From contig NZ_VTWT01000003.1 in NCBI RefSeq assembly GCF_008727925.1, forward strand, positions 372,001-436,000: 64,000 bases of DNA. Reading direction: 5' to 3'. The notes below the pieces were generated by a model. The model was not told where the DNA came from, did no database searches, and worked only from the letters and a program-made list of their open reading frames with translations. The number at the start of each line of letters is the position of its first letter. Positions within the stretch are counted from its first letter, which is position 1. This DNA is from Adhaeribacter soli. Lineage in GTDB: Bacteria; Bacteroidota; Bacteroidia; Cytophagales; Hymenobacteraceae. This document shows, piece after piece, positions 1 to 64,000 of this stretch. Made by a program: the position numbers and the translations under genes.

Positions 1-1422
1 TGCGGGCTGGACGCGAGCGGCAGCCAGGCGGCAACCTTAAATTCGTATTTAAAACATGTGGGCTCGAACCCGGCCGAAATCTTGCTGCTGCTGGGCGACA
101 ATGCCTATGATAGCGGAACGGATGGAGAATACCAGAAGAATTTTTTTAAGCCTTACGGCAGTACATTGCTGAAAAATCATATCATTTTCCCGACTCCCGG
201 CAATCACGATTATGGGGTGCAGTCCTCCCGGTCCGATCCCTATTACAAGATATTCTCCATGCCGGCCGCAGCCGAATGCGGGGGGGTGGCCTCGGGCACC
301 AAAGCGTTCTATTCCTACGACTGGGGCAACATCCATTTCATCAGCCTCGATTCCTACGGTACTGAAAGTCCCGGAAGTACCCGCCTTTACGATACCCTGG
401 GTACGCAGGTGCAGTGGCTGAAGAAAGACCTGGCTGCCAATACCAAAAAATGGGTGATTGCTTACTGGCATCATCCGCCCTACTCCATGGGAACGCACAA
501 CTCCGATACCGAAGACCAAATGGTGAAGATCCGGCAGAACTTTATCCGGATTCTGGAGCGCGGCGGGGTAGACCTGGTTTTGTGCGGCCACAGCCATGTA
601 TACGAACGCTCTTATCTGCTCAATAATTATTATAGCATGGAAAAGAGTTTTAACAAAGCGGTTCACGCCAAAAGCAGTTCCAGCGCCAAATACGACGGTA
701 CCACAAATTCCTGCCCGTATATTATTCCAACGGGCGGTAAAAACCACGGAACCCTGTATGTGGTTTCGGGTTCGGCCGGGGGCGCCGACGGACAGGTTGC
801 CTCTGCCTGGCCGCATAATGCCATGCCTTTTTCTTTTAACCGGGGCGGTATGCTGTACCTGGAAGTAAAAGACAACCGCCTCGACGGCAAATTCCTCCGG
901 CAGGATGGCCTGATAGCCGACCAGTTTACTTTAATGCAAAACGTTAGCAAAACCAGCACGAAAACCATCGCGGCAAATCAACCTATTCAGTTAAAAGCCT
1001 CCTGGATCGGGAATTACCAATGGTCTACCGGCCAGACGGACCGCAGCATTACCGTTGCCCCGAATCTGGATACTGAATACTGGGTAACCGATGGCAGCAA
1101 CTGCCTGAAAGATGTTTTCCGGGTGAAAGTTATTTCTACGGCCCGGCAAACGCTGCCGGAAGAGGGACAAGCCGAAGACCCGGCAGCCTTGCCGCGCCTT
1201 TTTCCGACTCAGGTACAAAGCGGTACCAGCATAACGGTGGAAGCGGAAGGAAACGAAGAAGTAAAAATGCTGGTAATTGATAGTAACGGAATGGAAGTAA
1301 GCTCGTCTGTATTCCGGGGTACTACCGCCATTGAAACCGGACACCTGGCTTCCGGCATTTACCTGGTAAAAATATGGGGAAAAAGCGCCTCTAAAACTCG
1401 CAAATTCATTGTGTTACATTAA
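1..1422 (+). CDS. Secreted purple acid phosphatase-like metallophosphatase with T9SS sorting domain (5' end cut off by window)
   Basis: The reading frame is open to the first base, so the N-terminus lies outside the window; the internal GTG at 58 is not a credible start. Calcineurin-like metallophosphoesterase motifs appear in order: GDNAYD (bases 94-111), GNHDYG (from 199), YWHHPPYS (about 463) and CGHSH (583-597). These supply the Asp, Asn and His ligands of the dinuclear metal centre, so hydrolysis of a phosphoester outside the cytoplasm is expected. A linker domain follows, and the last roughly 75 residues look like a T9SS type A sorting domain (FPTQ, LASGIYLVKI, KTRKFIVLH), which implies export by the type IX system. 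The substrate cannot be deduced. The family call is firm; the phosphatase specificity is inference. Confidence 0.85.
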   Translation, partial: CGLDASGSQAATLNSYLKHVGSNPAEILLLLGDNAYDSGTDGEYQKNFFKPYGSTLLKNHIIFPTPGNHDYGVQSSRSDPYYKIFSMPAAAECGGVASGTKAFYSYDWGNIHFISLDSYGTESPGSTRLYDTLGTQVQWLKKDLAANTKKWVIAYWHHPPYSMGTHNSDTEDQMVKIRQNFIRILERGGVDLVLCGHSHVYERSYLLNNYYSMEKSFNKAVHAKSSSSAKYDGTTNSCPYIIPTGGKNHGTLYVVSGSAGGADGQVASAWPHNAMPFSFNRGGMLYLEVKDNRLDGKFLRQDGLIADQFTLMQNVSKTSTKTIAANQPIQLKASWIGNYQWSTGQTDRSITVAPNLDTEYWVTDGSNCLKDVFRVKVISTARQTLPEEGQAEDPAALPRLFPTQVQSGTSITVEAEGNEEVKMLVIDSNGMEVSSSVFRGTTAIETGHLASGIYLVKIWGKSASKTRKFIVLH

Positions 1423-1514
1423 GCATTCCGGCATTTTTGGGTTGGTTGCTACCGGTACCAAACCCGTTCTGTTTCGCGGAACGGCTTTTGGTTTTTGTAG
1501 AACTTGTGGGGAAA

Positions 1515-1551
1515 CAAAAAAGCCTGCCCCGTTTCCGGAGCAGGCTTTTTC
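1515..1551. terminator. Intrinsic terminator between the phosphatase and queA
   Basis: A stem of AGCCTGC with GCAGGCT, extended inward by a short CCG/CGG, is flanked by A-runs on the left and T-runs on the right. It lies between two convergent genes and could stop transcription from both sides. Confidence 0.75.
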
Positions 1552-1572
1552 GGCTGAAAACATAGCGTTTTC

Positions 1573-2619
1573 TTACAGGATCAGCATCACGTCGCCGTAG
1601 CTGAAGAAGTTGTATTTCTCTTTAATGGCGATTTCGTAGGCTTTCATTACCAAGTCGTAACCGCCGAAGGCAGCCGTCATCATTAAAAGGGTAGATTCCG
1701 GCATGTGGAAGTTTGTTACCAGGGAGTTGGCAATTTTGAATTCGTAAGGCGGGAAAATGAACTTGTCGGTCCAGCCTTCGTTCGGCTTCAGGCGGCTGTT
1801 GGCCGAAACCGAAGACTCCATGGCGCGCATGGTGGTGGTGCCGATCGCGCAAACGCGTTTTTTATTATCCAGGGCCTTGTTCACCATAGTAGAGGTTTCC
1901 TCGGTAATAATAAACTGCTCGGAATCCATTTTGTGCTTCGTCAGGTCTTCCACATCTACCGGACGGAACGTGCCTAAGCCTACGTGCAGCGTAACGGGCG
2001 TTACATCTACGCCTTTAATTTCGAGGCGCTTCAGAATTTCTTTGGTGAAGTGCAGGCCGGCAGTCGGGGCCGCTACGGCGCCGGTATGCTTGGCATAAAC
2101 GGTCTGGTAGCGTTCTTTGTCTTCCGGTTCGGCTTCGCGCTTAATGTATTTTGGCAGCGGCGTTTCGCCCAGGTCGTGAATGGTTTTGTAGAATTCCTCG
2201 TCGGTACCGTCGAATAAGAATTTAATGGTACGGCCGCGCGATGTGGTGTTGTCGATCACTTCCGCTACCAGGTCCGAATCGCCGAAATAAAGCTTATTGC
2301 CAACGCGGATCTTACGGGCCGGATCTACCAGCACGTCCCACAGGTGAATGTCTTTGTTTAGTTCGCGGAGCAGGAAAACTTCTATTTTAGCGCCGGTCTT
2401 CTCCTTGTTCCCGTACATGCGGGCCGGGAAAACCTTGGTGTCGTTCACTACCATCACGTCGCCATCGTCGAAATAATTCAGGATGTCGCGGAAGATCTTG
2501 TGCTCGATTTCGCCGGTGGCACGGTTAAGCACCATCATGCGGGCTTCGTCGCGGTTCTTGGCAGGGTGGGTGGCCATAAGTTCGGCCGGCAATTCGAATT
2601 TAAATTCGGATAGTTTCAT
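1573..2619 (-). CDS. queA: S-adenosylmethionine:tRNA ribosyltransferase-isomerase QueA
   Basis: QueA transfers and isomerises the ribosyl group of S-adenosylmethionine onto 7-aminomethyl-7-deazaguanine in tRNA, giving epoxyqueuosine, the penultimate step of queuosine synthesis in the cytoplasm. The 348-residue protein has the usual family length and start ([20 protein letters not shown]). Recognisable segments include [12 protein letters not shown], the central [10 protein letters not shown] block, [11 protein letters not shown] and [13 protein letters not shown]. It is a single gene here with no other queuosine gene beside it. A minus-strand TACATTTG box at 2802-2809 could be its promoter, which would give a 5' leader of about 180 nt containing the inverted repeat at 2646-2780. 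Its terminator is at 1515-1551. Confidence 0.97.
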
Positions 2620-2645
2620 TTAATAATTACGGTTATTAAAACGTT

Positions 2646-2780
2646 AATTAGAAATTACGAATTAGAAATTAGAAATTGGTTTTTTTAAGAAAAGAACCAA
2701 AGAACCGGATCAGAAAAGAAATCTACTGCCAGCACAAAGGCAATAAAGAAGATTTTATTTCTAATTCGTAATTTCTAATT
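2646..2780. repeat. Inverted repeat of AATTAGAAATTACGAATT type
   Basis: Bases 2646-2668 are the exact reverse complement of 2758-2780 (23-bp arms about 90 bp apart). The arms are themselves made of short AATTAGAAATT units. The repeat sits upstream of queA and of the divergent ABC permease gene. Similar AT-rich direct/inverted arrays occur near 28530-28625 and just before 32577. Confidence 0.8.
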
Positions 2781-2801
2781 TTTAATTTCGCAATCAGCCT
2801 G

Positions 2802-2809
2802 CAAATGTA
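2802..2809 (-). promoter_or_regulatory. Possible queA promoter, -7 box TACATTTG
   Basis: The minus-strand octamer matches the Bacteroidota -7 consensus TAnnTTTG. A clear -33 TTTG box is not visible, so the call rests on the -7 element and its position upstream of queA. Confidence 0.35.
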
Positions 2810-2874
2810 CGCTTTTTGGGCGGATAATGCTTATTTTTAGGCAATTTTAATTCACGCGCTTAGTATCCTCTCTA

Positions 2875-4122
2875 ATGATCTACCTTCGCCTTTTTCTGGA
2901 AAGTATTGCTTTTGCCGGCCAGGCGCTGCGCGCCAACCTGCTGCGCACGCTGCTTTCTTTGCTTGGCGTAACCATTGGCATTTTTGCTATTATTTCCGTG
3001 TTCACCATCGTCGATTCGCTGGAACGCAACATTCGCAACAGCATGAGCTTTTTTGGCGAGAACGTAATTTACGTGCAGAAATGGCCCTGGAGTTTTGAAG
3101 GAAATTACCCGTGGTGGCGCTATTTTAAACGTCCGGTAGTAAACCTGCGCGAGTACCGGATGCTGGAACGCCGCCTGGAACACCAGCAGGGCGTGGCCAT
3201 TTTCTGGAGCAAGAACAGCAATACGCTTAAAAACCAGAGCAACAGCCTTTCCGACGTGAACGTGCAGGGCGTTTCGTATGCCTTTAACATGGTATCGGAT
3301 GTACCGGTAGCAGAAGGCCGTTATTTTACCCAGCAGGAAGTGGAAGGCGGCCGCAACGTGGCCCTGATCGGGGCCGACATTGCCGAAAACCTTTTTCCCG
3401 GCCAGGACCCGATCGGGAAAGAATTCAAGCTGAAAGGTTTGCGCTTTAAAGTGATCGGGGCCATGGAAAAGCAGGGCGAAAACATGATGGGCATTCCGGG
3501 CAACGACAAAAATGCGATTATTCCTTACAGCGCTTTCATGAAAATTTACCCCACCGGCCCCGATGGTTTGGAGCCGGCCATTGCGGTAAAAGGCTTGGAA
3601 ACGGACATCGGCCTGATGGATCTGGAATACGAAATACGCGGGGTAATGCGGAGCCTCCGGAGTTTGAAGCCGCGCGACGAAGATAATTTTGCTCTGAACC
3701 GTCCGGAGCTGCTGGCCGATGCCATTACGGGTTTGTTTAAGATAATTGGGGTGGCCGGCTGGATCATCGGGGGCTTTTCCATTCTGGTAGGTGGTTTCGG
3801 CATTGCCAATATTATGTTCGTATCCGTAAAAGAACGCACCAACATTATCGGCATTCAGAAATCTTTGGGGGCGAAAAACTATTTTATTTTGCTGCAATTT
3901 CTCTTCGAAGCCGTTTTTTTAAGCCTTATTGGTGGCGGTTTAGGTATTTTATTGGTTTTAGGTATAACCCTAATCCCTCAGGATGCGTTGGAGATAATCC
4001 TGAGCGCCAAAAACATCTCGCTCGGCTTAACTGTTTCGGTAATAATCGGCTTGCTTTCGGGCATTATTCCGGCTTTAATGGCCTCGCGCCTCGATCCGGT
4101 GGTAGCCATTCGTTCGAAATAA
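2875..4122 (+). CDS. ABC transporter permease, MacB/FtsX family
   Basis: The 415-residue protein has the MacB-type layout. One N-terminal membrane helix (about residues 20-46, LLSLLGVTIGIFAIISVFTI) is followed by a long periplasmic MacB_PCD region, then a C-terminal FtsX domain with three helices (about 290-315, 340-365, 380-405). The GLKR-like closing segment PALMASRLDPVVAIRSK is typical of the family. Such permeases work with a separate ATPase and adaptor in export or mechanotransmission across the envelope. No cognate ATPase gene is adjacent, so the partner must be encoded elsewhere and the substrate is unknown. Family assignment is secure; function beyond that is not shown. Confidence 0.9.
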   Translation: MIYLRLFLESIAFAGQALRANLLRTLLSLLGVTIGIFAIISVFTIVDSLERNIRNSMSFFGENVIYVQKWPWSFEGNYPWWRYFKRPVVNLREYRMLERRLEHQQGVAIFWSKNSNTLKNQSNSLSDVNVQGVSYAFNMVSDVPVAEGRYFTQQEVEGGRNVALIGADIAENLFPGQDPIGKEFKLKGLRFKVIGAMEKQGENMMGIPGNDKNAIIPYSAFMKIYPTGPDGLEPAIAVKGLETDIGLMDLEYEIRGVMRSLRSLKPRDEDNFALNRPELLADAITGLFKIIGVAGWIIGGFSILVGGFGIANIMFVSVKERTNIIGIQKSLGAKNYFILLQFLFEAVFLSLIGGGLGILLVLGITLIPQDALEIILSAKNISLGLTVSVIIGLLSGIIPALMASRLDPVVAIRSK

Positions 4123-4379
4123 CAGGCGTTACGCAAGCAGGAGAAAAGTCCCCCTTTGTCGAGACAGGCTCCCCAATGGGGAATCTCGCAAAACTTGCAT
4201 AAGGTCAGTAAATAAATAATAAGATTATTTGGCAGCGTTGAACTTTAAACATATCTTGCAGGGTTTTTGCCCGCGCAAATTTTAAAACGAACTATATTTT
4301 TCAACCTTTAGCAGCTTTCGGACCAGGCTTTTGAAAAAAAGAGCCCGGACGTTTAGCGCTTTTTGAATTTGAATACACA

Positions 4380-5231
4380 ATGACAAAACTTAGAAAAACC
4401 AGCAAAACAAGGCTGAACGACGAGGTTACCAACATCGGCAGCGGTAAGACTATCCTGCAACCGGAGATCAACGACAACAAAGCAGTATCGGTGAGCGAAC
4501 TGACCGGCTCGCGCGCGGTAGCCACAGAAGAAGATATCCGTATCCGTCAGGCTTTTGTAGATAAAGACTGGAACGAAATTAAAATTGCCGATTCCTGGCA
4601 GATCTTTAAAGTAATGTCGGAGTTTGTGGAAGGCTTCGATAAACTGGCCAAGATCGGTCCCTGCGTTTCCATTTTCGGTTCGGCGCGTACCAAGCCCGAT
4701 AATCCGTATTACCAGATGGCCGAAGAAATTGCGGCGAAACTGGTGCGCCACGGGTACGGCGTAATTACGGGCGGTGGCCCGGGTATTATGGAGGCCGGCA
4801 ACAAAGGCGCGCATGCGGAAGGCGGTAAATCGGTGGGTCTGAACATTGAGCTGCCGTTCGAGCAATTCAACAACATTTACATCGATTCCGACAAGCTTAT
4901 CAACTTCGATTATTTCTTTGTACGCAAGGTAATGTTCGTGAAATACGCCCAGGGCTTTGTGGTAATGCCGGGCGGCTTCGGTACGCTGGACGAATTATTC
5001 GAAGCCATCACGCTGATTCAGACCAAAAAGATCGGTCGTTTCCCGATCATCCTGGTGGGGCGTCGGTACTGGCAAGGTTTGTTCGACTGGATCCAGGACA
5101 TCATGCTTACCGAGGAAAGCAACATCAGCCCGGAAGACCTGAACCTGGTAAGCATTGTAGATACTCCGGCCGATGCCGTACAAGTGATCGACGATTTCTA
5201 CAACAAATACCTGCTTTCTCCGAACTTCTAA
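4380..5231 (+). CDS. LOG family protein (TIGR00730, Rossmann-fold phosphoribohydrolase-like)
   Basis: The protein has the LOG-family signature GGGPGIMEAGNKGA near residue 131 and PGGFGTLDE near residue 197. These form the nucleotide-binding loop and catalytic Glu of cytokinin-riboside 5'-monophosphate phosphoribohydrolases and related nucleotide hydrolases. At 283 residues it is longer than minimal LOG proteins because of a charged N-terminal extension of about 70 residues (MTKLRKTSKTRLND) seen in some Bacteroidota homologues. Many members were once annotated as lysine decarboxylase; that activity is not expected. The likely reaction is release of a base from a nucleoside monophosphate, by family analogy only. 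It is monocistronic, with a clear terminator at 5272-5303. Confidence 0.9.
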   Translation: MTKLRKTSKTRLNDEVTNIGSGKTILQPEINDNKAVSVSELTGSRAVATEEDIRIRQAFVDKDWNEIKIADSWQIFKVMSEFVEGFDKLAKIGPCVSIFGSARTKPDNPYYQMAEEIAAKLVRHGYGVITGGGPGIMEAGNKGAHAEGGKSVGLNIELPFEQFNNIYIDSDKLINFDYFFVRKVMFVKYAQGFVVMPGGFGTLDELFEAITLIQTKKIGRFPIILVGRRYWQGLFDWIQDIMLTEESNISPEDLNLVSIVDTPADAVQVIDDFYNKYLLSPNF

Positions 5232-5271
5232 TCTTTGGGAAGAAGGATAAAAGACTTCAGAAAACAGTATC

Positions 5272-5303
5272 AAAAAGCCTTCGAAAGTGTTCGGGGGCTT
5301 TTT
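5272..5303 (+). terminator. Intrinsic terminator of the LOG-family gene
   Basis: AAAAAGCC (5272-5279) pairs with GGCTTTTT (5296-5303) about 40 bases after the stop codon, followed by a T-rich stretch. Confidence 0.8.
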
Positions 5304-5980
5304 GTTTTATGGTGCTTTTTGTTTCGCTTCGGAGGGCTGATTTGTTAAGGGCGAAGCAATAAAGCAAAATGCAACTCTTTACTTAAGTCACTACAATATT
5401 TTTCTGAAAGGATAGCTTTTTTAAATTGATTTTTACTCTAAATTCATAGCTTTTAATTTTTGAAAGAGCTTTTTCCCTCAAGCCGGGTGGCTTCGTTTCT
5501 GTTCCAAAGCCGTGGAGGCAAACTGGCCTAGCGGCCTGCCTTCGGCACCGTAATCCTCCAAAGTCTTTGGAACGGAAACTGGGATCATTTTCCCTTCGTA
5601 GCTGTCTTCCTTTTGATTTGTTTAAAATCCGCTAACGTGGTTTTCAGGGACGCTGCGCTGGCGATATGCGTGAAATTTGATAATGCTAAAGAGTATCCAC
5701 AAGGGTGCCCTTTCATATAAATTCTTATCCTTGATTCTGTGAATTCTAAAATTCTGCAAATTCTGATTTAGACCGAATTGATCAGATATCGTGCGGACAG
5801 GTCGCGACCTGTCCCTACAAACATTCGTCACGGGAATCATATCAATCAAAAAAATCATGGTTCAGACAATTGTCCTGAAAATCCTTTAATCCTGAAAATC
5901 CTGATTCTGATGCAAATAATTTCCTTTGAAAATTGGAGAAGCAATCTCTTCTATATAAAACGTGCAGATGCTATACTACC
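5304..5980. other. Intergenic stretch without a credible gene
   Basis: About 680 bases carry no gene I can support. They hold a perfect 20-bp palindrome at 5795-5814 and degenerate runs of ATTCTG/AATCCTG-type short repeats around 5735-5910. Small open frames here show no recognisable protein character. Confidence 0.6.
5795..5814. repeat. Perfect 20-bp REP-like palindrome
   Basis: GGACAGGTCG is followed directly by its reverse complement CGACCTGTCC, then CTACA. This is the form of widespread bacterial REP-type palindromes. Confidence 0.75.
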
Positions 5981-6328
5981 CTAAAGCAGGTTCAGCTCTT
6001 TCTGCAGTTTTTTGGTCAGTTTGCTTTTTACCAGTTCGTATGATTGCCGCACGTAGTGCTCCCATTCGGCTGCCGATAATTGATTGGGGTCTTCTGCCAG
6101 TACCCAGAAATTGCGGGCCATGTACGGCGCCGGAACAATGCCTTCGCGGGCGGTCAGTTCTTCGAATTGTTCGGGGGTAACTTTAAAGGAAACCGTGAAC
6201 GGGCCGTCTACGCCGGTTACGGCGAACATTTTGGCGCCTACGGAAAAGCACAGGTCGTGGCCCCATTTTATGTCTTCGGTAACCGCCGGAAAGCCCAGGC
6301 AAAGCTCCCGTAATCTTTCAATATTCAT
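5981..6328 (-). CDS. MmcQ/YjbR family protein
   Basis: The 115-residue protein matches the MmcQ/YjbR family in length and pattern: it opens with MNIERLRELCLGFPAVTED, and has an internal KWGHDLCFSVGAKMFAV block, FKVTPEQFEEL and a C-terminal LVKSKLTKKLQKELN helix. Members adopt a CyaY-like fold and are often called DNA-binding, but no conserved cellular role has been shown. The gene stands alone, convergent with nothing close and divergent from the TPR gene. Length and start are typical. Confidence 0.92.
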   Translation of the reverse strand: MNIERLRELCLGFPAVTEDIKWGHDLCFSVGAKMFAVTGVDGPFTVSFKVTPEQFEELTAREGIVPAPYMARNFWVLAEDPNQLSAAEWEHYVRQSYELVKSKLTKKLQKELNLL

Positions 6329-6481
6329 ATTCTGAAAAATGTTTTATGCTAAATGCAACCAAATTTACATATTTTACTTATAGCATGAGGCAACATTGCA
6401 TTCCGTTTAAATAATATTCTTTTCCCTGGAAATGTTGTACATTCGTTAGTCTTATTCTAAAAAGCATCAGGAGGTTATTGT

Positions 6482-7096
6482 ATGAAGAAAGCTTTACTTT
6501 TTATCTGTTTATCTATAGCATTTTCTTTTGGCGCGCTGGCCCAGACCGCGGAAGAATATTTTCAGCGCGGCAATACTAAATATCAGGCTCAGGATTTTGC
6601 CGGCGCCCTGCGCGATTATACCACCAGCATTTCCCTGAAACCAAACCAGGCGCAAACCTACTACAACCGCGCGCACGTGCAGGAAAGCCTGAAGAATTAC
6701 GCCGGAGCCATGGAAGATTACGGATATGCCATCAGTCTGAATCCGAAGTACGCCGAAGCTTATCTGGAGCGCGGACTGCTTTATTTCGGCCGGGAGCATT
6801 ACAAAGCAGCCATCGCCGATTTCGACCTGGCCATTGCCCTGAAACCGAATTACGCGAAAGCCTACAACAACCGCGGTCTGGCCAAATACCGGTTAAAAGA
6901 TTACCAGGGGGCCCTGGCAGATTATAACCAGGCCCTGAAACTACAGCCCCAATTTGCCGACGCCTTGTTTAACCGCGGCGCGGCCAATTATAATTTGCAG
7001 GACCGCACCAATGCCTGTTCCGATTGGGATACGGCTCAAAAATTAGGTAACAAAGAAGCCGGCAAATGGAAACAACAATATTGCGGCCGCATGTAA
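6482..7096 (+). CDS. Exported tetratricopeptide repeat protein
   Basis: A signal peptide (MKKALLFICLSIAFSFGALAQ, cleaved after ALAQ) precedes about five TPR units of 34 residues. Each carries the usual spacing of Tyr/Asn/Arg and Gly/Ala (for example AYNNRGLAKYRLKDYQGALA). The repeats almost fill the 204-residue protein, so it is probably a periplasmic or surface scaffold that binds another protein. No enzymatic domain is present. The gene ends 14 bases from the stop of the convergent YoaK gene. A partner cannot be named from context. Confidence 0.9.
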   Translation: MKKALLFICLSIAFSFGALAQTAEEYFQRGNTKYQAQDFAGALRDYTTSISLKPNQAQTYYNRAHVQESLKNYAGAMEDYGYAISLNPKYAEAYLERGLLYFGREHYKAAIADFDLAIALKPNYAKAYNNRGLAKYRLKDYQGALADYNQALKLQPQFADALFNRGAANYNLQDRTNACSDWDTAQKLGNKEAGKWKQQYCGRM

Positions 7097-7110
7097 GTTT
7101 TGCTGGTATT

Positions 7111-7833
7111 TCAGGGAATATGCTGCCGGCGCCAGCGGAGGAAGTTGTATCTGAAAAAGGCATGAAACCAGCCGATTATCAGAATGAAAGCCGCTAGAAG
7201 CAAACTAAGCAAACCAAAGAAAAAGTAAACCAATCCGCCCACAATACAGCCCGAAAAGAAAAAGGCAATAATGGTCAGGCGGAGTTTTATGGAACCTTTC
7301 AGGGCTTTCTGTTGGTCCGGATGCCGGTAAAAGATCAGTTTCGAGAATTCAATTCCCAGGTCGGTAAACAAACCGGTTAAATGCGTGGTGCGCACTACGG
7401 CGTTCGATAAACTGGTTACCAGCGCATTCTGCAAACCCATAGCAAAAAGCAGGCTGCAGGCAATCAAATGTCCGTGTGCCTGCAAGGCTTCCGGCGACAA
7501 AAACGCGATAAAAATCAGGATAAAAACCTCGATGCCGATGGGAAAAGCAACGCCGTAGCGATTATTGCTGCGCGCCGTAATTTCAATTAAAAAATTAGAA
7601 CTGAACGCCCCGGCGGAAAACGCTATAATATACACCAGAAAAACCGCGGCACTGCTGAAATTACTTCGGGCAACTTCGTCGGCAAAGTAGGCGAAATGGC
7701 CGGTAACGTTGGTGGTAAGGGTTTGCAGCGCAAAAATGCCGGTCACGTTCACAATGCCCGCCACCAGACTCAGCAACGAAGCCAGCTGCAGGTTATGAAT
7801 TAAAGTACGGCCTTTCCCGCGGTGCCTGAACAT
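7111..7833 (-). CDS. YoaK family (DUF1275) membrane protein
   Basis: The 240-residue protein is almost entirely hydrophobic, with about six membrane helices. It carries DUF1275 hallmarks: an N-terminal AGIVNVTGIFALQTLTTNVTGH segment and a central MGLQNALVTSLSNAVVRTTH segment followed by HLTGLFTDLG. It is an inner-membrane protein of unknown function; no transport substrate is known for the family. It lies 73 bases downstream of ypdA on the same strand, so the two could be cotranscribed, but the functions show no obvious link. Confidence 0.9.
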   Translation of the reverse strand: MFRHRGKGRTLIHNLQLASLLSLVAGIVNVTGIFALQTLTTNVTGHFAYFADEVARSNFSSAAVFLVYIIAFSAGAFSSNFLIEITARSNNRYGVAFPIGIEVFILIFIAFLSPEALQAHGHLIACSLLFAMGLQNALVTSLSNAVVRTTHLTGLFTDLGIEFSKLIFYRHPDQQKALKGSIKLRLTIIAFFFSGCIVGGLVYFFFGLLSLLLAAFILIIGWFHAFFRYNFLRWRRQHIP

Positions 7834-7906
7834 GGTATTTCCTCTTGTTTCCTGCGCGTTATTCCGGCGGTAAATTAAGAAAATTATGATAGCCTCTATT
7901 GAGATT

Positions 7907-8890
7907 TCATTCTTTCTTTTCCGCTTTCGCTAAAATGTGCCGCACGATCTGCTCCGCATGTACCCGTGAATTTTCGATGAACCAGATATGCGTATCGAGG
8001 CCACCGCAAATTACGCCGGCTAAATACACGTTCGGCAGATTGGTTTCCTGGGTTTCGGAGTTATAAACCGGGTGCTTTCGTTCGTTATCTTCTAATTGAA
8101 TTCCGATCTTTTCCAGGAAACGGAAGTTGGGCTGGTAGCCGGTCATGGCCATGACGTAATCGTTCTTCAAGGTTACTTTGCCGGCCGGTGTCTGAAGATC
8201 TACTTCCTTTTCGCGGATGGCGGTAATGTTGCTGTTGAAATACGCTTTGATGCAGCCTTCCTTTATCCGGTTTTCGAGGTCGGGTTTGGTCCAGTATTTT
8301 ATGCGGCCGAGCTCGCTTTCCCGGATCACCATTGTCACTTCAGCCCCTTTCCGCCAGGTTTCCAGCGCCACATCTGCCGAAGAATTATTCGCTCCCACCA
8401 CCAGCACTTTCTGCCGGTAATAATAATGCGGATCGAAGTAGTAATGTTTTACTTTGGGAAGCTCTTCGCCGGGTACGTTTAGCAAATTCGGAATATCGTA
8501 AAAGCCGATGGCGACGATTATGTGCCTGGCCCGGTATTCGGTTTTGCCCGTTTTTACCAAGTACACTTTTCCGGCTTCCGGCACTACGGTTTGCACTTCC
8601 TCGAACAAAGCCAGATTAAGTTTTTCTGAATCGGCTACGCGGCGGTAATATTCCAGGGCTTCCGCGCGGCCGGGTTTGGCGGAAGTACAGGTAAACGGAA
8701 TGCCGCCAATTTCCAGCCGGTCGGCGGTGGAAAAGAAGGTCATGTTCAGCGGGTAGTTATAAAGCGAATTCACCAGACAGCCTTTATCTACAATTAAGTA
8801 AGATAAGCCTGCTTTTTTTGCTTCCAGCCCGCAAGCCAGCCCTATTGGTCCGGCGCCGATGATGAGGATGTCGAGGATTTCAGTGTTCAA
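7907..8890 (-). CDS. ypdA: YpdA-type NAD(P)H-dependent (bacillithiol disulfide) reductase
   Basis: The flavoprotein shows an FAD-binding GAGPIGLACGLEAKKAG motif at the N-terminus, the NTDG-like KGCLVNSLYNYP segment with the family Cys near residue 37, and an NAD(P)-binding VVGANNSSADVALE motif in the middle. The 327-residue length fits YpdA, which reduces bacillithiol disulfide to keep the low-molecular-weight thiol pool reduced in the cytoplasm. Bacillithiol-type enzymes are known in Bacteroidota, but no bsh synthesis gene is in the window. Without it, the exact substrate remains an assignment by family. It may share a transcript with YoaK downstream. Confidence 0.88.
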   Translation of the reverse strand: MNTEILDILIIGAGPIGLACGLEAKKAGLSYLIVDKGCLVNSLYNYPLNMTFFSTADRLEIGGIPFTCTSAKPGRAEALEYYRRVADSEKLNLALFEEVQTVVPEAGKVYLVKTGKTEYRARHIIVAIGFYDIPNLLNVPGEELPKVKHYYFDPHYYYRQKVLVVGANNSSADVALETWRKGAEVTMVIRESELGRIKYWTKPDLENRIKEGCIKAYFNSNITAIREKEVDLQTPAGKVTLKNDYVMAMTGYQPNFRFLEKIGIQLEDNERKHPVYNSETQETNLPNVYLAGVICGGLDTHIWFIENSRVHAEQIVRHILAKAEKKE

Positions 8891-9103
8891 GGTTTTTTAT
8901 CGTTTTTTTTTCCTGGCTCAAAGGAAATAATTTATGGGCCTATAAACCGGAACGCGTTTATGGTCGAATTAAATATGCAGTACGAAACTTAAGGAACTCG
9001 GCGAGTGCTTTATAAAATTTTATTTGACGGGCAAAAGCAGGCTGAAGTATAGTTGTTGGTGAAAATACCATCGCTGTCAGGCTAAATACCGGAGCCCCTG
9101 TAG

Positions 9104-9123
9104 AGACGTAATACATTACGTCT
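9104..9123. repeat. REP-like palindrome, copy 1 (AGACGTAAT type)
   Basis: AGACGTAAT and ATTACGTCT face each other with one or two changed central bases. It matches copy 2 at 9239-9260. Confidence 0.7.
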
Positions 9124-9238
9124 TTCACAACATTGCGACAGTATTGTGTTTTCACAGCATTGTGACAAATCATCATATCTGGTCTCAACCGCTGCTAGTT
9201 GCATTTGCAACTTAATGCCGCCGTTTGTACCCCGAATG

Positions 9239-9260
9239 GAGACGTAATATATTACGTCTC
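9239..9260. repeat. REP-like palindrome, copy 2 (perfect 22 bp)
   Basis: GAGACGTAATA is followed directly by its reverse complement. With copy 1 about 115 bp away it forms a REPIN-like pair. Confidence 0.75.
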
Positions 9261-9383
9261 TACAGTCTCTACAGTCCGAAATCATAAATTTCACTCAGCC
9301 TGACGGCTACGCAACAACGGCGAAGGGCTGTACCTGACAGTTTATAGTTTATAGTGCATTAGCGCTGACTTGACCTGAAATAA

Positions 9384-9412
9384 AAAACCACAGCCCAGAG
9401 AGCTGTGGTTTT
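9384..9412 (-). terminator. Intrinsic terminator of the PKD-like T9SS protein gene
   Basis: AAAACCACAGC (9384-9394) pairs with GCTGTGGTTTT (9402-9412). Read on the minus strand it follows the stop codon at 9437 by about 25 bases. Confidence 0.85.
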
Positions 9413-9436
9413 CCTTCTTATTACTACTTAACTACC

Positions 9437-10984
9437 TTATTTTATGATGAGTTTCTGCACCATGGCCTCTTTCCCGGCTTTCAGGCTGATGAGGTAAATA
9501 CCAGGTCTCATGCCGTAAGCTTTGCCGTCGAGGCTGATCTCAGTGGTATTTCTTACTTCTTTGGTGTGCAGCACCCGGCCGCTGATGTCAGTAATCTGCA
9601 GGGTGGCAACTTCTACCGGCTGCTTGGTTCTTACGTTGAACACGCCGTCGGTGCTTGGGTTCGGATAAAGGGTCATACCACCTTCAGTTTTACCATTTGC
9701 GCTTACTCGGATCACTTTGCTGAACTCGTGAGCTCCGCTGAAATCCACCTGACGTAAGCGGTAGTAGTTGGCACCGTTGGCTGCTGTTTTATCCAGGAAG
9801 CTGTAGTTCATCTGGCGGCTGCTGGTTCCGTTACCTTTCACTGTACCAACAGTTTCGAAGGAACGGCCGTCGTTGCTACGCTGCACTTCAAAACGATCGT
9901 TGTCTTTCTCGGTGGCAGTGGCCCAGTTCAGGGAGATTCCTTCGGCAGAAGCAGCACCCTTAAAGCTTATCAGTTCTACCGGCAGCGGGTTAATGATGCC
10001 GCATTCTTCGTTTACGAACACATACTCAGTATCGGTTGCAGTGCCACAGTTGTTGGTTACCGTTACGCTTACATCACCTGGTTCAAAACCTGCATATACC
10101 GTGATGGAGTTGGTACCGTCGCCTGAATCGATGAACCAGTCGGCAGGTACGGTCCAGGTGTAAGTGGCGCCTGCCTGAGCAGGAGTGGTAAAGGTGTAAG
10201 GATCGTCGTTGAACGCACAAACAGTGTCTGGTCCGGCAATATTAGCGGTGATGGTGCAAACCGGTGGCGTTCCGCAATTGTTGTTCACGTCTACATCGAT
10301 GGCGTCGGAAGCGTTGGTGTTGCAGTAGCCTTTGTAGCCGCCTACGCCATTACCGTTGTTGCCTTTTCCTGGTTTGCCGGTATAAGTTGCTGTTACTGAA
10401 ACTTTACCGTCGGTAGCGCCTGGAGTTACTACAATTCTCTGAGTGCCTTGTCCGCTTACAATTACCCAGCCGGCAGGAACAGTCCAGTTGTAGTTGAAGT
10501 CGCCTTTGGTATTGCCTTTTCCGTTGCCTTTTCCTAAAGAGTCTGCCACATGAGCGGTGTAAGTCTGGTTAACATTCACGCAAACTGAATCAGGACCGTT
10601 TACATCTACAATAAAGCCTTTGCTTGGTTTAACCGGCAGGGTTGCTACTTTGGTGCCACAGATCGGATCGTTCACTTTCACTTTCATGGTTCCGCTTTTG
10701 GTACCTACTCTTACGGTTACGCAGTTGGTGCCTTGTCCGGAGATGATCTCCCAGCCGGTTGGTGGGTTGCCGGCGTGTGCTCTGGGAACATCCCACACAA
10801 AGGAGGTGTAGCCGCGGTCATTCTCGATGCAGTAGGTTTCGATGGTGCCCGGGCAGGGATGCTGGTTGCCTGTTATCGGACGTGGCTGCGAGGTGTTGCA
10901 GGGTCCATTGCTTTGGGCAACTGCGAGCTGGCTGGTAAAAAGAAACAGAATAAGATAAATAAACGGAAGTAGGTTTGTTTTCAT
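9437..10984 (-). CDS. Secreted PKD-like repeat protein with T9SS sorting domain
   Basis: The 515-residue product has a signal peptide (MKTNLLPFIYLILFLFTSQL, cleaved after AVAQ). Three PKD/Ig-like repeats follow, each with an almost identical tail of the form WxVPxGWxIxSGQGT plus a VTV strand. Gly/Lys/Asn-rich low-complexity linkers (KGNGKGNTKGD, GKPGKGNNGNGVGG) separate the repeats. A stretch after LPVELISFKG resembles the common Bacteroidota domain that precedes sorting signals. The last 80 residues form a T9SS type A domain (LYPNPSTDGVFNV, KAYGMRPGIYLISLKAG). It should be a surface-anchored or released adhesin-like structural protein; no catalytic site is seen. Terminator at 9384-9412. Confidence 0.88.
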   Translation of the reverse strand: MKTNLLPFIYLILFLFTSQLAVAQSNGPCNTSQPRPITGNQHPCPGTIETYCIENDRGYTSFVWDVPRAHAGNPPTGWEIISGQGTNCVTVRVGTKSGTMKVKVNDPICGTKVATLPVKPSKGFIVDVNGPDSVCVNVNQTYTAHVADSLGKGNGKGNTKGDFNYNWTVPAGWVIVSGQGTQRIVVTPGATDGKVSVTATYTGKPGKGNNGNGVGGYKGYCNTNASDAIDVDVNNNCGTPPVCTITANIAGPDTVCAFNDDPYTFTTPAQAGATYTWTVPADWFIDSGDGTNSITVYAGFEPGDVSVTVTNNCGTATDTEYVFVNEECGIINPLPVELISFKGAASAEGISLNWATATEKDNDRFEVQRSNDGRSFETVGTVKGNGTSSRQMNYSFLDKTAANGANYYRLRQVDFSGAHEFSKVIRVSANGKTEGGMTLYPNPSTDGVFNVRTKQPVEVATLQITDISGRVLHTKEVRNTTEISLDGKAYGMRPGIYLISLKAGKEAMVQKLIIK

Positions 10985-11545
10985 GGCTCGGAATAGTTAA
11001 AAAGCTTTTATTGAAAAACTTTTGGTTTAAGTGCTAAGTTTTGTTGTAATTTGCTTACAGGGGGTTTAACGCCGGGCCTTCTTAACGGTTGTTCAGATGA
11101 AACTTATAAGATTAATAATGCCATTTAAAAATTGAAAAAATACAATTTAATATGCTTTTGTAGGCATATAAGGCTTGTGAGGGCTGTAAAAAGCCAATGA
11201 GAGGGCCGCTCTTTACTGTTTGGAATCCTGGTATTTGCTACCTGAGATTGATTGAATTGTGGAAGGGTGAGGAAGGAGGCCCCAAAGTAGCGATTGAATA
11301 GGCTGTAAAGCGCGATGCTTAATTAAGTACAATTCGAGTGCTTTGAAAGCTGTTGCAATGGGGCATTCTTTAAAGTGAATGTATTCCTTTTATTTAAAGC
11401 AAATGCACCCGGGAATGGATTATCAGAGGCCGGTATCGGAGCTTAAGAACGCTAGCTTTTTGGCCTGAAAAGTAAAAACCTCTGACCGGAGCGGACAGAG
11501 GTTTTTTGTTTGGATGAGAGAGGTGGTGGCAGAGCAGTGTGTTCC
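10985..11545. other. Intergenic stretch, nothing but a terminator and a motif copy
   Basis: About 560 bases separate the PKD protein from the RND pump. I see no gene. The right part holds an AACGCTAGC motif (11448-11456) directly followed by the pump operon's terminator. Confidence 0.55.
11474..11507 (-). terminator. Intrinsic terminator of the RND efflux operon
   Basis: AAAAACCTCTG (11474-11484) pairs with CAGAGGTTTTT (11496-11506). It lies about 40 bases past the RND gene's stop codon on the minus strand. Confidence 0.85.
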
Positions 11546-14500
11546 TTAATGCGCGTAACCTTCGCCGTCGTGGTCGTAATCTACTTTCGGGTAAGTTTGC
11601 TGCAGTTCTGCCAGTTTCTTTTTTCCGTAAGCAAAGCGGGTAATTACCACGAATAATACCGGCACCACGAAGATCGCCAGGAAGGTGGCGGCCAGCATCC
11701 CGCCCACTACTGTCCAGCCGATGGTCTGGCGGGCTACGGCGCCGGCGCCTCCGGAGAAGGCCAGCGGCAACACGCCCAGAATAAAGGCCATGGAAGTCAT
11801 GATGATGGGGCGGAGGCGGAGTTTCACGGCATCGATGGTGGCTTCCAGCAGTTCCATGCCGTGGTCTACGCGTTCTTTGGCAAACTCCACGATCAGAATG
11901 GCGTTTTTCGCCGCCAGACCGATCAGGGTAATGAGACCGATCTGGGCGTACACGTTATTCGAAAGTTTCGGCAATAGCGTAAGGGCTAAAATAGCGCCGA
12001 AGGCTCCCAGCGGAACGGCCAGTAAAACTGAAAACGGTACCGACCAGCTTTCATAAAGGGCAGCCAGGAACAGGAATACCATTAAGATGGAAAGCGAGAA
12101 AATGATCACGGTCATGTTGCCGGAGGAAAGCTCTTCGCGGCTGAGGCCGGAGAATTCGTAGCCGTAGCCGGCCGGCAGCGTTTGGGCAGCTACTTCTTCC
12201 AGGGCGGCAAGGGCTTGTCCGGAACTGTAGCCCGGCGCGGCATTGCCGTTAATTTCGGTGCTCCGGAAAAGGTTGTAGTGCGAAATTACCGGGGCGCTTT
12301 CAATTATTTTGTGGGTTACCAGGGCGCTGAGCGGTACTTGTTCGCCCTGGCGGTTATTCACATAGAACTGACCCAGATCAGAAATGTCGTTGCGGTACAT
12401 GGTGTCGGCCTGGGCCACTACCCGGAAATTCCGGCCATAAATGGTAAAGTCGTTGATGTACTGGGAACCCATGTAGGCGCTCATCGTGGAGAAAACGTCG
12501 GATAGATTCACGCCCAGTTTCTTTACTTTTTCGCGGTCTACTTCTACCTGGTAGCCCGGCGTACTAGCAGTAAAGAACGAGAACGCTCCCGAGATTTCCG
12601 GACGTTTACGCACTTCGGCCAGAAAAGCCTGCACCGTGCGTTCAAAACCTTTAATATCGTCGGTGCTTTCGCGCTGCTGCAGCATGAAACTGAAACCGCC
12701 CGTCTGGCCCAGACCCGGAATGGCCGGCGGAGGCACAATTACCACGCTGGCGTCTTTAATGGTGGAGAACTTTCCGCGGAGCGCGCCCATAATGCCTTCG
12801 AGCTGCTGCTCCTTGTCTTTGCGTTCGTCCCAAGGCTTGAGCTGCACGAAGAAGGTACCGCTGTTCGATTTAATAGAGAAGTTAATTACGTTCAGACCGG
12901 CAATGGCCGAATAGTTGTTCACGCCTTTGGTGGTGCGCAACATTTCCGACATCTGCTCTAAAACGGCGGAAGTACGGTTGCTGGAGGCAGCCTGCGGCAA
13001 TTCGAACGAAACGAATAAACGGCCTTCGTCTTCCGTAGGAATAAAACCGGTTGGTTTGTTGGCAAATAATCCGAAGGTTCCGGCGTACAAGCAGGCCAGT
13101 AAAATGAGCACCAGCGGCGTGGCTTTTATGCTTTTTCGCACGCCCACCGAATAGTTTTCCGTGGTACGGGCAAACCACCGGTTAAACTTATAGAACCACT
13201 TGTTCAGGCCTTTCGAGTTTTCGTCGAGCTTCATGGGTTTCAGCATCATGGCGCATAGGGCCGGCGTTAAGGTAAGCGCTATAAACGCCGAAAGCAGCAC
13301 CGAAATGGCGATGGTAATGGCAAACTGCTGGTACAAACGCCCCACAATTCCCGGAATGAAACCTACCGGAATAAACACCGCCGCCAGAATTAAGGCAATG
13401 GCAATTACCGGCGCCGAAATATCCTTCATGGCTTGCAGGGTTGCTTCTTTGGCAGTCATGCCTTCGTGGTCGATGTAATGCTGCACGGCTTCCACTACCA
13501 CAATTGCATCGTCTACCACAATACCAATGGCCAGCACGAAACCGAATAAGGTAAGCGTGTTGATGGTGAAGTCAAGCGGAATGAAGAAGATGAAGGTTCC
13601 GATAATGGAAACCGGAATGGCCAGGATCGGAATGAGCGTGGCGCGCCAGTTCTGCAGGAAAAGGTACACCACAATAATTACCAGTATCAGCGCTTCGATG
13701 AAGGTCTTGATTACCTCTTTAATGGAAACCTCCACGACCGAAACCGACTCGAAGGAAACTTTGTAATCCATGTCGGCGGGGAAGGTTTTTTTGATCTGGC
13801 CCAGCGCGGCATAAACGCCATCGGCTGTTTCCAGGGCGTTACTTCCCGGCGCCTGGTAAATAAGCAGGAAGGTGGCCGGCTTGCCGTTCACGAACGATTG
13901 GCGGGTGTAGTTGAACTTACCTAGTTCCAGCCGCGCAATATCTCTCAGGTACACCAGAGAACCGTCTTCCGGCCGCGTGCGCACGATAATGTTTTCGAAT
14001 TCTTCCTGACTGGTAAGTTTGCCGTTTACGGTTATCGGGTACTCAAAAGCCTGCGAGGAATACTGCGGCGCACCGCCTACGGAGCCCGCTGCTACCTGCA
14101 CGTTCTGCTCGCGTAACGCGTTGGAAACATCGGCCGGCGTAATGCCCAGCTGCGACATCCGGTCCGGTTTCAACCAGATCCGCATCGAGAATTCTTCCCC
14201 TACGGTATTGATATCTCCTACACCCGGCACCCTTAATAAAGCGTCGCGGATGTAGATGTTGGTGTAGTTGTCGAGGAATTTAATGTCGTGGGTGCCGTTC
14301 GGGGAATAGAAGGTTACCACCATCATGATGGTCGGGTTCCGCTTCCGCACCGTTAAGCCCAAACGCCGTACTTCTTCCGGTAAGCGCGGTTCGGCAATGC
14401 TTACCCGGTTTTGCACGTCCAGGGTAGCAATGTCAATGTCGGTTCCCACCTCGAAGTTCACGTTCATGGACATTTGCCCGGTACTGGTGGAGTTGGAGGA

Positions 14501-14737
14501 AAGATAGGTCATGCCGGGCGTACCGTTCACCTGCGTTTCCACGGGCGTGGTTACGGTCTGTTCTACCGTTTGCGCGTCGGCGCCGGTGTAATTTCCGTTA
14601 ATGGAAACTACCGGTGGCGTAATGTTCGGGTACTGGCTCACCGGCAAGTTCAGGATGGCCAGCGTACCGCAAATTACCAGTACCAGCGAGATCACAATGG
14701 ACGTGACGGGCCGTCTTATAAATACTTCTGATATCAT
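11546..14737 (-). CDS. RND multidrug efflux pump, HAE1 (AcrB/MexB) family inner-membrane subunit
   Basis: The 1063-residue protein has full AcrB-type length: one N-terminal helix, a large periplasmic porter/docking domain, a helix block, a second periplasmic loop and a final helix block. The proton-relay Asp pair lies in the GIVVDDAIVVVEAV helix near residue 405. The N-terminus (FIRRPVTSIVISLVLVICG) and the LPVSQYPNITPPVV segment are diagnostic of the HAE1 group. It should exchange protons for drugs or other amphiphiles and deliver them to the TolC-like channel. It is the last gene of a minus-strand operon (TetR, TolC, adaptor, pump). The 386-bp gap before it holds two inverted repeats that may interrupt cotranscription. 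Confidence 0.96.
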   Translation of the reverse strand: MISEVFIRRPVTSIVISLVLVICGTLAILNLPVSQYPNITPPVVSINGNYTGADAQTVEQTVTTPVETQVNGTPGMTYLSSNSTSTGQMSMNVNFEVGTDIDIATLDVQNRVSIAEPRLPEEVRRLGLTVRKRNPTIMMVVTFYSPNGTHDIKFLDNYTNIYIRDALLRVPGVGDINTVGEEFSMRIWLKPDRMSQLGITPADVSNALREQNVQVAAGSVGGAPQYSSQAFEYPITVNGKLTSQEEFENIIVRTRPEDGSLVYLRDIARLELGKFNYTRQSFVNGKPATFLLIYQAPGSNALETADGVYAALGQIKKTFPADMDYKVSFESVSVVEVSIKEVIKTFIEALILVIIVVYLFLQNWRATLIPILAIPVSIIGTFIFFIPLDFTINTLTLFGFVLAIGIVVDDAIVVVEAVQHYIDHEGMTAKEATLQAMKDISAPVIAIALILAAVFIPVGFIPGIVGRLYQQFAITIAISVLLSAFIALTLTPALCAMMLKPMKLDENSKGLNKWFYKFNRWFARTTENYSVGVRKSIKATPLVLILLACLYAGTFGLFANKPTGFIPTEDEGRLFVSFELPQAASSNRTSAVLEQMSEMLRTTKGVNNYSAIAGLNVINFSIKSNSGTFFVQLKPWDERKDKEQQLEGIMGALRGKFSTIKDASVVIVPPPAIPGLGQTGGFSFMLQQRESTDDIKGFERTVQAFLAEVRKRPEISGAFSFFTASTPGYQVEVDREKVKKLGVNLSDVFSTMSAYMGSQYINDFTIYGRNFRVVAQADTMYRNDISDLGQFYVNNRQGEQVPLSALVTHKIIESAPVISHYNLFRSTEINGNAAPGYSSGQALAALEEVAAQTLPAGYGYEFSGLSREELSSGNMTVIIFSLSILMVFLFLAALYESWSVPFSVLLAVPLGAFGAILALTLLPKLSNNVYAQIGLITLIGLAAKNAILIVEFAKERVDHGMELLEATIDAVKLRLRPIIMTSMAFILGVLPLAFSGGAGAVARQTIGWTVVGGMLAATFLAIFVVPVLFVVITRFAYGKKKLAELQQTYPKVDYDHDGEGYAH

Positions 14738-14834
14738 TTGTTTTCTTTTCGCTTCTTAATTCAATGTGCTTCCGGTACTTCTTGGCCCGAAAGCCTATCG
14801 TTTTTCTAGTGTTCCGGCAGGCCGTTTTTTTAGT

Positions 14835-14923
14835 CGTCATTCCGAGCAACGCCGAGGAATCTTATGGGGCCATTATCTTGATGCAGGCTTGATAAGTTTC
14901 ATTGGTTGGCGCTCGGGATGACG
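14835..14923. repeat. Inverted repeat with CGTCATTCCGAGC ends
   Basis: CGTCATTCCGAGC (14835-14847) is matched by GCTCGGGATGACG (14911-14923), one mismatch. The element spans 89 bp. Confidence 0.75.
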
Positions 14924-14992
14924 CAATGCTTTGTTTTTCAATAGTTGGTTTCAGACTTTTCAGGCCTGAAAGCATAGCCTTTGTGCTGCTTT

Positions 14993-15118
14993 AAACCCCG
15001 CCCCTAGCCCCTCCGGGGAGGGGAATTGGAATACGTGACTTTTAAATCGAAATCAAATCAAATTCAATTTCACGTTACCCGATAATTCCCCTCCCCGGAG
15101 GGGCTAGGGGTGGGGTTT
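14993..15118. repeat. Inverted repeat with 35-bp GC-rich arms (MITE-like)
   Basis: Bases 14993-15027 and 15084-15118 are reverse complements over 35 bp with one mismatch. Arms contain CCCCTAGCCCCTCCGGGGAG. The 56-bp centre is AT-rich. Confidence 0.85.
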
Positions 15119-15123
15119 CATTT

Positions 15124-16263
15124 CTACTTCCCTTGTGGCGGGCCTTGGGGTTGCGGCTGACCGAGCGTGATCTTGGCGTTCGGTCGGAGTTTCTGGGTGC
15201 CTTCCACTACTATTTTATCGCCGGGTTTCAGGCCTTCGCGCACTACAATTTTATTATGGACCTTGGTGCCTAAGCCTATCTTCTGCTGCACCACCGAATC
15301 GCCCTGAATTTTATAAGCGTAGTATTCGCCCATTTGCTCGGTTAGTGCCGTTTGCGGAATTACCAGCTGGCGGCCGATGTCCTGGTTGCGGACGCGGAGC
15401 ACTACGGTCATGCCGGCAATGAGCTGGCGTTCCGGGTTTGGGAAACTTACGCGCACGGTAATGGTTCCGGTCTGGCGGTTCACGGCGCGGTCGATGGCTG
15501 CGAGCTTGCCGGGATATTTGTAAACCGAATTGTCGGAAAACTGAATGGTGAAGGTGGAATCGGATGCACTTTGCTGGTTTTGTATTCGGGTGAAGCGCGG
15601 GATTTCTTTTTCGTTGATCACAATGTCTACCGAGATCGGGTCTTCGGCTGAAATGGTGTTCAGCAAGGTTGTGCCCGGCGAAACCTGCGCTCCGACTTTT
15701 ACCTGCGAAATGCCTATCGTTCCGGACATGGGGGCGGTAATTAGCGAATAGCTTAACTCGTTGGCAGCACTGGAAACGCCGGCTTTGGCGGCGGCTACCT
15801 GGGCCTTCGCGGTTTCCAGGTCGGTGCGGGCGTAATCTACGCGCTGGCGGGCAATGGCATCCTGCCTGGCAAGGTTTTCATAACGTTCCAGGTCCTGACG
15901 CATTTTTTCCAGGTTGGCCTGGGCGCTTCTTAAGCTGGCCTGGGCTTGGTTGTAACTGGCCTGGTAGCGGGTGCGGTCTATTTCGTAGAGCTTCTGGCCT
16001 TTGCTTACTTTCTGGCCGTCCTGCACATAAATGTTGGTAATGTAGCCGGTAACCTGGGCCCGTAATTCTACTTCCTGCAAGGGTACTACGGTGCCGGGGT
16101 AGGTATCGGTGCCTACTACATTTTCTTCGGAAACGGTATAAGCGGTTACCGGCACGGGGGCATTCATGGGGTTCTGGCCTTGCTGCGCGTCTTTTTTGCC
16201 GCAACTATAAAGCAAGGCAACGCTTAAGATTCCGGCCGAAAGGTTGTATAAGTTTATTTTCAT
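15124..16263 (-). CDS. Efflux RND periplasmic adaptor subunit (membrane fusion protein)
   Basis: The 379-residue lipoprotein has a signal with lipobox LLYSC (Cys at residue 21). It then shows the adaptor order: a biotinyl-lipoyl half motif (ELRAQVTGYITNIYVQDGQKVSKGQ), an alpha-helical hairpin rich in Gln/Ala (about residues 100-165), the second lipoyl half (APMSGTIGISQVKVGAQVSPG), a beta-barrel and a membrane-proximal domain. It bridges the inner-membrane pump and the TolC-like channel. The gene starts 8 bases after the TolC gene ends, so the two are certainly cotranscribed. The Pro/Gln-rich C-terminus (GQPQPQGPPQGK) is typical of Bacteroidota adaptors. Confidence 0.95.
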   Translation of the reverse strand: MKINLYNLSAGILSVALLYSCGKKDAQQGQNPMNAPVPVTAYTVSEENVVGTDTYPGTVVPLQEVELRAQVTGYITNIYVQDGQKVSKGQKLYEIDRTRYQASYNQAQASLRSAQANLEKMRQDLERYENLARQDAIARQRVDYARTDLETAKAQVAAAKAGVSSAANELSYSLITAPMSGTIGISQVKVGAQVSPGTTLLNTISAEDPISVDIVINEKEIPRFTRIQNQQSASDSTFTIQFSDNSVYKYPGKLAAIDRAVNRQTGTITVRVSFPNPERQLIAGMTVVLRVRNQDIGRQLVIPQTALTEQMGEYYAYKIQGDSVVQQKIGLGTKVHNKIVVREGLKPGDKIVVEGTQKLRPNAKITLGQPQPQGPPQGK

Positions 16264-16271
16264 GGGTCAGG

Positions 16272-17627
16272 TTATTTCGATTCGTAGGCAGCTACGTTTA
16301 TGGTTCCGGTTACGCGTTCCACTTCCAGTTTGCTGGTAAGCACCCGGTAAAGCGCATTGTAATAATTCAGCTGGGTGGCCCGGATCTCGGCTTCGGCCAG
16401 AATCAGGTCGAGGTAAGGTTTAATGCCTTCGTCGTATTGCAACTTAATAATGCGGTACACGTCTTCGGCAACCTGCACGTTGTGCTGCACGGTTTTCAGC
16501 TCGTACAGATCGCTGCGGTAGGTGGCCATTGCCGCTTCGTATTCGGTATTGATGCGGTTTTTGATGTTGGCAATGTCGAGGTCGAGGCGTTTGTCCAGCA
16601 GCTGCGCGCGGCGCAGGTTTTGCAGGCGGCGCGTACCCGTAAACAAGGGCACCGACATCCGTAGGCCAATAGGCGAGTTGGGGTAAGACTGTTTGTAGAG
16701 CTGCTGAAAATCGTTGTTCTGGTACACAATATTGTAGCTGTAGTACGCCGAAAAGCTGGGCATGAAACTCCATTTGTAATAATTTACCGAAAGCTCCTGG
16801 ATCTGTTTCTGGGTTTGCAGCTGCTGGAACTCGATGCGGTTGGCATAGCTGACCGGCTGCAGGGTATCTGCGAGCATGTGGTGCTGCATTTCTACCGGAT
16901 TAAAAGCGATCTGAAGTTCTTTTTCGGCGGGATAACCGATCAGCTCTTTCAGGAATACATACTTCGGCCGGATTGCTTCGAGGGTACGTTTGCGGGTGCT
17001 GCGCACGTTGGTAAGCGAAATGTCGGCGCGTTGCCAGTCGGTTTTATCTACCAGGCCCTGTTCGTATTGGGCCCGCGCATCTTTCAGTTGTTTTTCCTGC
17101 CGGATAATGTCCTGATCCAGGATCTTAAGCTGCTCCTGCGATAAAAGCACATCGTAAAAGGCCCGGCTCACGTTTACCACGATGTCGATCTTTTCGTTGT
17201 AGGTGTTCTGTTTGCTTTGCAACCGCACGTACCGGCTGCCCCGGGAAGCAAAAAAAACATCGTTGTTAAAAATTACCTGGTCGGCAACCAGCGAAAGGTT
17301 AGAGCTATTAACCGTACCGATCTGGCGCGGCACCAGCACGCCGGCCTCGTTCGGGAAAATCGTAACCGGCATTTTCAGGTAGTGCTGCAGGTTAGCGGCA
17401 ACGCCCAATTGCGGAAACCAGTCGGCCAGGGCCGCTTTAATTTCGCGTTCGGTAATCTGCTCATCCAGGTAAGCCTGCTGCACCGATGGTTTGTTTTTCA
17501 GGGCGTAGGCAATGCATTGATCCAGGGTGAGGGCCTCGGCCGGCGGGGGCGTTTGCTGGGCTTCCGCCTGAAAAGGGATAAGCGCGCCGGCAAAAAGCAG
17601 GATGCGTAAGCGTTTAACTATTTTCAT
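16272..17627 (-). CDS. TolC family outer-membrane efflux protein
   Basis: I place the start at the internal Met (17627), because MKIVKRLRILLFAGALIPF followed by QAEAQQ is a clean signal peptide; the upstream ATG at 17642 would add five residues. The mature protein has the two-fold TolC repeat of helices and strands: LTLDQCIAYALKNKPSVQQA opens repeat one and the C-terminal EGIKPYLDLILAEAEIRATQ helix closes repeat two. It forms the outer-membrane exit duct for the pump encoded two genes downstream. It sits between the TetR gene and the adaptor gene. Confidence 0.94.
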   Translation of the reverse strand: MKIVKRLRILLFAGALIPFQAEAQQTPPPAEALTLDQCIAYALKNKPSVQQAYLDEQITEREIKAALADWFPQLGVAANLQHYLKMPVTIFPNEAGVLVPRQIGTVNSSNLSLVADQVIFNNDVFFASRGSRYVRLQSKQNTYNEKIDIVVNVSRAFYDVLLSQEQLKILDQDIIRQEKQLKDARAQYEQGLVDKTDWQRADISLTNVRSTRKRTLEAIRPKYVFLKELIGYPAEKELQIAFNPVEMQHHMLADTLQPVSYANRIEFQQLQTQKQIQELSVNYYKWSFMPSFSAYYSYNIVYQNNDFQQLYKQSYPNSPIGLRMSVPLFTGTRRLQNLRRAQLLDKRLDLDIANIKNRINTEYEAAMATYRSDLYELKTVQHNVQVAEDVYRIIKLQYDEGIKPYLDLILAEAEIRATQLNYYNALYRVLTSKLEVERVTGTINVAAYESK

Positions 17628-17716
17628 ACCGAAGCGCTGCATTTATAAGTTTGTTTCATGGTGGTTGGTTCTAAAAAACAGTAGCCGAAACGCTATCAGA
17701 ATACTGTTAAAAAGGT

Positions 17717-18295
17717 TTATTGTTTTATGCCGTCCCAGATTACCTGCGCAACCTGCTGCAATTCCGTTTCGCCGATTTCTACTTTTTTGGTTAGCGAAAC
17801 TTTGGCAGTAGTTACCACGCTGCTGTGTACCAGAATGCTCATCAGTTTCAGGTTCATTTGTTTCAGTACGCCGGTTTCAATGCCCGTTTTCAGGAATTGC
17901 GCAATGATGTTCTGGCAGCGGTCGTTCTCTTTCTCGGGGCAGCGTTCGTAATACGGCGAATTCACGAACTGCTCGATAAAATAAAGGGCGTTCGGGTTTT
18001 GGACGTAAAAATGATAGTGTTTTTTCCAGAAGGTGAAGAAGCGGCTTTCAAAGTCCCGGGTTTCGTCATCGCCGTCGAGCATGGTCTTGAACATGCGACT
18101 CCGTAAATAGCCGTGCAACGCAATGATCAGCGTATCCTTGCTGTCGAAATAATGGTAAATGGTACCCGCCGCTACGCCCGCTTTTTTGGCTACCAGACTC
18201 ATGGGCGTGCCGTGGAAACCATTCTCGCGCACCAGCTCTAAGGTACTTTCAAAAATGGCCTTTTTCTTCTCCGCAAGTATCTCTTCCTGACTCAT
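17717..18295 (-). CDS. TetR/AcrR family transcriptional regulator of the efflux operon
   Basis: The start at 18295 (MSQEEILAEKKKAIFESTLE) gives a 192-residue protein of normal TetR length; a longer open frame to 18445 adds 50 residues of unrelated character. The N-terminal helix-turn-helix lies at about residues 33-52 (LVAKKAGVAAGTIYHYF), and the rest is the ligand-binding all-helical domain. The gene heads the efflux operon, the usual arrangement in which the regulator represses itself and the pump until a substrate binds. A TGAACGTTCA palindrome 13 bases upstream of the start is a likely operator. Confidence 0.92.
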   Translation of the reverse strand: MSQEEILAEKKKAIFESTLELVRENGFHGTPMSLVAKKAGVAAGTIYHYFDSKDTLIIALHGYLRSRMFKTMLDGDDETRDFESRFFTFWKKHYHFYVQNPNALYFIEQFVNSPYYERCPEKENDRCQNIIAQFLKTGIETGVLKQMNLKLMSILVHSSVVTTAKVSLTKKVEIGETELQQVAQVIWDGIKQ

Positions 18296-18307
18296 GTTTT
18301 TCCCAAT

Positions 18308-18317
18308 TGAACGTTCA
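18308..18317. promoter_or_regulatory. Putative TetR operator palindrome
   Basis: The 10-bp perfect palindrome TGAACGTTCA, flanked by AAT and TTC, lies immediately upstream of the regulator's start codon. AcrR-type repressors in Bacteroidota often bind GAATGAACGTTCA-like palindromes; occupancy here is inference. Confidence 0.5.
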
Positions 18318-18598
18318 TTCGGTAGGCAAAGTAAAGCAGGATTTCCCGGAAAATTTAGGAATTGCAGGAATTTTGATCGTAAGTGATTGATTGTTAGGTA
18401 GTATATTTTGGGAAACCGTAGTCCGTAAGCTAAAGCAGACGGCAATGAATTTGGGGATGGTTGGAAAAAGGTTGGGCTGCCTTTTTACTCCGGAAATGCT
18501 ATCGTTTTACGGACTAAAGTCCGTGCGGGCGGCTCCATTTTAAAGCATCCGTAGCGTAGGGTTTAAGCTTTAAGCTTATGCCGTTTGTCTGATAAATT

Positions 18599-18749
18599 CC
18601 GTTGACTAAAGTCAACGGCAATGGATAACAATGTGTTTACAGGTGATCTTAAACTTTTAAAGTTGTTACTTATAACTTCAAGGCACCTCACAAGTAGTAA
18701 ACTTATTTCTGATTATTCTAAATCTATTGCCGTTGACTTTAGTCAACGG
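18599..18749. repeat. Inner inverted pair of CCGTTGACT palindromes
   Basis: CCGTTGACTAAAGTCAACGG at 18599-18618 and CCGTTGACTTTAGTCAACGG at 18730-18749 are each palindromic and are exact reverse complements of one another. GCAATGG follows the first and CTATTGC precedes the second, giving the inverted ends of a 151-bp unit. Confidence 0.75.
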
Positions 18750-18822
18750 AAGTTTTGGAAAGCAGGAAAAAGAAAATTCATAGCCGTCTGCTTTAACTGA
18801 CGGGCTGCTGGCGGAAAATTTG

Positions 18823-18830
18823 TAGCTTCG
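18823..18830 (+). promoter_or_regulatory. Possible rluF -7 box TAGCTTCG
   Basis: This is a near match to TAnnTTTG 8 bases before the start codon. If used, the transcript would be almost leaderless. Confidence 0.3.
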
Positions 18831-18838
18831 CCTGAATC

Positions 18839-19540
18839 ATGAGACCTTTAAACGCTTCCGCCAGACATTTCCTGGTGCAGAAACTGCGCCTTTCCAACAA
18901 GGAAGCAACTGCCCTTATTTTAGCGAAACGCTTCCTGGTGAACGGCCAGCCTGCGCAACTCAACCAGCCTTTGCAGCCCGAAGACGAAGTAAGCTTAGAC
19001 GGCAAAATCCTGAAGGAAGCGCAGCAGTTCCATTACCTCGCCTACTACAAACCGCGCGGCATCGAAACTACTTTAAATGAAGCAATCCCCGATAATTTAA
19101 CCCAGGCCCTGAACTTCCCGGTACGCGTGTACCCCATTGGTCGCCTCGACAAGGATTCGGAAGGTTTACTGCTGCTCACTAACGACGGTTCCATTTTCGA
19201 CAAAATCCTGCACAGCGAACAAAAACAGGAAAAGGAATACGTGGTGCGGGTAGATAAACCGTTGACTTCGGAAGTTATTTCTGCGCTGGCTTCCGGGGTG
19301 GAAATTATGGGGAAGAAAACCCGTCCGGCGGAGGTGAAGCAGCTTGATGAGTTTACGTTCAATATTATTCTCACCCAGGGCCTGAACCGGCAGATCCGGA
19401 GGATGTGCTATAAACTGGGGTATGAGGTTTTAGAGCTGAAACGGGTTCGGATTGTGCATGTGGAGTTAGGGGGTTTGCAGGTTGGGGAATGGCGGGAGTT
19501 GGGGAAGGAGGAAGTTGCGGGATTGAAGAGTTTGGTTTGA
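18839..19540 (+). CDS. rluF: 23S rRNA pseudouridine synthase, RluF-like
   Basis: The 233-residue protein has an N-terminal S4 RNA-binding domain (about residues 5-55, ARHFLVQKLRLSNKEATALI), then the RsuA/RluB/E/F-type catalytic domain. The motif GRLDKDSEGLLLLTNDG carries the nucleophilic Asp near residue 104, and the GLNRQIRRMCYKLGYEV motif is the family's closing signature. RluF isomerises uridine 2604 of 23S rRNA (E. coli numbering). YYKPRGIETT fits the RluF branch, though RluB/RluE cannot be wholly excluded without an alignment. It is monocistronic, and its 3' end is followed within 66 bases by the next small gene. Confidence 0.88.
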   Translation: MRPLNASARHFLVQKLRLSNKEATALILAKRFLVNGQPAQLNQPLQPEDEVSLDGKILKEAQQFHYLAYYKPRGIETTLNEAIPDNLTQALNFPVRVYPIGRLDKDSEGLLLLTNDGSIFDKILHSEQKQEKEYVVRVDKPLTSEVISALASGVEIMGKKTRPAEVKQLDEFTFNIILTQGLNRQIRRMCYKLGYEVLELKRVRIVHVELGGLQVGEWRELGKEEVAGLKSLV

Positions 19541-19605
19541 CAATCTCATTCTCCAACAACTGGCTAATTTATTGGTTATACACTTCTAACCCAGAAGCTA
19601 TACCT

Positions 19606-19869
19606 ATGAACAAGCTACTCAAAACCGAACTGGATTTCCAAGCCGGAAGAGGCACTTTAAAAGCAGAAGCCATCGGGGCATTTTCCGCCGGAGCTTTTGC
19701 GGCCGGCGCGATGGCAGTTGGGGCTTTAGCTGTTGGTGCCCTAGCGATTGGCAGTATGGTTATTGCCCGCATGGGAATTAACCTGGCGCGCATCCGGAAA
19801 CTGACTATTGATGAATTGACGGTGAAACGGTTGCGGGTTGAGGAGGAGTTGGTTAGGCCGGGAAAGTAG
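19606..19869 (+). CDS. Small Ala/Gly-repeat protein of unknown function
   Basis: I take the Met at 19606 (MNKLLKTELDFQAGRG) as the start; a longer frame reaches back into rluF without good sequence. The 87-residue protein has a core of about 35 residues in a tight five-residue rhythm (AFSAG, AFAAG, AMAVG, ALAVG, ALAIG). It is flanked by a polar head and a basic/acidic tail (KLTIDELTVKRLRVEEELV). The rhythm resembles a short pentapeptide-like beta-helix or a glycine-zipper membrane segment; both readings are inference. No family is recognised. Confidence 0.65.
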   Translation: MNKLLKTELDFQAGRGTLKAEAIGAFSAGAFAAGAMAVGALAVGALAIGSMVIARMGINLARIRKLTIDELTVKRLRVEEELVRPGK

Positions 19870-19871
19870 CC

Positions 19872-20390
19872 TTATTTAAGCCAATCAGGCTTTTCATAAT
19901 AAGATTCAACGATTCCTCGCAAATAGTTGCTGCGTTCATTCCCGGATGTAAAAATAGCTTTAATAAAGCTTTTTAAAATCGCTCGGTTTTGTTTGGAATT
20001 GATAGTTGAGAAGACCTTTAGCTTATCCGGGGTTGCTGGTAATTTAAAATCAGCCGGATTTATATTAGCAGCCTTAGCAGTTTCTAACAACCATGTTTCA
20101 GCAGCTGGACTTAATTGGATTAGGATTTTGCTTTCGTCTTGTTGGTGCTTCAATACGGCAACGCCATATTCTGCTTGCTGCACAGTAAACTCATTCATGT
20201 AAGCAAAGGTCAAATGCTTGTCATTATCGATGCATCCAATTAAAGTTTCAAAAGGCAAATCCTGGAATTTTAAGCTTTTCAAAACTTCATTAACACCATG
20301 CCTATGGGTGTATAGGTGGCTTTGATCATAAAGCAATGTCGAATACAGAAGAGTTTCGGTATAACACTCAGAAAGAAAAAGTACAGACAT
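19872..20390 (-). CDS. Small TOPRIM-like protein, partner of the AAA ATPase
   Basis: The 172-residue protein is not recognised by overall sequence but carries TOPRIM-like signals. The N-terminal hydrophobic strand MSVLFLSE ends in a Glu (residue 8) and is followed by a helix. A second strand, LIGCIDNDK, ends in Asp-Asn-Asp (D55, D57), the DxD arrangement used for metal binding. The middle and C-terminal parts are mixed helix. The gene starts 4 bases after the AAA ATPase stop, so the two form a bicistronic unit. AAA ATPase plus TOPRIM nuclease pairs are known in OLD-like and PARIS-type phage defence; membership of such a system is inference from context. Confidence 0.6.
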   Translation of the reverse strand: MSVLFLSECYTETLLYSTLLYDQSHLYTHRHGVNEVLKSLKFQDLPFETLIGCIDNDKHLTFAYMNEFTVQQAEYGVAVLKHQQDESKILIQLSPAAETWLLETAKAANINPADFKLPATPDKLKVFSTINSKQNRAILKSFIKAIFTSGNERSNYLRGIVESYYEKPDWLK

Positions 20391-20394
20391 ACCC

Positions 20395-21504
20395 TTAACT
20401 GTATTTCTCCAGGTTAAAGAAAATTTCCTCCCGCATATTCTGTACGTTCGCTAACTCTTCTTCCGATAAGGTTCGGATATGCGTCTGATCATCTTGGTAA
20501 CTGCAAACGTGAACGGCAATTTCATCTTTGCCTAATCTCTCCAACAGTGTATCGAAAATGTAAGGACTATGCGTGGTAATGAAGTATTGATTGGAAGTAT
20601 CAGCCGCGATCCGGGAAGCCAGCATTTGCACAAACGGCGGAAAAGAATGCGCTTCAGGCTCTTCGAATAATAAAACTGAATTTTTATTGGAATAAATGGC
20701 TGCTAAATAAAAAGCTAACCGCTGAATGGTGTCGGCAATAGATGTATAAGGGAATGCATAAACTTTAGCGCCTTTCTTCCGCTGAACCTCAAGTTTTCTT
20801 TCTTTTACACGAAGAACAAGTTCTAAATCATTGCTAGCTAAGAGCTGATTTATATTATTATAAAGATCCTCATTTAATTCAAGGATGGTAAATAAGTTGT
20901 CTCCGAAAGGTGGTAATAAAAAATCAGAATATTTATTTTTAAAAGTATCATTTGATTTAAATTCGTACTTTTTTACTAGTTGTCCACCTTTAGGATTTGA
21001 AACAACAAAATTATATCCTGACTGATCACTTTTTTCCTTATATACCCCATTCACATCCATTTTATATTGTAAAGCATTTCCAATCTCATTAAATCTTCTA
21101 TTTCTAGCTAGTTGGCTTTGGATATGCTTTATTAAAGCATTACTTCTACTCTCCTTATCAAGTAAACTTTCAATATAGTCACCAGAAATAGCTTCTAATA
21201 AAAGACTATATATAAATTCTAAAGAATTCACTCCCTGTTGTTCTAAGTAAGCTACACCAACATTAGTTTCAACTTTAATTGTTTCCGAGGAGTCATTCTC
21301 ATAAAATAGGTTTTCAATATCATCATACCGAACATAGCCCCGCATAAATTTTTGAGAGTGCTGGTTTGAAGATAATAAGGATAATGCCTCTAGGACATTG
21401 GACTTTCCAACATTTGGGTAACCAATAAGAAGGTTTACCCGCTTTGTCTTTAAAGAAACGAGTTTTAGAGATTTAAAATTTCTGATTATGAGGTCAGTAA
21501 TCAT
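20395..21504 (-). CDS. AAA family ATPase (OLD/AAA_21-like, SMC-type ABC fold)
   Basis: The 369-residue ATPase begins with the typical MITDLIIRNFKSLK strand and a Walker A of form GYPNVGKSN (residues 28-36). The Walker B/signature helix is SVLLFEEPEAHSFPP (about 277-291), and the ITTHSPYIFD switch histidine lies near residue 310. This is the layout of OLD-type and RecF-like defence ATPases without an in-line nuclease domain. The central third (plus-strand 20850-21350) is strikingly AT-rich compared with rluF and uvrA on either side, which suggests recent acquisition. The next gene, 4 bases downstream, is a TOPRIM-like protein that would supply the missing nuclease. Confidence 0.88.
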   Translation of the reverse strand: MITDLIIRNFKSLKLVSLKTKRVNLLIGYPNVGKSNVLEALSLLSSNQHSQKFMRGYVRYDDIENLFYENDSSETIKVETNVGVAYLEQQGVNSLEFIYSLLLEAISGDYIESLLDKESRSNALIKHIQSQLARNRRFNEIGNALQYKMDVNGVYKEKSDQSGYNFVVSNPKGGQLVKKYEFKSNDTFKNKYSDFLLPPFGDNLFTILELNEDLYNNINQLLASNDLELVLRVKERKLEVQRKKGAKVYAFPYTSIADTIQRLAFYLAAIYSNKNSVLLFEEPEAHSFPPFVQMLASRIAADTSNQYFITTHSPYIFDTLLERLGKDEIAVHVCSYQDDQTHIRTLSEEELANVQNMREEIFFNLEKYS

Positions 21505-21696
21505 AGTAATTCTATATATACTGTATATTTTTCAAATTTACCGGAATTAAATTCACAAGCAATAATTTTAAGACAACTTCCCTCAGACCGCTATCCTCCG
21601 CACCCCAAAATCTCCCTCCCAATTCCGCAACCTAAACCCCTTCAAATCTGTTAGGAAGAGTTACTTAAACCACCTGCAAATCTGCGCGTTTATGCG

Positions 21697-21704
21697 TACC
21701 TTTG
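21697..21704 (+). promoter_or_regulatory. Likely uvrA promoter, -7 box TACCTTTG
   Basis: The octamer is a full match to the Bacteroidota TAnnTTTG element and lies 22 bases before the start codon. A -33 box is not obvious. Confidence 0.5.
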
Positions 21705-21726
21705 CAGATTAATTCTTACCAGATAC

Positions 21727-24600
21727 ATGGCTGACAAAAAGCTTGATCCGGTTGCGGCAACAGGCATAGACGTACCTTTTATTGAAGTGTACGGCGCCCG
21801 CGAGCACAACCTTAAAAATATTTCCCTTACCATTCCGCGCAACCAGCTGGTGGTGTTCACCGGCATCAGCGGCAGCGGCAAATCGTCGCTCGCCTTCGAT
21901 ACCATTTACGCCGAAGGGCAGCGCCGCTACATGGAAACCTTTTCCGCCTATGCCCGCTCCTTTCTGGGCGGACTGGATCGTCCGAACGTCGATAAGATCG
22001 AAGGACTTTCGCCGGTAATTTCCATTGAGCAGAAAACCACGAGCCGCAACCCGCGCTCCACGGTGGGCACCATCACGGAGATCTACGATTTTATGCGCCT
22101 GCTTTATGCGCGTACCGCCGAGGCTTTCAGTTATGTGACCGGCAAAAAAATGATCCGGCAAAGCGACGAGCAGATCGTAAACCACATCCTGGAAAATTTG
22201 AACGGCAAAAAGCTGATCGTGCTGGCGCCGGTGGTAAAAGGCCGGAAAGGCCACTACCGCGAACTCTTCGAGCAGATCCGGAAGATGGGTTTTGTGCGCG
22301 TGCGCGTAGACGGCGAACTGCTGGAGCTGGTCCCGAAAATGCAGCTCGACCGCTACAAAATTCACGACATCGAGATCGTGATCGATAAAATTGTGGTGAA
22401 CGCCGATGATCGTTACCGTTTGTCGAATTCGGTACAGAATGCGCTCACGCACGGCAAAGGTACCATCTTGATTCAGGATGCCGAAACCAACGAAACGCAA
22501 TTCTTCTCCCGCTTTTTAATGGACCCGGAAAGCGGCATCGCCTACGACGATCCGGCCCCGAACACCTTTTCCTTTAACTCCCCGTACGGCGCCTGCCCCA
22601 ACTGCAACGGCCTCGGCGAAATTCAGGAACTGACCGAAGACGCCATTATTCCGGACAAAACCAAAACGATCCGGCAGGGCGCCATTGCCCCGCTCGGTGA
22701 GTACCGCGACCTCTGGATCTTTCACCAGGTAGAAGCCCTGCTGAAGGAATTCAAAGCGAAACTGACCACGCCCATCAAAGACCTGCCGGAAGATGCTTAC
22801 AAAATTCTGCTGTACGGTTTAGACGAAGAGCTGGAAGTTAAAACCAAAAAAGGTACTTACGCGGTAGAGTTCGAAGGCATCGTAAATTTCCTGCGCAAGC
22901 AAATGGAATCCGATTCGGAGAACATTCGTGAATGGATCTCGGAATATACCCGCAAAGTTACCTGTCCGGAATGCAACGGTTTGCGCCTGAAAAAGGAATC
23001 GCTGCACTTCAAGATAGACCAGAAAAATATCGGCGAACTTTCCAATATCACGATCGATAAACTGGCGGCCTGGTTCGAAGGTTTGGAAGATCGGATGAAC
23101 GAACGCCAGAATGTAATTGCGCGCGAACTGCTGAAAGAGATCCGCAAACGCATCGGCTTTTTACTGGATGTCGGTCTGGATTACCTGAGTTTACACCGTT
23201 CCGTGCGTACCCTCTCCGGCGGCGAAAGTCAGCGGATCCGGTTGGCCACGCAGATCGGAACGCAGCTGGTTGGCGTGCTTTACATCATGGATGAACCCAG
23301 CATCGGCCTGCACCAGCGCGACAACGAGAAACTGATCAAAGCGCTGCAAAACCTCCGCGACTTGGGTAACTCCGTAATTGTGGTGGAGCACGACAAAGAC
23401 ATGATCCTGAATGCCGATTACGTGCTCGATATTGGTCCGGGCGCCGGCGTGCATGGCGGACAAATTGTAACTTCCGGAACCCCGGAAGAAATGATGAAGT
23501 CCGGCAGCTTAACCGCCGATTTTTTAAGCGGCCGCAAAGGCATTGAAGTAGACAAAACCAAACGCGAAGGCACCGGTAAAGAACTGAAGCTTTTCGGGGC
23601 AACCGGCAACAATTTAAAGAACGTAACGGTAGCGTTTCCGCTCGGAAAATTCATTGCGGTAACCGGCGTTTCGGGCAGCGGCAAATCCACGCTCATTCAC
23701 GACACACTTTACCCGATCCTGAACCAATTCTTCTTCAACGCCAAACGCGATCCGCTGCCATATAAGAAAATTGAAGGTCTGGAATTTATCGATAAAGTAA
23801 TTGAAGTAGACCAAAGCCCGATCGGAAGAACGCCTCGTTCCAATCCGGCAACGTATACCGGCATGTTCACCGATATCCGGAATTTGTACGCCCAATTACC
23901 GGAGTCGAAGATTCGAGGGTATACCGCCGGCAGATTTTCATTTAACGTAAAAGGCGGCCGCTGCGAAGTCTGCGAAGGCGCCGGTATGCGAACCATCGAA
24001 ATGAACTTCATGCCGGACGTGTACGTGCCCTGCGACGCCTGCAAAGGTAAACGCTACAACCGCGAAACCCTGGAAGTACGCTTCAAAGGCAAATCGATTA
24101 CCGATGTTTTGGAAATGACGGTAGAAAAAGCCGTGGAGTTCTTCGAAAACCAGCCCCGCATTCAGCGCAAAGTGAAAGTGTTGAACGAAGTGGGTTTGGG
24201 TTACATCACGCTGGGCCAACAGGCTACCACACTTTCCGGTGGCGAAGCGCAACGGGTAAAACTAAGCACCGAGCTTTCGAAAAAAGATACCGGCCGCACG
24301 TTCTACATTCTCGATGAACCAACTACCGGTCTTCACTTTCAGGACATTCAGCATTTAAGTGAAGTGCTCCGCAAACTGGTAGACAAAGGCAATACGGTTC
24401 TGATCATTGAGCACAACTTAGACCTGATAAAAGTAGCCGACCACATCATCGATATCGGTCCGGAAGGCGGCGATGCGGGCGGGACGGTAGTAGCGCAAGG
24501 CACGCCGGAAGAAGTTGCCAAAGTGAAAAAAGGCCATACGCCACGGTTTATTAAGGAAGAACTGGCTACGAGTATTTACCGGGAGAAACAGGCTTCTTAA
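21727..24600 (+). CDS. uvrA: Excinuclease ABC subunit UvrA
   Basis: UvrA scans DNA for bulky lesions and loads UvrB in nucleotide excision repair. The 957-residue protein has two ABC ATPase halves. Walker A motifs are GISGSGKSSL (near residue 46) and GVSGSGKSTL; signature motifs are LSGGESQRIRLA and LSGGEAQRVKLS; Walker B motifs are LYIMDEPSIGLHQRD and FYILDEPTTGLHFQD. Zinc-binding CxxC pairs appear as CPNCNGLGE, CPECNGL, CEVCEGAGM and CDACKGKRYN. Length and all motifs are intact. It is monocistronic, divergent from the ATPase/TOPRIM pair, with a terminator at 24629-24659. Confidence 0.98.
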   Translation: MADKKLDPVAATGIDVPFIEVYGAREHNLKNISLTIPRNQLVVFTGISGSGKSSLAFDTIYAEGQRRYMETFSAYARSFLGGLDRPNVDKIEGLSPVISIEQKTTSRNPRSTVGTITEIYDFMRLLYARTAEAFSYVTGKKMIRQSDEQIVNHILENLNGKKLIVLAPVVKGRKGHYRELFEQIRKMGFVRVRVDGELLELVPKMQLDRYKIHDIEIVIDKIVVNADDRYRLSNSVQNALTHGKGTILIQDAETNETQFFSRFLMDPESGIAYDDPAPNTFSFNSPYGACPNCNGLGEIQELTEDAIIPDKTKTIRQGAIAPLGEYRDLWIFHQVEALLKEFKAKLTTPIKDLPEDAYKILLYGLDEELEVKTKKGTYAVEFEGIVNFLRKQMESDSENIREWISEYTRKVTCPECNGLRLKKESLHFKIDQKNIGELSNITIDKLAAWFEGLEDRMNERQNVIARELLKEIRKRIGFLLDVGLDYLSLHRSVRTLSGGESQRIRLATQIGTQLVGVLYIMDEPSIGLHQRDNEKLIKALQNLRDLGNSVIVVEHDKDMILNADYVLDIGPGAGVHGGQIVTSGTPEEMMKSGSLTADFLSGRKGIEVDKTKREGTGKELKLFGATGNNLKNVTVAFPLGKFIAVTGVSGSGKSTLIHDTLYPILNQFFFNAKRDPLPYKKIEGLEFIDKVIEVDQSPIGRTPRSNPATYTGMFTDIRNLYAQLPESKIRGYTAGRFSFNVKGGRCEVCEGAGMRTIEMNFMPDVYVPCDACKGKRYNRETLEVRFKGKSITDVLEMTVEKAVEFFENQPRIQRKVKVLNEVGLGYITLGQQATTLSGGEAQRVKLSTELSKKDTGRTFYILDEPTTGLHFQDIQHLSEVLRKLVDKGNTVLIIEHNLDLIKVADHIIDIGPEGGDAGGTVVAQGTPEEVAKVKKGHTPRFIKEELATSIYREKQAS

Positions 24601-24628
24601 AAACGCTATCTTTTTGCCCTGAAAACCA

Positions 24629-24659
24629 AAGCCGGTCCGGAATAATCCGGCCGGCTTTC
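24629..24659 (+). terminator. Intrinsic terminator of uvrA
   Basis: AAAGCCGG (24629-24636) pairs with CCGGCTTT (24652-24659), with an inner TCCGGA/TCCGG pairing. An AACGCTATC motif lies just before it. Confidence 0.8.
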
Positions 24660-24691
24660 ACTTTTAATCGGTATGCTTTCAGCCCAGGAAG

Positions 24692-25324
24692 TTACTTTTT
24701 AGCATCCAGGTTTTTCATAATTGCCCGGGCTTTGGTAAGATGGTCGCGGAGAGACGGTTCTGTCTGGATAGCATACCGGCGAAGCTCCGGGTCGGTGGCG
24801 TTCTTTATCGCTTCCCCAAAAAGCGCCACGGCTATCTCATGATCCCGGATCATCTGTTCCATGTAACGGCGGTCAAATTTATCACTCCTTATCTGCAACA
24901 GGTTAGCATAAGCATCTTTGTGTTCCGCATTCACGTTTTTCGGGGTATACCATTTTTTTTCGTTGGATAAGTTTATCAGGATGCTGTTGGCGCGTCGGTG
25001 CTCTGCCTGCATCTCTACCCCGTAGTCTTTAACTGCCGGGTCAACCGCCTGATCCTCGGCCAGCAAACTCAGCTCTACTTCTGCCATTCCCATTTCTGCC
25101 GCCTTGGCCACAAAAGCGGTATCTGAAAATGGTCCGTTTTTTATCTGTTGAATAGCTTCTTCGGAAGACAGCCCCGGGTTTACCGGCTCGATCGTGACCT
25201 CCTCTTTAGACGTACTTACAGCAGGCGATACTGAAGCCGGAGCTGAACTGGAACGCTGCGATTCACAGCCCATTTCGCCCAGGCTTATTCCGATTGCCAT
25301 CAGGCCAATTAATCCTCTTTTCAT
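24692..25324 (-). CDS. DUF4142 domain lipoprotein
   Basis: The 210-residue protein has a short signal with a Cys at residue 20 (SLGEMGCESQ), so it is probably a lipoprotein. A Ser/Ala/Pro-rich linker is followed by DUF4142, a ferritin-like four-helix domain: DTAFVAKAAEMGMAEVELS, then the conserved QAEHRRAN and MIRDHEIAVALFGEA segments. His residues at helix ends are conserved in the family. The role is unknown; members are often induced by stress. The gene is monocistronic and convergent with uvrA. Confidence 0.88.
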   Translation of the reverse strand: MKRGLIGLMAIGISLGEMGCESQRSSSAPASVSPAVSTSKEEVTIEPVNPGLSSEEAIQQIKNGPFSDTAFVAKAAEMGMAEVELSLLAEDQAVDPAVKDYGVEMQAEHRRANSILINLSNEKKWYTPKNVNAEHKDAYANLLQIRSDKFDRRYMEQMIRDHEIAVALFGEAIKNATDPELRRYAIQTEPSLRDHLTKARAIMKNLDAKK

Positions 25325-25861
25325 AGTTTACAGATCGGTTTAGCACAAAAACATTTAGGCTGATCCCGCTATTACTTCCGCCTACCATTCTCTTCCGGCT
25401 CTTTTCTTCGGCTTTTTGAATAATAGTTAAATGCAAGGGCAAGGAATTCGGCCGACTATTATAAAGAACAGAATTAGTAGTCCTTGGTTTATTTGATATC
25501 AATACCTGCAATAACCGGCCGGGTAACCCACGCAAGTTGCAGGTTTAAGTGCCGCCGTTTTTGAATTAGCCATAAAGCAGGCTTGCAAAGGCGGAAAATT
25601 CTGAGCAGGTACTGTTTTGTGTGTATTTTAAAGGAGGTTATTGGCTTTGCAGGCAGGGCCTCTATAAACTGAATAACTATTTGCCTGCAGGTTACGGCTT
25701 CGCCTGAACCTGCAGGATGGGAAGAAGTTTTTTAGCGTATCGGTAGATTGGCTACAGATTTCCTGAGTTGTTAATAATAAATCTGCAAATAGTGTAACTG
25801 AAGCTGCAACAAGTCTGCCGGTAACGGCGTCAGGTAGCTGATTAATCTGTGAAAAACTACT
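25325..25861. other. Intergenic stretch with one hairpin
   Basis: No gene is seen in 537 bases between divergent DUF4142 and subtilase genes. The only structure is the hairpin at 25684-25716, related to one at 45890-45922. Confidence 0.55.
25684..25716. repeat. Hairpin repeat with ACGGCTTCGC loop, copy 1
   Basis: CCTGCAGGTT (25684-25693) pairs with AACCTGCAGG (25707-25716) around a loop containing GGCTTCGC. Copy 2 at 45890-45922 has a different outer stem but the same AGGTTACSGCTTCGC core. Confidence 0.6.
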
Positions 25862-27493
25862 ATGAAAAACCTGCTACTCTTACTGGGTGTGACTGCTGCT
25901 GCTTTAACGGCACAGGCGCAAAACCAATACCTGATCACGTTCAAAGACAAAGGTCCGGAAGCGGCCTATTACCGGCAGCATCCGGAAAAGGTGTTGAGCG
26001 AAAGAGCCCTGGCAAGGCGGCAAAAGCATAACGCTCTCTTAAAAGAAGAGGATTTGCCGGTCAGCAATACTTATCTGAAGCAATTGCAGGAAAAAGATAT
26101 CGAAATCCGGCAAAAAAGTAAATGGCTGAATGCGGCTTATATCGAAACTTCCCTGGACAGAAACGATCTCCAAAAGCAATTCCCCGCCATAAAAACCATT
26201 AAAGTTTACGGCAGCAAAACCGAAAAGCCGGCTCCGGCTAAATTCCCGGAAGTCAGAACAAACCAAAGCAATACCCGCCTGAGTTACGGCGCTTCCGCCG
26301 CTCAAATCGATCAGCTGAACCTGGACTGCATGCACGATAAAGGGTATCAGGGAAAAGGCATTTTAATTACCGTAATCGATACCGGGTTCCCGGGCGTGAA
26401 TACCAATGCCGCTTACGATTCTTTGCGCCTGCAAAACCGGATACTGGCTACGCGTAATTTCGTGAGCAAGCCAACCACGGTTTACGGCAGTTATTCGCAC
26501 GGTACCTTCGTGTTTTCTACCATGGCCGCCAACAAACCGGGCGTGTATGTAGGCGCGGCAGCGCAGGCAACTTATGCGCTGGCACTAACGGAAAATATGG
26601 CCTCCGAAACGCATCAGGAAGAACTGAACTGGGCGGCTGCCGCCGAGTGGGCCGATTCTTTGGGAGCGGATATCATTCAGTCTTCGCTTGGGTATAAATT
26701 CTTCGATGCCGGGCAAGGCGATTATGCCGATACGGATCTGGACGGCGATACGCCCATTATTACCCGGGCTGCCGATAAAGCAGCCCAAAAAGGAATGCTG
26801 GTGGTGAGCAGCGCCGGAAATGAGGGAGCAAGCAAACCACCCCGTTCCAACCGTATTAACCCGCCTTGCGACGGCGATTCCGTTCTTTGCGTAGGCAGCG
26901 TAACCAGTGCTAACCAATACAGCTCTTTTTCATCGGTAGGACCAACGGCCGATAACCGGATCAAGCCCGATGTGGTTGCCCGCGGCACCTTTACTCATCA
27001 TTTAAGCGTAGCCGGCGGACCGGCAGCCAGCGACGGGACTTCGGTAGCTGCTCCTTTAATTTCCTCTGTGGCAGCGGCTTTGATTCAAGCCAATCCGGGC
27101 GCTACCAACATGCAGGTTCTCAACGCCATAAAGCAAAGCGCCGACAAATTCAGTAACCCCAATAACCAGTTTGGCTGGGGGCTGCCGGATGCCTGTAAAG
27201 CCGATTCCCTGCTTCGGAACATTATGCACGTTCAAAAGGAAAAAGCTGCCAGACCGGTTAAAGTTTACCCCACCGTTTTCAAAGAGCAGTTAACCCTGGA
27301 AGTTCCGGCCGGGCTGCACCTGCTGCAGGCTGAATTATTTACTGTTACCGGCCAGCGGGTTTTCTTCAGCTATTTAGAGAAGGCTGATAAAATGATCTTG
27401 CATCCGGGGCAAAACCTGCCGAAGGGCTTGTACCTGCTCCGGTTGCAGGATACTGCCGGAAAGATGCTCCAGTATAAGGTGATAAAAGAATAA
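25862..27493 (+). CDS. Secreted subtilisin-like serine protease (S8) with T9SS sorting domain
   Basis: The product has a signal peptide (MKNLLLLLGVTAAALTAQAQ) and a propeptide-like region to about residue 140. The S8 catalytic domain carries Asp173 (ITVIDTGFPG), His213 (SHGTFVFS) and Ser394 (SDGTSVAAPLISS). The oxyanion-hole Asn is in VVSSAGNEG. The last 75 residues form a T9SS type A sorting domain (VKVYPTVFKEQLTLE, LPKGLYLLRLQD). The 543-residue enzyme should degrade proteins outside the cell. It is monocistronic with a strong terminator at 27511-27546. Confidence 0.95.
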   Translation: MKNLLLLLGVTAAALTAQAQNQYLITFKDKGPEAAYYRQHPEKVLSERALARRQKHNALLKEEDLPVSNTYLKQLQEKDIEIRQKSKWLNAAYIETSLDRNDLQKQFPAIKTIKVYGSKTEKPAPAKFPEVRTNQSNTRLSYGASAAQIDQLNLDCMHDKGYQGKGILITVIDTGFPGVNTNAAYDSLRLQNRILATRNFVSKPTTVYGSYSHGTFVFSTMAANKPGVYVGAAAQATYALALTENMASETHQEELNWAAAAEWADSLGADIIQSSLGYKFFDAGQGDYADTDLDGDTPIITRAADKAAQKGMLVVSSAGNEGASKPPRSNRINPPCDGDSVLCVGSVTSANQYSSFSSVGPTADNRIKPDVVARGTFTHHLSVAGGPAASDGTSVAAPLISSVAAALIQANPGATNMQVLNAIKQSADKFSNPNNQFGWGLPDACKADSLLRNIMHVQKEKAARPVKVYPTVFKEQLTLEVPAGLHLLQAELFTVTGQRVFFSYLEKADKMILHPGQNLPKGLYLLRLQDTAGKMLQYKVIKE

Positions 27494-27510
27494 GTTTATA
27501 GTCGCAAATC

Positions 27511-27546
27511 AAAAAAGCTGCAGCCCGTTCAGGTAGCAGCTTTTTT
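27511..27546 (+). terminator. Intrinsic terminator of the subtilase gene
   Basis: AAAAAAGCTGC pairs with GCAGCTTTTTT, followed by further T residues, about 18 bases after the stop. Confidence 0.9.
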
Positions 27547-27687
27547 TTAATAAAATGGTAGCGTTTTCAGAAGGGAAGTTTCATTCTGGCGGATTCTCCC
27601 CCTGAGGGCAGAGTTGGTTCATTCTTAAGATTCTCCCTTGCGCATTTAGAAGGGGGTTAACTACCAGTCAATCGTTGCATAAACCGC

Positions 27688-27771
27688 TCTTTTTGAGGCT
27701 GTCGCTTCACTGATTTAAAAACTTCAGATTATATAAAGGCCAAAGTTATAAACTTAGACCAGCGATTTTGA
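27688..27771. repeat. Dispersed structured repeat (GAGGCTGTCGC element), copy A
   Basis: It matches copy B at 60477-60595 across about 80 bp: TTTTTGAGGCTGTCGC, AACTTCAGATTATATA, and CAAAGTTATAAACTTAGACC in the same order and spacing. The inner hairpin is degraded in this copy. Confidence 0.8.
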
Positions 27772-27811
27772 GAATAAAAACGGCTATAGCGTTTATCAGG
27801 AAAGAGCTGCT

Positions 27812-28525
27812 TCAGAACGGGGCGCTTTCCAGAAATTCCCGGTTTTCGGTAACGGTTTCCGGGGTTATTCTTTCCAGTTGCGGGTTTGGTTTGGAAAGGT
27901 TCAGGATGTAGCCCTGCATGAAGTTCAGGTTGTGCAGGTCGTGGGTGATGCAGAGGACGGTTTTCTGTTTTTCCTGTACCCATTCAGCTAAAATCCGGAA
28001 TACTTTTTTTTTGTGGTACACGTCAAGCTGCTGGGTAGGTTCGTCTAGAAGGCAGATGGCGGCATCCTGCAGCATAAGCTGGGCCAGCCATACGAGTTGT
28101 TGTTCTCCGCCGCTCAGGTCCGGGAAATTGCGTTCGGCCAGGTGGCTGATCTGGAGTTTCTGGAGTAAAAAAGCTACCGTTTCGTAATCCTGCTGCTCGT
28201 AATTCTGAAAGAAGCTTTTCTTCCGGAACATTCCCATTACCACCAGGTCTTTCACTTTTACCGGAAAGGTAACCACGTTTTTTTGCGGTAAATGCGCCAG
28301 TATGCCCTGGGCGGCAGCATTGGGAATTTGCTTCAGGTCCTTCCCCTGCAAAAGGATCTGGCCGGAATAGGGGAGTTGGTGAACAAACGTTTTGAACAGG
28401 GTACTTTTGCCGCAGCCGTTATGCCCTAGTACGGCAATAAAAGCCGGCTCCGGCACCGAAAAAAAAAGGTTGCGGATAAGCTTTCGCTCATACCCCGCAA
28501 CCAGATCTTTAACTTCTAAAACCAC
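27812..28525 (-). CDS. Orphan ABC transporter ATP-binding protein (FepC/BtuD-like)
   Basis: All ABC ATPase motifs are present in 237 residues: Walker A GHNGCGKST (about residue 34), Q-loop HLPQKN, signature LSGGEQQ, Walker B ICLLDEPTQQLD and the switch His in CITHDLHN. The overall pattern resembles importers of iron-siderophore or cobalamin type. No permease or binding-protein gene is adjacent, which is unusual because these subunits normally sit in one operon. The C-terminal tail (ERITPETVTENREFLESAPF) is unremarkable. It may serve a permease encoded elsewhere. Confidence 0.88.
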   Translation of the reverse strand: MVLEVKDLVAGYERKLIRNLFFSVPEPAFIAVLGHNGCGKSTLFKTFVHQLPYSGQILLQGKDLKQIPNAAAQGILAHLPQKNVVTFPVKVKDLVVMGMFRKKSFFQNYEQQDYETVAFLLQKLQISHLAERNFPDLSGGEQQLVWLAQLMLQDAAICLLDEPTQQLDVYHKKKVFRILAEWVQEKQKTVLCITHDLHNLNFMQGYILNLSKPNPQLERITPETVTENREFLESAPF

Positions 28526-28529
28526 TTTT

Positions 28530-28625
28530 TAATGATTAATGTTTAATGATTAATGATTAATAAAAAGCAATTAATAATTGCAGTTTTCAAACTATTAAAC
28601 ATTAATCAATATTCATTAACCATTA
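28530..28625. repeat. AT-rich TAATGATTAATG direct/inverted repeat
   Basis: Direct TTAATGATTAATG units (28530-28556) face CATTAATCAATATTCATTAA units (28600-28625), which are their approximate reverse complement. It occupies the gap between DUF2795 and the ABC ATPase. Confidence 0.6.
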
Positions 28626-28629
28626 AATT

Positions 28630-28851
28630 CTAGTACTCGTCTTCGTTGAACATGAAATCTTCTTTGGTCGGGTAATCCGGCCAGATTTCTTCAATGTTTT
28701 CGTACGGCTGGCCGTCGTCTTCCAGAGCCTGCAGGTTCTCTACCACTTCCATCGGGGCGCCGGAGCGAATAGAGTAATCGATCAACTCGTCTTTCGTGGC
28801 CGGCCAAGGCGCATCTTCCAGGTAGGAGGCTAATTCCAATGTCCAATACAT
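28630..28851 (-). CDS. DUF2795 domain protein
   Basis: The 73-residue acidic protein matches DUF2795 at full length: MYWTLELASYLEDAPWPATK, DELIDYSIRSGAPMEVVENL and the C-terminal EEIWPDYPTKEDF segment. The family is small, cytoplasmic and widespread in Bacteroidota, with no assigned function; the fold resembles a short helical domain. It could share a transcript with the ABC ATPase about 100 bases downstream, but the AT-rich repeat between them argues against tight coupling. A TATTTTTG box at 28896-28903 (minus) may be the promoter. Confidence 0.88.
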   Translation of the reverse strand: MYWTLELASYLEDAPWPATKDELIDYSIRSGAPMEVVENLQALEDDGQPYENIEEIWPDYPTKEDFMFNEDEY

Positions 28852-28895
28852 AGTAATCTGATTTAAATGAAATATCGGGTTTTTAAAATGGTTTG

Positions 28896-28903
28896 CAAAA
28901 ATA
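28896..28903 (-). promoter_or_regulatory. Possible DUF2795 promoter, -7 box TATTTTTG
   Basis: The minus-strand octamer matches TAnnTTTG about 45 bases upstream of the start. No -33 box is clear. Confidence 0.3.
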
Positions 28904-29023
28904 AAAGAATCCGGGTAAATACCAACTGAAATGGCTTTATTTAGCCCGTTTTTCTGTTTTTACCCTCACAACGTACAAAGCCCGGAAATGTTGGGTGTTT
29001 GCTTAAAAAAAAGTATGCTTTGG

Positions 29024-29794
29024 CTATGGTTTCTGGAAAAAGTAGTGTAGCCCTACCTGCAGGCCGCCCAGCACGTTGTAGCGGAGCGTATATTTGTCCA
29101 GATCGTTGGGGTGGGCCACTACTTCATCATCGTTTATGTTGGTCCAGCTGTAATTGAAACGCAGGTTGGCCGTTAAGTAAAGCTGGTCCGAAAGATCGTG
29201 CTCTACGCCGAAACCCAGTACTATCGAGGGGGCTATGTTGTTCAGTTTGTAGACGCCGGCATTTGCCGGATCCTTGTCGGATATGGTATACGTGCCGGCA
29301 GGTATGGTTTGTCCGTTATTTGGCATGTTCGGGTTCGAAACCACTACATTTTCATCGAAGGTATTCACTTCTTCGCCGCTCAGCAGGAAGGCTACCTGGG
29401 GACCAACGTGGATGTTAAAGCGGGTAGTGCCCGTGCCGGATAACTTAAAAAGCAGCGGAACCGCCAGGTATTTCAGGTCTATTTCTTTTTTACCGATCAC
29501 CCGGTTGTCGCTGTTAAGCAGGTCGTATTTGGCGCCCTGTTTGGAGTAGGCACCTTCCAGCTGCAACGAATGCCTGTCGTTGAACTTGTAGCCCAGTACC
29601 AGGCCGCCGGCCGGGCCGAAGGTTGCTTTATGGTCGTGGTGCTCGTTATTCTGCAATTCGTTGTCGATAATGATCCAGGTATTGTTGATGGCGGCCGCTG
29701 CCCCGATGTAAGGGCCAACCCCTTCGGATTGCGCACTGGCCAGGAACGGCATTATTCCGAAAAGGAACGCTAAAACAGGTAAGGCTTTTTTCAT
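29024..29794 (-). CDS. Outer-membrane beta-barrel protein (PorT-like), paralogue 1
   Basis: The 256-residue protein has a signal peptide (MKKALPVLAFLFGIMPFLAS, then AQS) and alternating hydrophobic/polar strands ending in an aromatic terminal strand (GGLQVGLHYFFQKP). It fits the outer_membrane_beta-barrel (PorT-type) family, with strand motifs such as AGGLVLGYKFNDRHSLQLEGAY and IDLKYLAVPLLFKLSG. The paralogue lies directly upstream at 30049-30897 and shares the same layout. The role is unknown; it should be a small outer-membrane barrel. Confidence 0.85.
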   Translation of the reverse strand: MKKALPVLAFLFGIMPFLASAQSEGVGPYIGAAAAINNTWIIIDNELQNNEHHDHKATFGPAGGLVLGYKFNDRHSLQLEGAYSKQGAKYDLLNSDNRVIGKKEIDLKYLAVPLLFKLSGTGTTRFNIHVGPQVAFLLSGEEVNTFDENVVVSNPNMPNNGQTIPAGTYTISDKDPANAGVYKLNNIAPSIVLGFGVEHDLSDQLYLTANLRFNYSWTNINDDEVVAHPNDLDKYTLRYNVLGGLQVGLHYFFQKP

Positions 29795-30048
29795 AGTTGT
29801 ACAGGGTTAAGAAGACATACAGTTTTCTCCCTACCGTACTACCGAAGGACCGAAATTGTTGTTAAATGCCCTGCTTTTTTAGTTTAGAGGCTACCGTTTT
29901 GGGTTTAAAAAGTGCTGGCATTTTTTAGGAAGGCCATTTTTCAGAACAGAAACAGAACAGCCTTAAAAGAAAATTCTTCTGCAACCCAGGCAATGCCCGT
30001 AGCTGCAGAAGAATTTATAAGTTTTAAGAATTGGTTTAGAGGAAAGGC

Positions 30049-30897
30049 CTAAAGATCGAAACGGTAGTGCAGGCCTAACTGGAACCCGCCGGTTACATTG
30101 TTGCGTGACTCGTAGTAGCCCCGCTCTTTCTCCATGTTTATCCAGCTATCGCTTCTGATATCGTTAAATCCGTAATAGAACCGCACGTTGGCGCTCAGGT
30201 ATAAGTTGTCGATAAGATCAGCTTCTAATCCCAGACCTAAGGCTGCGCCGATATCCGTTTTGTTGAAATTTGCTTTATCGTCGTTCTTATAAGTAGCATG
30301 GTCCGGACGGTTGTAAGTGCCGGCATTTAATACAATGCTTTTATTCGGTATTTCGAGATCAAGGGAAGTAGCAGGTGCATTTTCATAAACTTCCACATCC
30401 CCCGCCGTAAGGTCTGTGCTGCTCAGGCCGGCTCGCAAAACCGTACGTTCAGTTACCTGGTTTACTTCAGAACCCTTGCGCAGGAAATTGAACTGGGGGC
30501 CGAAATGAAAGTTAAACCGTACTTTTTCGCCGGTGGTAAATTTATAGAGCACCGGTACCGATGTGTATTGCAGTTCAATGCGTTTTTCCCCAACGGTTTT
30601 GGTATCGCCGCCGAAAATATTGCTTCCTTTAATATCGTATTCAGCTCCCATGTTGTTCTTGAAAACCTCTACCTGAATCGTAGAGCTGGGGTTGAACTTG
30701 TAGCCCAACACAACGCCGAATGGAGCGGAGTTCCAGGTGGTGCGGCTGTCATAGTTCGGGTCGTCATAAAGCTTGGAGTCGATCACCCAGGTGGTGTTGT
30801 AACCGGTTATCAGGCCAATATGCGGGCCTTTCTGAGCATTGGCTGCAAAGAACCCGCAGCTTAATAAGGCAGCGGCCAAAAGCGACTTTAATTTCAT
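30049..30897 (-). CDS. Outer-membrane beta-barrel protein (PorT-like), paralogue 2
   Basis: The 282-residue paralogue of the downstream gene shares strand motifs with it: GVVLGYKFNPSSTIQVEVF, IELQYTSVPVLYKF, FNFHFGPQFNFLRKGSEVN and the terminal GGFQLGLHYRFDL. A signal peptide (MKLKSLLAAALLSCGFFAAN, then AQK) is present. Tandem duplication followed by divergence explains the pair. It lies 37 bases downstream of the DUF349 gene and may be cotranscribed with it. Confidence 0.85.
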   Translation of the reverse strand: MKLKSLLAAALLSCGFFAANAQKGPHIGLITGYNTTWVIDSKLYDDPNYDSRTTWNSAPFGVVLGYKFNPSSTIQVEVFKNNMGAEYDIKGSNIFGGDTKTVGEKRIELQYTSVPVLYKFTTGEKVRFNFHFGPQFNFLRKGSEVNQVTERTVLRAGLSSTDLTAGDVEVYENAPATSLDLEIPNKSIVLNAGTYNRPDHATYKNDDKANFNKTDIGAALGLGLEADLIDNLYLSANVRFYYGFNDIRSDSWINMEKERGYYESRNNVTGGFQLGLHYRFDL

Positions 30898-30934
30898 AGA
30901 TTTTTAGTAGATAGAAGTATTATTGCAGCAGTTT

Positions 30935-32299
30935 TTATTCCTGACGGGTAGCGTTTTCGCTGCCGGCTTCCACGGTGGTTTCGGCGGAAGCGGCCGGACT
31001 GTTGTTCAGGCGGCTTTTCAGGAAATCGATCAGTTCGGTTTTGGTGGTTATTTTCCGGTTAAAGTTGCGGATCTTGCCCTGCAGCATGGTCCGGAAGGTT
31101 TCGTTGCTTGGCGCGGTGCTTAGTTTGCCTAAGTTGGTTTCCAGCACGTCCACTTCCTGCTTGTCGTACTTAATAAAGTCGCGAAGAGCGTTTATACGGG
31201 CATGGATCTGGTCAGCCGGGGAGTTCTTTTCGGCCGGCAGCGGCTTTTTGCGCATGTAGTGCTCCAGGCTGCTCATTTCAAACACTTTGTCGCAGGCAAT
31301 CATGAAACGTTCCCACACGCGGTCGCTTTCGGCGCCTTTGGCCGGGCCTACTTTTTTCCAGGTAGCCTGCAGTTCTTTGGCTTTGGTGGTGGCCTCCTGC
31401 ATGTTTTTCAGGTTCAGTAACTCTTCGGCTTCAACCACCAGTTGCTTTTTGCGGTTCAGGTTGTCTTCCATGAACTTCTCCTTGCTTTCCACCTTGGTTT
31501 CGGTAATGCGGTTTTTCAGGCGCTCAAAGAAATAGTTATGGGCGGCGCGGAATTTGGTCCAGAGCTCGTTGGAAGTTTTGCGAGGCAGGTTACCGCCCAC
31601 TTCTTTCCACTGGTTCTGCAGTTCTTTCAGCTTTTTGGTAGTGCCTTCAAAGTCGTCGGAATGTTTCAGTTCTTCCGATTGTGCGATCAGGGCCTTATAC
31701 TTATCCAGGGTGCGGTTAAGCATGGCGTGCTTGTCTTCGAAGAAGTCTTTTTTGCGGGTAAAGAAATGCTCTACGGCCGTGCGGAAACGCTCCTCAATTT
31801 CTTCGTTCAGGGCTTTTTCTACCGGTCCGGTCTTTATCCAGTTGGCGCGCAATTCTTTCAGGCGTTCCGAAGTCCCTTTCCAGTCGATGCTCTCCTGCAG
31901 GCCTTCGGCCTCGGTGATCATGGCAATTTTGGTGGAAAGGTTTTTGTCGCGGTTGCGGCTGATGGCGGCTTTAATTTCGTTTTCGGCATTGGTCAGGATC
32001 TTGTGCAGGGCCTCGAAATCGCCTACGGCATCGTACTTGCCGATCTGCTCTTTCAGGTGCATTACCTTCATCAGGAACGAGCCTTTATTTTCCGATTCCT
32101 CGATTTTCTTGATCAGGGCCATTACTTTTTCCTGGAACTGGTCGAACCGGTGGGCAAAATACACCAACGATTCATCTTCCACTTCCTTCACTTCACCAAC
32201 CTGCCGGGCCGGGAAGTCCATAAAAGGCTTAAGCCACACCTGATTGTCTTGGATGAAGCCGAATTTTTTCGCTTCTTCCAACAGATCCTTATTTTCCAT
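30935..32299 (-). CDS. DUF349 domain-containing coiled-coil protein
   Basis: The 454-residue, highly charged, helical protein has four or five tandem DUF349 units, each about 70 residues with a W-K-x-G or W-I-K-T-G core (LRANWIKTGPVEKALNEEI, LQNQWKEVGGNLPRK, LQATWKKVGPAKGAESDRVW). The family is cytoplasmic, common in Bacteroidota and of unknown function. The C-terminus is Ala/Glu-rich. It is divergent from ettA, with a 277-base spacer. Confidence 0.9.
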   Translation of the reverse strand: MENKDLLEEAKKFGFIQDNQVWLKPFMDFPARQVGEVKEVEDESLVYFAHRFDQFQEKVMALIKKIEESENKGSFLMKVMHLKEQIGKYDAVGDFEALHKILTNAENEIKAAISRNRDKNLSTKIAMITEAEGLQESIDWKGTSERLKELRANWIKTGPVEKALNEEIEERFRTAVEHFFTRKKDFFEDKHAMLNRTLDKYKALIAQSEELKHSDDFEGTTKKLKELQNQWKEVGGNLPRKTSNELWTKFRAAHNYFFERLKNRITETKVESKEKFMEDNLNRKKQLVVEAEELLNLKNMQEATTKAKELQATWKKVGPAKGAESDRVWERFMIACDKVFEMSSLEHYMRKKPLPAEKNSPADQIHARINALRDFIKYDKQEVDVLETNLGKLSTAPSNETFRTMLQGKIRNFNRKITTKTELIDFLKSRLNNSPAASAETTVEAGSENATRQE

Positions 32300-32576
32300 T
32301 TACTGGATAGCTAAATAGTTTGGAACAATTTTTTTACAAGATTATTAATTTCCGGTTATTTTCATAATTATATCCCTATTATAAATTTCCGATATTTGCC
32401 TTTTAATATTTTTTAGAGGCATTGCCGGAATAACCGGGTTATACTTACGGAAGGCAATTGTTTTAGATACCTTTACGAAACAATTTAAGCCTGAACCGGT
32501 TTGCAGATTTCTGCCGGCACCCAGGTTTTCGGATAGCTTCCGGAAAACGAATAACGATAAACGAATAACGAACAAT

Positions 32577-34241
32577 ATGAGCAACGAAACCATTATTTTC
32601 TCGATGGCCGGGGTGAGCAAGGTTTACCCGCCTCAGAAACAAGTACTGAAGAACATTTACCTTTCCTTTTTCTACGGCGCCAAGATCGGTGTTTTAGGTC
32701 TGAACGGTTCAGGTAAATCTTCTTTGCTGAAAATTATTGCCGGCGTAGACAAGCAGTTCCAGGGCGAAGTTGCTTTCAGCAAGGAATACAGCGTAGGCTA
32801 CCTGGAGCAGGAACCACAGCTCGATCCGACCAAAACGGTAAAAGACATTATTGAAGAAGGCGTTGCCGAAACGGTAGCGTTACTGAAAGAATTCGACCAG
32901 ATTAACGAAGCTTTCGGCGATGAGAATGCAGATTTCGATAAGTTACTGGCCCGCCAGGGCGAAGTGCAGGAAAAGCTCGACCACCTGGGCGCCTGGGAAC
33001 TCGACAACAAACTGGAGCGCGCCATGGATGCTTTGCGCACGCCGCCTTCCGAAGCCATTATCGGCAACCTTTCGGGCGGGGAAAAACGCCGCGTTGCGCT
33101 TTGCCGCTTATTGCTTCAGGAGCCGGATGTATTGCTTTTAGATGAGCCTACCAACCACCTCGATGCTGAAAGCGTGTTGTGGCTGGAGCAGCATTTGCAG
33201 CAGTACAAAGGAACCGTAATTGCCGTAACCCACGATAGATATTTCCTCGATAACGTGGCCGGCTGGATCCTAGAACTGGACCGCGGCGAAGGTATTCCGT
33301 GGAAAGGCAATTACTCGAGCTGGCTGGAGCAGAAAAGCAACCGCTTAGCTCAGGAAGAAAAAACCGAAAGCAAGCGTCAGAAAACCTTACAGCGCGAATT
33401 GGAATGGGCCCGGATGAGTCCGAAAGCGCGCCAGGCCAAATCGAAAGCGCGTTTGGGCAGCTACGAGAAAATGATGAACGAAGACGTAAAGGAAAAAGAG
33501 CAGAAGTTAGAACTCTTCATTCCGGATGGTCCGCGTTTGGGTAACCAGGTTATTGAAGTGGAAGGCTTAACCAAAGCTTTCGGCGATAAATTGCTGTTCG
33601 AAAACCTGACTTTCAACTTGCCGCCGGCGGGAATCGTGGGTATTATCGGGCCGAACGGTGCGGGTAAATCTACCCTGTTCCGTTTAATTACCGGCCGCGA
33701 AAAACCGGATGCCGGTACCATTACTGTGGGGCCGACCGTAGAAGTAGCCTACGTAGACCAGCAGCACGAAAGCCTCGATCCGAACAAATCCGTTTTCGAA
33801 ACCATTTCCGGCGGCACCGAAACCATGTTGCTGGCCGGCCGTCAGATCAACTCCCGTGCTTACGTAAGCAAGTTCAACTTTGCCGGCGCCGACCAGGAGA
33901 AAAAAGTAGGCGTGCTTTCCGGCGGGGAACGCAACCGCGTGCACCTGGCCATGACCTTAAAACAAGGCGCCAACTTACTCCTGCTCGATGAGCCAACCAA
34001 CGACCTGGACGTAAACGCGATCCGCGCTCTGGAAGATGCTTTAGAGAACTTTGCCGGTTGCGCCGTAATCATCTCCCACGACCGCTGGTTCCTTGATAGA
34101 ATTGCCACCCATATTTTAGCCTTCGAAGGCGAAAGCCAGGTAGTGTGGTTTGAAGGTAACTTCTCCGACTACGAAGAAGCCAAAAAGAAACGCCTCGGCG
34201 ATGTGGAACCGAAACGCATTCGTTATAAGAAACTGGTTTAG
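32577..34241 (+). CDS. ettA: Energy-dependent translational throttle protein EttA (ABC-F)
   Basis: The ABC-F protein of 554 residues has two ATPase domains. Walker A motifs are GLNGSGKSS and GPNGAGKST; signatures are LSGGEKRRVALC and LSGGERNRVHLA; Walker B motifs are VLLLDEPTNHLDAES and LLLLDEPTNDLDVNA. The linker has the EttA-type KSNRLAQEEKTESKRQK and KARLGSYEKMM segments. EttA binds the ribosomal E site and gates entry into elongation according to ATP/ADP ratio. Opening MSNETIIFSMAGVSKVYPP and length are typical. It is monocistronic, followed by an exceptionally long hairpin. Confidence 0.97.
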   Translation: MSNETIIFSMAGVSKVYPPQKQVLKNIYLSFFYGAKIGVLGLNGSGKSSLLKIIAGVDKQFQGEVAFSKEYSVGYLEQEPQLDPTKTVKDIIEEGVAETVALLKEFDQINEAFGDENADFDKLLARQGEVQEKLDHLGAWELDNKLERAMDALRTPPSEAIIGNLSGGEKRRVALCRLLLQEPDVLLLDEPTNHLDAESVLWLEQHLQQYKGTVIAVTHDRYFLDNVAGWILELDRGEGIPWKGNYSSWLEQKSNRLAQEEKTESKRQKTLQRELEWARMSPKARQAKSKARLGSYEKMMNEDVKEKEQKLELFIPDGPRLGNQVIEVEGLTKAFGDKLLFENLTFNLPPAGIVGIIGPNGAGKSTLFRLITGREKPDAGTITVGPTVEVAYVDQQHESLDPNKSVFETISGGTETMLLAGRQINSRAYVSKFNFAGADQEKKVGVLSGGERNRVHLAMTLKQGANLLLLDEPTNDLDVNAIRALEDALENFAGCAVIISHDRWFLDRIATHILAFEGESQVVWFEGNFSDYEEAKKKRLGDVEPKRIRYKKLV

Positions 34242-34254
34242 TTTTTTAGGTAGA

Positions 34255-34320
34255 AACGATAGCGATTTGAATAGAAAAGGCAGCCGGAAGGCTGCCTTTT
34301 CTATTCAAATCGCTATCGTT
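34255..34320 (+). terminator. Very long perfect hairpin after ettA
   Basis: Bases 34255-34285 and 34290-34320 are perfect reverse complements: a 31-bp stem with a GGAA tetraloop, centred on AAAAGGCAGCC/GGCTGCCTTTT. The inner part looks like an ordinary terminator. The outer part extends it with AACGATAGCGATTTGAATAG. It serves the convergent ettA and Fic genes. Confidence 0.85.
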
Positions 34321-34341
34321 AAGGTCCAATTAAAAACGATG

Positions 34342-35646
34342 TTAAAGCTTGTAACTTTTTAATACTTTATCAAAGCTCTTCGATTTAATAAAGCTCTGTT
34401 TTTTCTTATTGACTTGAATTACGTCTAGGAAGCCTAACTCAACGAGCATTTTAAGATCTGATCTGGCTGTAAAATTGGATATATTAAATCTGGTTTCAAT
34501 TTCTTTCGAGTTTAATGCCCGGTCTGGATCGTCATGTAGGATTTTCAGGATCTGAGCCATCCGGTCATTTACCTGGGGGATCTTCATGAACTTGGCGGCC
34601 TGAAAAACTTCCCTTTGTTTTCGATTAATATATTCTTTTAAGGCTTCGTAAGCCTTTTCCATTGTGTTGATGTGGTAGGTAATAAAGTAGCTTAAATCAT
34701 TATTATCTATTTCAGTATAAAGAAATGCTTTTTCATATTGAATTTTTGTATCCTTTATTATTCTGGAAATCGATAAGTATTCGGTTAGCCAATAGCCTTT
34801 TTTAAGCATATACCAATAAAATAGCGCTCTGGCAGTTCTCCCATTTCCATCGGTAAAGGGATGGATCCAGCCAACCATAAAATGGATAATGCAGCCTTTT
34901 ATAATCGGATGGATAAAATTCTCTGAGTCATTGTTAAAAAAGAAGCAGAGGTCTTTAATTAATTCTTCTAATTCAGTTTGGTGAGGTGGGGTATGTACAA
35001 TTTCGCTATCAATATGATTAACAACATGAACGTCATCATTATCTCTGAACCGGCCTTCATCTTCCGGGTCATCCAACGTTTTACTGGCTATTAATTTATG
35101 GATATAGAGAATTTTTTCCGGTGATATCTCTTCGTTTTTGAGCTGAATAATATGTTTCATGGTTGTAAAATTATTCATGATCATTTGTTCAGATTTATTT
35201 CTGGGCTTTTGCTCCTGTTGGATCATCTCCTTCGCTTTTTTCCGGGTAGTATTGGCTCCTTCCATCTGACTACTGGAAATAGCTTCTTCCATAATGGAGC
35301 TTATTATAAACTTCGTTTTGTCAGTTTCGGCAATTCCGATATTACTGCCTAAAGTGCCGCCAATATGCATATCGAATTGGTGCAAGGCTCGTTGCATAAA
35401 ATCGGTTATTACAAAATTGAAGGTAAAGTTGCCGAACTTTATTCTATCGGTTTTAAGGAATCGTTGAAACTTCACGGCGCTCCAGAGTTCTTCTGGAGTA
35501 TAATCTTTGCCTTTGGACTTGTATTTTATTTTATCCCAATATAGGTAGCTGTCCTGAATAGGTTTCAAAGTCCCATCAAGTTGAAGTTTTACCATTAAGG
35601 ATAAAATATTGTCGTTTTGTTTTGGCTTGGGCGCTTGTTCAATCAT
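34342..35646 (-). CDS. Fic family protein with C-terminal winged helix
   Basis: The 434-residue protein carries the Fic active-site loop HPFTDGNGRTAR near residue 258, used to transfer AMP or a related moiety to a hydroxyl side chain of a target protein. An N-terminal Fic_N-type region contains SSQMEG (about residue 126), which fits the inhibitory S/TxxxE(G/N) helix of class II Fic proteins and implies autoinhibition. The C-terminus has a winged helix-turn-helix (RFNISNFTARSDLKMLVELG), common in solitary DNA-associated Fic proteins. The target is unknown. A perfect 14-bp inverted repeat lies 28 bases upstream of the start. Confidence 0.92.
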   Translation of the reverse strand: MIEQAPKPKQNDNILSLMVKLQLDGTLKPIQDSYLYWDKIKYKSKGKDYTPEELWSAVKFQRFLKTDRIKFGNFTFNFVITDFMQRALHQFDMHIGGTLGSNIGIAETDKTKFIISSIMEEAISSSQMEGANTTRKKAKEMIQQEQKPRNKSEQMIMNNFTTMKHIIQLKNEEISPEKILYIHKLIASKTLDDPEDEGRFRDNDDVHVVNHIDSEIVHTPPHQTELEELIKDLCFFFNNDSENFIHPIIKGCIIHFMVGWIHPFTDGNGRTARALFYWYMLKKGYWLTEYLSISRIIKDTKIQYEKAFLYTEIDNNDLSYFITYHINTMEKAYEALKEYINRKQREVFQAAKFMKIPQVNDRMAQILKILHDDPDRALNSKEIETRFNISNFTARSDLKMLVELGFLDVIQVNKKKQSFIKSKSFDKVLKSYKL

Positions 35647-35997
35647 TTACATGGCATTTTGACAAGATTAGGTAAAAATTGCGAGATTATCGCAGAATCT
35701 CGCAATTTTAACAATCACAGTTCAGTGCATTGAAATAATTTTCCCTGTAGGTTTTGATCTTTCGAAGGAGAACTTCAAGCAGCGGCTTGGCTAAAGCCAT
35801 TCTCTAGCGCCATTTCAAGGATGTCCATACCGTTCGGACACGGACATGTAATAAAATCGCACTGTTCGAAAGCGAACATTTTAGAAAATCCATCTTTTTG
35901 TAATTTATTGAAATTCAGGTTTATGCAAACGCTATAAGATTCTGGCACAAAAGTAGAATACCGGCTGGCAAAATAATCACCCGCTAAATTCTACCTT
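35647..35997. other. Intergenic stretch between Fic and the outer-membrane receptor
   Basis: Apart from the 14-bp inverted repeat at 35675-35709 I see only short degenerate palindromes (GGCTAAAGCC near 35790, TCCATACCGTTCGGACA near 35823). No gene. Confidence 0.5.
35675..35709. promoter_or_regulatory. Perfect 14-bp inverted repeat upstream of the Fic gene
   Basis: AAAATTGCGAGATT (35675-35688) and AATCTCGCAATTTT (35696-35709) are exact reverse complements with a 7-base spacer. It could be an operator for the winged-helix Fic protein or a hairpin in its leader. Confidence 0.5.
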
Positions 35998-38436
35998 ATG
36001 AAAAACAGCTTCCTGTTGTTGTTCGTCTTAATACTTAACATATTTTCGCCGGTATTTGCCCAGGAAACCGGTATGCTGAAAGGCGTTTTAAAAGACAATA
36101 AAGGCGCGCCGGTTGGGTTTGCCAACGTGGCCCTGGTGCAGAAAGAAACCGGCACCGTGAAGACCGGAACCACGGCCGATGAAAAAGGAAATTTTCAGCT
36201 GAAAGCTCCGGTGCCGGGCACGTACTTTTTGCGCTGCACTTTTCTGGGTTTTCAGCATACCGAATCGGAAAGCTTTCAGGTAACGAATGAAAGTTTCAGC
36301 AAGGATTTTGGCGTACTGGTGCTGCAGGAAGAGGTTACCAACCTGAAAGAAGTAACCGTGCAAACCATGCGGCCTACTATTACTAACCACCCGGATAAAA
36401 TGGTGATGAGCGTGGAAGGTACTGCCATGGCAGCCGGCAGCAGCGCTTATGATATCCTGACGAAAGCGCCCGGTGTTTGGCTTGATCAGGACGGTAACAT
36501 TCAGCTGAACGGCAAGTCTGGGGTACGCGTAATGATTGACGGCAAACTGACCTACCTGAGCGGTAAAGAACTGCAAACGTTTCTGTCTGGGATGTCGGCG
36601 GATAATATTAAGGATCTGGAAATTATTACCAACCCTTCGGCTAAATACGATGCGGAAGGTTCGGCCGGCATCATTAACCTGAACCTGAAAAAGAACAGCT
36701 TATCGGGTTTTAACGGCAGCGTATATGCGGGTTATCAGTACAATACCATTCATGGGTATTCCAACGGCGGCAACCTGAACTATAAGAAAGGCAAATGGAG
36801 TTCTACGGCTATGCTGGATGTTTCGAGAAGGGCCCGGGTACGGACCAACACCATGGACCGGGCTTTTAACGAAGCCGGAAACATTACCACCTTAACCCAG
36901 AAAGGCCGCGAAAACGGCGCTACGTTTGTACCGAATTTGCGCCTGAGCACCGATTACGAATTGTCTTCAAAGCACAGTATCGGGATAATGGCCAACCTGA
37001 CGTACCAGAACCAGGAAACGGATTTCGATACGGATTCCTACCTGCGCACCGGCAACCCGGAAAACGACCTGTTCATTCAGGCCCGCAATTATACCCAGCG
37101 GAATTTCGGCAACGGTACCTTCAACCTGCATTACAGCGGCAAACCCGATACCCTGGGAAGCACGCTTTCCGTTGACCTAGATTATGCCGATCTGCTTTTC
37201 AAAGGCAAAGGCGATTTCCGGAATTATTCCCGGCCTGCCGATCTTTCCCAACCGGCTTCTTTAGACCAGTTGGGCAGCGATAATCCTTCCGGTTACCGCA
37301 TCTGGTCGGCTAAAACCGATTATGCGCGTCCGGTATTTACGAGCGGGAAACTGGAACTGGGAGCGAAGGCCAGCCACGTGGTTTCGGATAACGATCTGCA
37401 GTTTTTCTTTGTGCGCGAAAACCAGAAAATAGCCGATCCGTTGCGGAGCAGCCACTTTATTTACACCGAGAATATTTATGCGGCTTATGCGAACTTCAGT
37501 ACCGCGCTGTCGGAAAAGATTCAGGTGCAGGGGGGCTTGCGCGCCGAACAAACCGTAGCCGAAGGGCATTCCGTTACCTTAAACGATACGAGAAATCGAG
37601 AGTATTTCGGGTTGTTTCCGAGCATATTTGTGCAGCAAAAGGTTAGCAAAAATTACCAGCTGAATTACAATTTCAGCCGTCGCCTGGACCGCCCCGGCTA
37701 CAACAACCTGAACCCGTTTATTTTCTACCTCGATCCGTACAGTTGGGCCAAAGGCAACCCCGACCTGAAACCGCAATACACCAATTCGTTTCAGCTTACG
37801 CAAACCTACAAAGATGCCTATACGCTGATTCTGGGCTATGCCAACACGGCTGGTTTTATGGCCGAAATTCCGACGCAAAACAATCAGAACAAGACCACTG
37901 AATTCCAGACCCGCAACGTGGATAATTTTGAAAGCGTGAACGCCAATCTGGTGCTACCCGTAAAAATTCTGCCGAAGTGGGAGGTAAGCAATAACCTGAG
38001 CCTGGAATACCAGAACTACACCATGTACCTGGCCGATAAACATCGTCGCAACGAGCAGGTCTTCTTCTTTGCCCAGTCGAACCACAACCTGCAGCTGCCG
38101 AAGGATATCCGGATGGAGGTGAATGCCGGTTACCAGGGACCTTCGGCTTACGGCTTATACAAAATTGACCAGAACTGGTGGGTAGATGCCGGTTTTAAAC
38201 GTGCCTTCCTGAATAACCAGCTGGACCTTTCGGTAAACGTAACCGATATTTTCAAAACCCGAAGGGTAATTGGCGCGGCTAATTTCGACGGCAACATCAA
38301 CGAATTCGATCAGTATTTCGGCATGCAAAGCTTCCGGATAAACCTGCGTTACCGCTTCAGCCGCGGCGAAAAATTCGAACTGAAACGGAGGAATACTAAC
38401 CTGGAAGAATTACGTCGCGCCGGTTCGGGAAGTTGA
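35998..38436 (+). CDS. TonB-dependent receptor-like outer-membrane protein (carboxypeptidase-regulatory domain plus barrel)
   Basis: The 812-residue protein has a signal peptide (MKNSFLLLFVLILNIFSPVF, then AQE). A CarboxypepD_reg-like domain follows (about 25-110, GMLKGVLKDNKGAPVGFANV), then a plug-like region with GSSAYDILTKAPGVWLDQDG and DLEIITNPSAKYDAEGSAGI. The long C-terminal barrel belongs to the OMP_b-brl_3 type. The last strand ends with FRINLRYRFSRGEKFELKRR, then a short polar tail. The family imports or exports unknown ligands with TonB energy. No SusD partner is adjacent, so it is not a standard SusCD glycan system. Confidence 0.92.
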   Translation: MKNSFLLLFVLILNIFSPVFAQETGMLKGVLKDNKGAPVGFANVALVQKETGTVKTGTTADEKGNFQLKAPVPGTYFLRCTFLGFQHTESESFQVTNESFSKDFGVLVLQEEVTNLKEVTVQTMRPTITNHPDKMVMSVEGTAMAAGSSAYDILTKAPGVWLDQDGNIQLNGKSGVRVMIDGKLTYLSGKELQTFLSGMSADNIKDLEIITNPSAKYDAEGSAGIINLNLKKNSLSGFNGSVYAGYQYNTIHGYSNGGNLNYKKGKWSSTAMLDVSRRARVRTNTMDRAFNEAGNITTLTQKGRENGATFVPNLRLSTDYELSSKHSIGIMANLTYQNQETDFDTDSYLRTGNPENDLFIQARNYTQRNFGNGTFNLHYSGKPDTLGSTLSVDLDYADLLFKGKGDFRNYSRPADLSQPASLDQLGSDNPSGYRIWSAKTDYARPVFTSGKLELGAKASHVVSDNDLQFFFVRENQKIADPLRSSHFIYTENIYAAYANFSTALSEKIQVQGGLRAEQTVAEGHSVTLNDTRNREYFGLFPSIFVQQKVSKNYQLNYNFSRRLDRPGYNNLNPFIFYLDPYSWAKGNPDLKPQYTNSFQLTQTYKDAYTLILGYANTAGFMAEIPTQNNQNKTTEFQTRNVDNFESVNANLVLPVKILPKWEVSNNLSLEYQNYTMYLADKHRRNEQVFFFAQSNHNLQLPKDIRMEVNAGYQGPSAYGLYKIDQNWWVDAGFKRAFLNNQLDLSVNVTDIFKTRRVIGAANFDGNINEFDQYFGMQSFRINLRYRFSRGEKFELKRRNTNLEELRRAGSGS

Positions 38437-38494
38437 TCTGACCGCTTTTGGGAAGCGGACTTTTTCGGTAAAATGATAGCGTTTGGAGTTGGAA

Positions 38495-38528
38495 TAAAAA
38501 AAGGTAGCTGAATGGCTGCCTTTTTTTT
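38495..38528 (+). terminator. Intrinsic terminator of the receptor gene
   Basis: AAAAAGGTAGC and GGCTGCCTTTTT pair around TGAAT with one wobble, followed by a T-run. GATAGCGTTT (38475-38484) precedes it. Confidence 0.8.
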
Positions 38529-38588
38529 ATTGTATGTTTAAGGTTTGATTAAAGTAGTTTAATAGAATCTCAAGCTTAATTACTAATA

Positions 38589-38858
38589 ATGATTCAGATT
38601 AATAAGTTAAAAGTAATTACTGGGGTAATAACTTTTATTTACAGCTTCTTTCCAGCTATTCAAGACAAAGTATTTTATAATTCTTCTGGTAGCCTTTCTG
38701 ATAGATTTAATGATTATTATTTATTTTTTATATCCACTTCAGTTTATGGATTGATGCAAATGGTTTATACAAATTCAATCACTGTATACATTGTACAGGT
38801 AATATTATGGTTAATACTGTGGTCCTTTTTCTATTTTGTGTTTCGTTTATTTAAATAA
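38589..38858 (+). CDS. Small hydrophobic membrane protein, unknown
   Basis: The 89-residue frame encodes about three hydrophobic segments (VITGVITFIYSFFPAI, YYLFFISTSVYGLMQMV, VYIVQVILWLILWSFFYFVF) with polar residues between. It is AT-rich and has no recognised family. It may be a real small membrane protein or a decayed fragment; only the open frame and the clean helix pattern support it. Confidence 0.45.
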   Translation: MIQINKLKVITGVITFIYSFFPAIQDKVFYNSSGSLSDRFNDYYLFFISTSVYGLMQMVYTNSITVYIVQVILWLILWSFFYFVFRLFK

Positions 38859-38862
38859 CTCC

Positions 38863-39036
38863 GCTGTTTGTAGTCTTGCGAAGGAGGACTGCAAACTTTA
38901 AATGAACCAGGAAGTCTCTGACTTCCCTACGCTTCCACGAACTTTCCAAAAATGCTTGTCCGCGTAGAGTAGCGCCGTCGGAGATGGCTTTCTTCATTCT
39001 TACTTTGCAGTCCTCCTTCGCAAGACTACAAACAGC
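38863..39036. repeat. 174-bp element with perfect 33-bp terminal inverted repeats
   Basis: Bases 38863-38895 and 39004-39036 are exact reverse complements; arms include TAGTCTTGCGAAGGAGGACT. The interior has its own short hairpin (GGAAGTC-TCT-GACTTCC). It is non-coding and MITE-like, and sits just upstream of the TcmP-like gene. Confidence 0.85.
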
Positions 39037-39058
39037 AGAAAGTTAATTCTTTTAAGCG

Positions 39059-39066
39059 TAATTTTG
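39059..39066 (+). promoter_or_regulatory. Possible promoter of the TcmP-like gene, -7 box TAATTTTG
   Basis: A full TAnnTTTG match lies 14 bases before the start codon; there is no clear -33 box. Confidence 0.35.
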
Positions 39067-39079
39067 CACCACCAAGATT

Positions 39080-40198
39080 ATGCTTTCCCCTTCACCCGAT
39101 TTCTTCCAGACCAAACGCGGCCTTTCCGACATAAAAGCGGAACTGTTGCCGGCGTATTTTAAGGTTTGGGCAGAAACAGCAGCTTCGGAGGAATTGGTAT
39201 TAGCTGATCTGAATGCCGGAAACGGTTTGGAAGCGAACGGCGAAAAAGCAGTTGCTTTAAAAATTCAGGAAGCTGAAAACGCTACGGAAAACGAAGAAAA
39301 AAACCTGAACCTCTTTCTGAGTGATGCTTCCAAAGCCAACCTCGAAAAGCTGAAGCAAAGCTTGCAGCATGCAACAGAAGAAGGGGAAGATGAACCGCGG
39401 CTGCCGGAAAACACCTTTTTGCTGAACGAGCCGGAAGCCCGGGAAATGCTAGCGGAAACGCTAAAAAAAGTGCCGGGATTAGTGGCAGCCGATCCATTCA
39501 GTTATGCTTTGGGGGAGGAAATAATTGCGAACGTTATTCAGAATTCCAGCGCCGATCTGTTCCTGCTTTTCGATTTTAAGAAACTGGAAAAAGCTTTTTT
39601 AGCCGAAAACCCTACCGGTTTCTTAACCCACCTTTTCGGCGAAGCACTACCGGAGAGCAAACCAAAATACCAGTTACAGAAAAGCCCGAAGTTGCGCGAA
39701 CAGTTCTTGCTGGAACACCTGGAAAGTGCCTTCCGGAAAATAGGTTTTTATCCGCTTAGTTTCAAAATAAACCCGCCGGGGAAAAGCGGTAATACTGTTT
39801 ATTTACTGCTGATCAGTCGGAGTCCGGAAAATTATTTTAGGGCGAAGGAATGGCTGCAAACGTTTTCGGAAAAGCAGGAAGACGGCGTGCCGCTGTTTGG
39901 CGTGAACCTGAATTACCAACCCGCTGCTATTCCCGGTTTTTCCGATTTCCTGAACAAGTACAGCCTGGAAAGTCTGACGCAGGAACTGGCCAAACGCAAA
40001 AGTGATTTTCATTACAAGACCATCCGGGAAGTTTACGAAAGTCACAGCTGTGGCACGAATTACGGTATAGCGAATTACCTCTCCGCCTTCCGGCAACTAT
40101 ACAAAGCTGAAAAAGTAAACCTGGTGGATGCCAGCAATAAAAAAGTCACGAAAGTTACGCCGGAAGCCGTGGTTTTTTACCGGTTGCATAGCAAGTAA
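39080..40198 (+). CDS. Three-Cys-motif partner (TcmP)-like protein
   Basis: The 372-residue protein opens with DFFQTKRGLSDIKAELLPAY and then VLADLNAGNGLEANGEKAVAL. This follows the TcmP plan: a K-x-IK-x-ELL helix, then a methyltransferase-like strand ending in D/AG-x-G and a following Gly-rich turn. The remainder alternates strands and helices as in a Rossmann methyltransferase-like fold (LFLLFDFKKLE, VYLLLISRSPENYF), and a YRLHSK-like end closes it. TcmP genes are usually found next to a three-Cys-motif radical-SAM-like protein, but none is here. The reaction is unknown. The assignment is moderate and rests on N-terminal pattern only. Confidence 0.55.
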   Translation: MLSPSPDFFQTKRGLSDIKAELLPAYFKVWAETAASEELVLADLNAGNGLEANGEKAVALKIQEAENATENEEKNLNLFLSDASKANLEKLKQSLQHATEEGEDEPRLPENTFLLNEPEAREMLAETLKKVPGLVAADPFSYALGEEIIANVIQNSSADLFLLFDFKKLEKAFLAENPTGFLTHLFGEALPESKPKYQLQKSPKLREQFLLEHLESAFRKIGFYPLSFKINPPGKSGNTVYLLLISRSPENYFRAKEWLQTFSEKQEDGVPLFGVNLNYQPAAIPGFSDFLNKYSLESLTQELAKRKSDFHYKTIREVYESHSCGTNYGIANYLSAFRQLYKAEKVNLVDASNKKVTKVTPEAVVFYRLHSK

Positions 40199-40248
40199 TT
40201 CAACAATACTCCCTGGAGGAAGCAGGTTTTTTTTGCAAATTCTTATTT

Positions 40249-40399
40249 CATTGCCGTCTCTTTAGCTGACGGTTGCATAAGGCTATAATTCCGGCTTTAG
40301 CCAAACATTCCCATGTGCTTAATCCAGAACAGCCCTGAAATTTAGGCTAAAGCCAAAACGCATTTTTTTCTTTTCCGTCAGCTAAAGCAGACGGCAATG
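40249..40399. repeat. 151-bp MITE-like element with CATTGCCGTCT inverted ends
   Basis: Left end 40249-40272 and right end 40375-40399 are reverse complements apart from one inserted base. Both contain TTTAGCTGACGG or its complement. Inner GGCTTTAGCC and GGCTAAAGCC palindromes face each other. Related ends occur at 55753-55889 and at 18423-18803. Confidence 0.8.
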
Positions 40400-40493
40400 A
40401 AATTCCCCAGGAGTTTAGAGATTTCATTAAAACATCAGCTTAAACCCAAACCTCTTGCCGTAAAAGGTGCGTATGCAGGGCAAACCTATCCGG

Positions 40494-42764
40494 ATGAAAT
40501 ATTCGCTGTTTTTTCTGCTGCTTTTATTACCGTTTCTGACCCTGGCGCAGGGGCAGCTGCAAGGCAAAATTACCGATGCGCAAACCCGGCAGCCTTTAGC
40601 CGGTGCGGCGATAGGAATAATGGGCGCTGCCACCGGAACCCTCAGCGATGCGAACGGTAATTTTACCCTGGGTTTTTCCGGCCCAACCGATAGCATTCTG
40701 GTTAGCCTGGTGGGTTATAAAACGCAGCGCCTGCCGGTTTCGGGCAACTTTCTGCAAATCTGGTTGGAGCCGCTTACCAGAACCCTGCCGGAAGTAGTGG
40801 TGCGTGGCTACGAAACCAATCAGCCTTTGCTGAAAACGGCCGGCAGTATTGGTTTGCTTACGCTACGGGAATTGCAGCGCTTTAACGAAAACTCGCTGGT
40901 GCCGGCGCTCAATACGTTGCCGGGTGTGCGGATGGAAGAACGCGCTACGGCCAGTTACCGCATTTCTATCCGGGGAAGTAGTTTGCGGGCGCCGTTCGGC
41001 GTGCGGAACGTAAAAATTTACCTGAACGACATTCCCCTGGTAGAAGCGAACGGGACCTTGCCTTTAAATTTGATTGATGCTGCTACCATTGGAAGAGTGG
41101 AAGTGCTGAAAGGTCCCGCGGGCAGCGTGTACGGTGCGGGAACCGGCGGCACTATTTTGCTCGAAACCGTAAAGCCAGAGTTAAACGAAAGCAGCGTTTC
41201 TTTGCAGGGAATGGCGGGGTCTTTGGGCTTGCAGAAATATGTGGTAACGGCTTCGGCAGGAATGGAAAAAGGGGGGCTGCTGGTGCGCTACGACAAGCAG
41301 ATACTGGATGGTTACCGCGAGCAAAGCGCCATGAACCGCGAGGTGGTTTTACTTTCCGGCAACCTTCGGCCCACCGAAAAACAGACCTTCAGCTTTCACA
41401 CTTATTATTCCAAACTGTATTACGAACTGCCGGGCGCTTTAACCAATGAACAATTCAATGAAAATCCGCGACAGGCAAGAGAACTGAACAAAGACCAGCA
41501 TGCTTCTATAAACCTAAACGGGCTCAATATTGGCCTGAGTCATCAGTATACGTTCAACCAGAACTGGAGCAACAGCACGTCGGTTTTTGGCGTGTTCAGT
41601 TTTCTTGATCATCCGTTCACCACCGATTACGAACGCAATACGAACCAGGCTTTCGGCGGAAGAACCAAAACGACGTACCAGACCAGTTTCGGTAGTATCA
41701 ATACCCGGTTCAGTTTGGGCGGAGAGGCGCAGCGCAGTTTCGTGAATTCCCGGCACTACCAGAACCAGAAAGGCGCAGCCGGTAACCTGAATTTTGATGA
41801 TGAAGTTACCGCGCAGCAGGGCTTTGTTTTTGCCCAAACCGATGCTGATCTTCCCTGGGAATTTACGGCAACGTTGGGCGGCAGCGTTTCGGCTTTGCAG
41901 TATGAATTAAACCGGCTTTCGGATGTCACGCAAACGAATATCGGGAAACAGGAGCGCAGTTTCGAGCCGCAGTTTTCGCCGCGTATTGCGTTGGTGAAAC
42001 TGCTTTCGGAAAAAGTGGCGATGCACGGCAGCATCAGCAGCGGCTTTTCGCCGCCAACTGAGGCAGAAATCAGGCCTTCGGACGGCAGTTTTAATACCCG
42101 ATTGCAACCCGAACGCGGCACGAATTACGAGCTTGGTTTCCGGGGAAGCGCTTTAAAAGATAAATTGGTTTTCGATGTGGCGGGGTTCTGGTTCCTGTTG
42201 CAGGAAACCATTGTAAGCCGGACTACCGGAAATGGCACGGTCGTTTTTCAGAATGCCGGCGCTACAAAACAGCAGGGGTTGGAAACCAGCCTGAGCTATG
42301 AAATCCTGAACGATAAAAACCGCGCTGTTTCCGGGCTGAAGATCTGGAGCAATGCAGCGCTGAATCATTTCCGGTTTCAGAATTATAAACAAAACGATAC
42401 CGATTATTCCGACAACAAACTTGCCGGCACGCCCGCTCAAACGGTAACTGCCGGCCTCGATCTGGAAACGCGCGCGGGTTTTTACCTGCATATCACTACC
42501 AATTTCACCTCGGAAATTCCGCTCAACGATGCCAATACGGTTTACGCGGACAGCTATTTTGTAGCCGGAGCCAGAACCGGTTTCAGGAAGACCATATTCC
42601 AGCAGCTGCAGGCGGAAATTTACGGGGGCGTGGAAAATGCCACGGATAAAAAATACAGCCTGGGCAACGATCTGAACGGGTTTGGTAACCGGTATTTCAA
42701 TGCCGCGCCCGGCCGTAATTTTTACGGAGGCCTGCAACTGCAGTGGGTTTTTAAAAGTAACTGA
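40494..42764 (+). CDS. TonB-dependent receptor with carboxypeptidase-regulatory-like domain
   Basis: The ATG at 40494 gives a clean signal peptide (MKYSLFFLLLLLPFLTLAQG); the upstream GTG at 40467 adds only a charged stub. A CarboxypepD_reg-like domain (QLQGKITDAQTRQPLAGAAI) precedes a TonB plug (LVPALNTLPGVRMEERATAS, RISIRGSSLRAPFGVRNVKI, VEVLKGPAGSVYGAGTGGTI). A 22-strand barrel follows, ending in NFYGGLQLQWVFKSN. The 756-residue size and complete plug suggest a siderophore- or metal-complex-type receptor rather than SusC. No SusD or periplasmic binding protein is adjacent, so the ligand is open. Confidence 0.94.
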   Translation: MKYSLFFLLLLLPFLTLAQGQLQGKITDAQTRQPLAGAAIGIMGAATGTLSDANGNFTLGFSGPTDSILVSLVGYKTQRLPVSGNFLQIWLEPLTRTLPEVVVRGYETNQPLLKTAGSIGLLTLRELQRFNENSLVPALNTLPGVRMEERATASYRISIRGSSLRAPFGVRNVKIYLNDIPLVEANGTLPLNLIDAATIGRVEVLKGPAGSVYGAGTGGTILLETVKPELNESSVSLQGMAGSLGLQKYVVTASAGMEKGGLLVRYDKQILDGYREQSAMNREVVLLSGNLRPTEKQTFSFHTYYSKLYYELPGALTNEQFNENPRQARELNKDQHASINLNGLNIGLSHQYTFNQNWSNSTSVFGVFSFLDHPFTTDYERNTNQAFGGRTKTTYQTSFGSINTRFSLGGEAQRSFVNSRHYQNQKGAAGNLNFDDEVTAQQGFVFAQTDADLPWEFTATLGGSVSALQYELNRLSDVTQTNIGKQERSFEPQFSPRIALVKLLSEKVAMHGSISSGFSPPTEAEIRPSDGSFNTRLQPERGTNYELGFRGSALKDKLVFDVAGFWFLLQETIVSRTTGNGTVVFQNAGATKQQGLETSLSYEILNDKNRAVSGLKIWSNAALNHFRFQNYKQNDTDYSDNKLAGTPAQTVTAGLDLETRAGFYLHITTNFTSEIPLNDANTVYADSYFVAGARTGFRKTIFQQLQAEIYGGVENATDKKYSLGNDLNGFGNRYFNAAPGRNFYGGLQLQWVFKSN

Positions 42765-42805
42765 ACTGCCTGTTCCAGGCCGAAGCTGATTTAAATTGCT
42801 TTGCG

Positions 42806-42813
42806 TATCTTCG
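42806..42813 (+). promoter_or_regulatory. Possible promoter of the potassium uptake genes, -7 box TATCTTCG
   Basis: A near match to TAnnTTTG lies 37 bases before the start codon. Confidence 0.3.
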
Positions 42814-42850
42814 CTTTTTCCGATGAAATTGTTAGCGTTTTTACCTGTTT

Positions 42851-44677
42851 ATGCCGCTTAACCCGAATTTTCGCCAAAAATACGAATCGTTGAAACGGAT
42901 GCGGAAGCGGGTGCTCAATGTTGCCGGCTACGCATTTTTCTTCCTAAGCCTGCTTTCCTTCATTCTCATGCTCTACGACCTTGGTTTTGAGTATGATGCT
43001 GAAACCGAGAAGGCCATTCATCACCTGAACTCTTATTTGCTGGTTATCTTCTTTGTGGCGCTGCTTAACCGGTTTCTGGCCATTGTGATCTGGAAAGCCC
43101 GGAAAAGTAAAAGCCGCCTGACAGAAACGGCCGTGCTGCTCTTTTTTGTGGTGGCGCTCAGCATGCGGTTCTTTATGCGGAGCGAAGAACTTGCGGCTAT
43201 ACCCTGGATCCGGTTTTTTAACGGGTCTACCTTTACCTACATGGTTTTTGTGTACGTGTTTTTGCTCGAAATTTCGCGCCGCACGTTCAAGATCTATCAT
43301 TCCCGGTTCAGTCCGGCCCTGCTTTTTATTTACTCCTTCCTGATCCTGATCTTTAGCGGGGCAGGTTTGTTGCTGCTGCCGAAAGCCTCTTACCAGGGCA
43401 TTGGCGTGGAAGATGCCTTGTTTACTGCTACCAGTGCAGTGTGCATAACCGGACTTTCGGTAGTGGATGTGGCTTCTACCTTTACGCCTTTCGGCAAGAA
43501 GATCCTGCTCATGCTTATTCAGTTGGGCGGCTTGGGAGTAATGACGTTCACTAGCTTTTTTGCATTGTTGTTTCAAAAAAACTCCTCGTTTCAGAACCAG
43601 CTCTTTATGCAAAACCTTGTAAACGAAGACAAAATCGGCGAAACTTTCCGGACGATCATGAAGATTGTGATTGTCACCCTTTCCCTGGAAGCCATAGGTG
43701 CGGTTTTCCTTTTCAGTAATTTAGATCCGGAAATGTTTGATGGTGACTTAATGCAGCAGGCGGGCTTTGCAGCCTTTCATGCTGTTTCCGCCTTTTGTAA
43801 CGCAGGTTTTAGTTTATTTACGGATGGTCTCTACGACGTCAGATTGCGCTATAATTATAACTTTCAACTTGTAATTGCTGCACTTATCATATTGGGGGGG
43901 CTGGGCTTTCCAATTATGTTTAACTTTTATAGATACTTAAAAGATAAATTTCTGAATTTGTTTTATCGTTTTTTTAGCAAACATCAATACAAACATACAC
44001 CTCGGCTGTTACAGCTCAATTCTAAAATTGTATTAACTACCTCTGCTTTTTTACTAATTATAGGTTGTGTTTTATTCTCCATTACTGAATACAACTATTC
44101 CTTAAAGGAACATTCAGGTTTCGGTAAACTGGTAACAGCATTTTTTGGTTCAGTTACCCCGCGTACAGCCGGGTTCAATACCGTAAACATGGCCACCCTG
44201 GCGCCAACCACCATTCTGTTCTACCTGCTCCTGATGTGGATTGGGGCTGCTCCGGCATCTACCGGCGGCGGTATAAAAGTCACCACGTTTGCGGTGGCTT
44301 TCCTCAACATTCTCAGCATTGCCAAAGGCCGCGACCGTCTGGAAATCATGAACCGGGAAATACCGACCGAATCGTTGAAGCGCGCTTTCGGGGTTATGTT
44401 TCTTTCGTTCATGATCATTGGAACGGATGTTTTTCTGATCATGCTTTTCGATCCGGGGCACGACCTTATCCGGGTGGCGTTCGAGGTTTTCTCGGCTTTT
44501 GGCACGGTAGGGCTAAGTCTGAATTTAACGCCGGATCTGAACTCGTTCAGCAAAGCCATAATTATGCTTACCATGTTCCTGGGCCGGGTGGGGATCATTA
44601 CTTTCGTAATCGGGTTTGTAACCAGCCACCAAACCAAACGGTACCAGTATCCGGCCGAAAACATTATTATCAGCTAA
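42851..44677 (+). CDS. TrkH/KtrB family potassium uptake membrane subunit
   Basis: The 608-residue integral membrane protein has the four-fold M1-P-M2 repeat of K+ translocating subunits. Selectivity-filter-like segments include TATSAVCITGLSVVD, HAVSAFCNAGFSLFTDG, GSVTPRTAGFNTV and SAFGTVGLSLNL, each with the conserved Gly. It is longer than a minimal KtrB because of about three extra N-terminal helices (residues 15-110). It works with the RCK regulatory subunit encoded 12 bases downstream. The third quarter (43850-44150) is noticeably AT-richer, with different codon choice from the rest of the gene, which hints at a mosaic origin. Confidence 0.95.
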   Translation: MPLNPNFRQKYESLKRMRKRVLNVAGYAFFFLSLLSFILMLYDLGFEYDAETEKAIHHLNSYLLVIFFVALLNRFLAIVIWKARKSKSRLTETAVLLFFVVALSMRFFMRSEELAAIPWIRFFNGSTFTYMVFVYVFLLEISRRTFKIYHSRFSPALLFIYSFLILIFSGAGLLLLPKASYQGIGVEDALFTATSAVCITGLSVVDVASTFTPFGKKILLMLIQLGGLGVMTFTSFFALLFQKNSSFQNQLFMQNLVNEDKIGETFRTIMKIVIVTLSLEAIGAVFLFSNLDPEMFDGDLMQQAGFAAFHAVSAFCNAGFSLFTDGLYDVRLRYNYNFQLVIAALIILGGLGFPIMFNFYRYLKDKFLNLFYRFFSKHQYKHTPRLLQLNSKIVLTTSAFLLIIGCVLFSITEYNYSLKEHSGFGKLVTAFFGSVTPRTAGFNTVNMATLAPTTILFYLLLMWIGAAPASTGGGIKVTTFAVAFLNILSIAKGRDRLEIMNREIPTESLKRAFGVMFLSFMIIGTDVFLIMLFDPGHDLIRVAFEVFSAFGTVGLSLNLTPDLNSFSKAIIMLTMFLGRVGIITFVIGFVTSHQTKRYQYPAENIIIS

Positions 44678-44689
44678 ACAAAAAACAAG

Positions 44690-45376
44690 ATGCAGTACAT
44701 CATTATCGGGTTAGGGAATTTCGGTTCTACGCTGGGCATACAGCTTACCGCCATGGGCCACGAAGTAATTGCCGTAGACAACAGCATGGAGAAAGTGGAT
44801 GCGTTTAAAGGCGAAATTACCCATACCATTTGCCTCGATGCCACCGAACTGCCGGCGCTTAAAACCCTGCCCCTCAACGATACGGATGTGGTGGTGATTG
44901 GTATCGGCGAACATTTCGGGGCCTCGGTTATGACTACGGCCTTGTTCAAACAGCTGAACGCCAAACGCATCATTGCCCGCGCCATTTCGCCTATTCATCA
45001 GAAAGTGCTGGAAGCCTTGGGCGTAGACCAGATCATCCGGCCGGAGCAGGAAAGCGCCGAGCGACTGGCCAAAAAACTGGAACTGAAAGGCGTGATCGAT
45101 TCTTTCGGGCTGTCGGATGATTACAACATTGTGGAAGCCCTGGCGCCGGCGCGGTACGTGGGCCAAAGCATCCGGGAAGCCAATATCCGCAACGAGTACA
45201 ACGTGAACGTACTTACCATTCTTCGCCCGAACCAGAGCCGTAAATTCTGGAGCACCACTTCGCCGAGCAAAACCGTTATCGGGGTGGTTTCCGCCGAAAC
45301 CGTGATCGAAGCCGGCGACGTACTGGTGCTTTACGGCTTAATTAAAGACATTGAACGCCTGCTGCACGCGGAATAG
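44690..45376 (+). CDS. TrkA/KtrA-type RCK potassium channel regulatory subunit
   Basis: The 228-residue cytoplasmic protein has an RCK_N (TrkA_N) Rossmann domain with GLGNFGSTLGIQL at residues 7-19 and the ribose-binding Asp in VIAVDNS. An RCK_C (TrkA_C) domain follows (ANIRNEYNVNVLTILR to VIEAGDVLVLYG). It binds NAD(H) or ATP/ADP and gates the membrane subunit encoded immediately upstream. The 12-base spacing shows a two-gene operon. Confidence 0.95.
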   Translation: MQYIIIGLGNFGSTLGIQLTAMGHEVIAVDNSMEKVDAFKGEITHTICLDATELPALKTLPLNDTDVVVIGIGEHFGASVMTTALFKQLNAKRIIARAISPIHQKVLEALGVDQIIRPEQESAERLAKKLELKGVIDSFGLSDDYNIVEALAPARYVGQSIREANIRNEYNVNVLTILRPNQSRKFWSTTSPSKTVIGVVSAETVIEAGDVLVLYGLIKDIERLLHAE

Positions 45377-45678
45377 AAAGGAATTAAACGGTACATTTTC
45401 AGCCGAAAAACCGGGACTTCAAGTTGAAATTGCAACAAGGACTTCCGGGCAGGGCTATTTCATTCTGGAGATTTTCCAAAACTTTCCCGGAACAACCGTT
45501 TAAGCACGCATATTGGATAAAGTCCCCCTTTGGAGGGGTAGGGGGAGGTTCACGCATTCCTGATAAAAAAAACAAATTCTGTAAAATCCTCCCTACCCCT
45601 TCTGTATCCGCCGGCTGTCTCCTGACCTAGGGTATACACATCTTTAAGTAGGGGAAACTATTAAATATTACGTACCTC

Positions 45679-45826
45679 CCGGCCTGTCCCCTGACAGGCC
45701 GGACTATCGCCGCTCCATTCAGGTAGCCCAACCCACCAGACATTTTACCTTTATTAACCGCATTATTGAAGCTTCTGCATAATACTCATTGCTGTAGTGC
45801 TTCCGGCCTGTCGGGGGACAGGCCGG
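45679..45826. repeat. Pair of CCGGCCTGTC palindromes (REPIN-like)
   Basis: CCGGCCTGTC-N4-GACAGGCCGG occurs at 45679-45702 (loop CCCT) and 45803-45826 (loop GGGG). Identical 10-bp stems with complementary-like loops suggest two arms of one composite element. Confidence 0.75.
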
Positions 45827-45829
45827 GGT

Positions 45830-45879
45830 AGAAGTAGCCTTTCTTGAGGCTATCGTCTCACTGAAGTTATAAACTTCAG
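45830..45879. repeat. Dispersed structured repeat (GAGGCTRTCG element), copy C (partial)
   Basis: CTTGAGGCTATCGTCTCACT and the TGAAGTT-ATA-AACTTCA hairpin match copy B; the similarity stops after AACTTCAGAT. Confidence 0.7.
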
Positions 45880-45889
45880 ATCATTAATA

Positions 45890-45922
45890 GGTTCAGGTTA
45901 CCGCTTCGCTCAAACCTGAACC
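45890..45922. repeat. Hairpin repeat with ACCGCTTCGC loop, copy 2
   Basis: GGTTCAGGTT pairs with AACCTGAACC around ACCGCTTCGCTCA. It is related to the hairpin at 25684-25716. Confidence 0.6.
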
Positions 45923-46004
45923 AGCTAACGTGAAAATGAATCTAAAGGGAGACTTTTCACCTGCCTGCGGAATGTCAGCAATAAGCGTCAGGGGGCAGAA
46001 AGCC

Positions 46005-47012
46005 TTAATGCGTACAGCCGTAGTGCCCGGAAAAATCGGCAGGAGGTAAGTAGGCTTCGGGGCGCACCGGAATTATTTTCTGCAGATCCTGCTTTTCTTC
46101 TTCTTTCATTTTCAGCAGCTCCTGTTCTGAAATTCCCGCCAGTTTGTTCAGGTCGGGCTGACCGGCATCTACCCAGCAGGTGTACCAGTAGCTGCCCACC
46201 AGGGCAATGGCGTAGCGCATCTGGCGTTCTACCTGGCCGTTCAGTTTGCGGTGGTAGTCTTCGCAAAAATCGCGGGAATAAACGCGGGTGTTTACGCCGC
46301 CGCGTTCCTCAAAACTGTATTTGCGGTCATCGTCGAACTCGGAGGTTACTTTTTTCTCGAAACTCAATACCGAATCTAAAGCTAAATGGGAACGGGTAAC
46401 GGCCGCCCAGGCGCGCAATTGCGGGTTTTGAATATAGGTGGCGCGGCCGACAAAGAAATCGTAATTGCCGGCTAATAATTCCGGCAGACGGCTTTCCCAG
46501 AGCGCATGAATGCCGCGCTGGCCGGTAAGCTGACCGTTGTAGTTTTCGGTGGTATGCAGGGGCACACAGGCATCGGCAATGTAGTGGCCCATTTCGCTCG
46601 AAAGGCGGAGAATGCGGTCGGTATCGCGGGCTTTAAAGGCCTCGGTGAGCTGGTACTTCATTAGGTTGACGTGCCAGGGCACAATGCCGTACGCCATTAA
46701 AGTATCTTCGGTGTAGCGGGCCACGGCCTCTTTCCAGTATCGAGGCATTTTATACAGCGCGCTGTCGCCGTACACATCAATGTCGATGTAATGCTTCGGG
46801 GCTTCGCCGGGAACCATGGTGCGGCGGCTGTCGGGCTTGGTAGAGGTTTCGGTAATGTAAACGATGTGCTTTTTATAGAACCCGATCATTTCCGGGGGCA
46901 GGGTAAACACTGCCAGCCTGTCGATGCGCTGGTGCGCCCAAAAACCCCAGGCCATACTTTTTTGGGGCAAAAGCATAGCGATTAAGAGCAGGAAAGATAC
47001 AAACCGTTTCAT
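46005..47012 (-). CDS. Secreted zinc-dependent phospholipase C / S1-P1 nuclease-like protein
   Basis: The start at 47012 gives a signal peptide (MKRFVSFLLLIAMLLPQKSM, then A) whose cleavage would expose WGFWAHQRID. An N-terminal Trp followed by WAH is the zinc-binding hallmark of this fold. Further His/Asp ligand candidates are HYIDIDVYGD, LSSEMGHYIADACVPLHTTENYNGQ and GIHALWESRLPE. The 335-residue mature-size protein fits Bacteroidota zinc-dependent phospholipase C family members. Whether it cleaves phospholipids or nucleic acid cannot be told from sequence. An upstream ATG (47027) is less suitable. Monocistronic. Confidence 0.85.
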   Translation of the reverse strand: MKRFVSFLLLIAMLLPQKSMAWGFWAHQRIDRLAVFTLPPEMIGFYKKHIVYITETSTKPDSRRTMVPGEAPKHYIDIDVYGDSALYKMPRYWKEAVARYTEDTLMAYGIVPWHVNLMKYQLTEAFKARDTDRILRLSSEMGHYIADACVPLHTTENYNGQLTGQRGIHALWESRLPELLAGNYDFFVGRATYIQNPQLRAWAAVTRSHLALDSVLSFEKKVTSEFDDDRKYSFEERGGVNTRVYSRDFCEDYHRKLNGQVERQMRYAIALVGSYWYTCWVDAGQPDLNKLAGISEQELLKMKEEEKQDLQKIIPVRPEAYLPPADFSGHYGCTH

Positions 47013-47602
47013 GCTGTTAAAATACAAAACATATTCTGAATTGTAAAGAGTAGTTCGGGGATTGGTTGATTTTTAGGGCTTTAATTGCTGCCGGCGGTTC
47101 GGGAATTGCCGAAGGCAGGCTGTATCAGCACCAACGTGTATTGCCCGGGCCAATGTTGAATTACTTTCGACGGCCGCGCTTTTGCAATGGTTTATTAGTG
47201 GCTCGTGAATCCTTACTGGACTGATGAGAGGCATTCTTAAGGGTTCAGTTAGGGCTCGCTGCACTTCTTTATCTGTTGCCTGATCCGTTAGATTTTGTTC
47301 ATTAAACTTACTTATTAATGTTGCGCAAGTTTTTTGAAGTCCCCCTCCAAAGGCAGGGCCATTTCATTCTAGAAAAAAACCTGTTTGCTCTTCCGGATTT
47401 ATAAATCCGGAAGTAACCTGATAGGGGTCTATTGACCCCAGTGTGCCATTTTAAAGCCTAAACACGGGGATTAATAAATCCCCGACAGGTGGTTTTCGGA
47501 TAAAAATATCCGAAAAAGCATTTCTTAGACCAGCAATTCTGAGAATGAAACGACCCTACCTCCAAAGGGGGACTTTTATCCTTAATGCGTGATGTCAGTT
47601 TC
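47013..47602. other. Intergenic stretch with a hairpin-bearing inverted-repeat element
   Basis: Between the phospholipase-like gene (transcribed away) and the Arr 3' end. The left 320 bases show nothing clear; the right 239 bases are the element at 47337-47575. Confidence 0.6.
47337..47575. repeat. 239-bp element with terminal inverted repeats and four internal hairpins
   Basis: Ends 47337-47370 (AAGTCCCCCT, GGCAGGGCCATTTCATTCT) and 47542-47575 are inverted with a few mismatches. Inside are four perfect hairpins: TTCCGGATTTA and its complement (47391-47412), GGGGTC-TATT-GACCCC (47424-47439), CGGGGATT-AATA-AATCCCCG (47465-47484) and TTTTCGGATA-AAAA-TATCCGAAAA (47493-47516). Between the last hairpin and the right end lies a TTAGACCAGC segment shared with the dispersed repeat copies A and B. 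Confidence 0.8.
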
Positions 47603-48049
47603 TTATTCATTTAAGGACTTAATGCCTTGTTCCTGCAGTTTGGCTAATCCGTCTTTCATGGCTTTTACCTTTTCGGGCGGGTGGGGCTGCCAGCTTATAA
47701 CTTCGCCAACTACTCTGAACGGATGTTGCGAACGGTAAGATCTGGTTGGGTTACCCGGAAATTTCTTGTCAGTCAGATCGGGGTCGTCTTCGATTGGCCC
47801 GGTCGGTTCTACTAAATAAATTCTTTCCCTTTCATCGCCAAAGGCCAGTTCAGCACCCCAGATAGCGGCATCCAGTGTGGCTGTAAGGAAGATATACCTT
47901 GCATTTTTTCTTTCCCCGTAGTTTGAGTTAAAACCGACTTCAATAATATCTCCGGGCTTTAAATCAGCCTTCGTGCCGTGAAAGTAAGTCTGGGCAAAAG
48001 GGGTAGGGCTTTGGCTATTCGATTTGCTCTCGGCTTGGTTCTTTTCCAT
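47603..48049 (-). CDS. arr: NAD(+)-rifampin ADP-ribosyltransferase Arr, copy 1
   Basis: Arr inactivates rifamycins by ADP-ribosylating the C23 hydroxyl, using NAD+. The 148-residue protein is full length. FAQTYFHGTKADLKPGD holds the NAD-binding His (residue 24), NARYIFLTATLDAAIWGAEL the Tyr (about 52), and EDDPDLTDKKFPGNPTRSYR the catalytic-region Asp. A Ser/Asn-rich N-terminus precedes it. It is about 93% identical to copy 2 at 55970-56416 (11 differences counted). It is the last gene of array 1; no attC-like site follows its stop. arr genes are well-known integron cassettes. Natural substrate in this organism is not shown. Confidence 0.93.
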   Translation of the reverse strand: MEKNQAESKSNSQSPTPFAQTYFHGTKADLKPGDIIEVGFNSNYGERKNARYIFLTATLDAAIWGAELAFGDERERIYLVEPTGPIEDDPDLTDKKFPGNPTRSYRSQHPFRVVGEVISWQPHPPEKVKAMKDGLAKLQEQGIKSLNE

Positions 48050-48108
48050 TGGCGAAATTTAGGATGAATGGTTTTTCGGTTTTGTGGGTGGTTTGTTGTG
48101 TGGTAATT

Positions 48109-48162
48109 GTTAACGGACTGGGCTATGCGATGGCGAAGCTGACGTATAGGTGTGGTTAGCAC
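48109..48162 (-). repeat. attC-like site a (array 1, between the lipoprotein gene and arr)
   Basis: On the minus strand GTGCTAAC opens and CCGTTAAC closes the site, with imperfect CTATRCG arms around AGCTTCGCC. The half next to arr (AGCCCAGTC) is shared with the corresponding site in array 2. Confidence 0.6.
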
Positions 48163-48187
48163 TATTTATTTTTAATCTCCATAATAT

Positions 48188-49102
48188 TTATTGAGTTCGA
48201 ATAAAAGTAATCTCCCCTGTTTTTGAAACATTTACAGTATAATAATTTAAAGTCATTGTATCAATTTCAAACCCTCCAAATTCATAAATTAGAATTTGAC
48301 CATCAGGTTTTATGTAAAAAAATCTTGAAATCCAAGAATAGTCAGCCTCACGTTCTAAATACACATTTAAAACTTTGGCTTCTCTTGTTTTAGGATCAAC
48401 AAATACTAAATTTCCGACTCCAGTAAAGATTACTACAGACTCTTCTCCCTTATATTTGTAATTATTGAAAGGGTTATCGGAAAAATAATAACATTCATAT
48501 GGGCCTATATTTGGAAGCCGCAGCTTATAATTATTATGAGTGTTTAGAATAGATGTGTATAATTCTAGATGCCATGAATATGGCAATTGTAAATATGCCA
48601 GTTTAGATATCTTGGGCGGAGTAATAACGACTTTACTATTAGCAACTTTCTGATAGTAGTCCCTAACTTTATCTAATAAGTCTCCATTAGGGTTAGGCAC
48701 ATTTGGTTTCTCATGCGGAAATTCCCAACCAGATGGGAATTTATAAGTAACTAAAATTTTTGAACCATAAGGAAAGCCGGCATTAATGGATTTACCACCA
48801 GTTGCATTTTTAAAGCTGCTGGAATCTTTAATTATATTAATAACCTGCAATACATACTTCTTCCCAATAGTTATAGTGTCCCTAGCATTCTTAGGCCATT
48901 CCCTTATCTCTTCATTATTATTTCCAAGGCTGTCAATTTTCTCCTGAGTTGACTTAAGATTTGTTATCGATTTATTATTTTCTTCCGGCAGCTTTTTTAA
49001 CTCTGAGACGCTATCAGATTTTCCTTCTTTTTTAGTTTCAGATGAATTACAACCTAAAACTGGAAGAATAACTAAACCAATAAAGGACCAAATTTTCATC
49101 AA
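48188..49102 (-). CDS. Hypothetical lipoprotein, cassette gene of array 1
   Basis: The 304-residue protein has a lipoprotein signal (MMKIWSFIGLVILPVLGC, Cys 18) and a Ser/Lys/Glu-rich linker to about residue 60. A mixed beta domain follows with regularly spaced aromatic strands (LAYLQLPYSWHLELYTSILN, ESVVIFTGVGNLVFVDPKTR). No family is recognised. It is AT-rich compared with the core genes, and is flanked on both sides by attC-like sites with its start 26 bases from the upstream site. It is likely a mobile cassette gene anchored to a membrane. Confidence 0.75.
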   Translation of the reverse strand: MMKIWSFIGLVILPVLGCNSSETKKEGKSDSVSELKKLPEENNKSITNLKSTQEKIDSLGNNNEEIREWPKNARDTITIGKKYVLQVINIIKDSSSFKNATGGKSINAGFPYGSKILVTYKFPSGWEFPHEKPNVPNPNGDLLDKVRDYYQKVANSKVVITPPKISKLAYLQLPYSWHLELYTSILNTHNNYKLRLPNIGPYECYYFSDNPFNNYKYKGEESVVIFTGVGNLVFVDPKTREAKVLNVYLEREADYSWISRFFYIKPDGQILIYEFGGFEIDTMTLNYYTVNVSKTGEITFIRTQ

Positions 49103-49127
49103 CTTAGCTTTCTTATAATTTAATTTA

Positions 49128-49180
49128 CCCCAACGGCTGGGCTAAAAAGCGTTTTAATGATTTTTAGCTTTTGTTGTGGG
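49128..49180 (-). repeat. attC-like site b (array 1)
   Basis: Minus strand: CCCACAAC at the gene-3' side, GTTGGGG at the next-gene side. Arms GCTAAAAA and TTTTTAGC pair perfectly. The 26-base core from GCTAAAAAGCGTTTTAATGA onward is identical to site j in array 2. Confidence 0.75.
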
Positions 49181-49188
49181 AAGCCATT

Positions 49189-49659
49189 TTAAACTATTAT
49201 TCCAGCATTCTTAAATTCAGCTTCCACTTTTTTTATTACTTCCTCAACTACCTTTGTTTCTACACTTTCTTGTTGAACTTCTTTAGAGTAGGATTTTAAA
49301 TCATTGAAGAAACTGTCTTGTTCTAATTTCCAAAGAAGGTAAGTTCTATTTTCTCTCTGGTAACTAAAAATCACGAAGTCGTCTATAAAAGTTGTTGAGG
49401 AAACTCGGTGAACCCAATCCTCGCTTTTCTTTAACCTTTCAAAAAGCTGGTTTTTATTTAATTCAGCAATTCCATTATTTAAAATTGGCTTTTTAAATTC
49501 ATATAGGGTTCTAAGTAGGTAGCCATTCAAGTAAATCAAATCTTCGCTTGTACCTATGAATTTTCCCCTAACCCATATTTTACCAAAGCCCATTTCTTTG
49601 GGGTAATTTTCTGCAAAGCTAAACTCAACAGCGAAGTTATTTATATCACCTATTATCAT
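49189..49659 (-). CDS. Imm42-like small protein, cassette gene of array 1
   Basis: The 156-residue protein begins MIIGDINNFAVEFSF and continues with FGKIWVRGKFIGTSEDLIYL. This resembles the start of Imm42 immunity proteins (MxIGDxxxFA, then G-x-IW-x-G-x-x-IG). The rest alternates strands and helices and ends in a long charged helix. Immunity proteins neutralise polymorphic toxins; no toxin gene is present, which fits a solitary cassette gene. The assignment rests on the N-terminal pattern and is moderate. Confidence 0.6.
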   Translation of the reverse strand: MIIGDINNFAVEFSFAENYPKEMGFGKIWVRGKFIGTSEDLIYLNGYLLRTLYEFKKPILNNGIAELNKNQLFERLKKSEDWVHRVSSTTFIDDFVIFSYQRENRTYLLWKLEQDSFFNDLKSYSKEVQQESVETKVVEEVIKKVEAEFKNAGIIV

Positions 49660-49670
49660 TCATTACTTTG

Positions 49671-49723
49671 GGTTACCGGTTAGGCTATGCGGCGGCGAAG
49701 CTGCCGTATAGGTGGGGTTAGCA
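49671..49723 (-). repeat. attC-like site c (array 1)
   Basis: Minus strand: TGCTAACCCC opens; the closing box is degenerate (GGTAACC). Arms CTATGCGGC and GCCGTATAG pair with one wobble around GGCGAAGCT. Same GCTTCGCC-type centre as site a. Confidence 0.65.
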
Positions 49724-49735
49724 AAAGTAATTCTT

Positions 49736-50386
49736 TTACTTTCTGGAATTTTCTTCATTGTGATTTATGGTTTCACGTAGCTTTCCGTTTTGATCATAAT
49801 ATTTCCAAGTCCCTATCTTCTTTCCCTCTTTCCAAATTCCTTCATCTTTCTTATTACCATTCTCATAAAAACCTACTGATTCACCATCTTCAAGTCCGTT
49901 TTGCCAATAAGTTTTATCTTTAAGTGAGCCACTTTCATACCAGGAAGCCCATTCTCCGTCTTGCAAGTTCTCAACCACGGTTCCTTCAGCCTTCTTATTA
50001 CCATTCTGATAATAAAAAATGGCCAGGCCATTTCTTTTTCCATTCTTGAAATTGGCAATTTGGTTTAGTTTTCCATTTGGGAAATAATGTCGGCTTTCGC
50101 CTTCAGCTATTCCATCTATATGAAATTGTTCTCCCTCTTTTACACCAGTATCATAATATTCGACTGATTTTCCATTCTGTAAACCATTTTTGAATTTACA
50201 TTGGAATTTAATCTTTCCATTTTTATGATAATAAGTAGCAGTACCTTCTAAATTACCATTTACAGTAAATGCTTCAGACTCTAATTCTCCTGTTTCATAA
50301 TGCTGAACTACTTTTTCAGGTTTGGATTGAGCATTACAACTGTTCAAGGAAATAAAGAAAAGGAGTATGGTAAAGAGTTTCATCAA
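49736..50386 (-). CDS. MORN-variant repeat lipoprotein (YwqK-type), cassette gene of array 1
   Basis: The 216-residue protein has a lipoprotein-type signal (Cys near residue 17, LFFISLNSCNAQ). It is followed by about eight MORN_2-like repeats of roughly 22 residues with the pattern YYxNGKxKxxxxFKNGxxxG (for example FYYQNGNKKAEGTV and FYENGNKKDEGIWKEGK). Proteins of this type are annotated as YwqK-family antitoxins in toxin-antitoxin contexts, but a toxin partner is not adjacent. It is probably anchored in the envelope and presents a repeat sheet. Flanked by attC-like sites c and d. Confidence 0.85.
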   Translation of the reverse strand: MMKLFTILLFFISLNSCNAQSKPEKVVQHYETGELESEAFTVNGNLEGTATYYHKNGKIKFQCKFKNGLQNGKSVEYYDTGVKEGEQFHIDGIAEGESRHYFPNGKLNQIANFKNGKRNGLAIFYYQNGNKKAEGTVVENLQDGEWASWYESGSLKDKTYWQNGLEDGESVGFYENGNKKDEGIWKEGKKIGTWKYYDQNGKLRETINHNEENSRK

Positions 50387-50403
50387 ATTTTTAATTTTTA
50401 TTT

Positions 50404-50429
50404 GGGCTAAAGCCTATACCTTGTTAGCC
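50404..50429 (-). repeat. attC-like site d (array 1, short or truncated)
   Basis: Minus strand: GGCTAAC followed by AAGGTATAGG and TTTAGCCC. Only a 6-bp GGCTAA/TTAGCC pairing remains, so the site looks like a remnant or a minimal form. Confidence 0.4.
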
Positions 50430-50437
50430 TATAGTTT

Positions 50438-50953
50438 TTATTTTTTACTTTGTTCTAAATATTCGTCAAAGGTTGAATAATCAGCAACCACGTTTCCTGC
50501 AGAATCAATTCCTAGATAGTGATTAGGTTTGTTTCTCATTTCTGCAATCAAACTTTCTTTTAAATTAAACTTCTTTAATATTTTCTTTACGTTTTCAATT
50601 TGGTTTGAATCCTTAATGATTGCTAAAGTTACTTCACCATCATCGTGGCTTCCTATTTCAATTCCATTTTCTAATACCAAGTCTAAATTGTGGATATAGT
50701 AATCAGGATGATTTAAGAAAAAGTCATTAAAATGAGCAAGCTTTTTAAAATCAATTATTTGAGAATCGGTTAAGTAATTATCCTGTTGGTCGTAAGCTTC
50801 AATTTCTATTTTTTCAATTTCAAATTCTGCTTCTAAAAGAGTCGTTGCTTGAAGAGAAGACATTTCCATAAAGTAATATCTTTCTTTACCTTCTTCTGAA
50901 TTACCGAAGTGTACTAACTGAATTGTCAAATATTCATCCTCTTCTAAATTCAT
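50438..50953 (-). CDS. Hypothetical acidic protein, cassette gene of array 1
   Basis: The 171-residue, strongly acidic cytoplasmic protein begins with MNLEEDEYLTIQLVHFGNSE. It has a helix/strand mixture (AYDQQDNYLTDSQIIDFKK) and a C-terminal HYLGIDSAGNVVADYSTFDE segment. No family is recognised. It has no signal peptide. It lies between sites d and e, AT-rich, with its start 14 bases from the closing box of site e. Confidence 0.7.
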   Translation of the reverse strand: MNLEEDEYLTIQLVHFGNSEEGKERYYFMEMSSLQATTLLEAEFEIEKIEIEAYDQQDNYLTDSQIIDFKKLAHFNDFFLNHPDYYIHNLDLVLENGIEIGSHDDGEVTLAIIKDSNQIENVKKILKKFNLKESLIAEMRNKPNHYLGIDSAGNVVADYSTFDEYLEQSKK

Positions 50954-50966
50954 TATTTCAAATTAT

Positions 50967-51032
50967 GGCTAACGTTTAGTATAAAAAGTGAACGAGGCGA
51001 AGCCGAAGTTTAATTTTTATACCTTGTTGGGC
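50967..51032 (-). repeat. attC-like site e (array 1, best formed)
   Basis: Minus strand: GCCCAAC (exact RYYYAAC) opens, GTTAGCC closes just before the next start. Arms GTATAAAAA and TTTTTATAC pair perfectly; inner GTGAACGAGGC-GAA-GCCGAAGTT pairs imperfectly. The 66-bp size is in the range of classical attC sites. Confidence 0.8.
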
Positions 51033-51044
51033 AACGATTTTCTT

Positions 51045-51476
51045 TTATTTTTCCTTTTCGATGATTTTAAGAAGCCTTTCAAGTTCTTCTCCTTTCTGTT
51101 TTGCTTTTTCTATCCCTTCAAGAATTATCTTTTTAGCTTCCTGATTGTTGTCCATAATCGCATATTCAAAATGAGCCAACTCAAGATAATTGTCTATATT
51201 GAATTTTTGTAGTTCTATAAGGCTACCAAGAAGCTCTCTTACATCTTGCAAATCGAATTGGCTGAAAACTGCTTCATCGTTTAACAGTAGTAGCACACTT
51301 GAAAAGTCGGTTCCCAATCCAGCGTTGAAGTCCCACTTTTGGAGTAAGTCAACATATCTTAAAGCTATTTTATCAATCACATCATTGGAATAGTCGCGAC
51401 CTCCTTCTTCGTCAAGGAAGTTTAGCATTTCTTTATTCCTGTTAATGATTCGAGTAATAACTTCTTTTATTGTCAT
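51045..51476 (-). CDS. Hypothetical helical protein, cassette gene of array 1
   Basis: The 143-residue protein is predicted almost wholly helical (TIKEVITRIINRNKEMLNFL, LELAHFEYAIMDNNQEAKK, EGIEKAKQKGEELERLLKII). The tail has a TPR/helical-repeat look, with A-x-x-x-Y and Gly-Ile/Glu turns. No family is recognised. Start MTIKEV lies 18 bases from the closing box of site f. AT-rich and flanked by attC-like sites. Confidence 0.7.
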   Translation of the reverse strand: MTIKEVITRIINRNKEMLNFLDEEGGRDYSNDVIDKIALRYVDLLQKWDFNAGLGTDFSSVLLLLNDEAVFSQFDLQDVRELLGSLIELQKFNIDNYLELAHFEYAIMDNNQEAKKIILEGIEKAKQKGEELERLLKIIEKEK

Positions 51477-51493
51477 TTCATTTTTTAAATGCT

Positions 51494-51626
51494 GCCCAAT
51501 GTTTAGTATAAAAATACTGGTGGATTTAATGCCACAAGCTTTTAAATTTTGACCAAAAGCTTAGCGTTGTTTTGCTGTTTAAATCCGCAGTATCACCGCC
51601 ATAATTTTTATGCATTGTTGTAGGGC
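51494..51626 (-). repeat. attC-like site f (array 1, long form overlapping a gene end)
   Basis: Minus strand: CCCTACAAC opens and ATTGGGC closes, 133 bp apart. Arms ATAAAAAT and GGATTTAA pair with complementary blocks on the other side, with offsets. The right part overlaps the last 34 codons of the 51526-52296 gene. Confidence 0.65.
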
Positions 51627-52296
51627 GTTTTTCTTCATTTAAGATTTTCAGATTACTTTCCTTAACAGACCAGCCTGATTTATTATCACTTTCGACTTCC
51701 GTCCACACGGTTGACTTTCTTTCTTCTTCCGTTCGCAAATCTTCATATTCGTAATGGCCGATTTCATCAGTTTTTCCTGATAATATGATTTTGCCATTTT
51801 CAATCCAAGTAATTGCTCTTTCAATGTCAGACTGTAACTGTGGATAGAAGCTCCCTATCAGTTCTAGCTTTTCTGTTTCTGATATTTCTTCCCATGTTTC
51901 AGCTTTATAGTTGCTGGGCGGAACTTCAACAGTCAAGCCATAACCTAACCCTAAGTCATTCAGAAAAGCGTATCCCTTGCAATATAGGTCGTAGAATTGT
52001 CTAAGGATATCTGGTAGCTTTTCGTCTTTATTTTTGGCGGCATATAGGAGATTGAGCATTCTCCATTTCTCGTATTCTGCAAGATCGATGTACCTGTCTG
52101 TAAGCAGATTTACAAGTTCATACTTTGCACCGTTCTTTTTGTAGTTAAAAGAAATCAGCTCAAGGTATTCGTCTTCTGACAAAATGGTTTCTATTTCCTT
52201 GTCTGAATATACCCAAGACTCAAATTCTTCCAAGGCGACCGTTCCAAAAATGGTGTCGTAGAACTTTTCTTCTATATGCCTTGGAAGCTTTTTCAT
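51526..52296 (-). CDS. Hypothetical protein, first cassette gene of array 1
   Basis: The 256-residue cytoplasmic protein begins MKKLPRHIEEKFYDTIFGTV and has an acidic, mainly helical N-terminal half (ILSEDEYLELISFNYKK, YIDLAEYEKWRMLNLLYAAK) and a charged C-terminal half. I do not recognise a family; the pattern of short acidic helices would fit an immunity-type protein but does not prove it. Its final residues (KNYGGDTADLNSKTTLSF) are read from the attC-like site f, so the native C-terminus may have been altered when the cassette was assembled. It is the gene nearest the shared leader. Confidence 0.7.
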   Translation of the reverse strand: MKKLPRHIEEKFYDTIFGTVALEEFESWVYSDKEIETILSEDEYLELISFNYKKNGAKYELVNLLTDRYIDLAEYEKWRMLNLLYAAKNKDEKLPDILRQFYDLYCKGYAFLNDLGLGYGLTVEVPPSNYKAETWEEISETEKLELIGSFYPQLQSDIERAITWIENGKIILSGKTDEIGHYEYEDLRTEEERKSTVWTEVESDNKSGWSVKESNLKILNEEKRPTTMHKNYGGDTADLNSKTTLSFWSKFKSLWH

Positions 52297-52620
52297 ATTT
52301 TAAATGGCCTACAACTACTGTATAAACAACACTACTACGTTTATCCCACCACCGTTAGTCGGATAAACGTATGTTTTTAGCAAATATAACAGAATGTTGG
52401 CAGGCGTAAGTAGTTAAAGGAAATGGATTTCGATCTAAGCTTTTCTGACCTGCTTTACGGCAGCAATAACCACCTTCCGTTTACCCCGGTAGCAGACTTC
52501 TGAGTTAATTCAGCTGGTCGTTGTAGTTCGGTTTGTGCTCAAAAACAGGGTTGTTTTGTTCAATGCCGGCTTGAATATTACTATCTGATTTAGAAAAATA
52601 AAAAACTAAGTGCAGCTGAT
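52297..52620. other. Stretch between array 1 and the paralogue pair
   Basis: It contains the 118-bp leader. The remaining bases (52427-52620) hold no gene or repeat that I can see. Confidence 0.55.
52309..52426 (-). promoter_or_regulatory. Leader of array 1 (118-bp direct repeat, copy 1)
   Basis: About 93% identical to 58581-58698 (8 to 9 changes). Read on the minus strand it has a TATATTTG box (52381-52388), an 11-bp-stem hairpin TACGTTTATCC/GGATAAACGTA (52336-52346 with 52361-52371), and GTTGTAG (52309-52315), the closing box of an attC- or attI-like site, 13 bases before the first start codon. It looks like a promoter plus recombination site for the array. Confidence 0.7.
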
Positions 52621-53595
52621 TTACTTTTTTATTTGGGGTGAATAAGGGATCTGAGTCATTACCCAACCGATTACGTGGAGCTGGATATCGTTCTGACCGG
52701 CATTCACCAGTAATGGGCCCAACGACAGTTGTTGGTTTTCTTCTTTCGCATTGTTTATAACCCGCAGGTCCTGTCTGCTCCACTCGGCCAGAATTTCAAC
52801 ATTCGTCCCGATTATGACACTCGAGGGAATCATGGGAAGCACACCCCGGCCATCGTTTTTTCCGGAAGAGCAGAAGCCTTCATTTTGCCCTTTCAGATAC
52901 CAGCCCGAAGTTTCAAAAAGTAAAGGATCGAACCACGGCCGGCTCAGGCTAACCATCTGGTAACTTACCTTGGCCGAACTTATTTTACTGCCCGTATGGA
53001 GTGGGATTGTGCTGGTCGAGTTATCGGGATTTACAATTTTCCATTCAGTCTGATCTTCCGGGGCATTCCCGGCACCATTTTTTTCTCCGGTTATTCCTCC
53101 CAGATCAATATCGAGTTGTTTTATGCCGTTGAATGCCTTGCTGTCGTACCAGTTATCCGGCACTGCATATACGGGACACCAACTGCCGGGCGTGCCATCC
53201 ATATTCGCGAAAGTCTGGCGGGTAAGGTTCCGGACCGCGTCGCCTATTATATCGGCGGCAAACGAATCGGCATCTTCCGCTACTGCTCCTTTTATGATCT
53301 GGGTATAGGTTCTTTCGGTAGAACTACTGCCTGGAATATAGACATCGGCAAATTGGGGAATAGGATCTACCAACTGCCGGAACCGCCAAAGCGAAATAAG
53401 GTCGCCGTTGGGATTGGCCGTGGAGAGCGGGTTTTTGTAGTCTTCGGAATTTAAAGTAATAGGGTAGGCGCTTAACAAAACCGTGGGTGGCGGCGCTAAA
53501 CTGCTACGGAAACCGCTGCTCTTTAATTTTTTCTCCGGGGTTTTAACCTCAGCGGCAAAAGCCGAGGAAAGCGTTTTATATAGGTTGGCACTCAT
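52621..53595 (-). CDS. Unknown protein, smaller member of a paralogous pair
   Basis: The 324-residue protein has no signal peptide. It shares its C-terminal half with the upstream neighbour: SRPWFDPLLFETSGWYLKGQ, LPMIPSSVIIGTNVEILAEW and a closing LHVIGWV match RPWLNTLLFRTKGWWLKNQ, LPLIPTAFVVMSDVKIKSDF and MQIIAWV there. The N-terminus is Ser/Pro-rich (SSGFRSSLAPPPTVLLSAYP). No family or motif is recognised. It follows the larger paralogue by about 80 bases, and both lie between the two cassette arrays with core-like base composition rather than cassette-like AT-richness. Confidence 0.75.
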   Translation of the reverse strand: MSANLYKTLSSAFAAEVKTPEKKLKSSGFRSSLAPPPTVLLSAYPITLNSEDYKNPLSTANPNGDLISLWRFRQLVDPIPQFADVYIPGSSSTERTYTQIIKGAVAEDADSFAADIIGDAVRNLTRQTFANMDGTPGSWCPVYAVPDNWYDSKAFNGIKQLDIDLGGITGEKNGAGNAPEDQTEWKIVNPDNSTSTIPLHTGSKISSAKVSYQMVSLSRPWFDPLLFETSGWYLKGQNEGFCSSGKNDGRGVLPMIPSSVIIGTNVEILAEWSRQDLRVINNAKEENQQLSLGPLLVNAGQNDIQLHVIGWVMTQIPYSPQIKK

Positions 53596-53675
53596 GGTTC
53601 TCTTTTCTTCATAAGCAAAAAATCACCGGTGGAGCTTTAAGGTCCACCGGTGAAAGTTTAAATCTAATTTCAGGA

Positions 53676-55115
53676 CTATGCCTCTGTTATCAGTTCTGGT
53701 TTTGCCTTTGGCTCCGACTGAAGCTTGGCTCCTGCATGCGCCATTGGTGCACACGGCGGCGTGATCTCATTTACCCAGGCAATTATCTGCATGCCCGGAA
53801 TGCTGATCTCACCGTTGGCAAAGGTCGCTTTGGTTTTGTCGTGCGATTCGCTGTGGGAGTAGCTTGCACTAATGCTGAATGGTCCCCAGCCCACGCTGGT
53901 TTTACCGCTGGTTGCGCTGGCAATGTGGCTTTTGTCTTTTTCGCTGAAATCCGATTTTATTTTCACATCGCTCATTACCACAAAAGCAGTGGGAATAAGC
54001 GGCAGCATGCTGTCTGCATTTCCTTCCAGTTGACCGTTAGAGATACCATTTTGCGGCTGGTTCTTTAACCACCATCCTTTGGTTCTGAACAGCAAGGTAT
54101 TAAGCCAAGGCCGCATTATTTTAACCAGGGTTAATTTGGCGCTGATCTCTACGTAGGTGCCATCGAAGTGCTCACTCGTAGCTTCATCGGTATGGTTAAA
54201 GGAACCGCCCACGCTCCAAAGACCGCCACCCCAGGAAGCGCCGCCGCCGTAGGAATTGGCTTTGGAATCGGCAGATGTGTTTACCACGGAGCTCTTATAG
54301 GTGAACTTGGTGGCTCCTTTAGAACCGGCGCCTTTGTACCAATCGCTTGGCAGCGGATAGGTCATTAAGAACTTATTAGCTCCGGAGGCAAGCCAGTTCG
54401 AATCGCTGACCTTTTTTTGACCATCGGCAATTATAGAGGAAACGATATCGTTGATGGTAGCCTGCAGGGCGTTCTGAGCGCGCTCTACGTTTGCTTTACC
54501 GCCTCTTGTCCAGTTATTCCAGGCTTTGTCTACATTCAGAGAGAGGCCCGGTTCCACGGCATTCCAGGCACGCTGATCGGCAACTTTGGTAAGATCGTAC
54601 CCGAGCATGGCATTCCGGTAACCTCCTATTGCCGTGATGTAGGCGGTCTGGTTATCGTCATAGGTCTGGGCAATCGGGCTTGGGCCAGGTACTTCCGTGG
54701 GCGGCTCCGGTTCCGGGTTCGGGATCAGGGTGACCTGGTTCAGGTAATTATAATTACTGTCGTAGGTTTTCTTCTGGGCAGGATCTACTTCCGCATCGGT
54801 ATTGGCATTATTTACAATTTGCTTAAAGGTGTCTGCAAGCTTAATGGAAGAAGGTTTATAAGAGGGCTCTACCGATGGAACAATATCGGTCATGGCAAAG
54901 AAGTTGTAGGCCGTATTGTAACTGCCATTCGGGTTATTAGGCGCCAACTGGCTTTTGAAGTCATCCGGATTAATGGCTTCCATTTTGGAAAATTGCAACA
55001 GCGTTCTGGCGGGATCGAAGGCAGCCGGTTTATCCGAGCCCGGCGCATAGGTGATCATGGCAAAAATGTTGTCGTAAAGCCCTTGTAAGACCTTTGATTC
55101 TTCTGCTGGTGTCAT
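53676..55115 (-). CDS. Unknown protein, larger member of a paralogous pair
   Basis: The 479-residue protein has no signal peptide. Its N-terminus is helical (MTPAEESKVLQGLYDNIFAM), then a Pro/Glu-rich hinge (PNPEPEPPTEVPGPSP) leads to a helical centre. The C-terminal half is rich in alternating Ser/Thr/Gly and hydrophobic residues (GGASWGGGLWSVGGSFNHT, GWGPFSISASYSHSESHD). Such amphipathic hairpins resemble membrane-inserting strands of pore-forming proteins, but this is only a resemblance. The C-terminal part is shared with the downstream paralogue. No family is recognised. Confidence 0.75.
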   Translation of the reverse strand: MTPAEESKVLQGLYDNIFAMITYAPGSDKPAAFDPARTLLQFSKMEAINPDDFKSQLAPNNPNGSYNTAYNFFAMTDIVPSVEPSYKPSSIKLADTFKQIVNNANTDAEVDPAQKKTYDSNYNYLNQVTLIPNPEPEPPTEVPGPSPIAQTYDDNQTAYITAIGGYRNAMLGYDLTKVADQRAWNAVEPGLSLNVDKAWNNWTRGGKANVERAQNALQATINDIVSSIIADGQKKVSDSNWLASGANKFLMTYPLPSDWYKGAGSKGATKFTYKSSVVNTSADSKANSYGGGASWGGGLWSVGGSFNHTDEATSEHFDGTYVEISAKLTLVKIMRPWLNTLLFRTKGWWLKNQPQNGISNGQLEGNADSMLPLIPTAFVVMSDVKIKSDFSEKDKSHIASATSGKTSVGWGPFSISASYSHSESHDKTKATFANGEISIPGMQIIAWVNEITPPCAPMAHAGAKLQSEPKAKPELITEA

Positions 55116-55969
55116 AAACGTTTTGAATTTTAGTGTTTTGCCTACTCTGTATAGTTTTCAGCTTCCCTATTGTATTACAGTTGTTTGTGGTACCAAAACA
55201 ATTGCATTCAATAATTTATGATTTGCAAGAAGTAGCTTCCGGGCTTCGGATAATGAACAGCTTTTTAGTACGCTATCTAAGATCCTGGCCTGGATAAAGG
55301 GCGAGGTTGTAAAGGATATTTTCCGGCCAATACCCCCAACCTGGGGAAGGAAAAATAGCAGCCGTTATATTATTTCTTTGGAAATGTATAGAATTGTTAT
55401 AAAATGACAAAATTAAATGTATCCTAATGTTAAAATATATGGTAAACAAAATAATAACCTTGGTGAAGGTTTGAAACTGGCATGTAAAAGGAACCGGGGT
55501 TGAAGGAAAAAACTTCAGATTTAACTAGATTCTTTTCTATCTGACTGAAGCGTAATGGGTTGGGTATGGAAGCATGTCTTGGCCAAGGCAGGCACAGGCA
55601 GGCCTTTTCTGAAAGAGAGTAATTTTTGGTTAACTACGAAGCGTTTTCTGATTGAAGCTTAACAGTCCGGATTTGGTGGTTAGTAAGGGAGGTTCCGAAA
55701 TCGAAGGATAAGTTCTTATAGAGGTCTGGCGCTTTCCTGCGATCAGGAAAACCATTGCCGTCTGTTTTGCGGACGTATTTCAGGAAAACAAATTAATGGC
55801 TTCAGCCTAATCCGTTTTTATGAACATGGTTCGGTTGGCGAAAGCATATTTGCTATCTTCTTTTCCGTCAGCTAAAGCATACGGTAATGAATTAAACAGG
55901 GCCAACCCGACAGGGCTGTGTGATAAATATGGGGCTTTAAAAGAGGAAGAAATATCCTGGTAACGTCAG
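55116..55969. other. Long intergenic stretch upstream of the paralogue pair
   Basis: About 850 bases without a credible gene. The left part, upstream of the paralogue gene, shows nothing beyond AT-richness. A degenerate CATTGCCGTCTG element lies at 55753-55889. Confidence 0.6.
55753..55889. repeat. MITE-like CATTGCCGTCT element, degraded copy
   Basis: CATTGCCGTCTGTTTTGCGG (55753-55772) faces CCGTCAGCTAAAGCATACGG (55865-55884) plus TAATG, the same ends as the element at 40249-40399. Confidence 0.7.
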
Positions 55970-56416
55970 TTATTCATATAAGGACTTAATGCCTTGTTCC
56001 TGCAGTTTGGCTAATCCGTCTTTCATGGCTTTTACTTTTTCGGGTGAGTGGGCCTGCCAGTTTGTAGCTTCGCCAACTACTCTGAACGGATGTTGCGAAC
56101 GGTAAGATCTGGTTGGGTTGCCCGGAAATTTTTTGTCGGTCAGGTCGGGGTCGTCTTCGATTGGCCCGGTTGGTTCTACTAAATAAATTCTTCCCCTTCC
56201 ATCGCCGTAGGCCAGTTCAGCACCCCAGATAGCGGCATCCAGCGTGGCTGTCAGGAAGATATACCTTGCATTCTTTCTTTCTCCGTAGTTGGAGTTAAAT
56301 CCAACTTCAATAATATCTCCGGGCTTTAAGTCTGCCTTCGTGCCGTGAAAATAGGTTTGGGCAAAAGGGGTAGGGCTTTGGCTATTCGGTTTGTCCTCGG
56401 CTTGGTTCTTTTCCAT
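55970..56416 (-). CDS. arr: NAD(+)-rifampin ADP-ribosyltransferase Arr, copy 2
   Basis: Full-length second copy of Arr, same 148 residues and same His/Tyr/Asp pattern as copy 1, with 11 substitutions that leave the catalytic segments intact (for example AYGDGRGR for AFGDERER and EATNWQAHSP for EVISWQPHPP). It is the last gene of array 2. The upstream 85 bases are also alike in both copies, and similarity fades at the preceding attC-like site. No attC-like site follows its stop. Both copies look functional. Confidence 0.93.
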   Translation of the reverse strand: MEKNQAEDKPNSQSPTPFAQTYFHGTKADLKPGDIIEVGFNSNYGERKNARYIFLTATLDAAIWGAELAYGDGRGRIYLVEPTGPIEDDPDLTDKKFPGNPTRSYRSQHPFRVVGEATNWQAHSPEKVKAMKDGLAKLQEQGIKSLYE

Positions 56417-56480
56417 TGGCGAAATTTATGGTGAATGGTTTTTTCGTTTTTTGGGGTGGTTTGTTGTGGTGAGTGCTGAT

Positions 56481-56524
56481 GACTGGGCTAATTGACGTTG
56501 GAGTTGACGTTTGGGGTGGTTATA
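56481..56524 (-). repeat. attC-like site l (array 2, degenerate)
   Basis: Minus strand: CTATAACCACC opens; the arr-side half contains AGCCCAGTC as in site a, but the GTT box is not preserved. Weak GACGTT/AACGTC pairing. Confidence 0.4.
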
Positions 56525-56960
56525 GTTTGTTTTTATTTTTTGTAAATGCAATGCCTTTCTCGCGAACTGCTTGAAAATCCTCCGGCAGCTTTTCTACGGC
56601 TTTTAATTTGAATTTTGTTTTTCCTACAAAGGTGACGAAGGCAATTGCAATTATCTGAATTTTTGACTTTTTATCTTTTCGTCTTACTTCAATTTTTTCA
56701 TTCTTAAACGAATTGTCATCAAATAATTTTAATGCTTGGGGTTTGTAAGAATTATCCCAGGCCCCAATTGCAGGTAACCAGGCACCTTGCCACTTTGTAA
56801 ATATTTCCATAGTAGCAGAATCACCTTTAACAATCAATATTGCATATTTGGGAGTTAGTCCCCCGTCATAAGCAATATAGATTCCGTTTTCCAGTTTCTG
56901 GCCGTAAGAAAGGTTTAGGGAAAGATAGAATATGAATAGAAAGCTAATTATTCTTTTCAT
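56520..56960 (-). CDS. Hypothetical exported protein, cassette gene of array 2
   Basis: The 146-residue protein has a signal peptide (MKRIISFLFIFYLSLNLSYG, then Q) and a small beta-rich mature domain (LENGIYIAYDGGLTPKYAIL, TMEIFTKWQGAWLPAIGAW) ending in a basic tail. No family is recognised. It is AT-rich, lies between sites j and l, and ends inside site l. Periplasmic or surface location is inferred from the signal peptide. Confidence 0.72.
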   Translation of the reverse strand: MKRIISFLFIFYLSLNLSYGQKLENGIYIAYDGGLTPKYAILIVKGDSATMEIFTKWQGAWLPAIGAWDNSYKPQALKLFDDNSFKNEKIEVRRKDKKSKIQIIAIAFVTFVGKTKFKLKAVEKLPEDFQAVREKGIAFTKNKNKL

Positions 56961-56971
56961 TTACAAATTAC

Positions 56972-57023
56972 CTATAACGTCTCTGCTAAAAAGCGTTTTA
57001 ATGATTTTTATGTTTTGTTAGCC
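56972..57023 (-). repeat. attC-like site j (array 2)
   Basis: Minus strand: GGCTAAC opens inside the end of the 57008-57454 gene, GTTATAG closes 12 bases before the next start. CTAAAAA and TTTTTA arms pair. The core is identical to site b of array 1 over 26 bases. Confidence 0.7.
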
Positions 57024-57454
57024 AATGGTTTTTCTTGTTTTTTAAATAAAATAAACTGTCTTTCCTTTAACCCAAAGTAATTTTTATCTAAAGAAATTGT
57101 TCGGATATCAATTTCAATTTTTTCTTCTATTGGGTCATTCCAATCTCCCTCCCAACAACAGTAAAATTCTAAATTCTCTTTGAGTGTCTGTTGGTTAATA
57201 AATTCGAGAAATCTTTTAGGTGATTTTTTATTTATTTCCTCGTTTGGGTCATTATAATTTTTAGAATCAAATTGAAGTCCACAAGAGCAACCAGTATCAG
57301 ACCCAACATAATACAGATAAGGGTTTGAAAATTTTGGTCTAAGTCCTTCTAATTCTTCTTCGGTTAGATGCTCAAAATATATGTCAGTTTTTTCAGGCAC
57401 AAATTCTCCAATTTCTTGCTCTTCATTAGTACCAATGTAAACTGCGAAACACAT
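57008..57454 (-). CDS. Hypothetical Cys-containing protein, cassette gene of array 2
   Basis: The 148-residue cytoplasmic protein begins MCFAVYIGTNEEQEIGEF and has a CSCGLQF pair and a later CCWEGDW pair, so it may bind a metal or form a small Cys cluster. The ending FILFKKQEKPLANKT runs into attC-like site j. No family is recognised with confidence. It is AT-rich and solitary in its cassette. Confidence 0.72.
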   Translation of the reverse strand: MCFAVYIGTNEEQEIGEFVPEKTDIYFEHLTEEELEGLRPKFSNPYLYYVGSDTGCSCGLQFDSKNYNDPNEEINKKSPKRFLEFINQQTLKENLEFYCCWEGDWNDPIEEKIEIDIRTISLDKNYFGLKERQFILFKKQEKPLANKT

Positions 57455-57476
57455 TAATTCTTTAATTTTAAGTGAT

Positions 57477-57529
57477 GGCTAACGTGCTGGGCTAAAACAC
57501 GCCTTGGTGTGTTTTAGCTTTTGTTGGGC
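57477..57529 (-). repeat. attC-like site h (array 2, well formed)
   Basis: Minus strand: GCCCAAC (exact RYYYAAC) opens, GTTAGCC closes. Arms GCTAAAACAC and GTGTTTTAGC are perfect 10-bp complements with an 8-base loop. 53 bp in total. Confidence 0.8.
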
Positions 57530-57538
57530 TTAGTTATT

Positions 57539-58030
57539 CTATTTTAAAATATGTAAACTAGCTCTTTGTATGATTTCTAAAAATGGTTTTATTTTATTTT
57601 CGTCTTTGTACCAAATCAAATTTGTCCAATCCCATTCTTCACTATAAATAGCTGAGAATTCAGGAAGTAAAATAGAATATCTCTGCCCAGACAAACCAGT
57701 TTGCTGGTCAATATCGCATTTTAATTGAAGATGGTTTAAGGAATTTGGAGGGTAAACAAAAATTCTATTTCTTTTTTTGTATCTCCAGATAAATGTTTCT
57801 GTTTCTACGAAAAGGTCCGAAATAACTTGCTTAAACTTTTCCCGTCTGGATTTTATTTCTTTTTCGTCCGTATTATATATTTGAACACATTCTTCTTCAG
57901 TCAACCAATGGTCGAATACACTTACTGCTAATTTTTTAAAATTTTCTTCTCCACCTTCAAGAATATTCTTAAATCCTGGTAATGACAGTTCGATAGCTTT
58001 TACTTGATTTGCTGTAAGTCTTTTTATCAT
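57539..58030 (-). CDS. Hypothetical protein, cassette gene of array 2
   Basis: I start at the ATG at 58030 (MIKRLTANQVKAIELSLPGF); the longer frame begins with a TTG inside the recombination box GTTGGGC, which is not a credible start. The 163-residue protein has a helical N-terminal half (ENFKKLAVSVFDHWLTEEEC) and an aromatic, strand-rich C-terminal half (FIWRYKKRNRIFVYPPNS, EEWDWTNLIWYKDENK). No family is recognised. AT-rich; between sites h and i. Confidence 0.7.
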   Translation of the reverse strand: MIKRLTANQVKAIELSLPGFKNILEGGEENFKKLAVSVFDHWLTEEECVQIYNTDEKEIKSRREKFKQVISDLFVETETFIWRYKKRNRIFVYPPNSLNHLQLKCDIDQQTGLSGQRYSILLPEFSAIYSEEWDWTNLIWYKDENKIKPFLEIIQRASLHILK

Positions 58031-58039
58031 TTTAATTAT

Positions 58040-58106
58040 GCCCAACGGACTTGTGTAAACGACGGCGAGGCCATCGGCCGAAGCTGACGTTTACACGTGG
58101 TTGTAG
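58040..58106 (-). repeat. attC-like site i (array 2, well formed)
   Basis: Minus strand: CTACAAC opens and GTTGGGC (exact GTTRRRY) closes, 10 bases before the next start. Arms GTGTAAACG and CGTTTACAC are perfect, with an inner GGCCGAAGC-type region like sites a and c. Confidence 0.8.
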
Positions 58107-58118
58107 TGAGTTATTTTT

Positions 58119-58568
58119 TTAGATAATATTGCTACTGTATTTTCTTATACCTTTTAACTCAGCAGTTCCATCTTCTCTTTCTGCAAGAGATTTTAACTCC
58201 TTGCAAAAATCATCTATTGCACTTGGTTCAACAATCAACTCCATTGAGAGTTTGTCCTTTTCTTCTTTTCGGTATTCTGTCGAAACATTTTCTTCCATCG
58301 TTACAAGAACACCACACCTTCCAGTCGGACTGATTTTATAGAAGTCCATTTCAAAATAAGCGTAACTATCCTTTTTTCCGCAAGAATGATTTAGCCTATC
58401 TTTTCCAAAAGGAAAACCGATGAGTTCTTTTACAAACTTTAGCAAATTATCAGAGACCTCGTAAACTTCAGTAATTCCTGAGTATCGCCCATTATTAGCA
58501 GAAATCTGTAACTCAATCATATCCTCGTCTTTCCAAATGACTTCAAATTTTAAATGATTTTCGTTCAT
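58119..58568 (-). CDS. Hypothetical protein, first cassette gene of array 2
   Basis: The 149-residue acidic protein begins MNENHLKFEVIWKDEDMIEL, continues with an antiparallel-looking beta region (YAYFEMDFYKISPTGRCGVL) and ends with a helix (PSAIDDFCKELKSLAERED) plus a short tail. No family is recognised; small acidic proteins of this kind are frequent among solitary immunity or cassette genes. It is the gene nearest the leader, with its start 13 bases from the GTTGTAG box. Confidence 0.7.
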   Translation of the reverse strand: MNENHLKFEVIWKDEDMIELQISANNGRYSGITEVYEVSDNLLKFVKELIGFPFGKDRLNHSCGKKDSYAYFEMDFYKISPTGRCGVLVTMEENVSTEYRKEEKDKLSMELIVEPSAIDDFCKELKSLAEREDGTAELKGIRKYSSNII

Positions 58569-58580
58569 TATTCTAATTAA

Positions 58581-58698
58581 CTACAACTACCATATAAACA
58601 ACACTACTACGTTTATCCAACCACCGTTAGTCGGATAAACGTATGTTTCTAGCAAATATAACAGAATATTGGAAGGCGCAAGTAGTTAAAGGAGATGG
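58581..58698 (-). promoter_or_regulatory. Leader of array 2 (118-bp direct repeat, copy 2)
   Basis: Read on the minus strand: CTTG (58682-58679), 18 bases, TATATTTG (58660-58653, full TAnnTTTG match), then an 11-bp-stem hairpin (58608-58618 with 58633-58643) and GTTGTAG (58587-58581) just before the first cassette gene. The -7 box and hairpin stem are identical in copy 1. It probably drives the array and carries the recombination box where the first cassette joined. Confidence 0.7.
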
Positions 58699-58820
58699 GT
58701 TACGGTTCAGGTTTTTCTGATCGTAAGGGCAGCGGTTTTGCCGGGGAAATGACGGCGTCCGGAATTTTCAGAAAGATCTTCCATGGGAATTTATTTAGTT
58801 TAAAAGAAACGATTAGCTGG

Positions 58821-59591
58821 CTAATGATGGTGTTCGTGTTCTTCCGGTTCCGGCAGTTCCCGGGCGGCCTGGGGGAGCAAGGCAGTTGGTACTTTGGGGT
58901 AGGTGTGATGCAGGTGATGAAAGGCAAAGGAAGAAATAACGGGCGTCCAGAAGCGGGCAGCTTTTACACCGGCCAGGCGGGCGGGGTTGCGACTGGCCAT
59001 TTTATGCGGAATATAGGAAGCCCAAAGCGGCATAAGTGCACTTAATACAAAAGCTACGCCCCAGTAAACCAATCCAACGAGCGAGCCGGTAGAAACATAC
59101 AGCAGAACGAAGGCCAGGAGCAGCACGCCGGTAAGGGCCGTTTCGAATAACTGGATGTTGCGGGTTTTAGGCGCAATGCGCAGGGAAGCAAATCGTAAGG
59201 CGAAAATATGGTAGGGTCCGTTCAGGAAAACCTGCTTCAGGGTCCATTTGGCGGGCTCGCCTTCCGGATCGTTGTCGGAAAGGCACTGACCGTGGTGGCG
59301 CAGGTGGGTAACTTTCAGGGCATGGCCGCTTTTCAGCAGTAATAAGGCGCTTAACGTTAAAGCCAGGTCGTGCCCTTTTTTGGAAAGCCCGAGCGCATTA
59401 TGGATGGAATCGTGGAGCTGTACAAAAGCAGCCAGGCACGTGGCAAAAGCAAGCGGTACCGCCAGCCACCAGAGTTGCAGGGAAGCCAGCACGAGGTAGG
59501 CACTGAACAAGAGCCAGGGACGGGCCAGTTCGGTAAGCCGTTGTGCCCGCGTTAACGTGAAATTGCCGGTACTTTTTCTGCCTGTTTTCAT
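58821..59591 (-). CDS. Membrane fatty acid desaturase family protein
   Basis: The 256-residue integral membrane protein has the three histidine boxes of the di-iron desaturase/hydroxylase superfamily: HDSIH (about residue 64), HLRHH (about 98) and HHLHH (about 225). Hydrophobic pairs of helices separate them. A His/Glu-rich tail (EPEEHEHHH) ends it. It should introduce a double bond or hydroxyl into a lipid chain or isoprenoid. The neighbours (DUF4166, DoxX-like) are also membrane- or lipid-related, but the substrate is unknown. Confidence 0.88.
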   Translation of the reverse strand: MKTGRKSTGNFTLTRAQRLTELARPWLLFSAYLVLASLQLWWLAVPLAFATCLAAFVQLHDSIHNALGLSKKGHDLALTLSALLLLKSGHALKVTHLRHHGQCLSDNDPEGEPAKWTLKQVFLNGPYHIFALRFASLRIAPKTRNIQLFETALTGVLLLAFVLLYVSTGSLVGLVYWGVAFVLSALMPLWASYIPHKMASRNPARLAGVKAARFWTPVISSFAFHHLHHTYPKVPTALLPQAARELPEPEEHEHHH

Positions 59592-59654
59592 ACTGTTTTA
59601 AACCTGTTATGCCGCTTAAAGTTATGCTTTATGGTTTTGCTGCATAGTGCTGTT

Positions 59655-60332
59655 TCACTCCCGGACCTCTTCCCGCAACGGACGGGCATAAGCCGGAACA
59701 GCCTCCGGAGCTACTTGCTTAAACTCCGCCTTAAACCAACCGTTGTAGCCGAAGATATCGCCGAAGGTCTTGTTGCTCACTTTCACGCTGATCCGGAAAA
59801 GATCCTGTTCTTCGTCGTAGGCTTCGTTTACTTCGGCATTGCCCGAAAACATATCCGGAAAATTAAAGGCGACCGGACCTTCGTAGAACCGCTGGTTTCC
59901 GGAGCGGATGGTTACGCTGCCGTCGGAGTTTATGTGCATATCGATGTCTACGGCCAGGTGCTGCTTGTTGCCGAGGTAATCGATGATGCGGCGTTCTTTT
60001 TCGCTGTAGATCATGGTGGCATCGAAGCGGCGGAGCTTTTCAGGGAAGTGGAATTTCCGGATCCAGGTTACCGTTTCGCGGCCCAGGCTGTCTTCGTACA
60101 CGTAATTTTCGATGGAGAACGGAATGTCGGTGCCGGTTTCGGGGAACATGATGTTGCGAAGGGTTCCAAAATGAAGGAAAGGCAAGGTGTGCAAACCGGC
60201 ATTCCAGATCCGGTCCATTTTTCCGGTCCCGATCATAGCCAGGCCGTTGCGGCTGCTCATGCCGAAACGCTGCTGCATTTTAGGGTGCAGCTTTTCAAAA
60301 TCGCTTCCGAGGTATTTTTTGTAGATCGACAT
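59655..60332 (-). CDS. DUF4166 domain protein
   Basis: The 225-residue protein carries the DUF4166 pattern: LHPKMQQRFG at the N-terminus, GKMDRIWNAGLHTLPFLHF, a beta-rich centre (WIRKFHFPEKLRRFDATMI) and the closing FGYNGWFKAEF strand. Function is unknown. DUF4166 is often found beside or fused to DoxX-like proteins, and here the next gene upstream encodes an SRPBCC/DoxX fusion, so the two may act together at the membrane. It lies 63 bases upstream of the desaturase. Confidence 0.85.
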   Translation of the reverse strand: MSIYKKYLGSDFEKLHPKMQQRFGMSSRNGLAMIGTGKMDRIWNAGLHTLPFLHFGTLRNIMFPETGTDIPFSIENYVYEDSLGRETVTWIRKFHFPEKLRRFDATMIYSEKERRIIDYLGNKQHLAVDIDMHINSDGSVTIRSGNQRFYEGPVAFNFPDMFSGNAEVNEAYDEEQDLFRISVKVSNKTFGDIFGYNGWFKAEFKQVAPEAVPAYARPLREEVRE

Positions 60333-60476
60333 TTTCGTGTGGTCCAGTTTCTGGTGTCCTTTTTTTAAAATTAAAACACAAAATAATTTAACAGGTCATC
60401 TCGACGTCAGGAGAGATCCCATCAAGTTGGTAGCAACTCTACTCAGTATTTTCTGCCTTCAAACAACCGGCAGTAG

Positions 60477-60595
60477 TACTTTTTGAGGCTGTCGCCTCAC
60501 TGAAGTTACAAACTTCAGATTATATATAGGTCAAAGTTATAAACTTAGACCAGCATGCTTGAGAAGGAAACGACCCTGCCTCCAAAGGGGGACTT
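60477..60595. repeat. Dispersed structured repeat (GAGGCTGTCGC element), copy B
   Basis: The fullest copy: GAGGC-TGTC-GCCTC hairpin, TGAAGTT-ACA-AACTTCA hairpin, AACTTCAGATTATATA, CAAAGTTATAAACTTAGACC, then GGAAACGACCCTGCCTCC and AAAGGGGGACTT, the last being the same end as the element at 47337-47575. Confidence 0.8.
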
Positions 60596-60615
60596 GCTGA
60601 AATTTCCTGTTTCTT

Positions 60616-61527
60616 TTAATTCCTATCCGGTTTTCGTTTGCAGTTTTTGGCGCTGGGCAGAAATTTCAGGATGCTTAGTATGATCAGGGATAAACCGATA
60701 ACGCCGAAACTGGTGGTGGCCGGGTTGAAGGGTGCCAGGTAAACTTCCGGTTTGGCCAGTAAGGCCGTAGCTCCTAGAGCGATGAGCCCGAAAATGTTCA
60801 GGTAATGCAGCAGCCGGGAACGCCCGAAAACGAAAAATGCCAGGCCGAATAAGATCTCCCCTATACCTGCTGCGTAAACGCCTGCTTTTTCGAAACCCGT
60901 AAACAAGCCGGAGGCCGTTAGCATTTCCAGTTCGCCGGTTTCCATGAACATGAGTTTGGGTACAAGGCCGTGGTAAAGCCAGGTAAGCGCGATCAGGAAA
61001 TTGGAAAGCAGGAAGGTGAAAAGCAGAGCTTTGCTCAGGCGGGGGTGTTGTCCCTGTTCGAGCCATCTTTTCAGGGCATCGAAGCTCCAGGCGGTGGCCC
61101 AGCCGATAAGCGGCCGGAAGAAAAATCTATCGGTAAGTTTGCCGAAAAAACCGTGGCGGGTCTGGTAATCGTACCAGGTCAGGAATTTAATGCCGGAGCC
61201 GTTGGGAATGTATTTCCAGTAGCCGGAACCGGTTTTTATGAGCGAGATCGGTTCGTCGGACCAGAATTTTAAGGCCGAAGTGCTTTCGCCGGTTTCTTTG
61301 CTGTGCGTGCCGGTGCTCTTGCCTTTGCCCGCAACCTTAATACCGAAGCCAATTTGGGTTTCGTAAAGAAAATGCTGGGGTTCGACTTCCGTTTCCTTGG
61401 GCAAATATTCGATCCGGTTAAACCTGAGGTCCCATTCCTGGTGAATTTCCGGGGTCTGGGTAAATTCCCAGAGCCGTTCCAGGCTGGTTTGCATGCGGGT
61501 TTCTACGTAGATCGGATCAGCTTTCAT
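60616..61527 (-). CDS. SRPBCC-DoxX-like fusion protein
   Basis: The 303-residue protein joins an N-terminal SRPBCC/START-like lipid-binding domain (MKADPIYVETRMQTSLERLW to about residue 150) to a C-terminal DoxX-like four-helix membrane domain (residues about 165-290). Segments FTFLLSNFLIALTWLYHGLV and GIGEILFGLAFFVFG mark the latter. DoxX-like proteins support membrane redox or lipid functions, while SRPBCC domains carry hydrophobic ligands. It starts 21 bases after the stop of the upstream membrane gene, suggesting cotranscription. Confidence 0.85.
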   Translation of the reverse strand: MKADPIYVETRMQTSLERLWEFTQTPEIHQEWDLRFNRIEYLPKETEVEPQHFLYETQIGFGIKVAGKGKSTGTHSKETGESTSALKFWSDEPISLIKTGSGYWKYIPNGSGIKFLTWYDYQTRHGFFGKLTDRFFFRPLIGWATAWSFDALKRWLEQGQHPRLSKALLFTFLLSNFLIALTWLYHGLVPKLMFMETGELEMLTASGLFTGFEKAGVYAAGIGEILFGLAFFVFGRSRLLHYLNIFGLIALGATALLAKPEVYLAPFNPATTSFGVIGLSLIILSILKFLPSAKNCKRKPDRN

Positions 61528-61548
61528 AGGCGCTTAAGTTACGCAATC

Positions 61549-62622
61549 TTAGCTGTTTACCCGCATTGGCTGAAATCTTAATTTTACCTCTTCGCCAATT
61601 TGCCGGAACGATTGAAAGTTAAGCGGAAATTCCAGCAGCACGTGCAGCATACTAAGCAGATACAGTACAATGAAACCCACTTTGTAATCGTAAAAGAACA
61701 AGCCGATAGAAGTCAGCCAAAGCACCGTAACCAGCAACAATTGTTTTTTAGGAACCTGATGCCACTTGATGACCGAGGTTTTGGAAAACCAGTTCAGGTA
61801 ATGGTAGGTGTAGGCGAAAGCCAGAAAACGCGTGATCAGAATGCCGAACTGCGATTCGTAAAGCAGGGAAAGCAGTTGGTCGGTAGTCCGGGCGTTGGCC
61901 GTGGCAGTTGGTTGAAATATTTCCATCAGGCCGAAGTTCAGGGTAAGGAAGGAAACGTTGTATTTGTACCGGAGATCTTCGTTAACCGCGTAGCCGGCCG
62001 TTTCCGGAATGAAAAAGAAAAAGCTGAGCGCACAGGCAATGAAAATGGCTAAGGATAAAATTCCGGAAAAGCTCCGGCTTTTAAGCGCGCCCACCAAAAT
62101 GAATGCGCCGGTAAACAGGAACACGTGTCCTAAGGTCGGCAGAAAGGCGGCGAAAGGCACCAGGTAGGTTTTATCTTCGCGCAGCAGGAAGCATAAACCT
62201 AGCAGCAAGCCATAACTGATTAGCTTCATTTTCCGGCTTTGCACCAGGATCATGATCAGCCCGGCGCCAAACGCGGCCAGCACAAACGTAGGCGTTAACT
62301 GGTCGGCCGCATCGGCAATGGCTTTCACCTGCGGACTGACAATAACCTGGCCCTGGCTGTCGGTTGGCAGAAACCAGCCTAAAGCAATTTTGAAGTAAAA
62401 AGAGAACACCACCAGAAAGCACAATGCCAGCAACAGCATATAATCGTTTTTTCCTTTGGTGAAGTAATTGCGTTTGTGCAGCCAGTTTATTTCGGTTAAG
62501 TAATGCAGCGGACCCAGTATGGCATACGAAAACAGGAAAAGCTCGAACGGCAACAGGAACGCCAAGGCGCAGGAAACCAGCATTAAGCCTACATTCAGGT
62601 AATTCACTTGGGTAGTTGTCAT
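61549..62622 (-). CDS. Polytopic membrane protein of unknown function
   Basis: The 357-residue protein has about ten hydrophobic segments. An N-terminal motif FSYAILGPLHYLTEINWLHK includes His-Tyr-x-x-Glu, a recurring form in membrane lipid- or carotenoid-modifying enzymes, but no known family is recognised. A second aromatic-rich stretch, FLAFAYTYHYLNWFSKTSVI, and a third, LSMLHVLLEFPLNFQSF, also carry His and Glu, so a membrane-embedded metal site is possible. It is the first gene of a probable operon leading to the SRPBCC-DoxX, DUF4166 and desaturase genes. Confidence 0.75.
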   Translation of the reverse strand: MTTTQVNYLNVGLMLVSCALAFLLPFELFLFSYAILGPLHYLTEINWLHKRNYFTKGKNDYMLLLALCFLVVFSFYFKIALGWFLPTDSQGQVIVSPQVKAIADAADQLTPTFVLAAFGAGLIMILVQSRKMKLISYGLLLGLCFLLREDKTYLVPFAAFLPTLGHVFLFTGAFILVGALKSRSFSGILSLAIFIACALSFFFFIPETAGYAVNEDLRYKYNVSFLTLNFGLMEIFQPTATANARTTDQLLSLLYESQFGILITRFLAFAYTYHYLNWFSKTSVIKWHQVPKKQLLLVTVLWLTSIGLFFYDYKVGFIVLYLLSMLHVLLEFPLNFQSFRQIGEEVKLRFQPMRVNS

Positions 62623-62735
62623 GAAATTTTAGCTTTTCTTAGAATTCGCTTTGCACCAGTTTGGTAAAGTTAAGCTTTTTGCAAATAATGTTAAAGGGAA
62701 TAAAGGACTGAAGTTTTGATTGGTATCGGTAAAAT

Positions 62736-62768
62736 AAAAAAGCCCAACGTTGCTGCGTTGGGCTTTTT
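62736..62768 (-). terminator. Intrinsic terminator of ruvX-def
   Basis: AAAAAGCCCAACG (62737-62749) pairs with CGTTGGGCTTTTT (62756-62768) around a 6-base loop, about 20 bases past the def stop codon on the minus strand. Confidence 0.9.
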
Positions 62769-62787
62769 AGCGAGAAAGGATAGCGTT

Positions 62788-63375
62788 TTAGCGGCCTTTC
62801 ATGCCGAAGAACTTCATGCGGTAATCGGCATCTACATCGCCTTTGGAAATTTTGGTTAAGCGGCCTTTTATCAGGCGTTTTTTCAGCGGGCTTAAATGGT
62901 CGGTAAACAGCACGCCTTCCAGGTGGTCGTACTCGTGTTGAATTACCCGAGCGGTCATGCCGTCGAATTTTTCTTCGAAAGTGTTAAAATCTTCGTCCTG
63001 GTAGCGGATGGTGATAACGGGTTTACGGTACACGTTTTCGCGGATGCCCGGAATGCTGAGGCAGCCTTCGTTAAAGCCCCATTCTTCGCCTTCTTCGGCA
63101 ATGATTTGCGGGTTAATAAATGCGCGTTTCAGGCCCGGTTTCGGCGTGATCGGGTTACCTTTTTCGTCTTCATCGTCTTCCATCGGGGCAGAATCGATCA
63201 CGAACAGGCGAATGGCTTTGCCGATCTGCGGGGCGGCCAGGCCAACACCATGCGCGTAGTACATGGTGTCGTACATGTCGGCTACCAGTTTTTTCAGGTC
63301 CGGGAAATCTCGCGGAATTTCCTGGGTTTTGGTTTTCAGCACCGGATCGCCGAAGGCAACTATCGGGAATATCAT
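62788..63375 (-). CDS. def: Peptide deformylase
   Basis: Peptide deformylase removes the N-formyl group from nascent proteins. All three motifs are present: GVGLAAPQIG (about residue 45), EGCLSIPG (about 106) with the metal-binding Cys, and QHEYDHLEG with the catalytic Glu and two His ligands. The 195-residue length is normal. Its start overlaps the ruvX stop by four bases, so the two are translationally coupled. The C-terminal helix is basic (KRLIKGRLTKISKG). Confidence 0.97.
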   Translation of the reverse strand: MIFPIVAFGDPVLKTKTQEIPRDFPDLKKLVADMYDTMYYAHGVGLAAPQIGKAIRLFVIDSAPMEDDEDEKGNPITPKPGLKRAFINPQIIAEEGEEWGFNEGCLSIPGIRENVYRKPVITIRYQDEDFNTFEEKFDGMTARVIQHEYDHLEGVLFTDHLSPLKKRLIKGRLTKISKGDVDADYRMKFFGMKGR

Positions 63376-63788
63376 ATTGCTTTGCTTTCTAAATAACTCT
63401 GTAAAATAATAGTAGCGCTTACCATATCTACGGTGGCTTTGTTTTGCCGGTCTTTCTTTTTCAGGCCGCCGGCCAGCATGGTTTGCTGGGCAATGCGCGA
63501 AGTAAACCGTTCGTCTACCAGATGCACCGGCATATCCGGGAATTCCTTCTGGAGTTTCCGCACCAGGCCGGTTACGGCCGCAGTGGTATCGGTTGGCGTG
63601 TTGTCCAGGCGTTTGGGCATGCCTACTACAATAGCCTCTACCGGCTCCCGCAAAAAATAACTCTTCAGGTAAGCCAGCAGGGTATGGGTAGGCACCGTTT
63701 CCAGGCCGTTGGCAATGATCTGCAACGGATCGGTAACGGCCAGGCCGGTGCGTTTATTGCCGTAATCTATTGCCAGGATGCGTGCCAC
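63372..63788 (-). CDS. ruvX: Putative Holliday junction resolvase / pre-16S rRNA nuclease YqgF (RuvX)
   Basis: I choose the GTG at 63788 (translated MARILAIDYGNKRTGLAVTD), which gives 138 residues, the normal YqgF length; the longer frame adds 21 residues of no family character. The RNase H-like fold shows the first Asp in LAIDYG, a VGMPKRLDN strand, the conserved Glu of VHLVDERFTS and a C-terminal Asp region (KATVDMVSA). The enzyme matures the 5' end of 16S rRNA and may act on junctions. It is the upstream gene of a two-gene unit with def. Confidence 0.92.
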   Translation of the reverse strand: MARILAIDYGNKRTGLAVTDPLQIIANGLETVPTHTLLAYLKSYFLREPVEAIVVGMPKRLDNTPTDTTAAVTGLVRKLQKEFPDMPVHLVDERFTSRIAQQTMLAGGLKKKDRQNKATVDMVSATIILQSYLESKAI

Positions 63789-63851
63789 GTAGGTTTGGTT
63801 AAAAGCGTTAGGGTGCAAAATTACGCAATTTTTGGGAGATGCCCGAACCAT

Positions 63852-64000
63852 CGGCTTATCCGCCTTTAGCGCTAACGTTTATTCCGGCATTTTACAGTCC
63901 TGTTCCGGTTGTTCAGGAAAGGTTTCTCTCTGGAAGGGATTTGTTTTATTTAAGTAGCTGGTTTACATACTATTCCGGTTGGGGCTGCGTTTTTGGGAAG
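63852..64000. other. Right end of window, no gene seen
   Basis: The last 150 bases upstream of ruvX show no open frame or repeat worth calling. Confidence 0.5.

Follow-up and report, generated by a model that had tools for sequence, protein, structure and literature searches.

A candidate split OLD-type ATPase-TOPRIM defence pair of Adhaeribacter soli and block replacement in the ATPase centre of its relatives

Described ATPase-TOPRIM systems and the Adhaeribacter pair

ATPase-TOPRIM pairs make up a large class of defence genes, most of which are uncharacterised; the trigger that they sense is known for a minority. In PARIS, the class 4 OLD system, an OLD-type ABC ATPase (AriA) and a TOPRIM protein (AriB) are encoded by separate, adjacent genes, and the system is defined by a DUF4435 partner, AriB, beside an AAA_15/AAA_21 ATPase (PMC9122126). 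The PARIS ATPase is a sensor that holds the TOPRIM nuclease until a phage protein is sensed and then sets it free (PMC12409363). AbiL, composed of AbiLi and AbiLii, is also counted among the ABC ATPase-TOPRIM defence systems (PMC12409363). The same order of genes, an ATPase followed by a small TOPRIM-like protein, is found in the two-gene systems with a DUF4276 (PF14103) partner, known in PADLOC as HEC-01. Class 1 OLD, Gabija GajA and the retron Eco8 OLD nuclease belong to the same ATPase superfamily.

The window analysed here is a stretch of 64,000 nucleotides from Adhaeribacter soli, in which two minus-strand genes are arranged in this manner. The first encodes a 369-aa ABC ATPase of the OLD type (P0001; 20395..21504) and the second a candidate mini-TOPRIM nuclease of 172 aa (P0002; 19872..20390), with 4 bases (20391-20394) separating the ATPase stop from the partner start, as a first-pass annotation made from the letters of the DNA had described. 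The pair shares a divergent intergenic region (21505..21726) with uvrA, which runs from 21727 onwards, and is flanked on the other side by a small ORF that adjoins the gene of an rsuA-like pseudouridine synthase (ending 19869). The local AT-richness in that annotation is borne out: GC content is 34% in the ATPase gene and 37% in the partner gene, against 47-52% in the flanks, and the central ATPase segment (20920-21348) has 29%. One promoter-like match, on the minus strand at 21527-21500, extends over the ATPase start; since such matches were about as frequent in shuffles (8 in the scanned region versus 5.9), a promoter for the pair is not established.

P0001 is assigned to AAA_15 (Pfam E 4.6e-19; 69.7 bits, where the cut-off is 32.1) and AAA_21 (1.4e-12), in both cases well clear of the Pfam cut-off, and its C-terminal end carries no nuclease domain, in keeping with the OLD-like ATPase lacking a nuclease that had been proposed. 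Its N-terminal core (residues 1-52; 21349..21504), highly conserved in close pairs, contains the Walker A motif GYPNVGKSN (21397-21423) and the invariant residues G28, P30, N31, G33, K34 and S35. The C-terminal core (residues 196-369; 20395..20919) contains the signature-like SIADTIQR (20719-20742), the Walker B motif LLFEEPEAH (20647-20673) and TTHSP (20563-20577), with D258, T259, R262, E281, E282, E284, H312, S313 and P314 invariant. Between them lies a variable segment (residues 53-195; 20920..21348), the proposed recognition segment. Across 25 relatives the OLD-type motif set GYPNVGKSN, SIADTIQR, EEPEAH and THSP is invariant or nearly so. The family profile recovered the Eco8 OLD protein from the PDB as its second-best solved match (5.7e-10), and AriA was absent from the PDB matches at E up to 10, among the best 60 of 73. 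An AlphaFold2 model of P0001 built with three relatives reached a pLDDT of 44. In general kind, the two genes constitute a split OLD-type ATPase-TOPRIM unit whose small partner has a putative TOPRIM fold.

Like PARIS, the pair combines an AAA_15/AAA_21 ATPase with a separate partner gene and is patchy and mobile. PARIS is further characterised by trigger-dependent tRNA cleavage and growth arrest. Membership was assessed by a DUF4435 match above 27 bits next to AAA_15/AAA_21; at E up to 1, DUF4435 matched neither P0002 nor any of its 28 relatives, and identity with PARIS was rejected on the absence of this partner. The P0002-type partner also differs from AriB in being small. Class 1 OLD, GajA and the Eco8 protein differ from the window pair, whose ATPase and nuclease are separate chains. 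Gabija, the class 2 OLD system, was rejected because the ATPase is not fused to a TOPRIM domain and the neighbouring ORFs, by reading, include no UvrD-type helicase. The comparison with AriA/AriB and class 2 OLD suggested at the outset therefore stood for the two-gene architecture shared with PARIS, and failed for the DUF4435 partner and the Gabija fusion and helicase. A retron-type (class 3) OLD was likewise rejected, as there is no reverse transcriptase among the neighbouring ORFs, by reading, and no Rfam RNA in 18500-22500. The AbiLi model matches P0001 over its length (3.4e-17), a generic match given that 85 PADLOC families match, and the AbiLii models found no match in 28 partners.

From the DUF4276-partner systems, which share its gene order, the pair is set apart in the ATPase tree: the paired ATPases of the P0001 family form one clade (SH-aLRT 99), separate from that of the DUF4276-partner ATPases (SH-aLRT 96). 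The Walker A motif differs as well, being GxPNVGKSN in the P0001 family and mostly GxNGxGKS in the DUF4276-partner ATPases. The DUF4276 cut-off of 30.2 bits was reached by none of 28 partner family members, three of which gave a match (best E 0.033). HEC-01A matches P0001 generically (4.2e-15), and HEC-01B gave weak matches in two of 28 relatives (best 0.005) and none for P0002.

A small partner with TOPRIM-like motifs

The minimal TOPRIM pattern that the first-pass annotation had picked out in P0002 is conserved among 33 relatives with an overall identity of ~19-30%. E8, the putative catalytic glutamate (codon 20367..20369), is kept in 33/33, and in the DxD motif GCIDNDK (codons D55-N56-D57, 20220..20228) D55 is kept in 33/33 and D57 in 32/33. 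The family also keeps G52 and, further along, a third motif, PAxExWL (codons E98-x-W100, 20091..20099), in which position 98 is E in 28 and D in 5 of the 33, and position 100 is W in 25 and F in 8. The motif call holds because E8, D55 and D57 are near-invariant. Partner length ranges from 149 to about 200 aa among the relatives seen.

P0002 has no matching model in Pfam, PADLOC, NCBIfam or PHROGs, and its family is a partner family that these models miss. In scans of single members no match reached threshold; the Pfam family seen most often was DUF4276, and in PADLOC it was HEC-01B. Profile comparison by hhalign brought the relationship out more clearly: the P0002 family profile scored 27-28 against DUF4276 (27.3 in the permutation comparison), whereas 200 profiles with permuted columns averaged 11.8 (sd 2.2) and peaked at 19.5, and the reversed profile scored 12.8. 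The resemblance to DUF4276 partners extends over the E, DxD and E-x-W/E-x-E motifs, with E98-x-W100 aligned to the E-x-E-A motif of DUF4276. Scores against the OLD TOPRIM and DUF4435 profiles were marginal, and the DUF4276 profile itself matches OLD TOPRIM at 1.1e-6. On the strength of the conserved E/DxD set and the DUF4276 profile similarity, P0002 is taken as a remote and very small member of the TOPRIM family, and would by the same token be a nuclease.

An unrelated small accessory protein, in which the E and DxD pattern is fortuitous, seems to us improbable. Such a protein would explain why the libraries hold no match and why the AlphaFold2 model, built from P0002 and one relative, has a mean pLDDT of only 47.9, and one relative (L080) has N in place of the second D of DxD. 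Against it stand the near-invariance of the E, G and DxD set at such low overall identity, a profile similarity to DUF4276 far outside the permuted distribution, and a first motif that in several relatives (L054, L083) takes the more canonical form EG..D. We therefore continue to treat P0002 as a putative TOPRIM protein.

Block replacement in the ATPase centre

In comparisons between loci that share a genomic site, both ATPase cores, N and C, and the nuclease can be near-identical while the ATPase centre is unrelated, a block replacement between close relatives that is new in this analysis. In the pair L159/L160, identity is 97-99% in the upstream DNA, 45-57% in the ATPase centre and 91-99% downstream through the nuclease, whose protein is 98% identical. 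Equivalent replacements are seen in L050/L052 (centre 25%, nuclease 94%), L164/L165 (centre 26%, nuclease 87%) and L031/L155 (centre 43%, nuclease 90%). The replacements lie at the equivalent place in these four pairs of relatives; none is seen at the window locus, which has no close relative that carries the pair. In L158, at the same site and beside a similar ATPase, the unrelated part is the nuclease. Because the centre or the nuclease can be unrelated while the rest of a same-site locus is near-identical, these segments have, most simply, been exchanged between loci by recombination.

Weak constraint on a linker, whose divergence would be uninformative about recognition, could also produce a variable centre. 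The segment is indeed gappy and poorly aligned between distant relatives, with a baseline identity of ~25% among distant members. Under plain descent it is nevertheless kept: L166 matches L164 throughout, with 93% identity in the centre and 95% in the C core. Orphan ATPases, which have no nuclease partner, give centre identities of 65-89% for C cores of 82-93%, whereas in the 16 comparisons of paired ATPases with C cores of at least 80% identity the median centre identity is 32%; the orphans are few and from one site, so that this contrast rests on three comparisons of related genes. Where the centre changes, a whole block is replaced abruptly, with sharp boundaries to flanks that are near-identical, and we find the linker explanation very unlikely.

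A control set of DUF4276-partner ATPases from the same genus (L173-L198), at differing genomic locations, also has a hypervariable centre between conserved cores. Among those with a C core of at least 70% identity the median centre identity is 44%, and L175/L178 show 97% in the N core, 42% in the centre and 98% in the C core, a pattern that again speaks against a slack linker. The idea that central variability is unique to the P0001 family was rejected on these grounds; since the control set varies likewise, the property is common to at least two ATPase clades. The block replacement is our main support for reading these ATPases as participants in an arms race, a reading drawn from sequence comparison.

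Distribution, decay and proposed role of the pair

An order-level search of 390 genomes recovered P0002 homologues in 26, and in 26/26 the gene lies directly behind a P0001 homologue or overlaps it shortly, one of these loci having an interrupted partner gene. With every locus adjacent, the pairing is not due to chance. At family level the pair is present in 21/200 genomes, far from the universal conservation at this locus that the first-pass annotation had named as refuting its reading. The same linkage extends to other Bacteroidota classes, to the gammaproteobacterium Methylocucumis and to the archaeal provirus GahPV1, whose gp15/gp16 form the pair (gp16, 149 aa); the P0002-type pair thereby adds to this class of systems a copy carried by an archaeal virus. 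In the ATPase tree GahPV1 groups with a Bacteroidota sequence (SH-aLRT 97) and Methylocucumis lies inside a clade of the window's order (SH-aLRT 99). The only other genome of the genus lacks the pair at this site and has an unrelated ORF between the same flanks. These observations support an accessory, mobile and horizontally transferred unit, and with it the transfer suggested by the first-pass annotation.

The ORF in the sister genome (L071:11601-12860), AT-rich at 32% GC, encodes 419 aa that match nothing in Pfam; different cargo appears to be accommodated at this site. Methylocucumis has, immediately upstream of its pair, a small ORF (L054:9384-9953) with LCED...MIDAD, which possibly encodes a second TOPRIM-like protein.

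A cellular role in nucleic-acid maintenance or repair, by a RecF-type ATPase with a TOPRIM protein or by a pair resembling archaeal Cran1, would make the distribution merely patchy. The archaeal OLD-type protein Cran1 acts in the cell cycle and apparently not in defence (PMC12796447), the surroundings of the pair are housekeeping genes, here uvrA, and the P0001 family profile also recovered RecF, Rad50 and SMC from the PDB. Such a role, if conserved, is hard to square with ~10% occupancy in the family and the lack of the pair in the second genome of the genus, and equally with copies that are inactivated, a spread that crosses domains and ATPase centres that are replaced, and we give it little credence.

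Decay of the pair is seen in several relatives. The nuclease gene is split in L053 by an IS630-like transposase, identified by ORF reading, and is broken in L166, and solitary family ATPases without a nuclease occur in Hymenobacter (L055, L056, L031:836-2041, L053:118-1395). These lie beside an aldehyde dehydrogenase gene and, in the loci that were read, also beside a gene for an HtrA-like protease. For this HtrA/aldehyde-dehydrogenase site, a simple series of decay from an ancestral pair was considered and dropped, since the orphan ATPases form a clade of their own and are not nested with the pairs found there.

Such losses would also fit a toxin-antitoxin-like module for the stability or competition of mobile elements, in which the small TOPRIM protein is a toxin, the ATPase its neutraliser, and no phage is sensed. 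A patchy two-gene operon at variable sites, one of them in a provirus, agrees with that idea, and so does the order of decay, the nuclease being lost first while the ATPase persists. The putative toxin gene, however, stands second, behind the larger ATPase gene, and a 369-aa ATPase with a recombining centre exceeds what neutralisation needs. By analogy, the finding that deletion of either gene is non-toxic in PARIS, which excluded a toxin-antitoxin system there (PMC9122126), would weigh against it here as well. We regard a toxin-antitoxin-like module as unlikely.

Phage and plasmid searches returned only GahPV1 and one partial plasmid ATPase, and no relatives turned up in viral contigs scanned with both archaeal-virus proteins, the ATPase and three sub-alignments of the partner. 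The enrichment of homologues in defence islands that the earlier annotation had proposed was not found: the 130 neighbours of 25 loci gave isolated matches, a methylase, Cas1 and MADS3 among those listed, and were otherwise mostly housekeeping genes.

Post hoc, the pair was seen often to adjoin tRNA-related genes, with metG assigned by Pfam in five related loci (L037, L043, L049, L050 and L052), and thrS, glyS, mnmE and miaB recognised by reading elsewhere (L028, L054, L167, L169).

Taken as a whole, and with PARIS as the guide, the pair is probably a split OLD-type, PARIS-like abortive-infection defence module with an exchangeable recognition segment. The ATPase would act as the sensor and hold the small TOPRIM protein inactive in a complex, and the central segment (residues 53-195) would recognise a trigger, for which a component of a phage or mobile element is the likeliest candidate. 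Its recognition would alter the state of the ATPase and free or activate the TOPRIM protein, which would then cut nucleic acid, host RNA or DNA, and so arrest growth or halt the invader. The central segment would be swapped between lineages by homologous recombination in the two conserved cores, N and C, so that specificity could change while switch and effector stay, much as specificity domains are swapped in type I restriction enzymes. The exchangeable centre is, again by analogy, the most likely place of trigger recognition; it could instead bind a self molecule or a partner. Natural alleles that differ mainly in this putative sensing segment are available in L159/L160, L050/L052 and L164/L165, and they make the determinant of trigger specificity testable by comparison of alleles.

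More tentatively, and at what we judge to be just short of an even chance, these ATPases may belong to a family of prokaryotic immune sensors, spread among Bacteroidota, a gammaproteobacterium and an archaeal virus, in which the centre of the OLD-type ATPase serves as a recognition cassette that is exchanged through recombination in its conserved flanks, with the switch and the mini-TOPRIM effector constant. The recurrence of this design in the DUF4276-partner ATPase clade suggests that exchange may be a general route to new trigger specificities in split OLD systems.

Further genes of interest were observed in the same genome. Two more OLD-like TOPRIM matches (G000:C10:254492-254701 and G000:C11:32357-32563) lie in long frames of 635 and 740 aa. 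Within the window, a Fic/DOC-family gene (34342-35646; 434 aa), AT-rich at 36% GC, stands between GC-richer genes, and two rifampin ADP-ribosyltransferase-like genes (47603-48049 and 55970-56416; Arr-ms, about 1e-48) each adjoin a series of small ORFs that are AT-rich (GC 29-38%), possibly a duplicated accessory block.

Follow-up and report, generated by a model that had tools for sequence, protein, structure and literature searches.

Integron-type cassette arrays with orphan attI-like leaders in Adhaeribacter soli, most likely served in trans by a recombinase without the IntI patch

In integrons, each cassette starts with a core that equals its own R'' box in reverse complement; canonical intI genes usually diverge from their array, and arr is a known class 1 integron cassette. 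In passages of the sources cited here, a CALIN is a cluster of attC sites lacking an integrase (PMC9024848, PMC8618304), with at least two attC sites less than 4 kb apart and no integrase nearby (PMC9668308, PMC9024848). Excerpts of PMC8138268 call the patch insertion essential for integron function, citing the IntI4 structure, and report no attC arrays for those members of an "integron-like" tyrosine recombinase subgroup that lack the insertion. Among titles and the openings of abstracts, with most subscription papers and bioRxiv outside the scope, we recognised none describing integron integrases that lack the patch yet have attC arrays.

We analysed a 64,000-nucleotide stretch of A. soli DNA (the window) and compared its two gene blocks, and a recombinase locus elsewhere in the genome, on contig C8, with these systems. 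As in canonical integrons (class 1, Vibrio chromosomal), there are one gene and one attC per cassette, NNNNAAC/GTTNNNN boxes, a hairpin, a start core that matches the end R'', an attI that shares the GTT insertion point, and varying cassettes that include arr. The recombinase differs from canonical IntI in being about 42 residues short in the patch region and carrying about 210 extra N-terminal residues, and its gene lies upstream of the array on the same strand. Like CALINs, the window arrays hold several attC within 4 kb with no integrase nearby, and as read from the DNA they fit that definition; unlike CALINs, they start with attI-like leaders bearing a promoter-like box, and a matching recombinase lies elsewhere in the genome. 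The recombinases described here lack the insertion yet have attC arrays, which sets them apart from the "integron-like" subgroup as excerpted from PMC8138268, although we do not assume membership in it. Their catalytic part is like XerA and archaeal Xer-like proteins (5hxy, 4a8e), but is coupled here to attI, cassette arrays and an N-terminal extension. We think it very probable that the two blocks are integron-type cassette arrays with orphan attI-like leaders, most likely moved in trans by the C8 recombinase.

Cassettes, attC sites and leaders in the window

The twelve genes of the two blocks all lie on the minus strand, seven at 47603-52296 and five at 55970-58568 (Table 1), as the first-pass annotation had described. 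The ten within-block spacers measure 47 to 138 nt with the start codons used here, which replaces its range of 26-133 bp. The ten cassette proteins other than arr matched no NCBIfam family at cut-off and no PADLOC family.

Table 1. Features of the two window arrays, in the direction of transcription
Feature	Coordinates (strand)	Boxes and cassette rule	Family or R1 match	Fold z
Block-2 orphan attI-like leader	58581..58720 (-)	TATATTTG box, palindrome TACGTTTATCCGACTAACGGTGGTTGGATAAACGTA, then core GTTGTAG 58587-58581
Cassette gene, 149 aa	58119..58568 (-)	core 58587 matches R'' 58106	no known family
attC a	58040..58106 (-)		R1 E 2e-13
Cassette gene, 168 aa	57539..58045 (-)	core 58046 = R'' 57529, 7/7	no known family
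attC b	57477..57529 (-)		R1 E 1e-6
Cassette gene, 148 aa	57008..57454 (-)	core 57483 = R'' 57023, 7/7
attC c	56972..57023 (-)		R1 E 5.2e-5	-0.05
Cassette gene, 146 aa	56520..56960 (-)	core 56978 = R'' 56525, 7/7
Degenerate attC (read from sequence)	56474..56525 (-)	R'' CTATAAC retained, R' lost	missed by R1	-1.64
arr2, rifampin ADP-ribosyltransferase (block-2 last gene)	55970..56416 (-)	rule failed	PF12120 E 1.2e-48
Block-1 orphan attI-like leader	52309..52448 (-)	core GTTGTAG 52315-52309
Cassette gene, 256 aa (3' end overlaps attC)	51526..52296 (-)	core 52315 = R'' 51623, 7/7
attC h (130 nt)	51494..51623 (-)	R' ATTGGGC; follows the rule	R1 weak match only, 51494-51554, E 9.8	-2.64
Cassette gene, 143 aa	51045..51476 (-)	core 51500 (ATTGGGC) vs R'' 51032, 4/4 variable bases, 6/7 overall
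attC e	50967..51032 (-)		R1 E 7e-16
Cassette gene, 171 aa	50438..50953 (-)	core 50973 = R'' 50429, 7/7
attC i (looks truncated; read from sequence)	50387..50429 (-)	R'' GGCTAAC retained	missed by R1
Cassette gene, 216 aa, MORN_2 repeats	49736..50386 (-)	rule failed	PF07661 E 2.8e-27
attC f	49671..49723 (-)		R1 E 1.2e-8
Cassette gene, 156 aa, weak Imm42-like	49189..49659 (-)	rule failed	PF15593 E 4.3e-4, 21.2 bits, below cut-off 27.2
attC d	49128..49179 (-)		R1 E 5.8e-8
Cassette gene, 304 aa	48188..49102 (-)	rule failed	no known family
attC g	48108..48161 (-)		R1 E 2.8e-9
arr1, rifampin ADP-ribosyltransferase (block-1 last gene)	47603..48049 (-)		PF12120 E 1.9e-48; no R1 match downstream

We built a covariance model, R1, from 17 attC sites, all from other genomes; these are 17 of the 21 first sites beside recombinases, excluding L056 (long, own genome) and L061, L062 and L077 (hairpin unclear). 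The training sites covary, with 86.9% of cells paired versus 24-31% when slid, and 9 of 13 pairs changed on both sides. Over both strands of the window with filters off, R1 returned seven attC (E 7e-16 to 5e-5; next E 0.63), which are seven of the ten spacers, all within the arrays and on a single strand. The spacers thus fit an independently built attC model, the check that had been proposed for them. The proposal that they fold better than shuffled sequence was borne out in part: as bottom-strand single-stranded DNA the ten sites gave z from -3.20 to -0.05, with four at or below -1.98, while two (z above -1) hardly did better than shuffles, so that the energy of folding, taken by itself, tests the idea only weakly. 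A generic AAC...GTT palindrome scan was not discriminating, with 7 of its 23 minus-strand matches in the array region and 22 matches on the plus strand. Rfam, at E up to 1, had no match on the spacers and a single one in all, a DUF805b RNA at 55139-55171, outside the arrays. With R''/R' boxes, a covarying hairpin and tandem positions between cassettes, the spacers read as one attC family.

Seven of the 11 window units follow the cassette rule. In relatives, 98 of 123 consecutive units match at all four variable core bases and 25 do not fully; at most 900 bp apart, 91 of 96 match. The same bases matched within one site in 5 of 150 and in 3.3% of random pairs; some of the 150 are R1 training sites under another name, and attI-to-first-site matches used for choosing were not counted. 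These matches argue, at the level of sequence, that the arrays obey the integron cassette rule. Because four of 11 units are off the rule, three of ten spacers were missed by R1 and two of ten fold weakly, we consider the window arrays partly decayed.

The two leaders are 89% identical over 140 nt, and the likeness runs up to the final base of the core GTTGTAG and no further; akin elements are also present in relatives. The first-pass annotation had described a promoter-bearing leader. The repeated leader is real and has a promoter-like box (TATATTTG in block 2, which we take to resemble the Bacteroidota -7 box), but a promoter scan of the leader did no better than shuffles, and the promoter is therefore a motif that was seen, not a result.

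The arr2 and arr1 regions are 92% identical over 499 nt. Both arrays thus have the leader and the terminal arr in common, and the cassette genes between them are all different. The 149-aa cassette recurs in a genome of another genus (G013) at 84% DNA identity, with an attC there in place of the leader, and the homology starts exactly at the core. The predicted gain and loss of cassettes is seen in these differences and in this relocation. Together with the R1 matches, this turnover supports the integron-cassette reading, of which the folding part held only in part.

A recombinase without the IntI patch

The window has no IntI-like gene, as had been stated, and all nine PF00589 matches of the genome lie outside it. 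The description of the arrays as lacking an integrase is correct locally and does not hold genome-wide, since C8 carries an intact gene for a 525-aa tyrosine recombinase, upstream of an attI-like site of its own and of an array on the same strand. Pontibacter, Rufibacter and Adhaeribacter have homologues in like position. In the genome search suggested for a patch-bearing IntI, no protein of the genome reached the TIGR02249 cut-off (the 525-aa recombinase scored 196.5 bits against 265), and the tyrosine recombinase found beside its own attI and array is patchless.

The lysine-to-histidine (K-H) spacing is 65 in 31 of 31 family recombinases versus 107 in 16 of 16 canonical IntI, and IntI4 residues 209-248 have no counterpart in the recombinase of a sister genome. 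The family recombinase lacks the IntI-specific patch. The best sequence and fold matches of its catalytic part are the XerA and archaeal Xer-like proteins named above. In a tree, the 16 canonical IntI formed one group and the 31 family recombinases another (both 100/100), and the 15 distant ones did not make up a single group; the root and deep order are unsure and long branches were flagged. As placed there, the family recombinases did not cluster with canonical IntI. For the N-terminal repeats, the best match to archaeal XPB was middling (Z 6.2, 57 residues, 2.4 A), and the best Foldseek match (E 0.033) was to folds other than XPB.

The attI abuts the recombinase gene. In 29 core-anchored loci the mean information was 0.75 bits at -40..-1, 0.47 bits in the four bases past GTT and 0.40 beyond; AGTT is the alignment anchor, so its 2.0 bits arise by construction. 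The expected R'' 7-mer lay downstream in 21 of 30 loci versus 75 of 838 decoys. L074, which gave no core, is outside the 30; of the nine misses, five are loci whose sequence stops shortly past the core, and others have a repeated element, for which Rfam gave no match in five loci. The recombinase loci thus have an attI with a fixed insertion point adjoining the integrase gene, whereas the two window leaders have no integrase beside them. The expected R'' was absent in 3 of 11 orphan leaders tested in relatives, a set that excludes L023, L024 and L028, where the repeated element follows the core, as well as L025, L031 and L035, whose core or cut is unclear.

Spread across genomes

In 58 named loci, all 224 R1 matches at E <= 0.01 lay on the strand of the recombinase, and in the 26 loci checked 150 of 150 lay downstream of it. 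Among 200 family genomes, 65 had recombinase and attC, 12 attC only, 3 recombinase only and 120 neither, a co-occurrence confounded by shared ancestry. Since at most 26 candidates were scored per genome, under strict filters, site counts there are lower bounds. First ORFs of at least 60 aa, present behind 42 recombinases at the 58 loci inspected, were related in 2 of 861 pairs.

In Salinimicrobium and other Bacteroidota, arrays are headed by shorter relatives that likewise have no patch. The K-H spacing of distant recombinases was 63-66 in 12 of 15, some by a looser fallback motif; a second count gave 65-66 in 10 of 15, with stretches of similar length by eye in the other five. R1 found few sites near them (20 loci gave five matches with E no higher than 1), and a model-free chain test found arrays at some: among the 20, L170 gave a chain of 13, L164 of 3, and L153 and L155 of 2 each, with the minus strand never above 1. 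At L170 the recombinase gene itself would fall within the first of the 13 units. A chain of 3 at L160, which starts upstream of the recombinase and has AT-rich cores, is probably due to chance.

Forty more distant loci, taken from the top of the match list and not at random (no recombinase was found in two; L241 overlaps L229), gave chains of at least 3 downstream on the recombinase strand in 14, against maxima of 2 on the opposite strand and 1 upstream. At canonical IntI loci, which served as positive control, such a chain occurred at 1 of 16 only (L273, chain of 3, divergent side); 17 regions were taken, 16 with a recognised IntI, and almost only the divergent side was scanned.

Competing explanations and proposed mechanism

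The best-surviving alternative is that the arrays are CALIN relics, real cassettes that a canonical IntI from other bacteria, or an integrase since lost, brought in and that are now immobile, and that the C8 recombinase has another job. The decayed window units (4 of 11) and sites (3 of 10) and a broken recombinase copy at C10:211 kb are consistent with it, as is canonical IntI in 105 of 395 phylum genomes, including a distant one (G215) that has a patchless recombinase and array as well. We nonetheless judge it unlikely, because recombinase and attI are joined to arrays across genera with differing first genes, the A. soli genome has no TIGR02249 match at cut-off, and canonical IntI occurs in only one genome marked as the same class (G236) and, of the 14 distant genomes where a chain reaches 3 or more, only in G215.

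It is very improbable that the housekeeping XerC/XerD pair moves the cassettes while the long recombinase does something else. The genome encodes two XerC/D-like proteins (L001, L003), and the long recombinase itself resembles XerA in sequence and fold; against this, 65 of the 77 attC-bearing family genomes also have the long recombinase, and its gene is the one that attI abuts. XerC/D is, to our knowledge, nearly universal, whereas attC occurs in only 77 of the 200 family genomes.

A reading of the spacers as bidirectional terminators or RNA elements of an ordinary kind, with a convergent attC likeness, fits their being intergenic palindromes, two of which fold hardly better than shuffles, but can be set aside as negligible, since terminators would pair within one site whereas the variable core bases here match from one end of a cassette to the other, and the homology between two genomes begins exactly at the core. 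The absence of Rfam matches on the spacers neither helps nor harms this explanation.

We therefore return to cassette arrays served by the C8 recombinase. Each cassette comprises one gene and an attC that is able to form a hairpin as bottom-strand DNA, and the 525-aa recombinase would catalyse recombination of these sites as bottom-strand single-stranded DNA. Through attC x attC recombination, cassettes would leave the array as circles, to be reinserted at the core GTT of an attI, a leader or an attC, with the recombinase most likely acting in trans on the orphan leaders of the window. The leader promoter, if active, would express the first cassettes. Such a system would be integron-like in its working, yet its recombinase fails the IntI patch test that defines an integron integrase. 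Its unusual points are this recombinase and the orphan attI-like leaders.

We also hold, more tentatively, a wider reading that is quite possible: that this is its own widespread integron kind in Bacteroidia and some neighbouring Bacteroidota, in which folded attC is read not by an IntI patch but by N-terminal modules weakly resembling the archaeal XPB N-terminal domain, and the recombinase acts in trans on several attI leaders that are scattered over one genome and have no integrase of their own.

If true, a patchless family coupled to hundreds of attC would represent a second way of recombining folded attC and would make the question of the IntI patch directly testable. It could explain why surveys seeking patch-bearing IntI have reported few integrons in Bacteroidia. 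It would also reveal a large Bacteroidia cassette pool with resistance-type genes, arr among them, and it points to a widespread and unusual integron kind in these bacteria.

Cassette arrays in the window

Two same-strand gene blocks lie in the window (C10:372001-436000, on one of the genome's 16 contigs), as the first-pass annotation had described. It had also proposed an attC covariance model as a check, and we ran one, R1, built from 17 sites 3' of recombinases in other genomes; one site came from the sister species, and the window's own genome contributed none. Stem cells of the training alignment were paired in 86.9% of cases, versus 24 to 31% with one side slid, and both sides had changed in 9 of 13 pairs. 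With filters off, R1 gave seven matches in the 64 kb with E values from 7e-16 to 5.2e-5. All seven fall inside the arrays and share the strand of the genes; the best remaining match had an E of 0.63. Spacers within the blocks measure 47 to 138 nt, and the 3 of 10 without an R1 match look long, truncated or degenerate.

The core that starts an integron cassette (GTTNNNN) and the box near its end (R'', NNNNAAC) derive from one circular attC and are complementary, and the two boxes of one arrayed attC derive from different cassettes. In relatives (150 R1 sites, 26 named loci), all four variable bases matched in 98 of 123 consecutive units, and in 91/96 of those at most 900 bp apart; controls matched in 5/150 cases within a single site and in 3.3% of random pairs. 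Seven of the 11 window units obeyed this rule (149, 168, 148, 146, 256, 143 and 171, named by protein length); arr2, the last gene of block 2, and 216, 156 and 304 failed. Such a pattern is not expected if the spacers are terminators or RNA hairpins.

Each block ends in arr (rifampin ADP-ribosyltransferase, PF12120), and the remaining ten proteins gave at best MORN repeats or sub-cut-off family matches. Cassette genes other than arr have a GC content of 0.29 to 0.38, below that of the two block-separating genes. Those two showed no sign of cassette features and no Pfam match; the C-terminal parts of their products look similar by eye (RPW...LLFxTxGWxLK).

The arrays have the leader and arr in common (arr 92% over 499 nt), and between these nothing aligns except two stretches of attC, 35 and 46 nt long. 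The 149-aa cassette also occurs in another genus of the family (G013) at 84% DNA identity, with homology running from core GTTGTAG to inside the attC; to the left of this cassette, G013 has an attC and the window has the leader. Both comparisons show cassette turnover.

Features of the arrays, their surroundings and related loci
Feature	Location	Strand	Remark
Block 2	window 55970-58568		
Block 1	window 47603-52296		
Gene between blocks	window 53676-55115		GC 0.50; 479 aa
Gene between blocks	window 52621-53595		GC 0.49
DUF805b RNA (RF02914)	window 55139-55171	minus	37.7 bits vs gathering 35.6; directly 5' of the 479-aa gene
Leader palindrome	window 58608-58643		
Leader palindrome	window 52336-52371		
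Tyrosine recombinase	C8:524560-526134		525 aa
Broken recombinase copy (L053)	G000:C10:211115-211714		four stops in matched stretch; three R1 sites 3'
Small cysteine-containing protein	L009 391-765		divergent, 5' of recombinase
Small cysteine-containing protein	L017 2733-3110		divergent, 5' of recombinase
R1 sites, Rufibacter tibetensis plasmid	11092-16248	plus	8 sites (E up to 0.05), 3' of recombinase copy
Further R1 match, same plasmid	18949	both	
Repeated element behind attI/attC cores	L023, L024, L028, L060, L066, L069, L076, L078, L082		

Leaders and attI sites

The window-array leaders (140 bp, 89% mutual identity) end exactly at core GTTGTAG. Two further leaders lie on contig C15 of the same genome, each with a matching R'' downstream, and Adhaeribacter terrigena has four matches to the leader. 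Leaders of relatives had a matching R'' downstream in 8 of 11 cases tested, versus 8/108 decoys. Orphan leaders carry a 36-nt near-perfect palindrome that recurs in relatives' leaders; the attI beside the genome's own recombinase showed no such palindrome. In all, 24 attC sites (E <= 0.05) are spread over contigs C1, C5, C8, C10, C12, C13 and C15 of this genome.

When attI sites of 29 loci were anchored at the core (AGTT is conserved by construction), mean information was 0.75 bits in the 40 bases before the core, 0.47 across the four that follow GTT and 0.40 beyond. The expected R'' stood downstream of the attI core at 21 of 30 loci, versus 75/838 decoys; of the nine others, five end soon after the core and others have a repeated element 3' of it. 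First ORFs behind 42 recombinases were related in 2 of 861 pairs. The repeated sequence, which contains CCGTCATTGG(G)ATTATTTTCAG or GCCGTGATTGGGATTATTTTC, lies immediately 3' of the core GTT in several genomes; Rfam gave no match in five of its loci, and the element may target integron cores.

A patchless recombinase elsewhere in the genome

No tyrosine recombinase was found in the window, in agreement with the report of no IntI-like gene there. The full-genome search it advised located one on C8, with residues R, K, HxxR, H and Y present by eye. A site ending CAGTA|GTT follows its stop, then a same-strand cassette array whose first core (GTTAGAG) pairs with the R'' of the array's first attC. 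This intact recombinase is the only one of its kind in the genome; a broken copy lies on C10 (211 kb) and with its sites is a decayed second platform. A small cysteine-containing protein, encoded beside the recombinase in both genomes of the genus, is possibly its partner; the one of the two tested gave a weak, sub-cut-off match to a treble-clef family.

The first-pass annotation had advised a search for a recombinase with the IntI patch, the insertion specific to canonical integron integrases; the C8-type family proteins lack it. The residues between GKG, the motif of the catalytic lysine, and HxLRH number 65 in 31/31 family recombinases, 107 in 16/16 canonical IntI (IntI1 and 15 proteins of other phylum genomes), and 71 and 73 in the own genome's two XerC/D-like proteins. 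Residues 209-248 of IntI4 (2a3v) have no counterpart in the aligned sister-genome protein. Canonical IntI and family recombinases formed separate groups in a tree (100/100), with root and deep order unsure. Canonical IntI scored above cut-off in 105 of 395 phylum genomes, with one genome of the same class (G236) among the matches listed.

The A. terrigena recombinase was modeled whole (mean pLDDT, 78.6) and as its first 188 residues (80.9). Both models have two N-terminal repeats (~8-77 and ~109-179). Foldseek alone found nothing convincing for this part; the best second-look match was to archaeal XPB N-terminal domains (Z 6.2, 57 residues, 2.4 A). Our guess is that the repeats might read folded DNA in the patch's stead.

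Distribution and standing of the system

Among 200 family genomes, 68 had the recombinase (E <= 1e-60) and 77 had R1 sites: 65 had both, 12 sites alone and 120 neither. The three with a recombinase and no sites (G079, G159 and G166) each gave a weak recombinase match. Named carriers are Pontibacter, Rufibacter, Adhaeribacter, Sabulibacter and Botryobacter, and one copy in Rufibacter tibetensis is on a 235-kb plasmid. All R1 matches at E <= 0.01 in 58 named loci were on the recombinase's strand (224/224), and all those checked for position were downstream of it (150/150, 26 loci).

Outside the family, shorter patchless relatives, mostly 345 to 400 aa, head arrays. Downstream chains of at least three units occurred at 14 of the 40 distant loci examined, the top of the match list, with at most two on the opposite strand. 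In Salinimicrobium sp. TH3, 13 chained units obey the rule, and the first of them would cover the recombinase itself. Some distant array-bearing genomes belong to other classes; in one of the distant genomes (G215) a canonical IntI is present as well.

The first-pass reading of integron-like arrays without a local integrase stands on the R1 matches, the cassette rule and the lack of a recombinase in the window. Its claim that they have their own leader also holds, and the absence of an integrase is local only. The window arrays are partly decayed. Because the recombinase lacks the IntI patch, a defining feature tested here, it lies outside the IntI family as now defined. Judged by sequence, the system functions as an integron does; the arrays in the window are integrase-less arrays belonging to it, with their own attI-like leaders.
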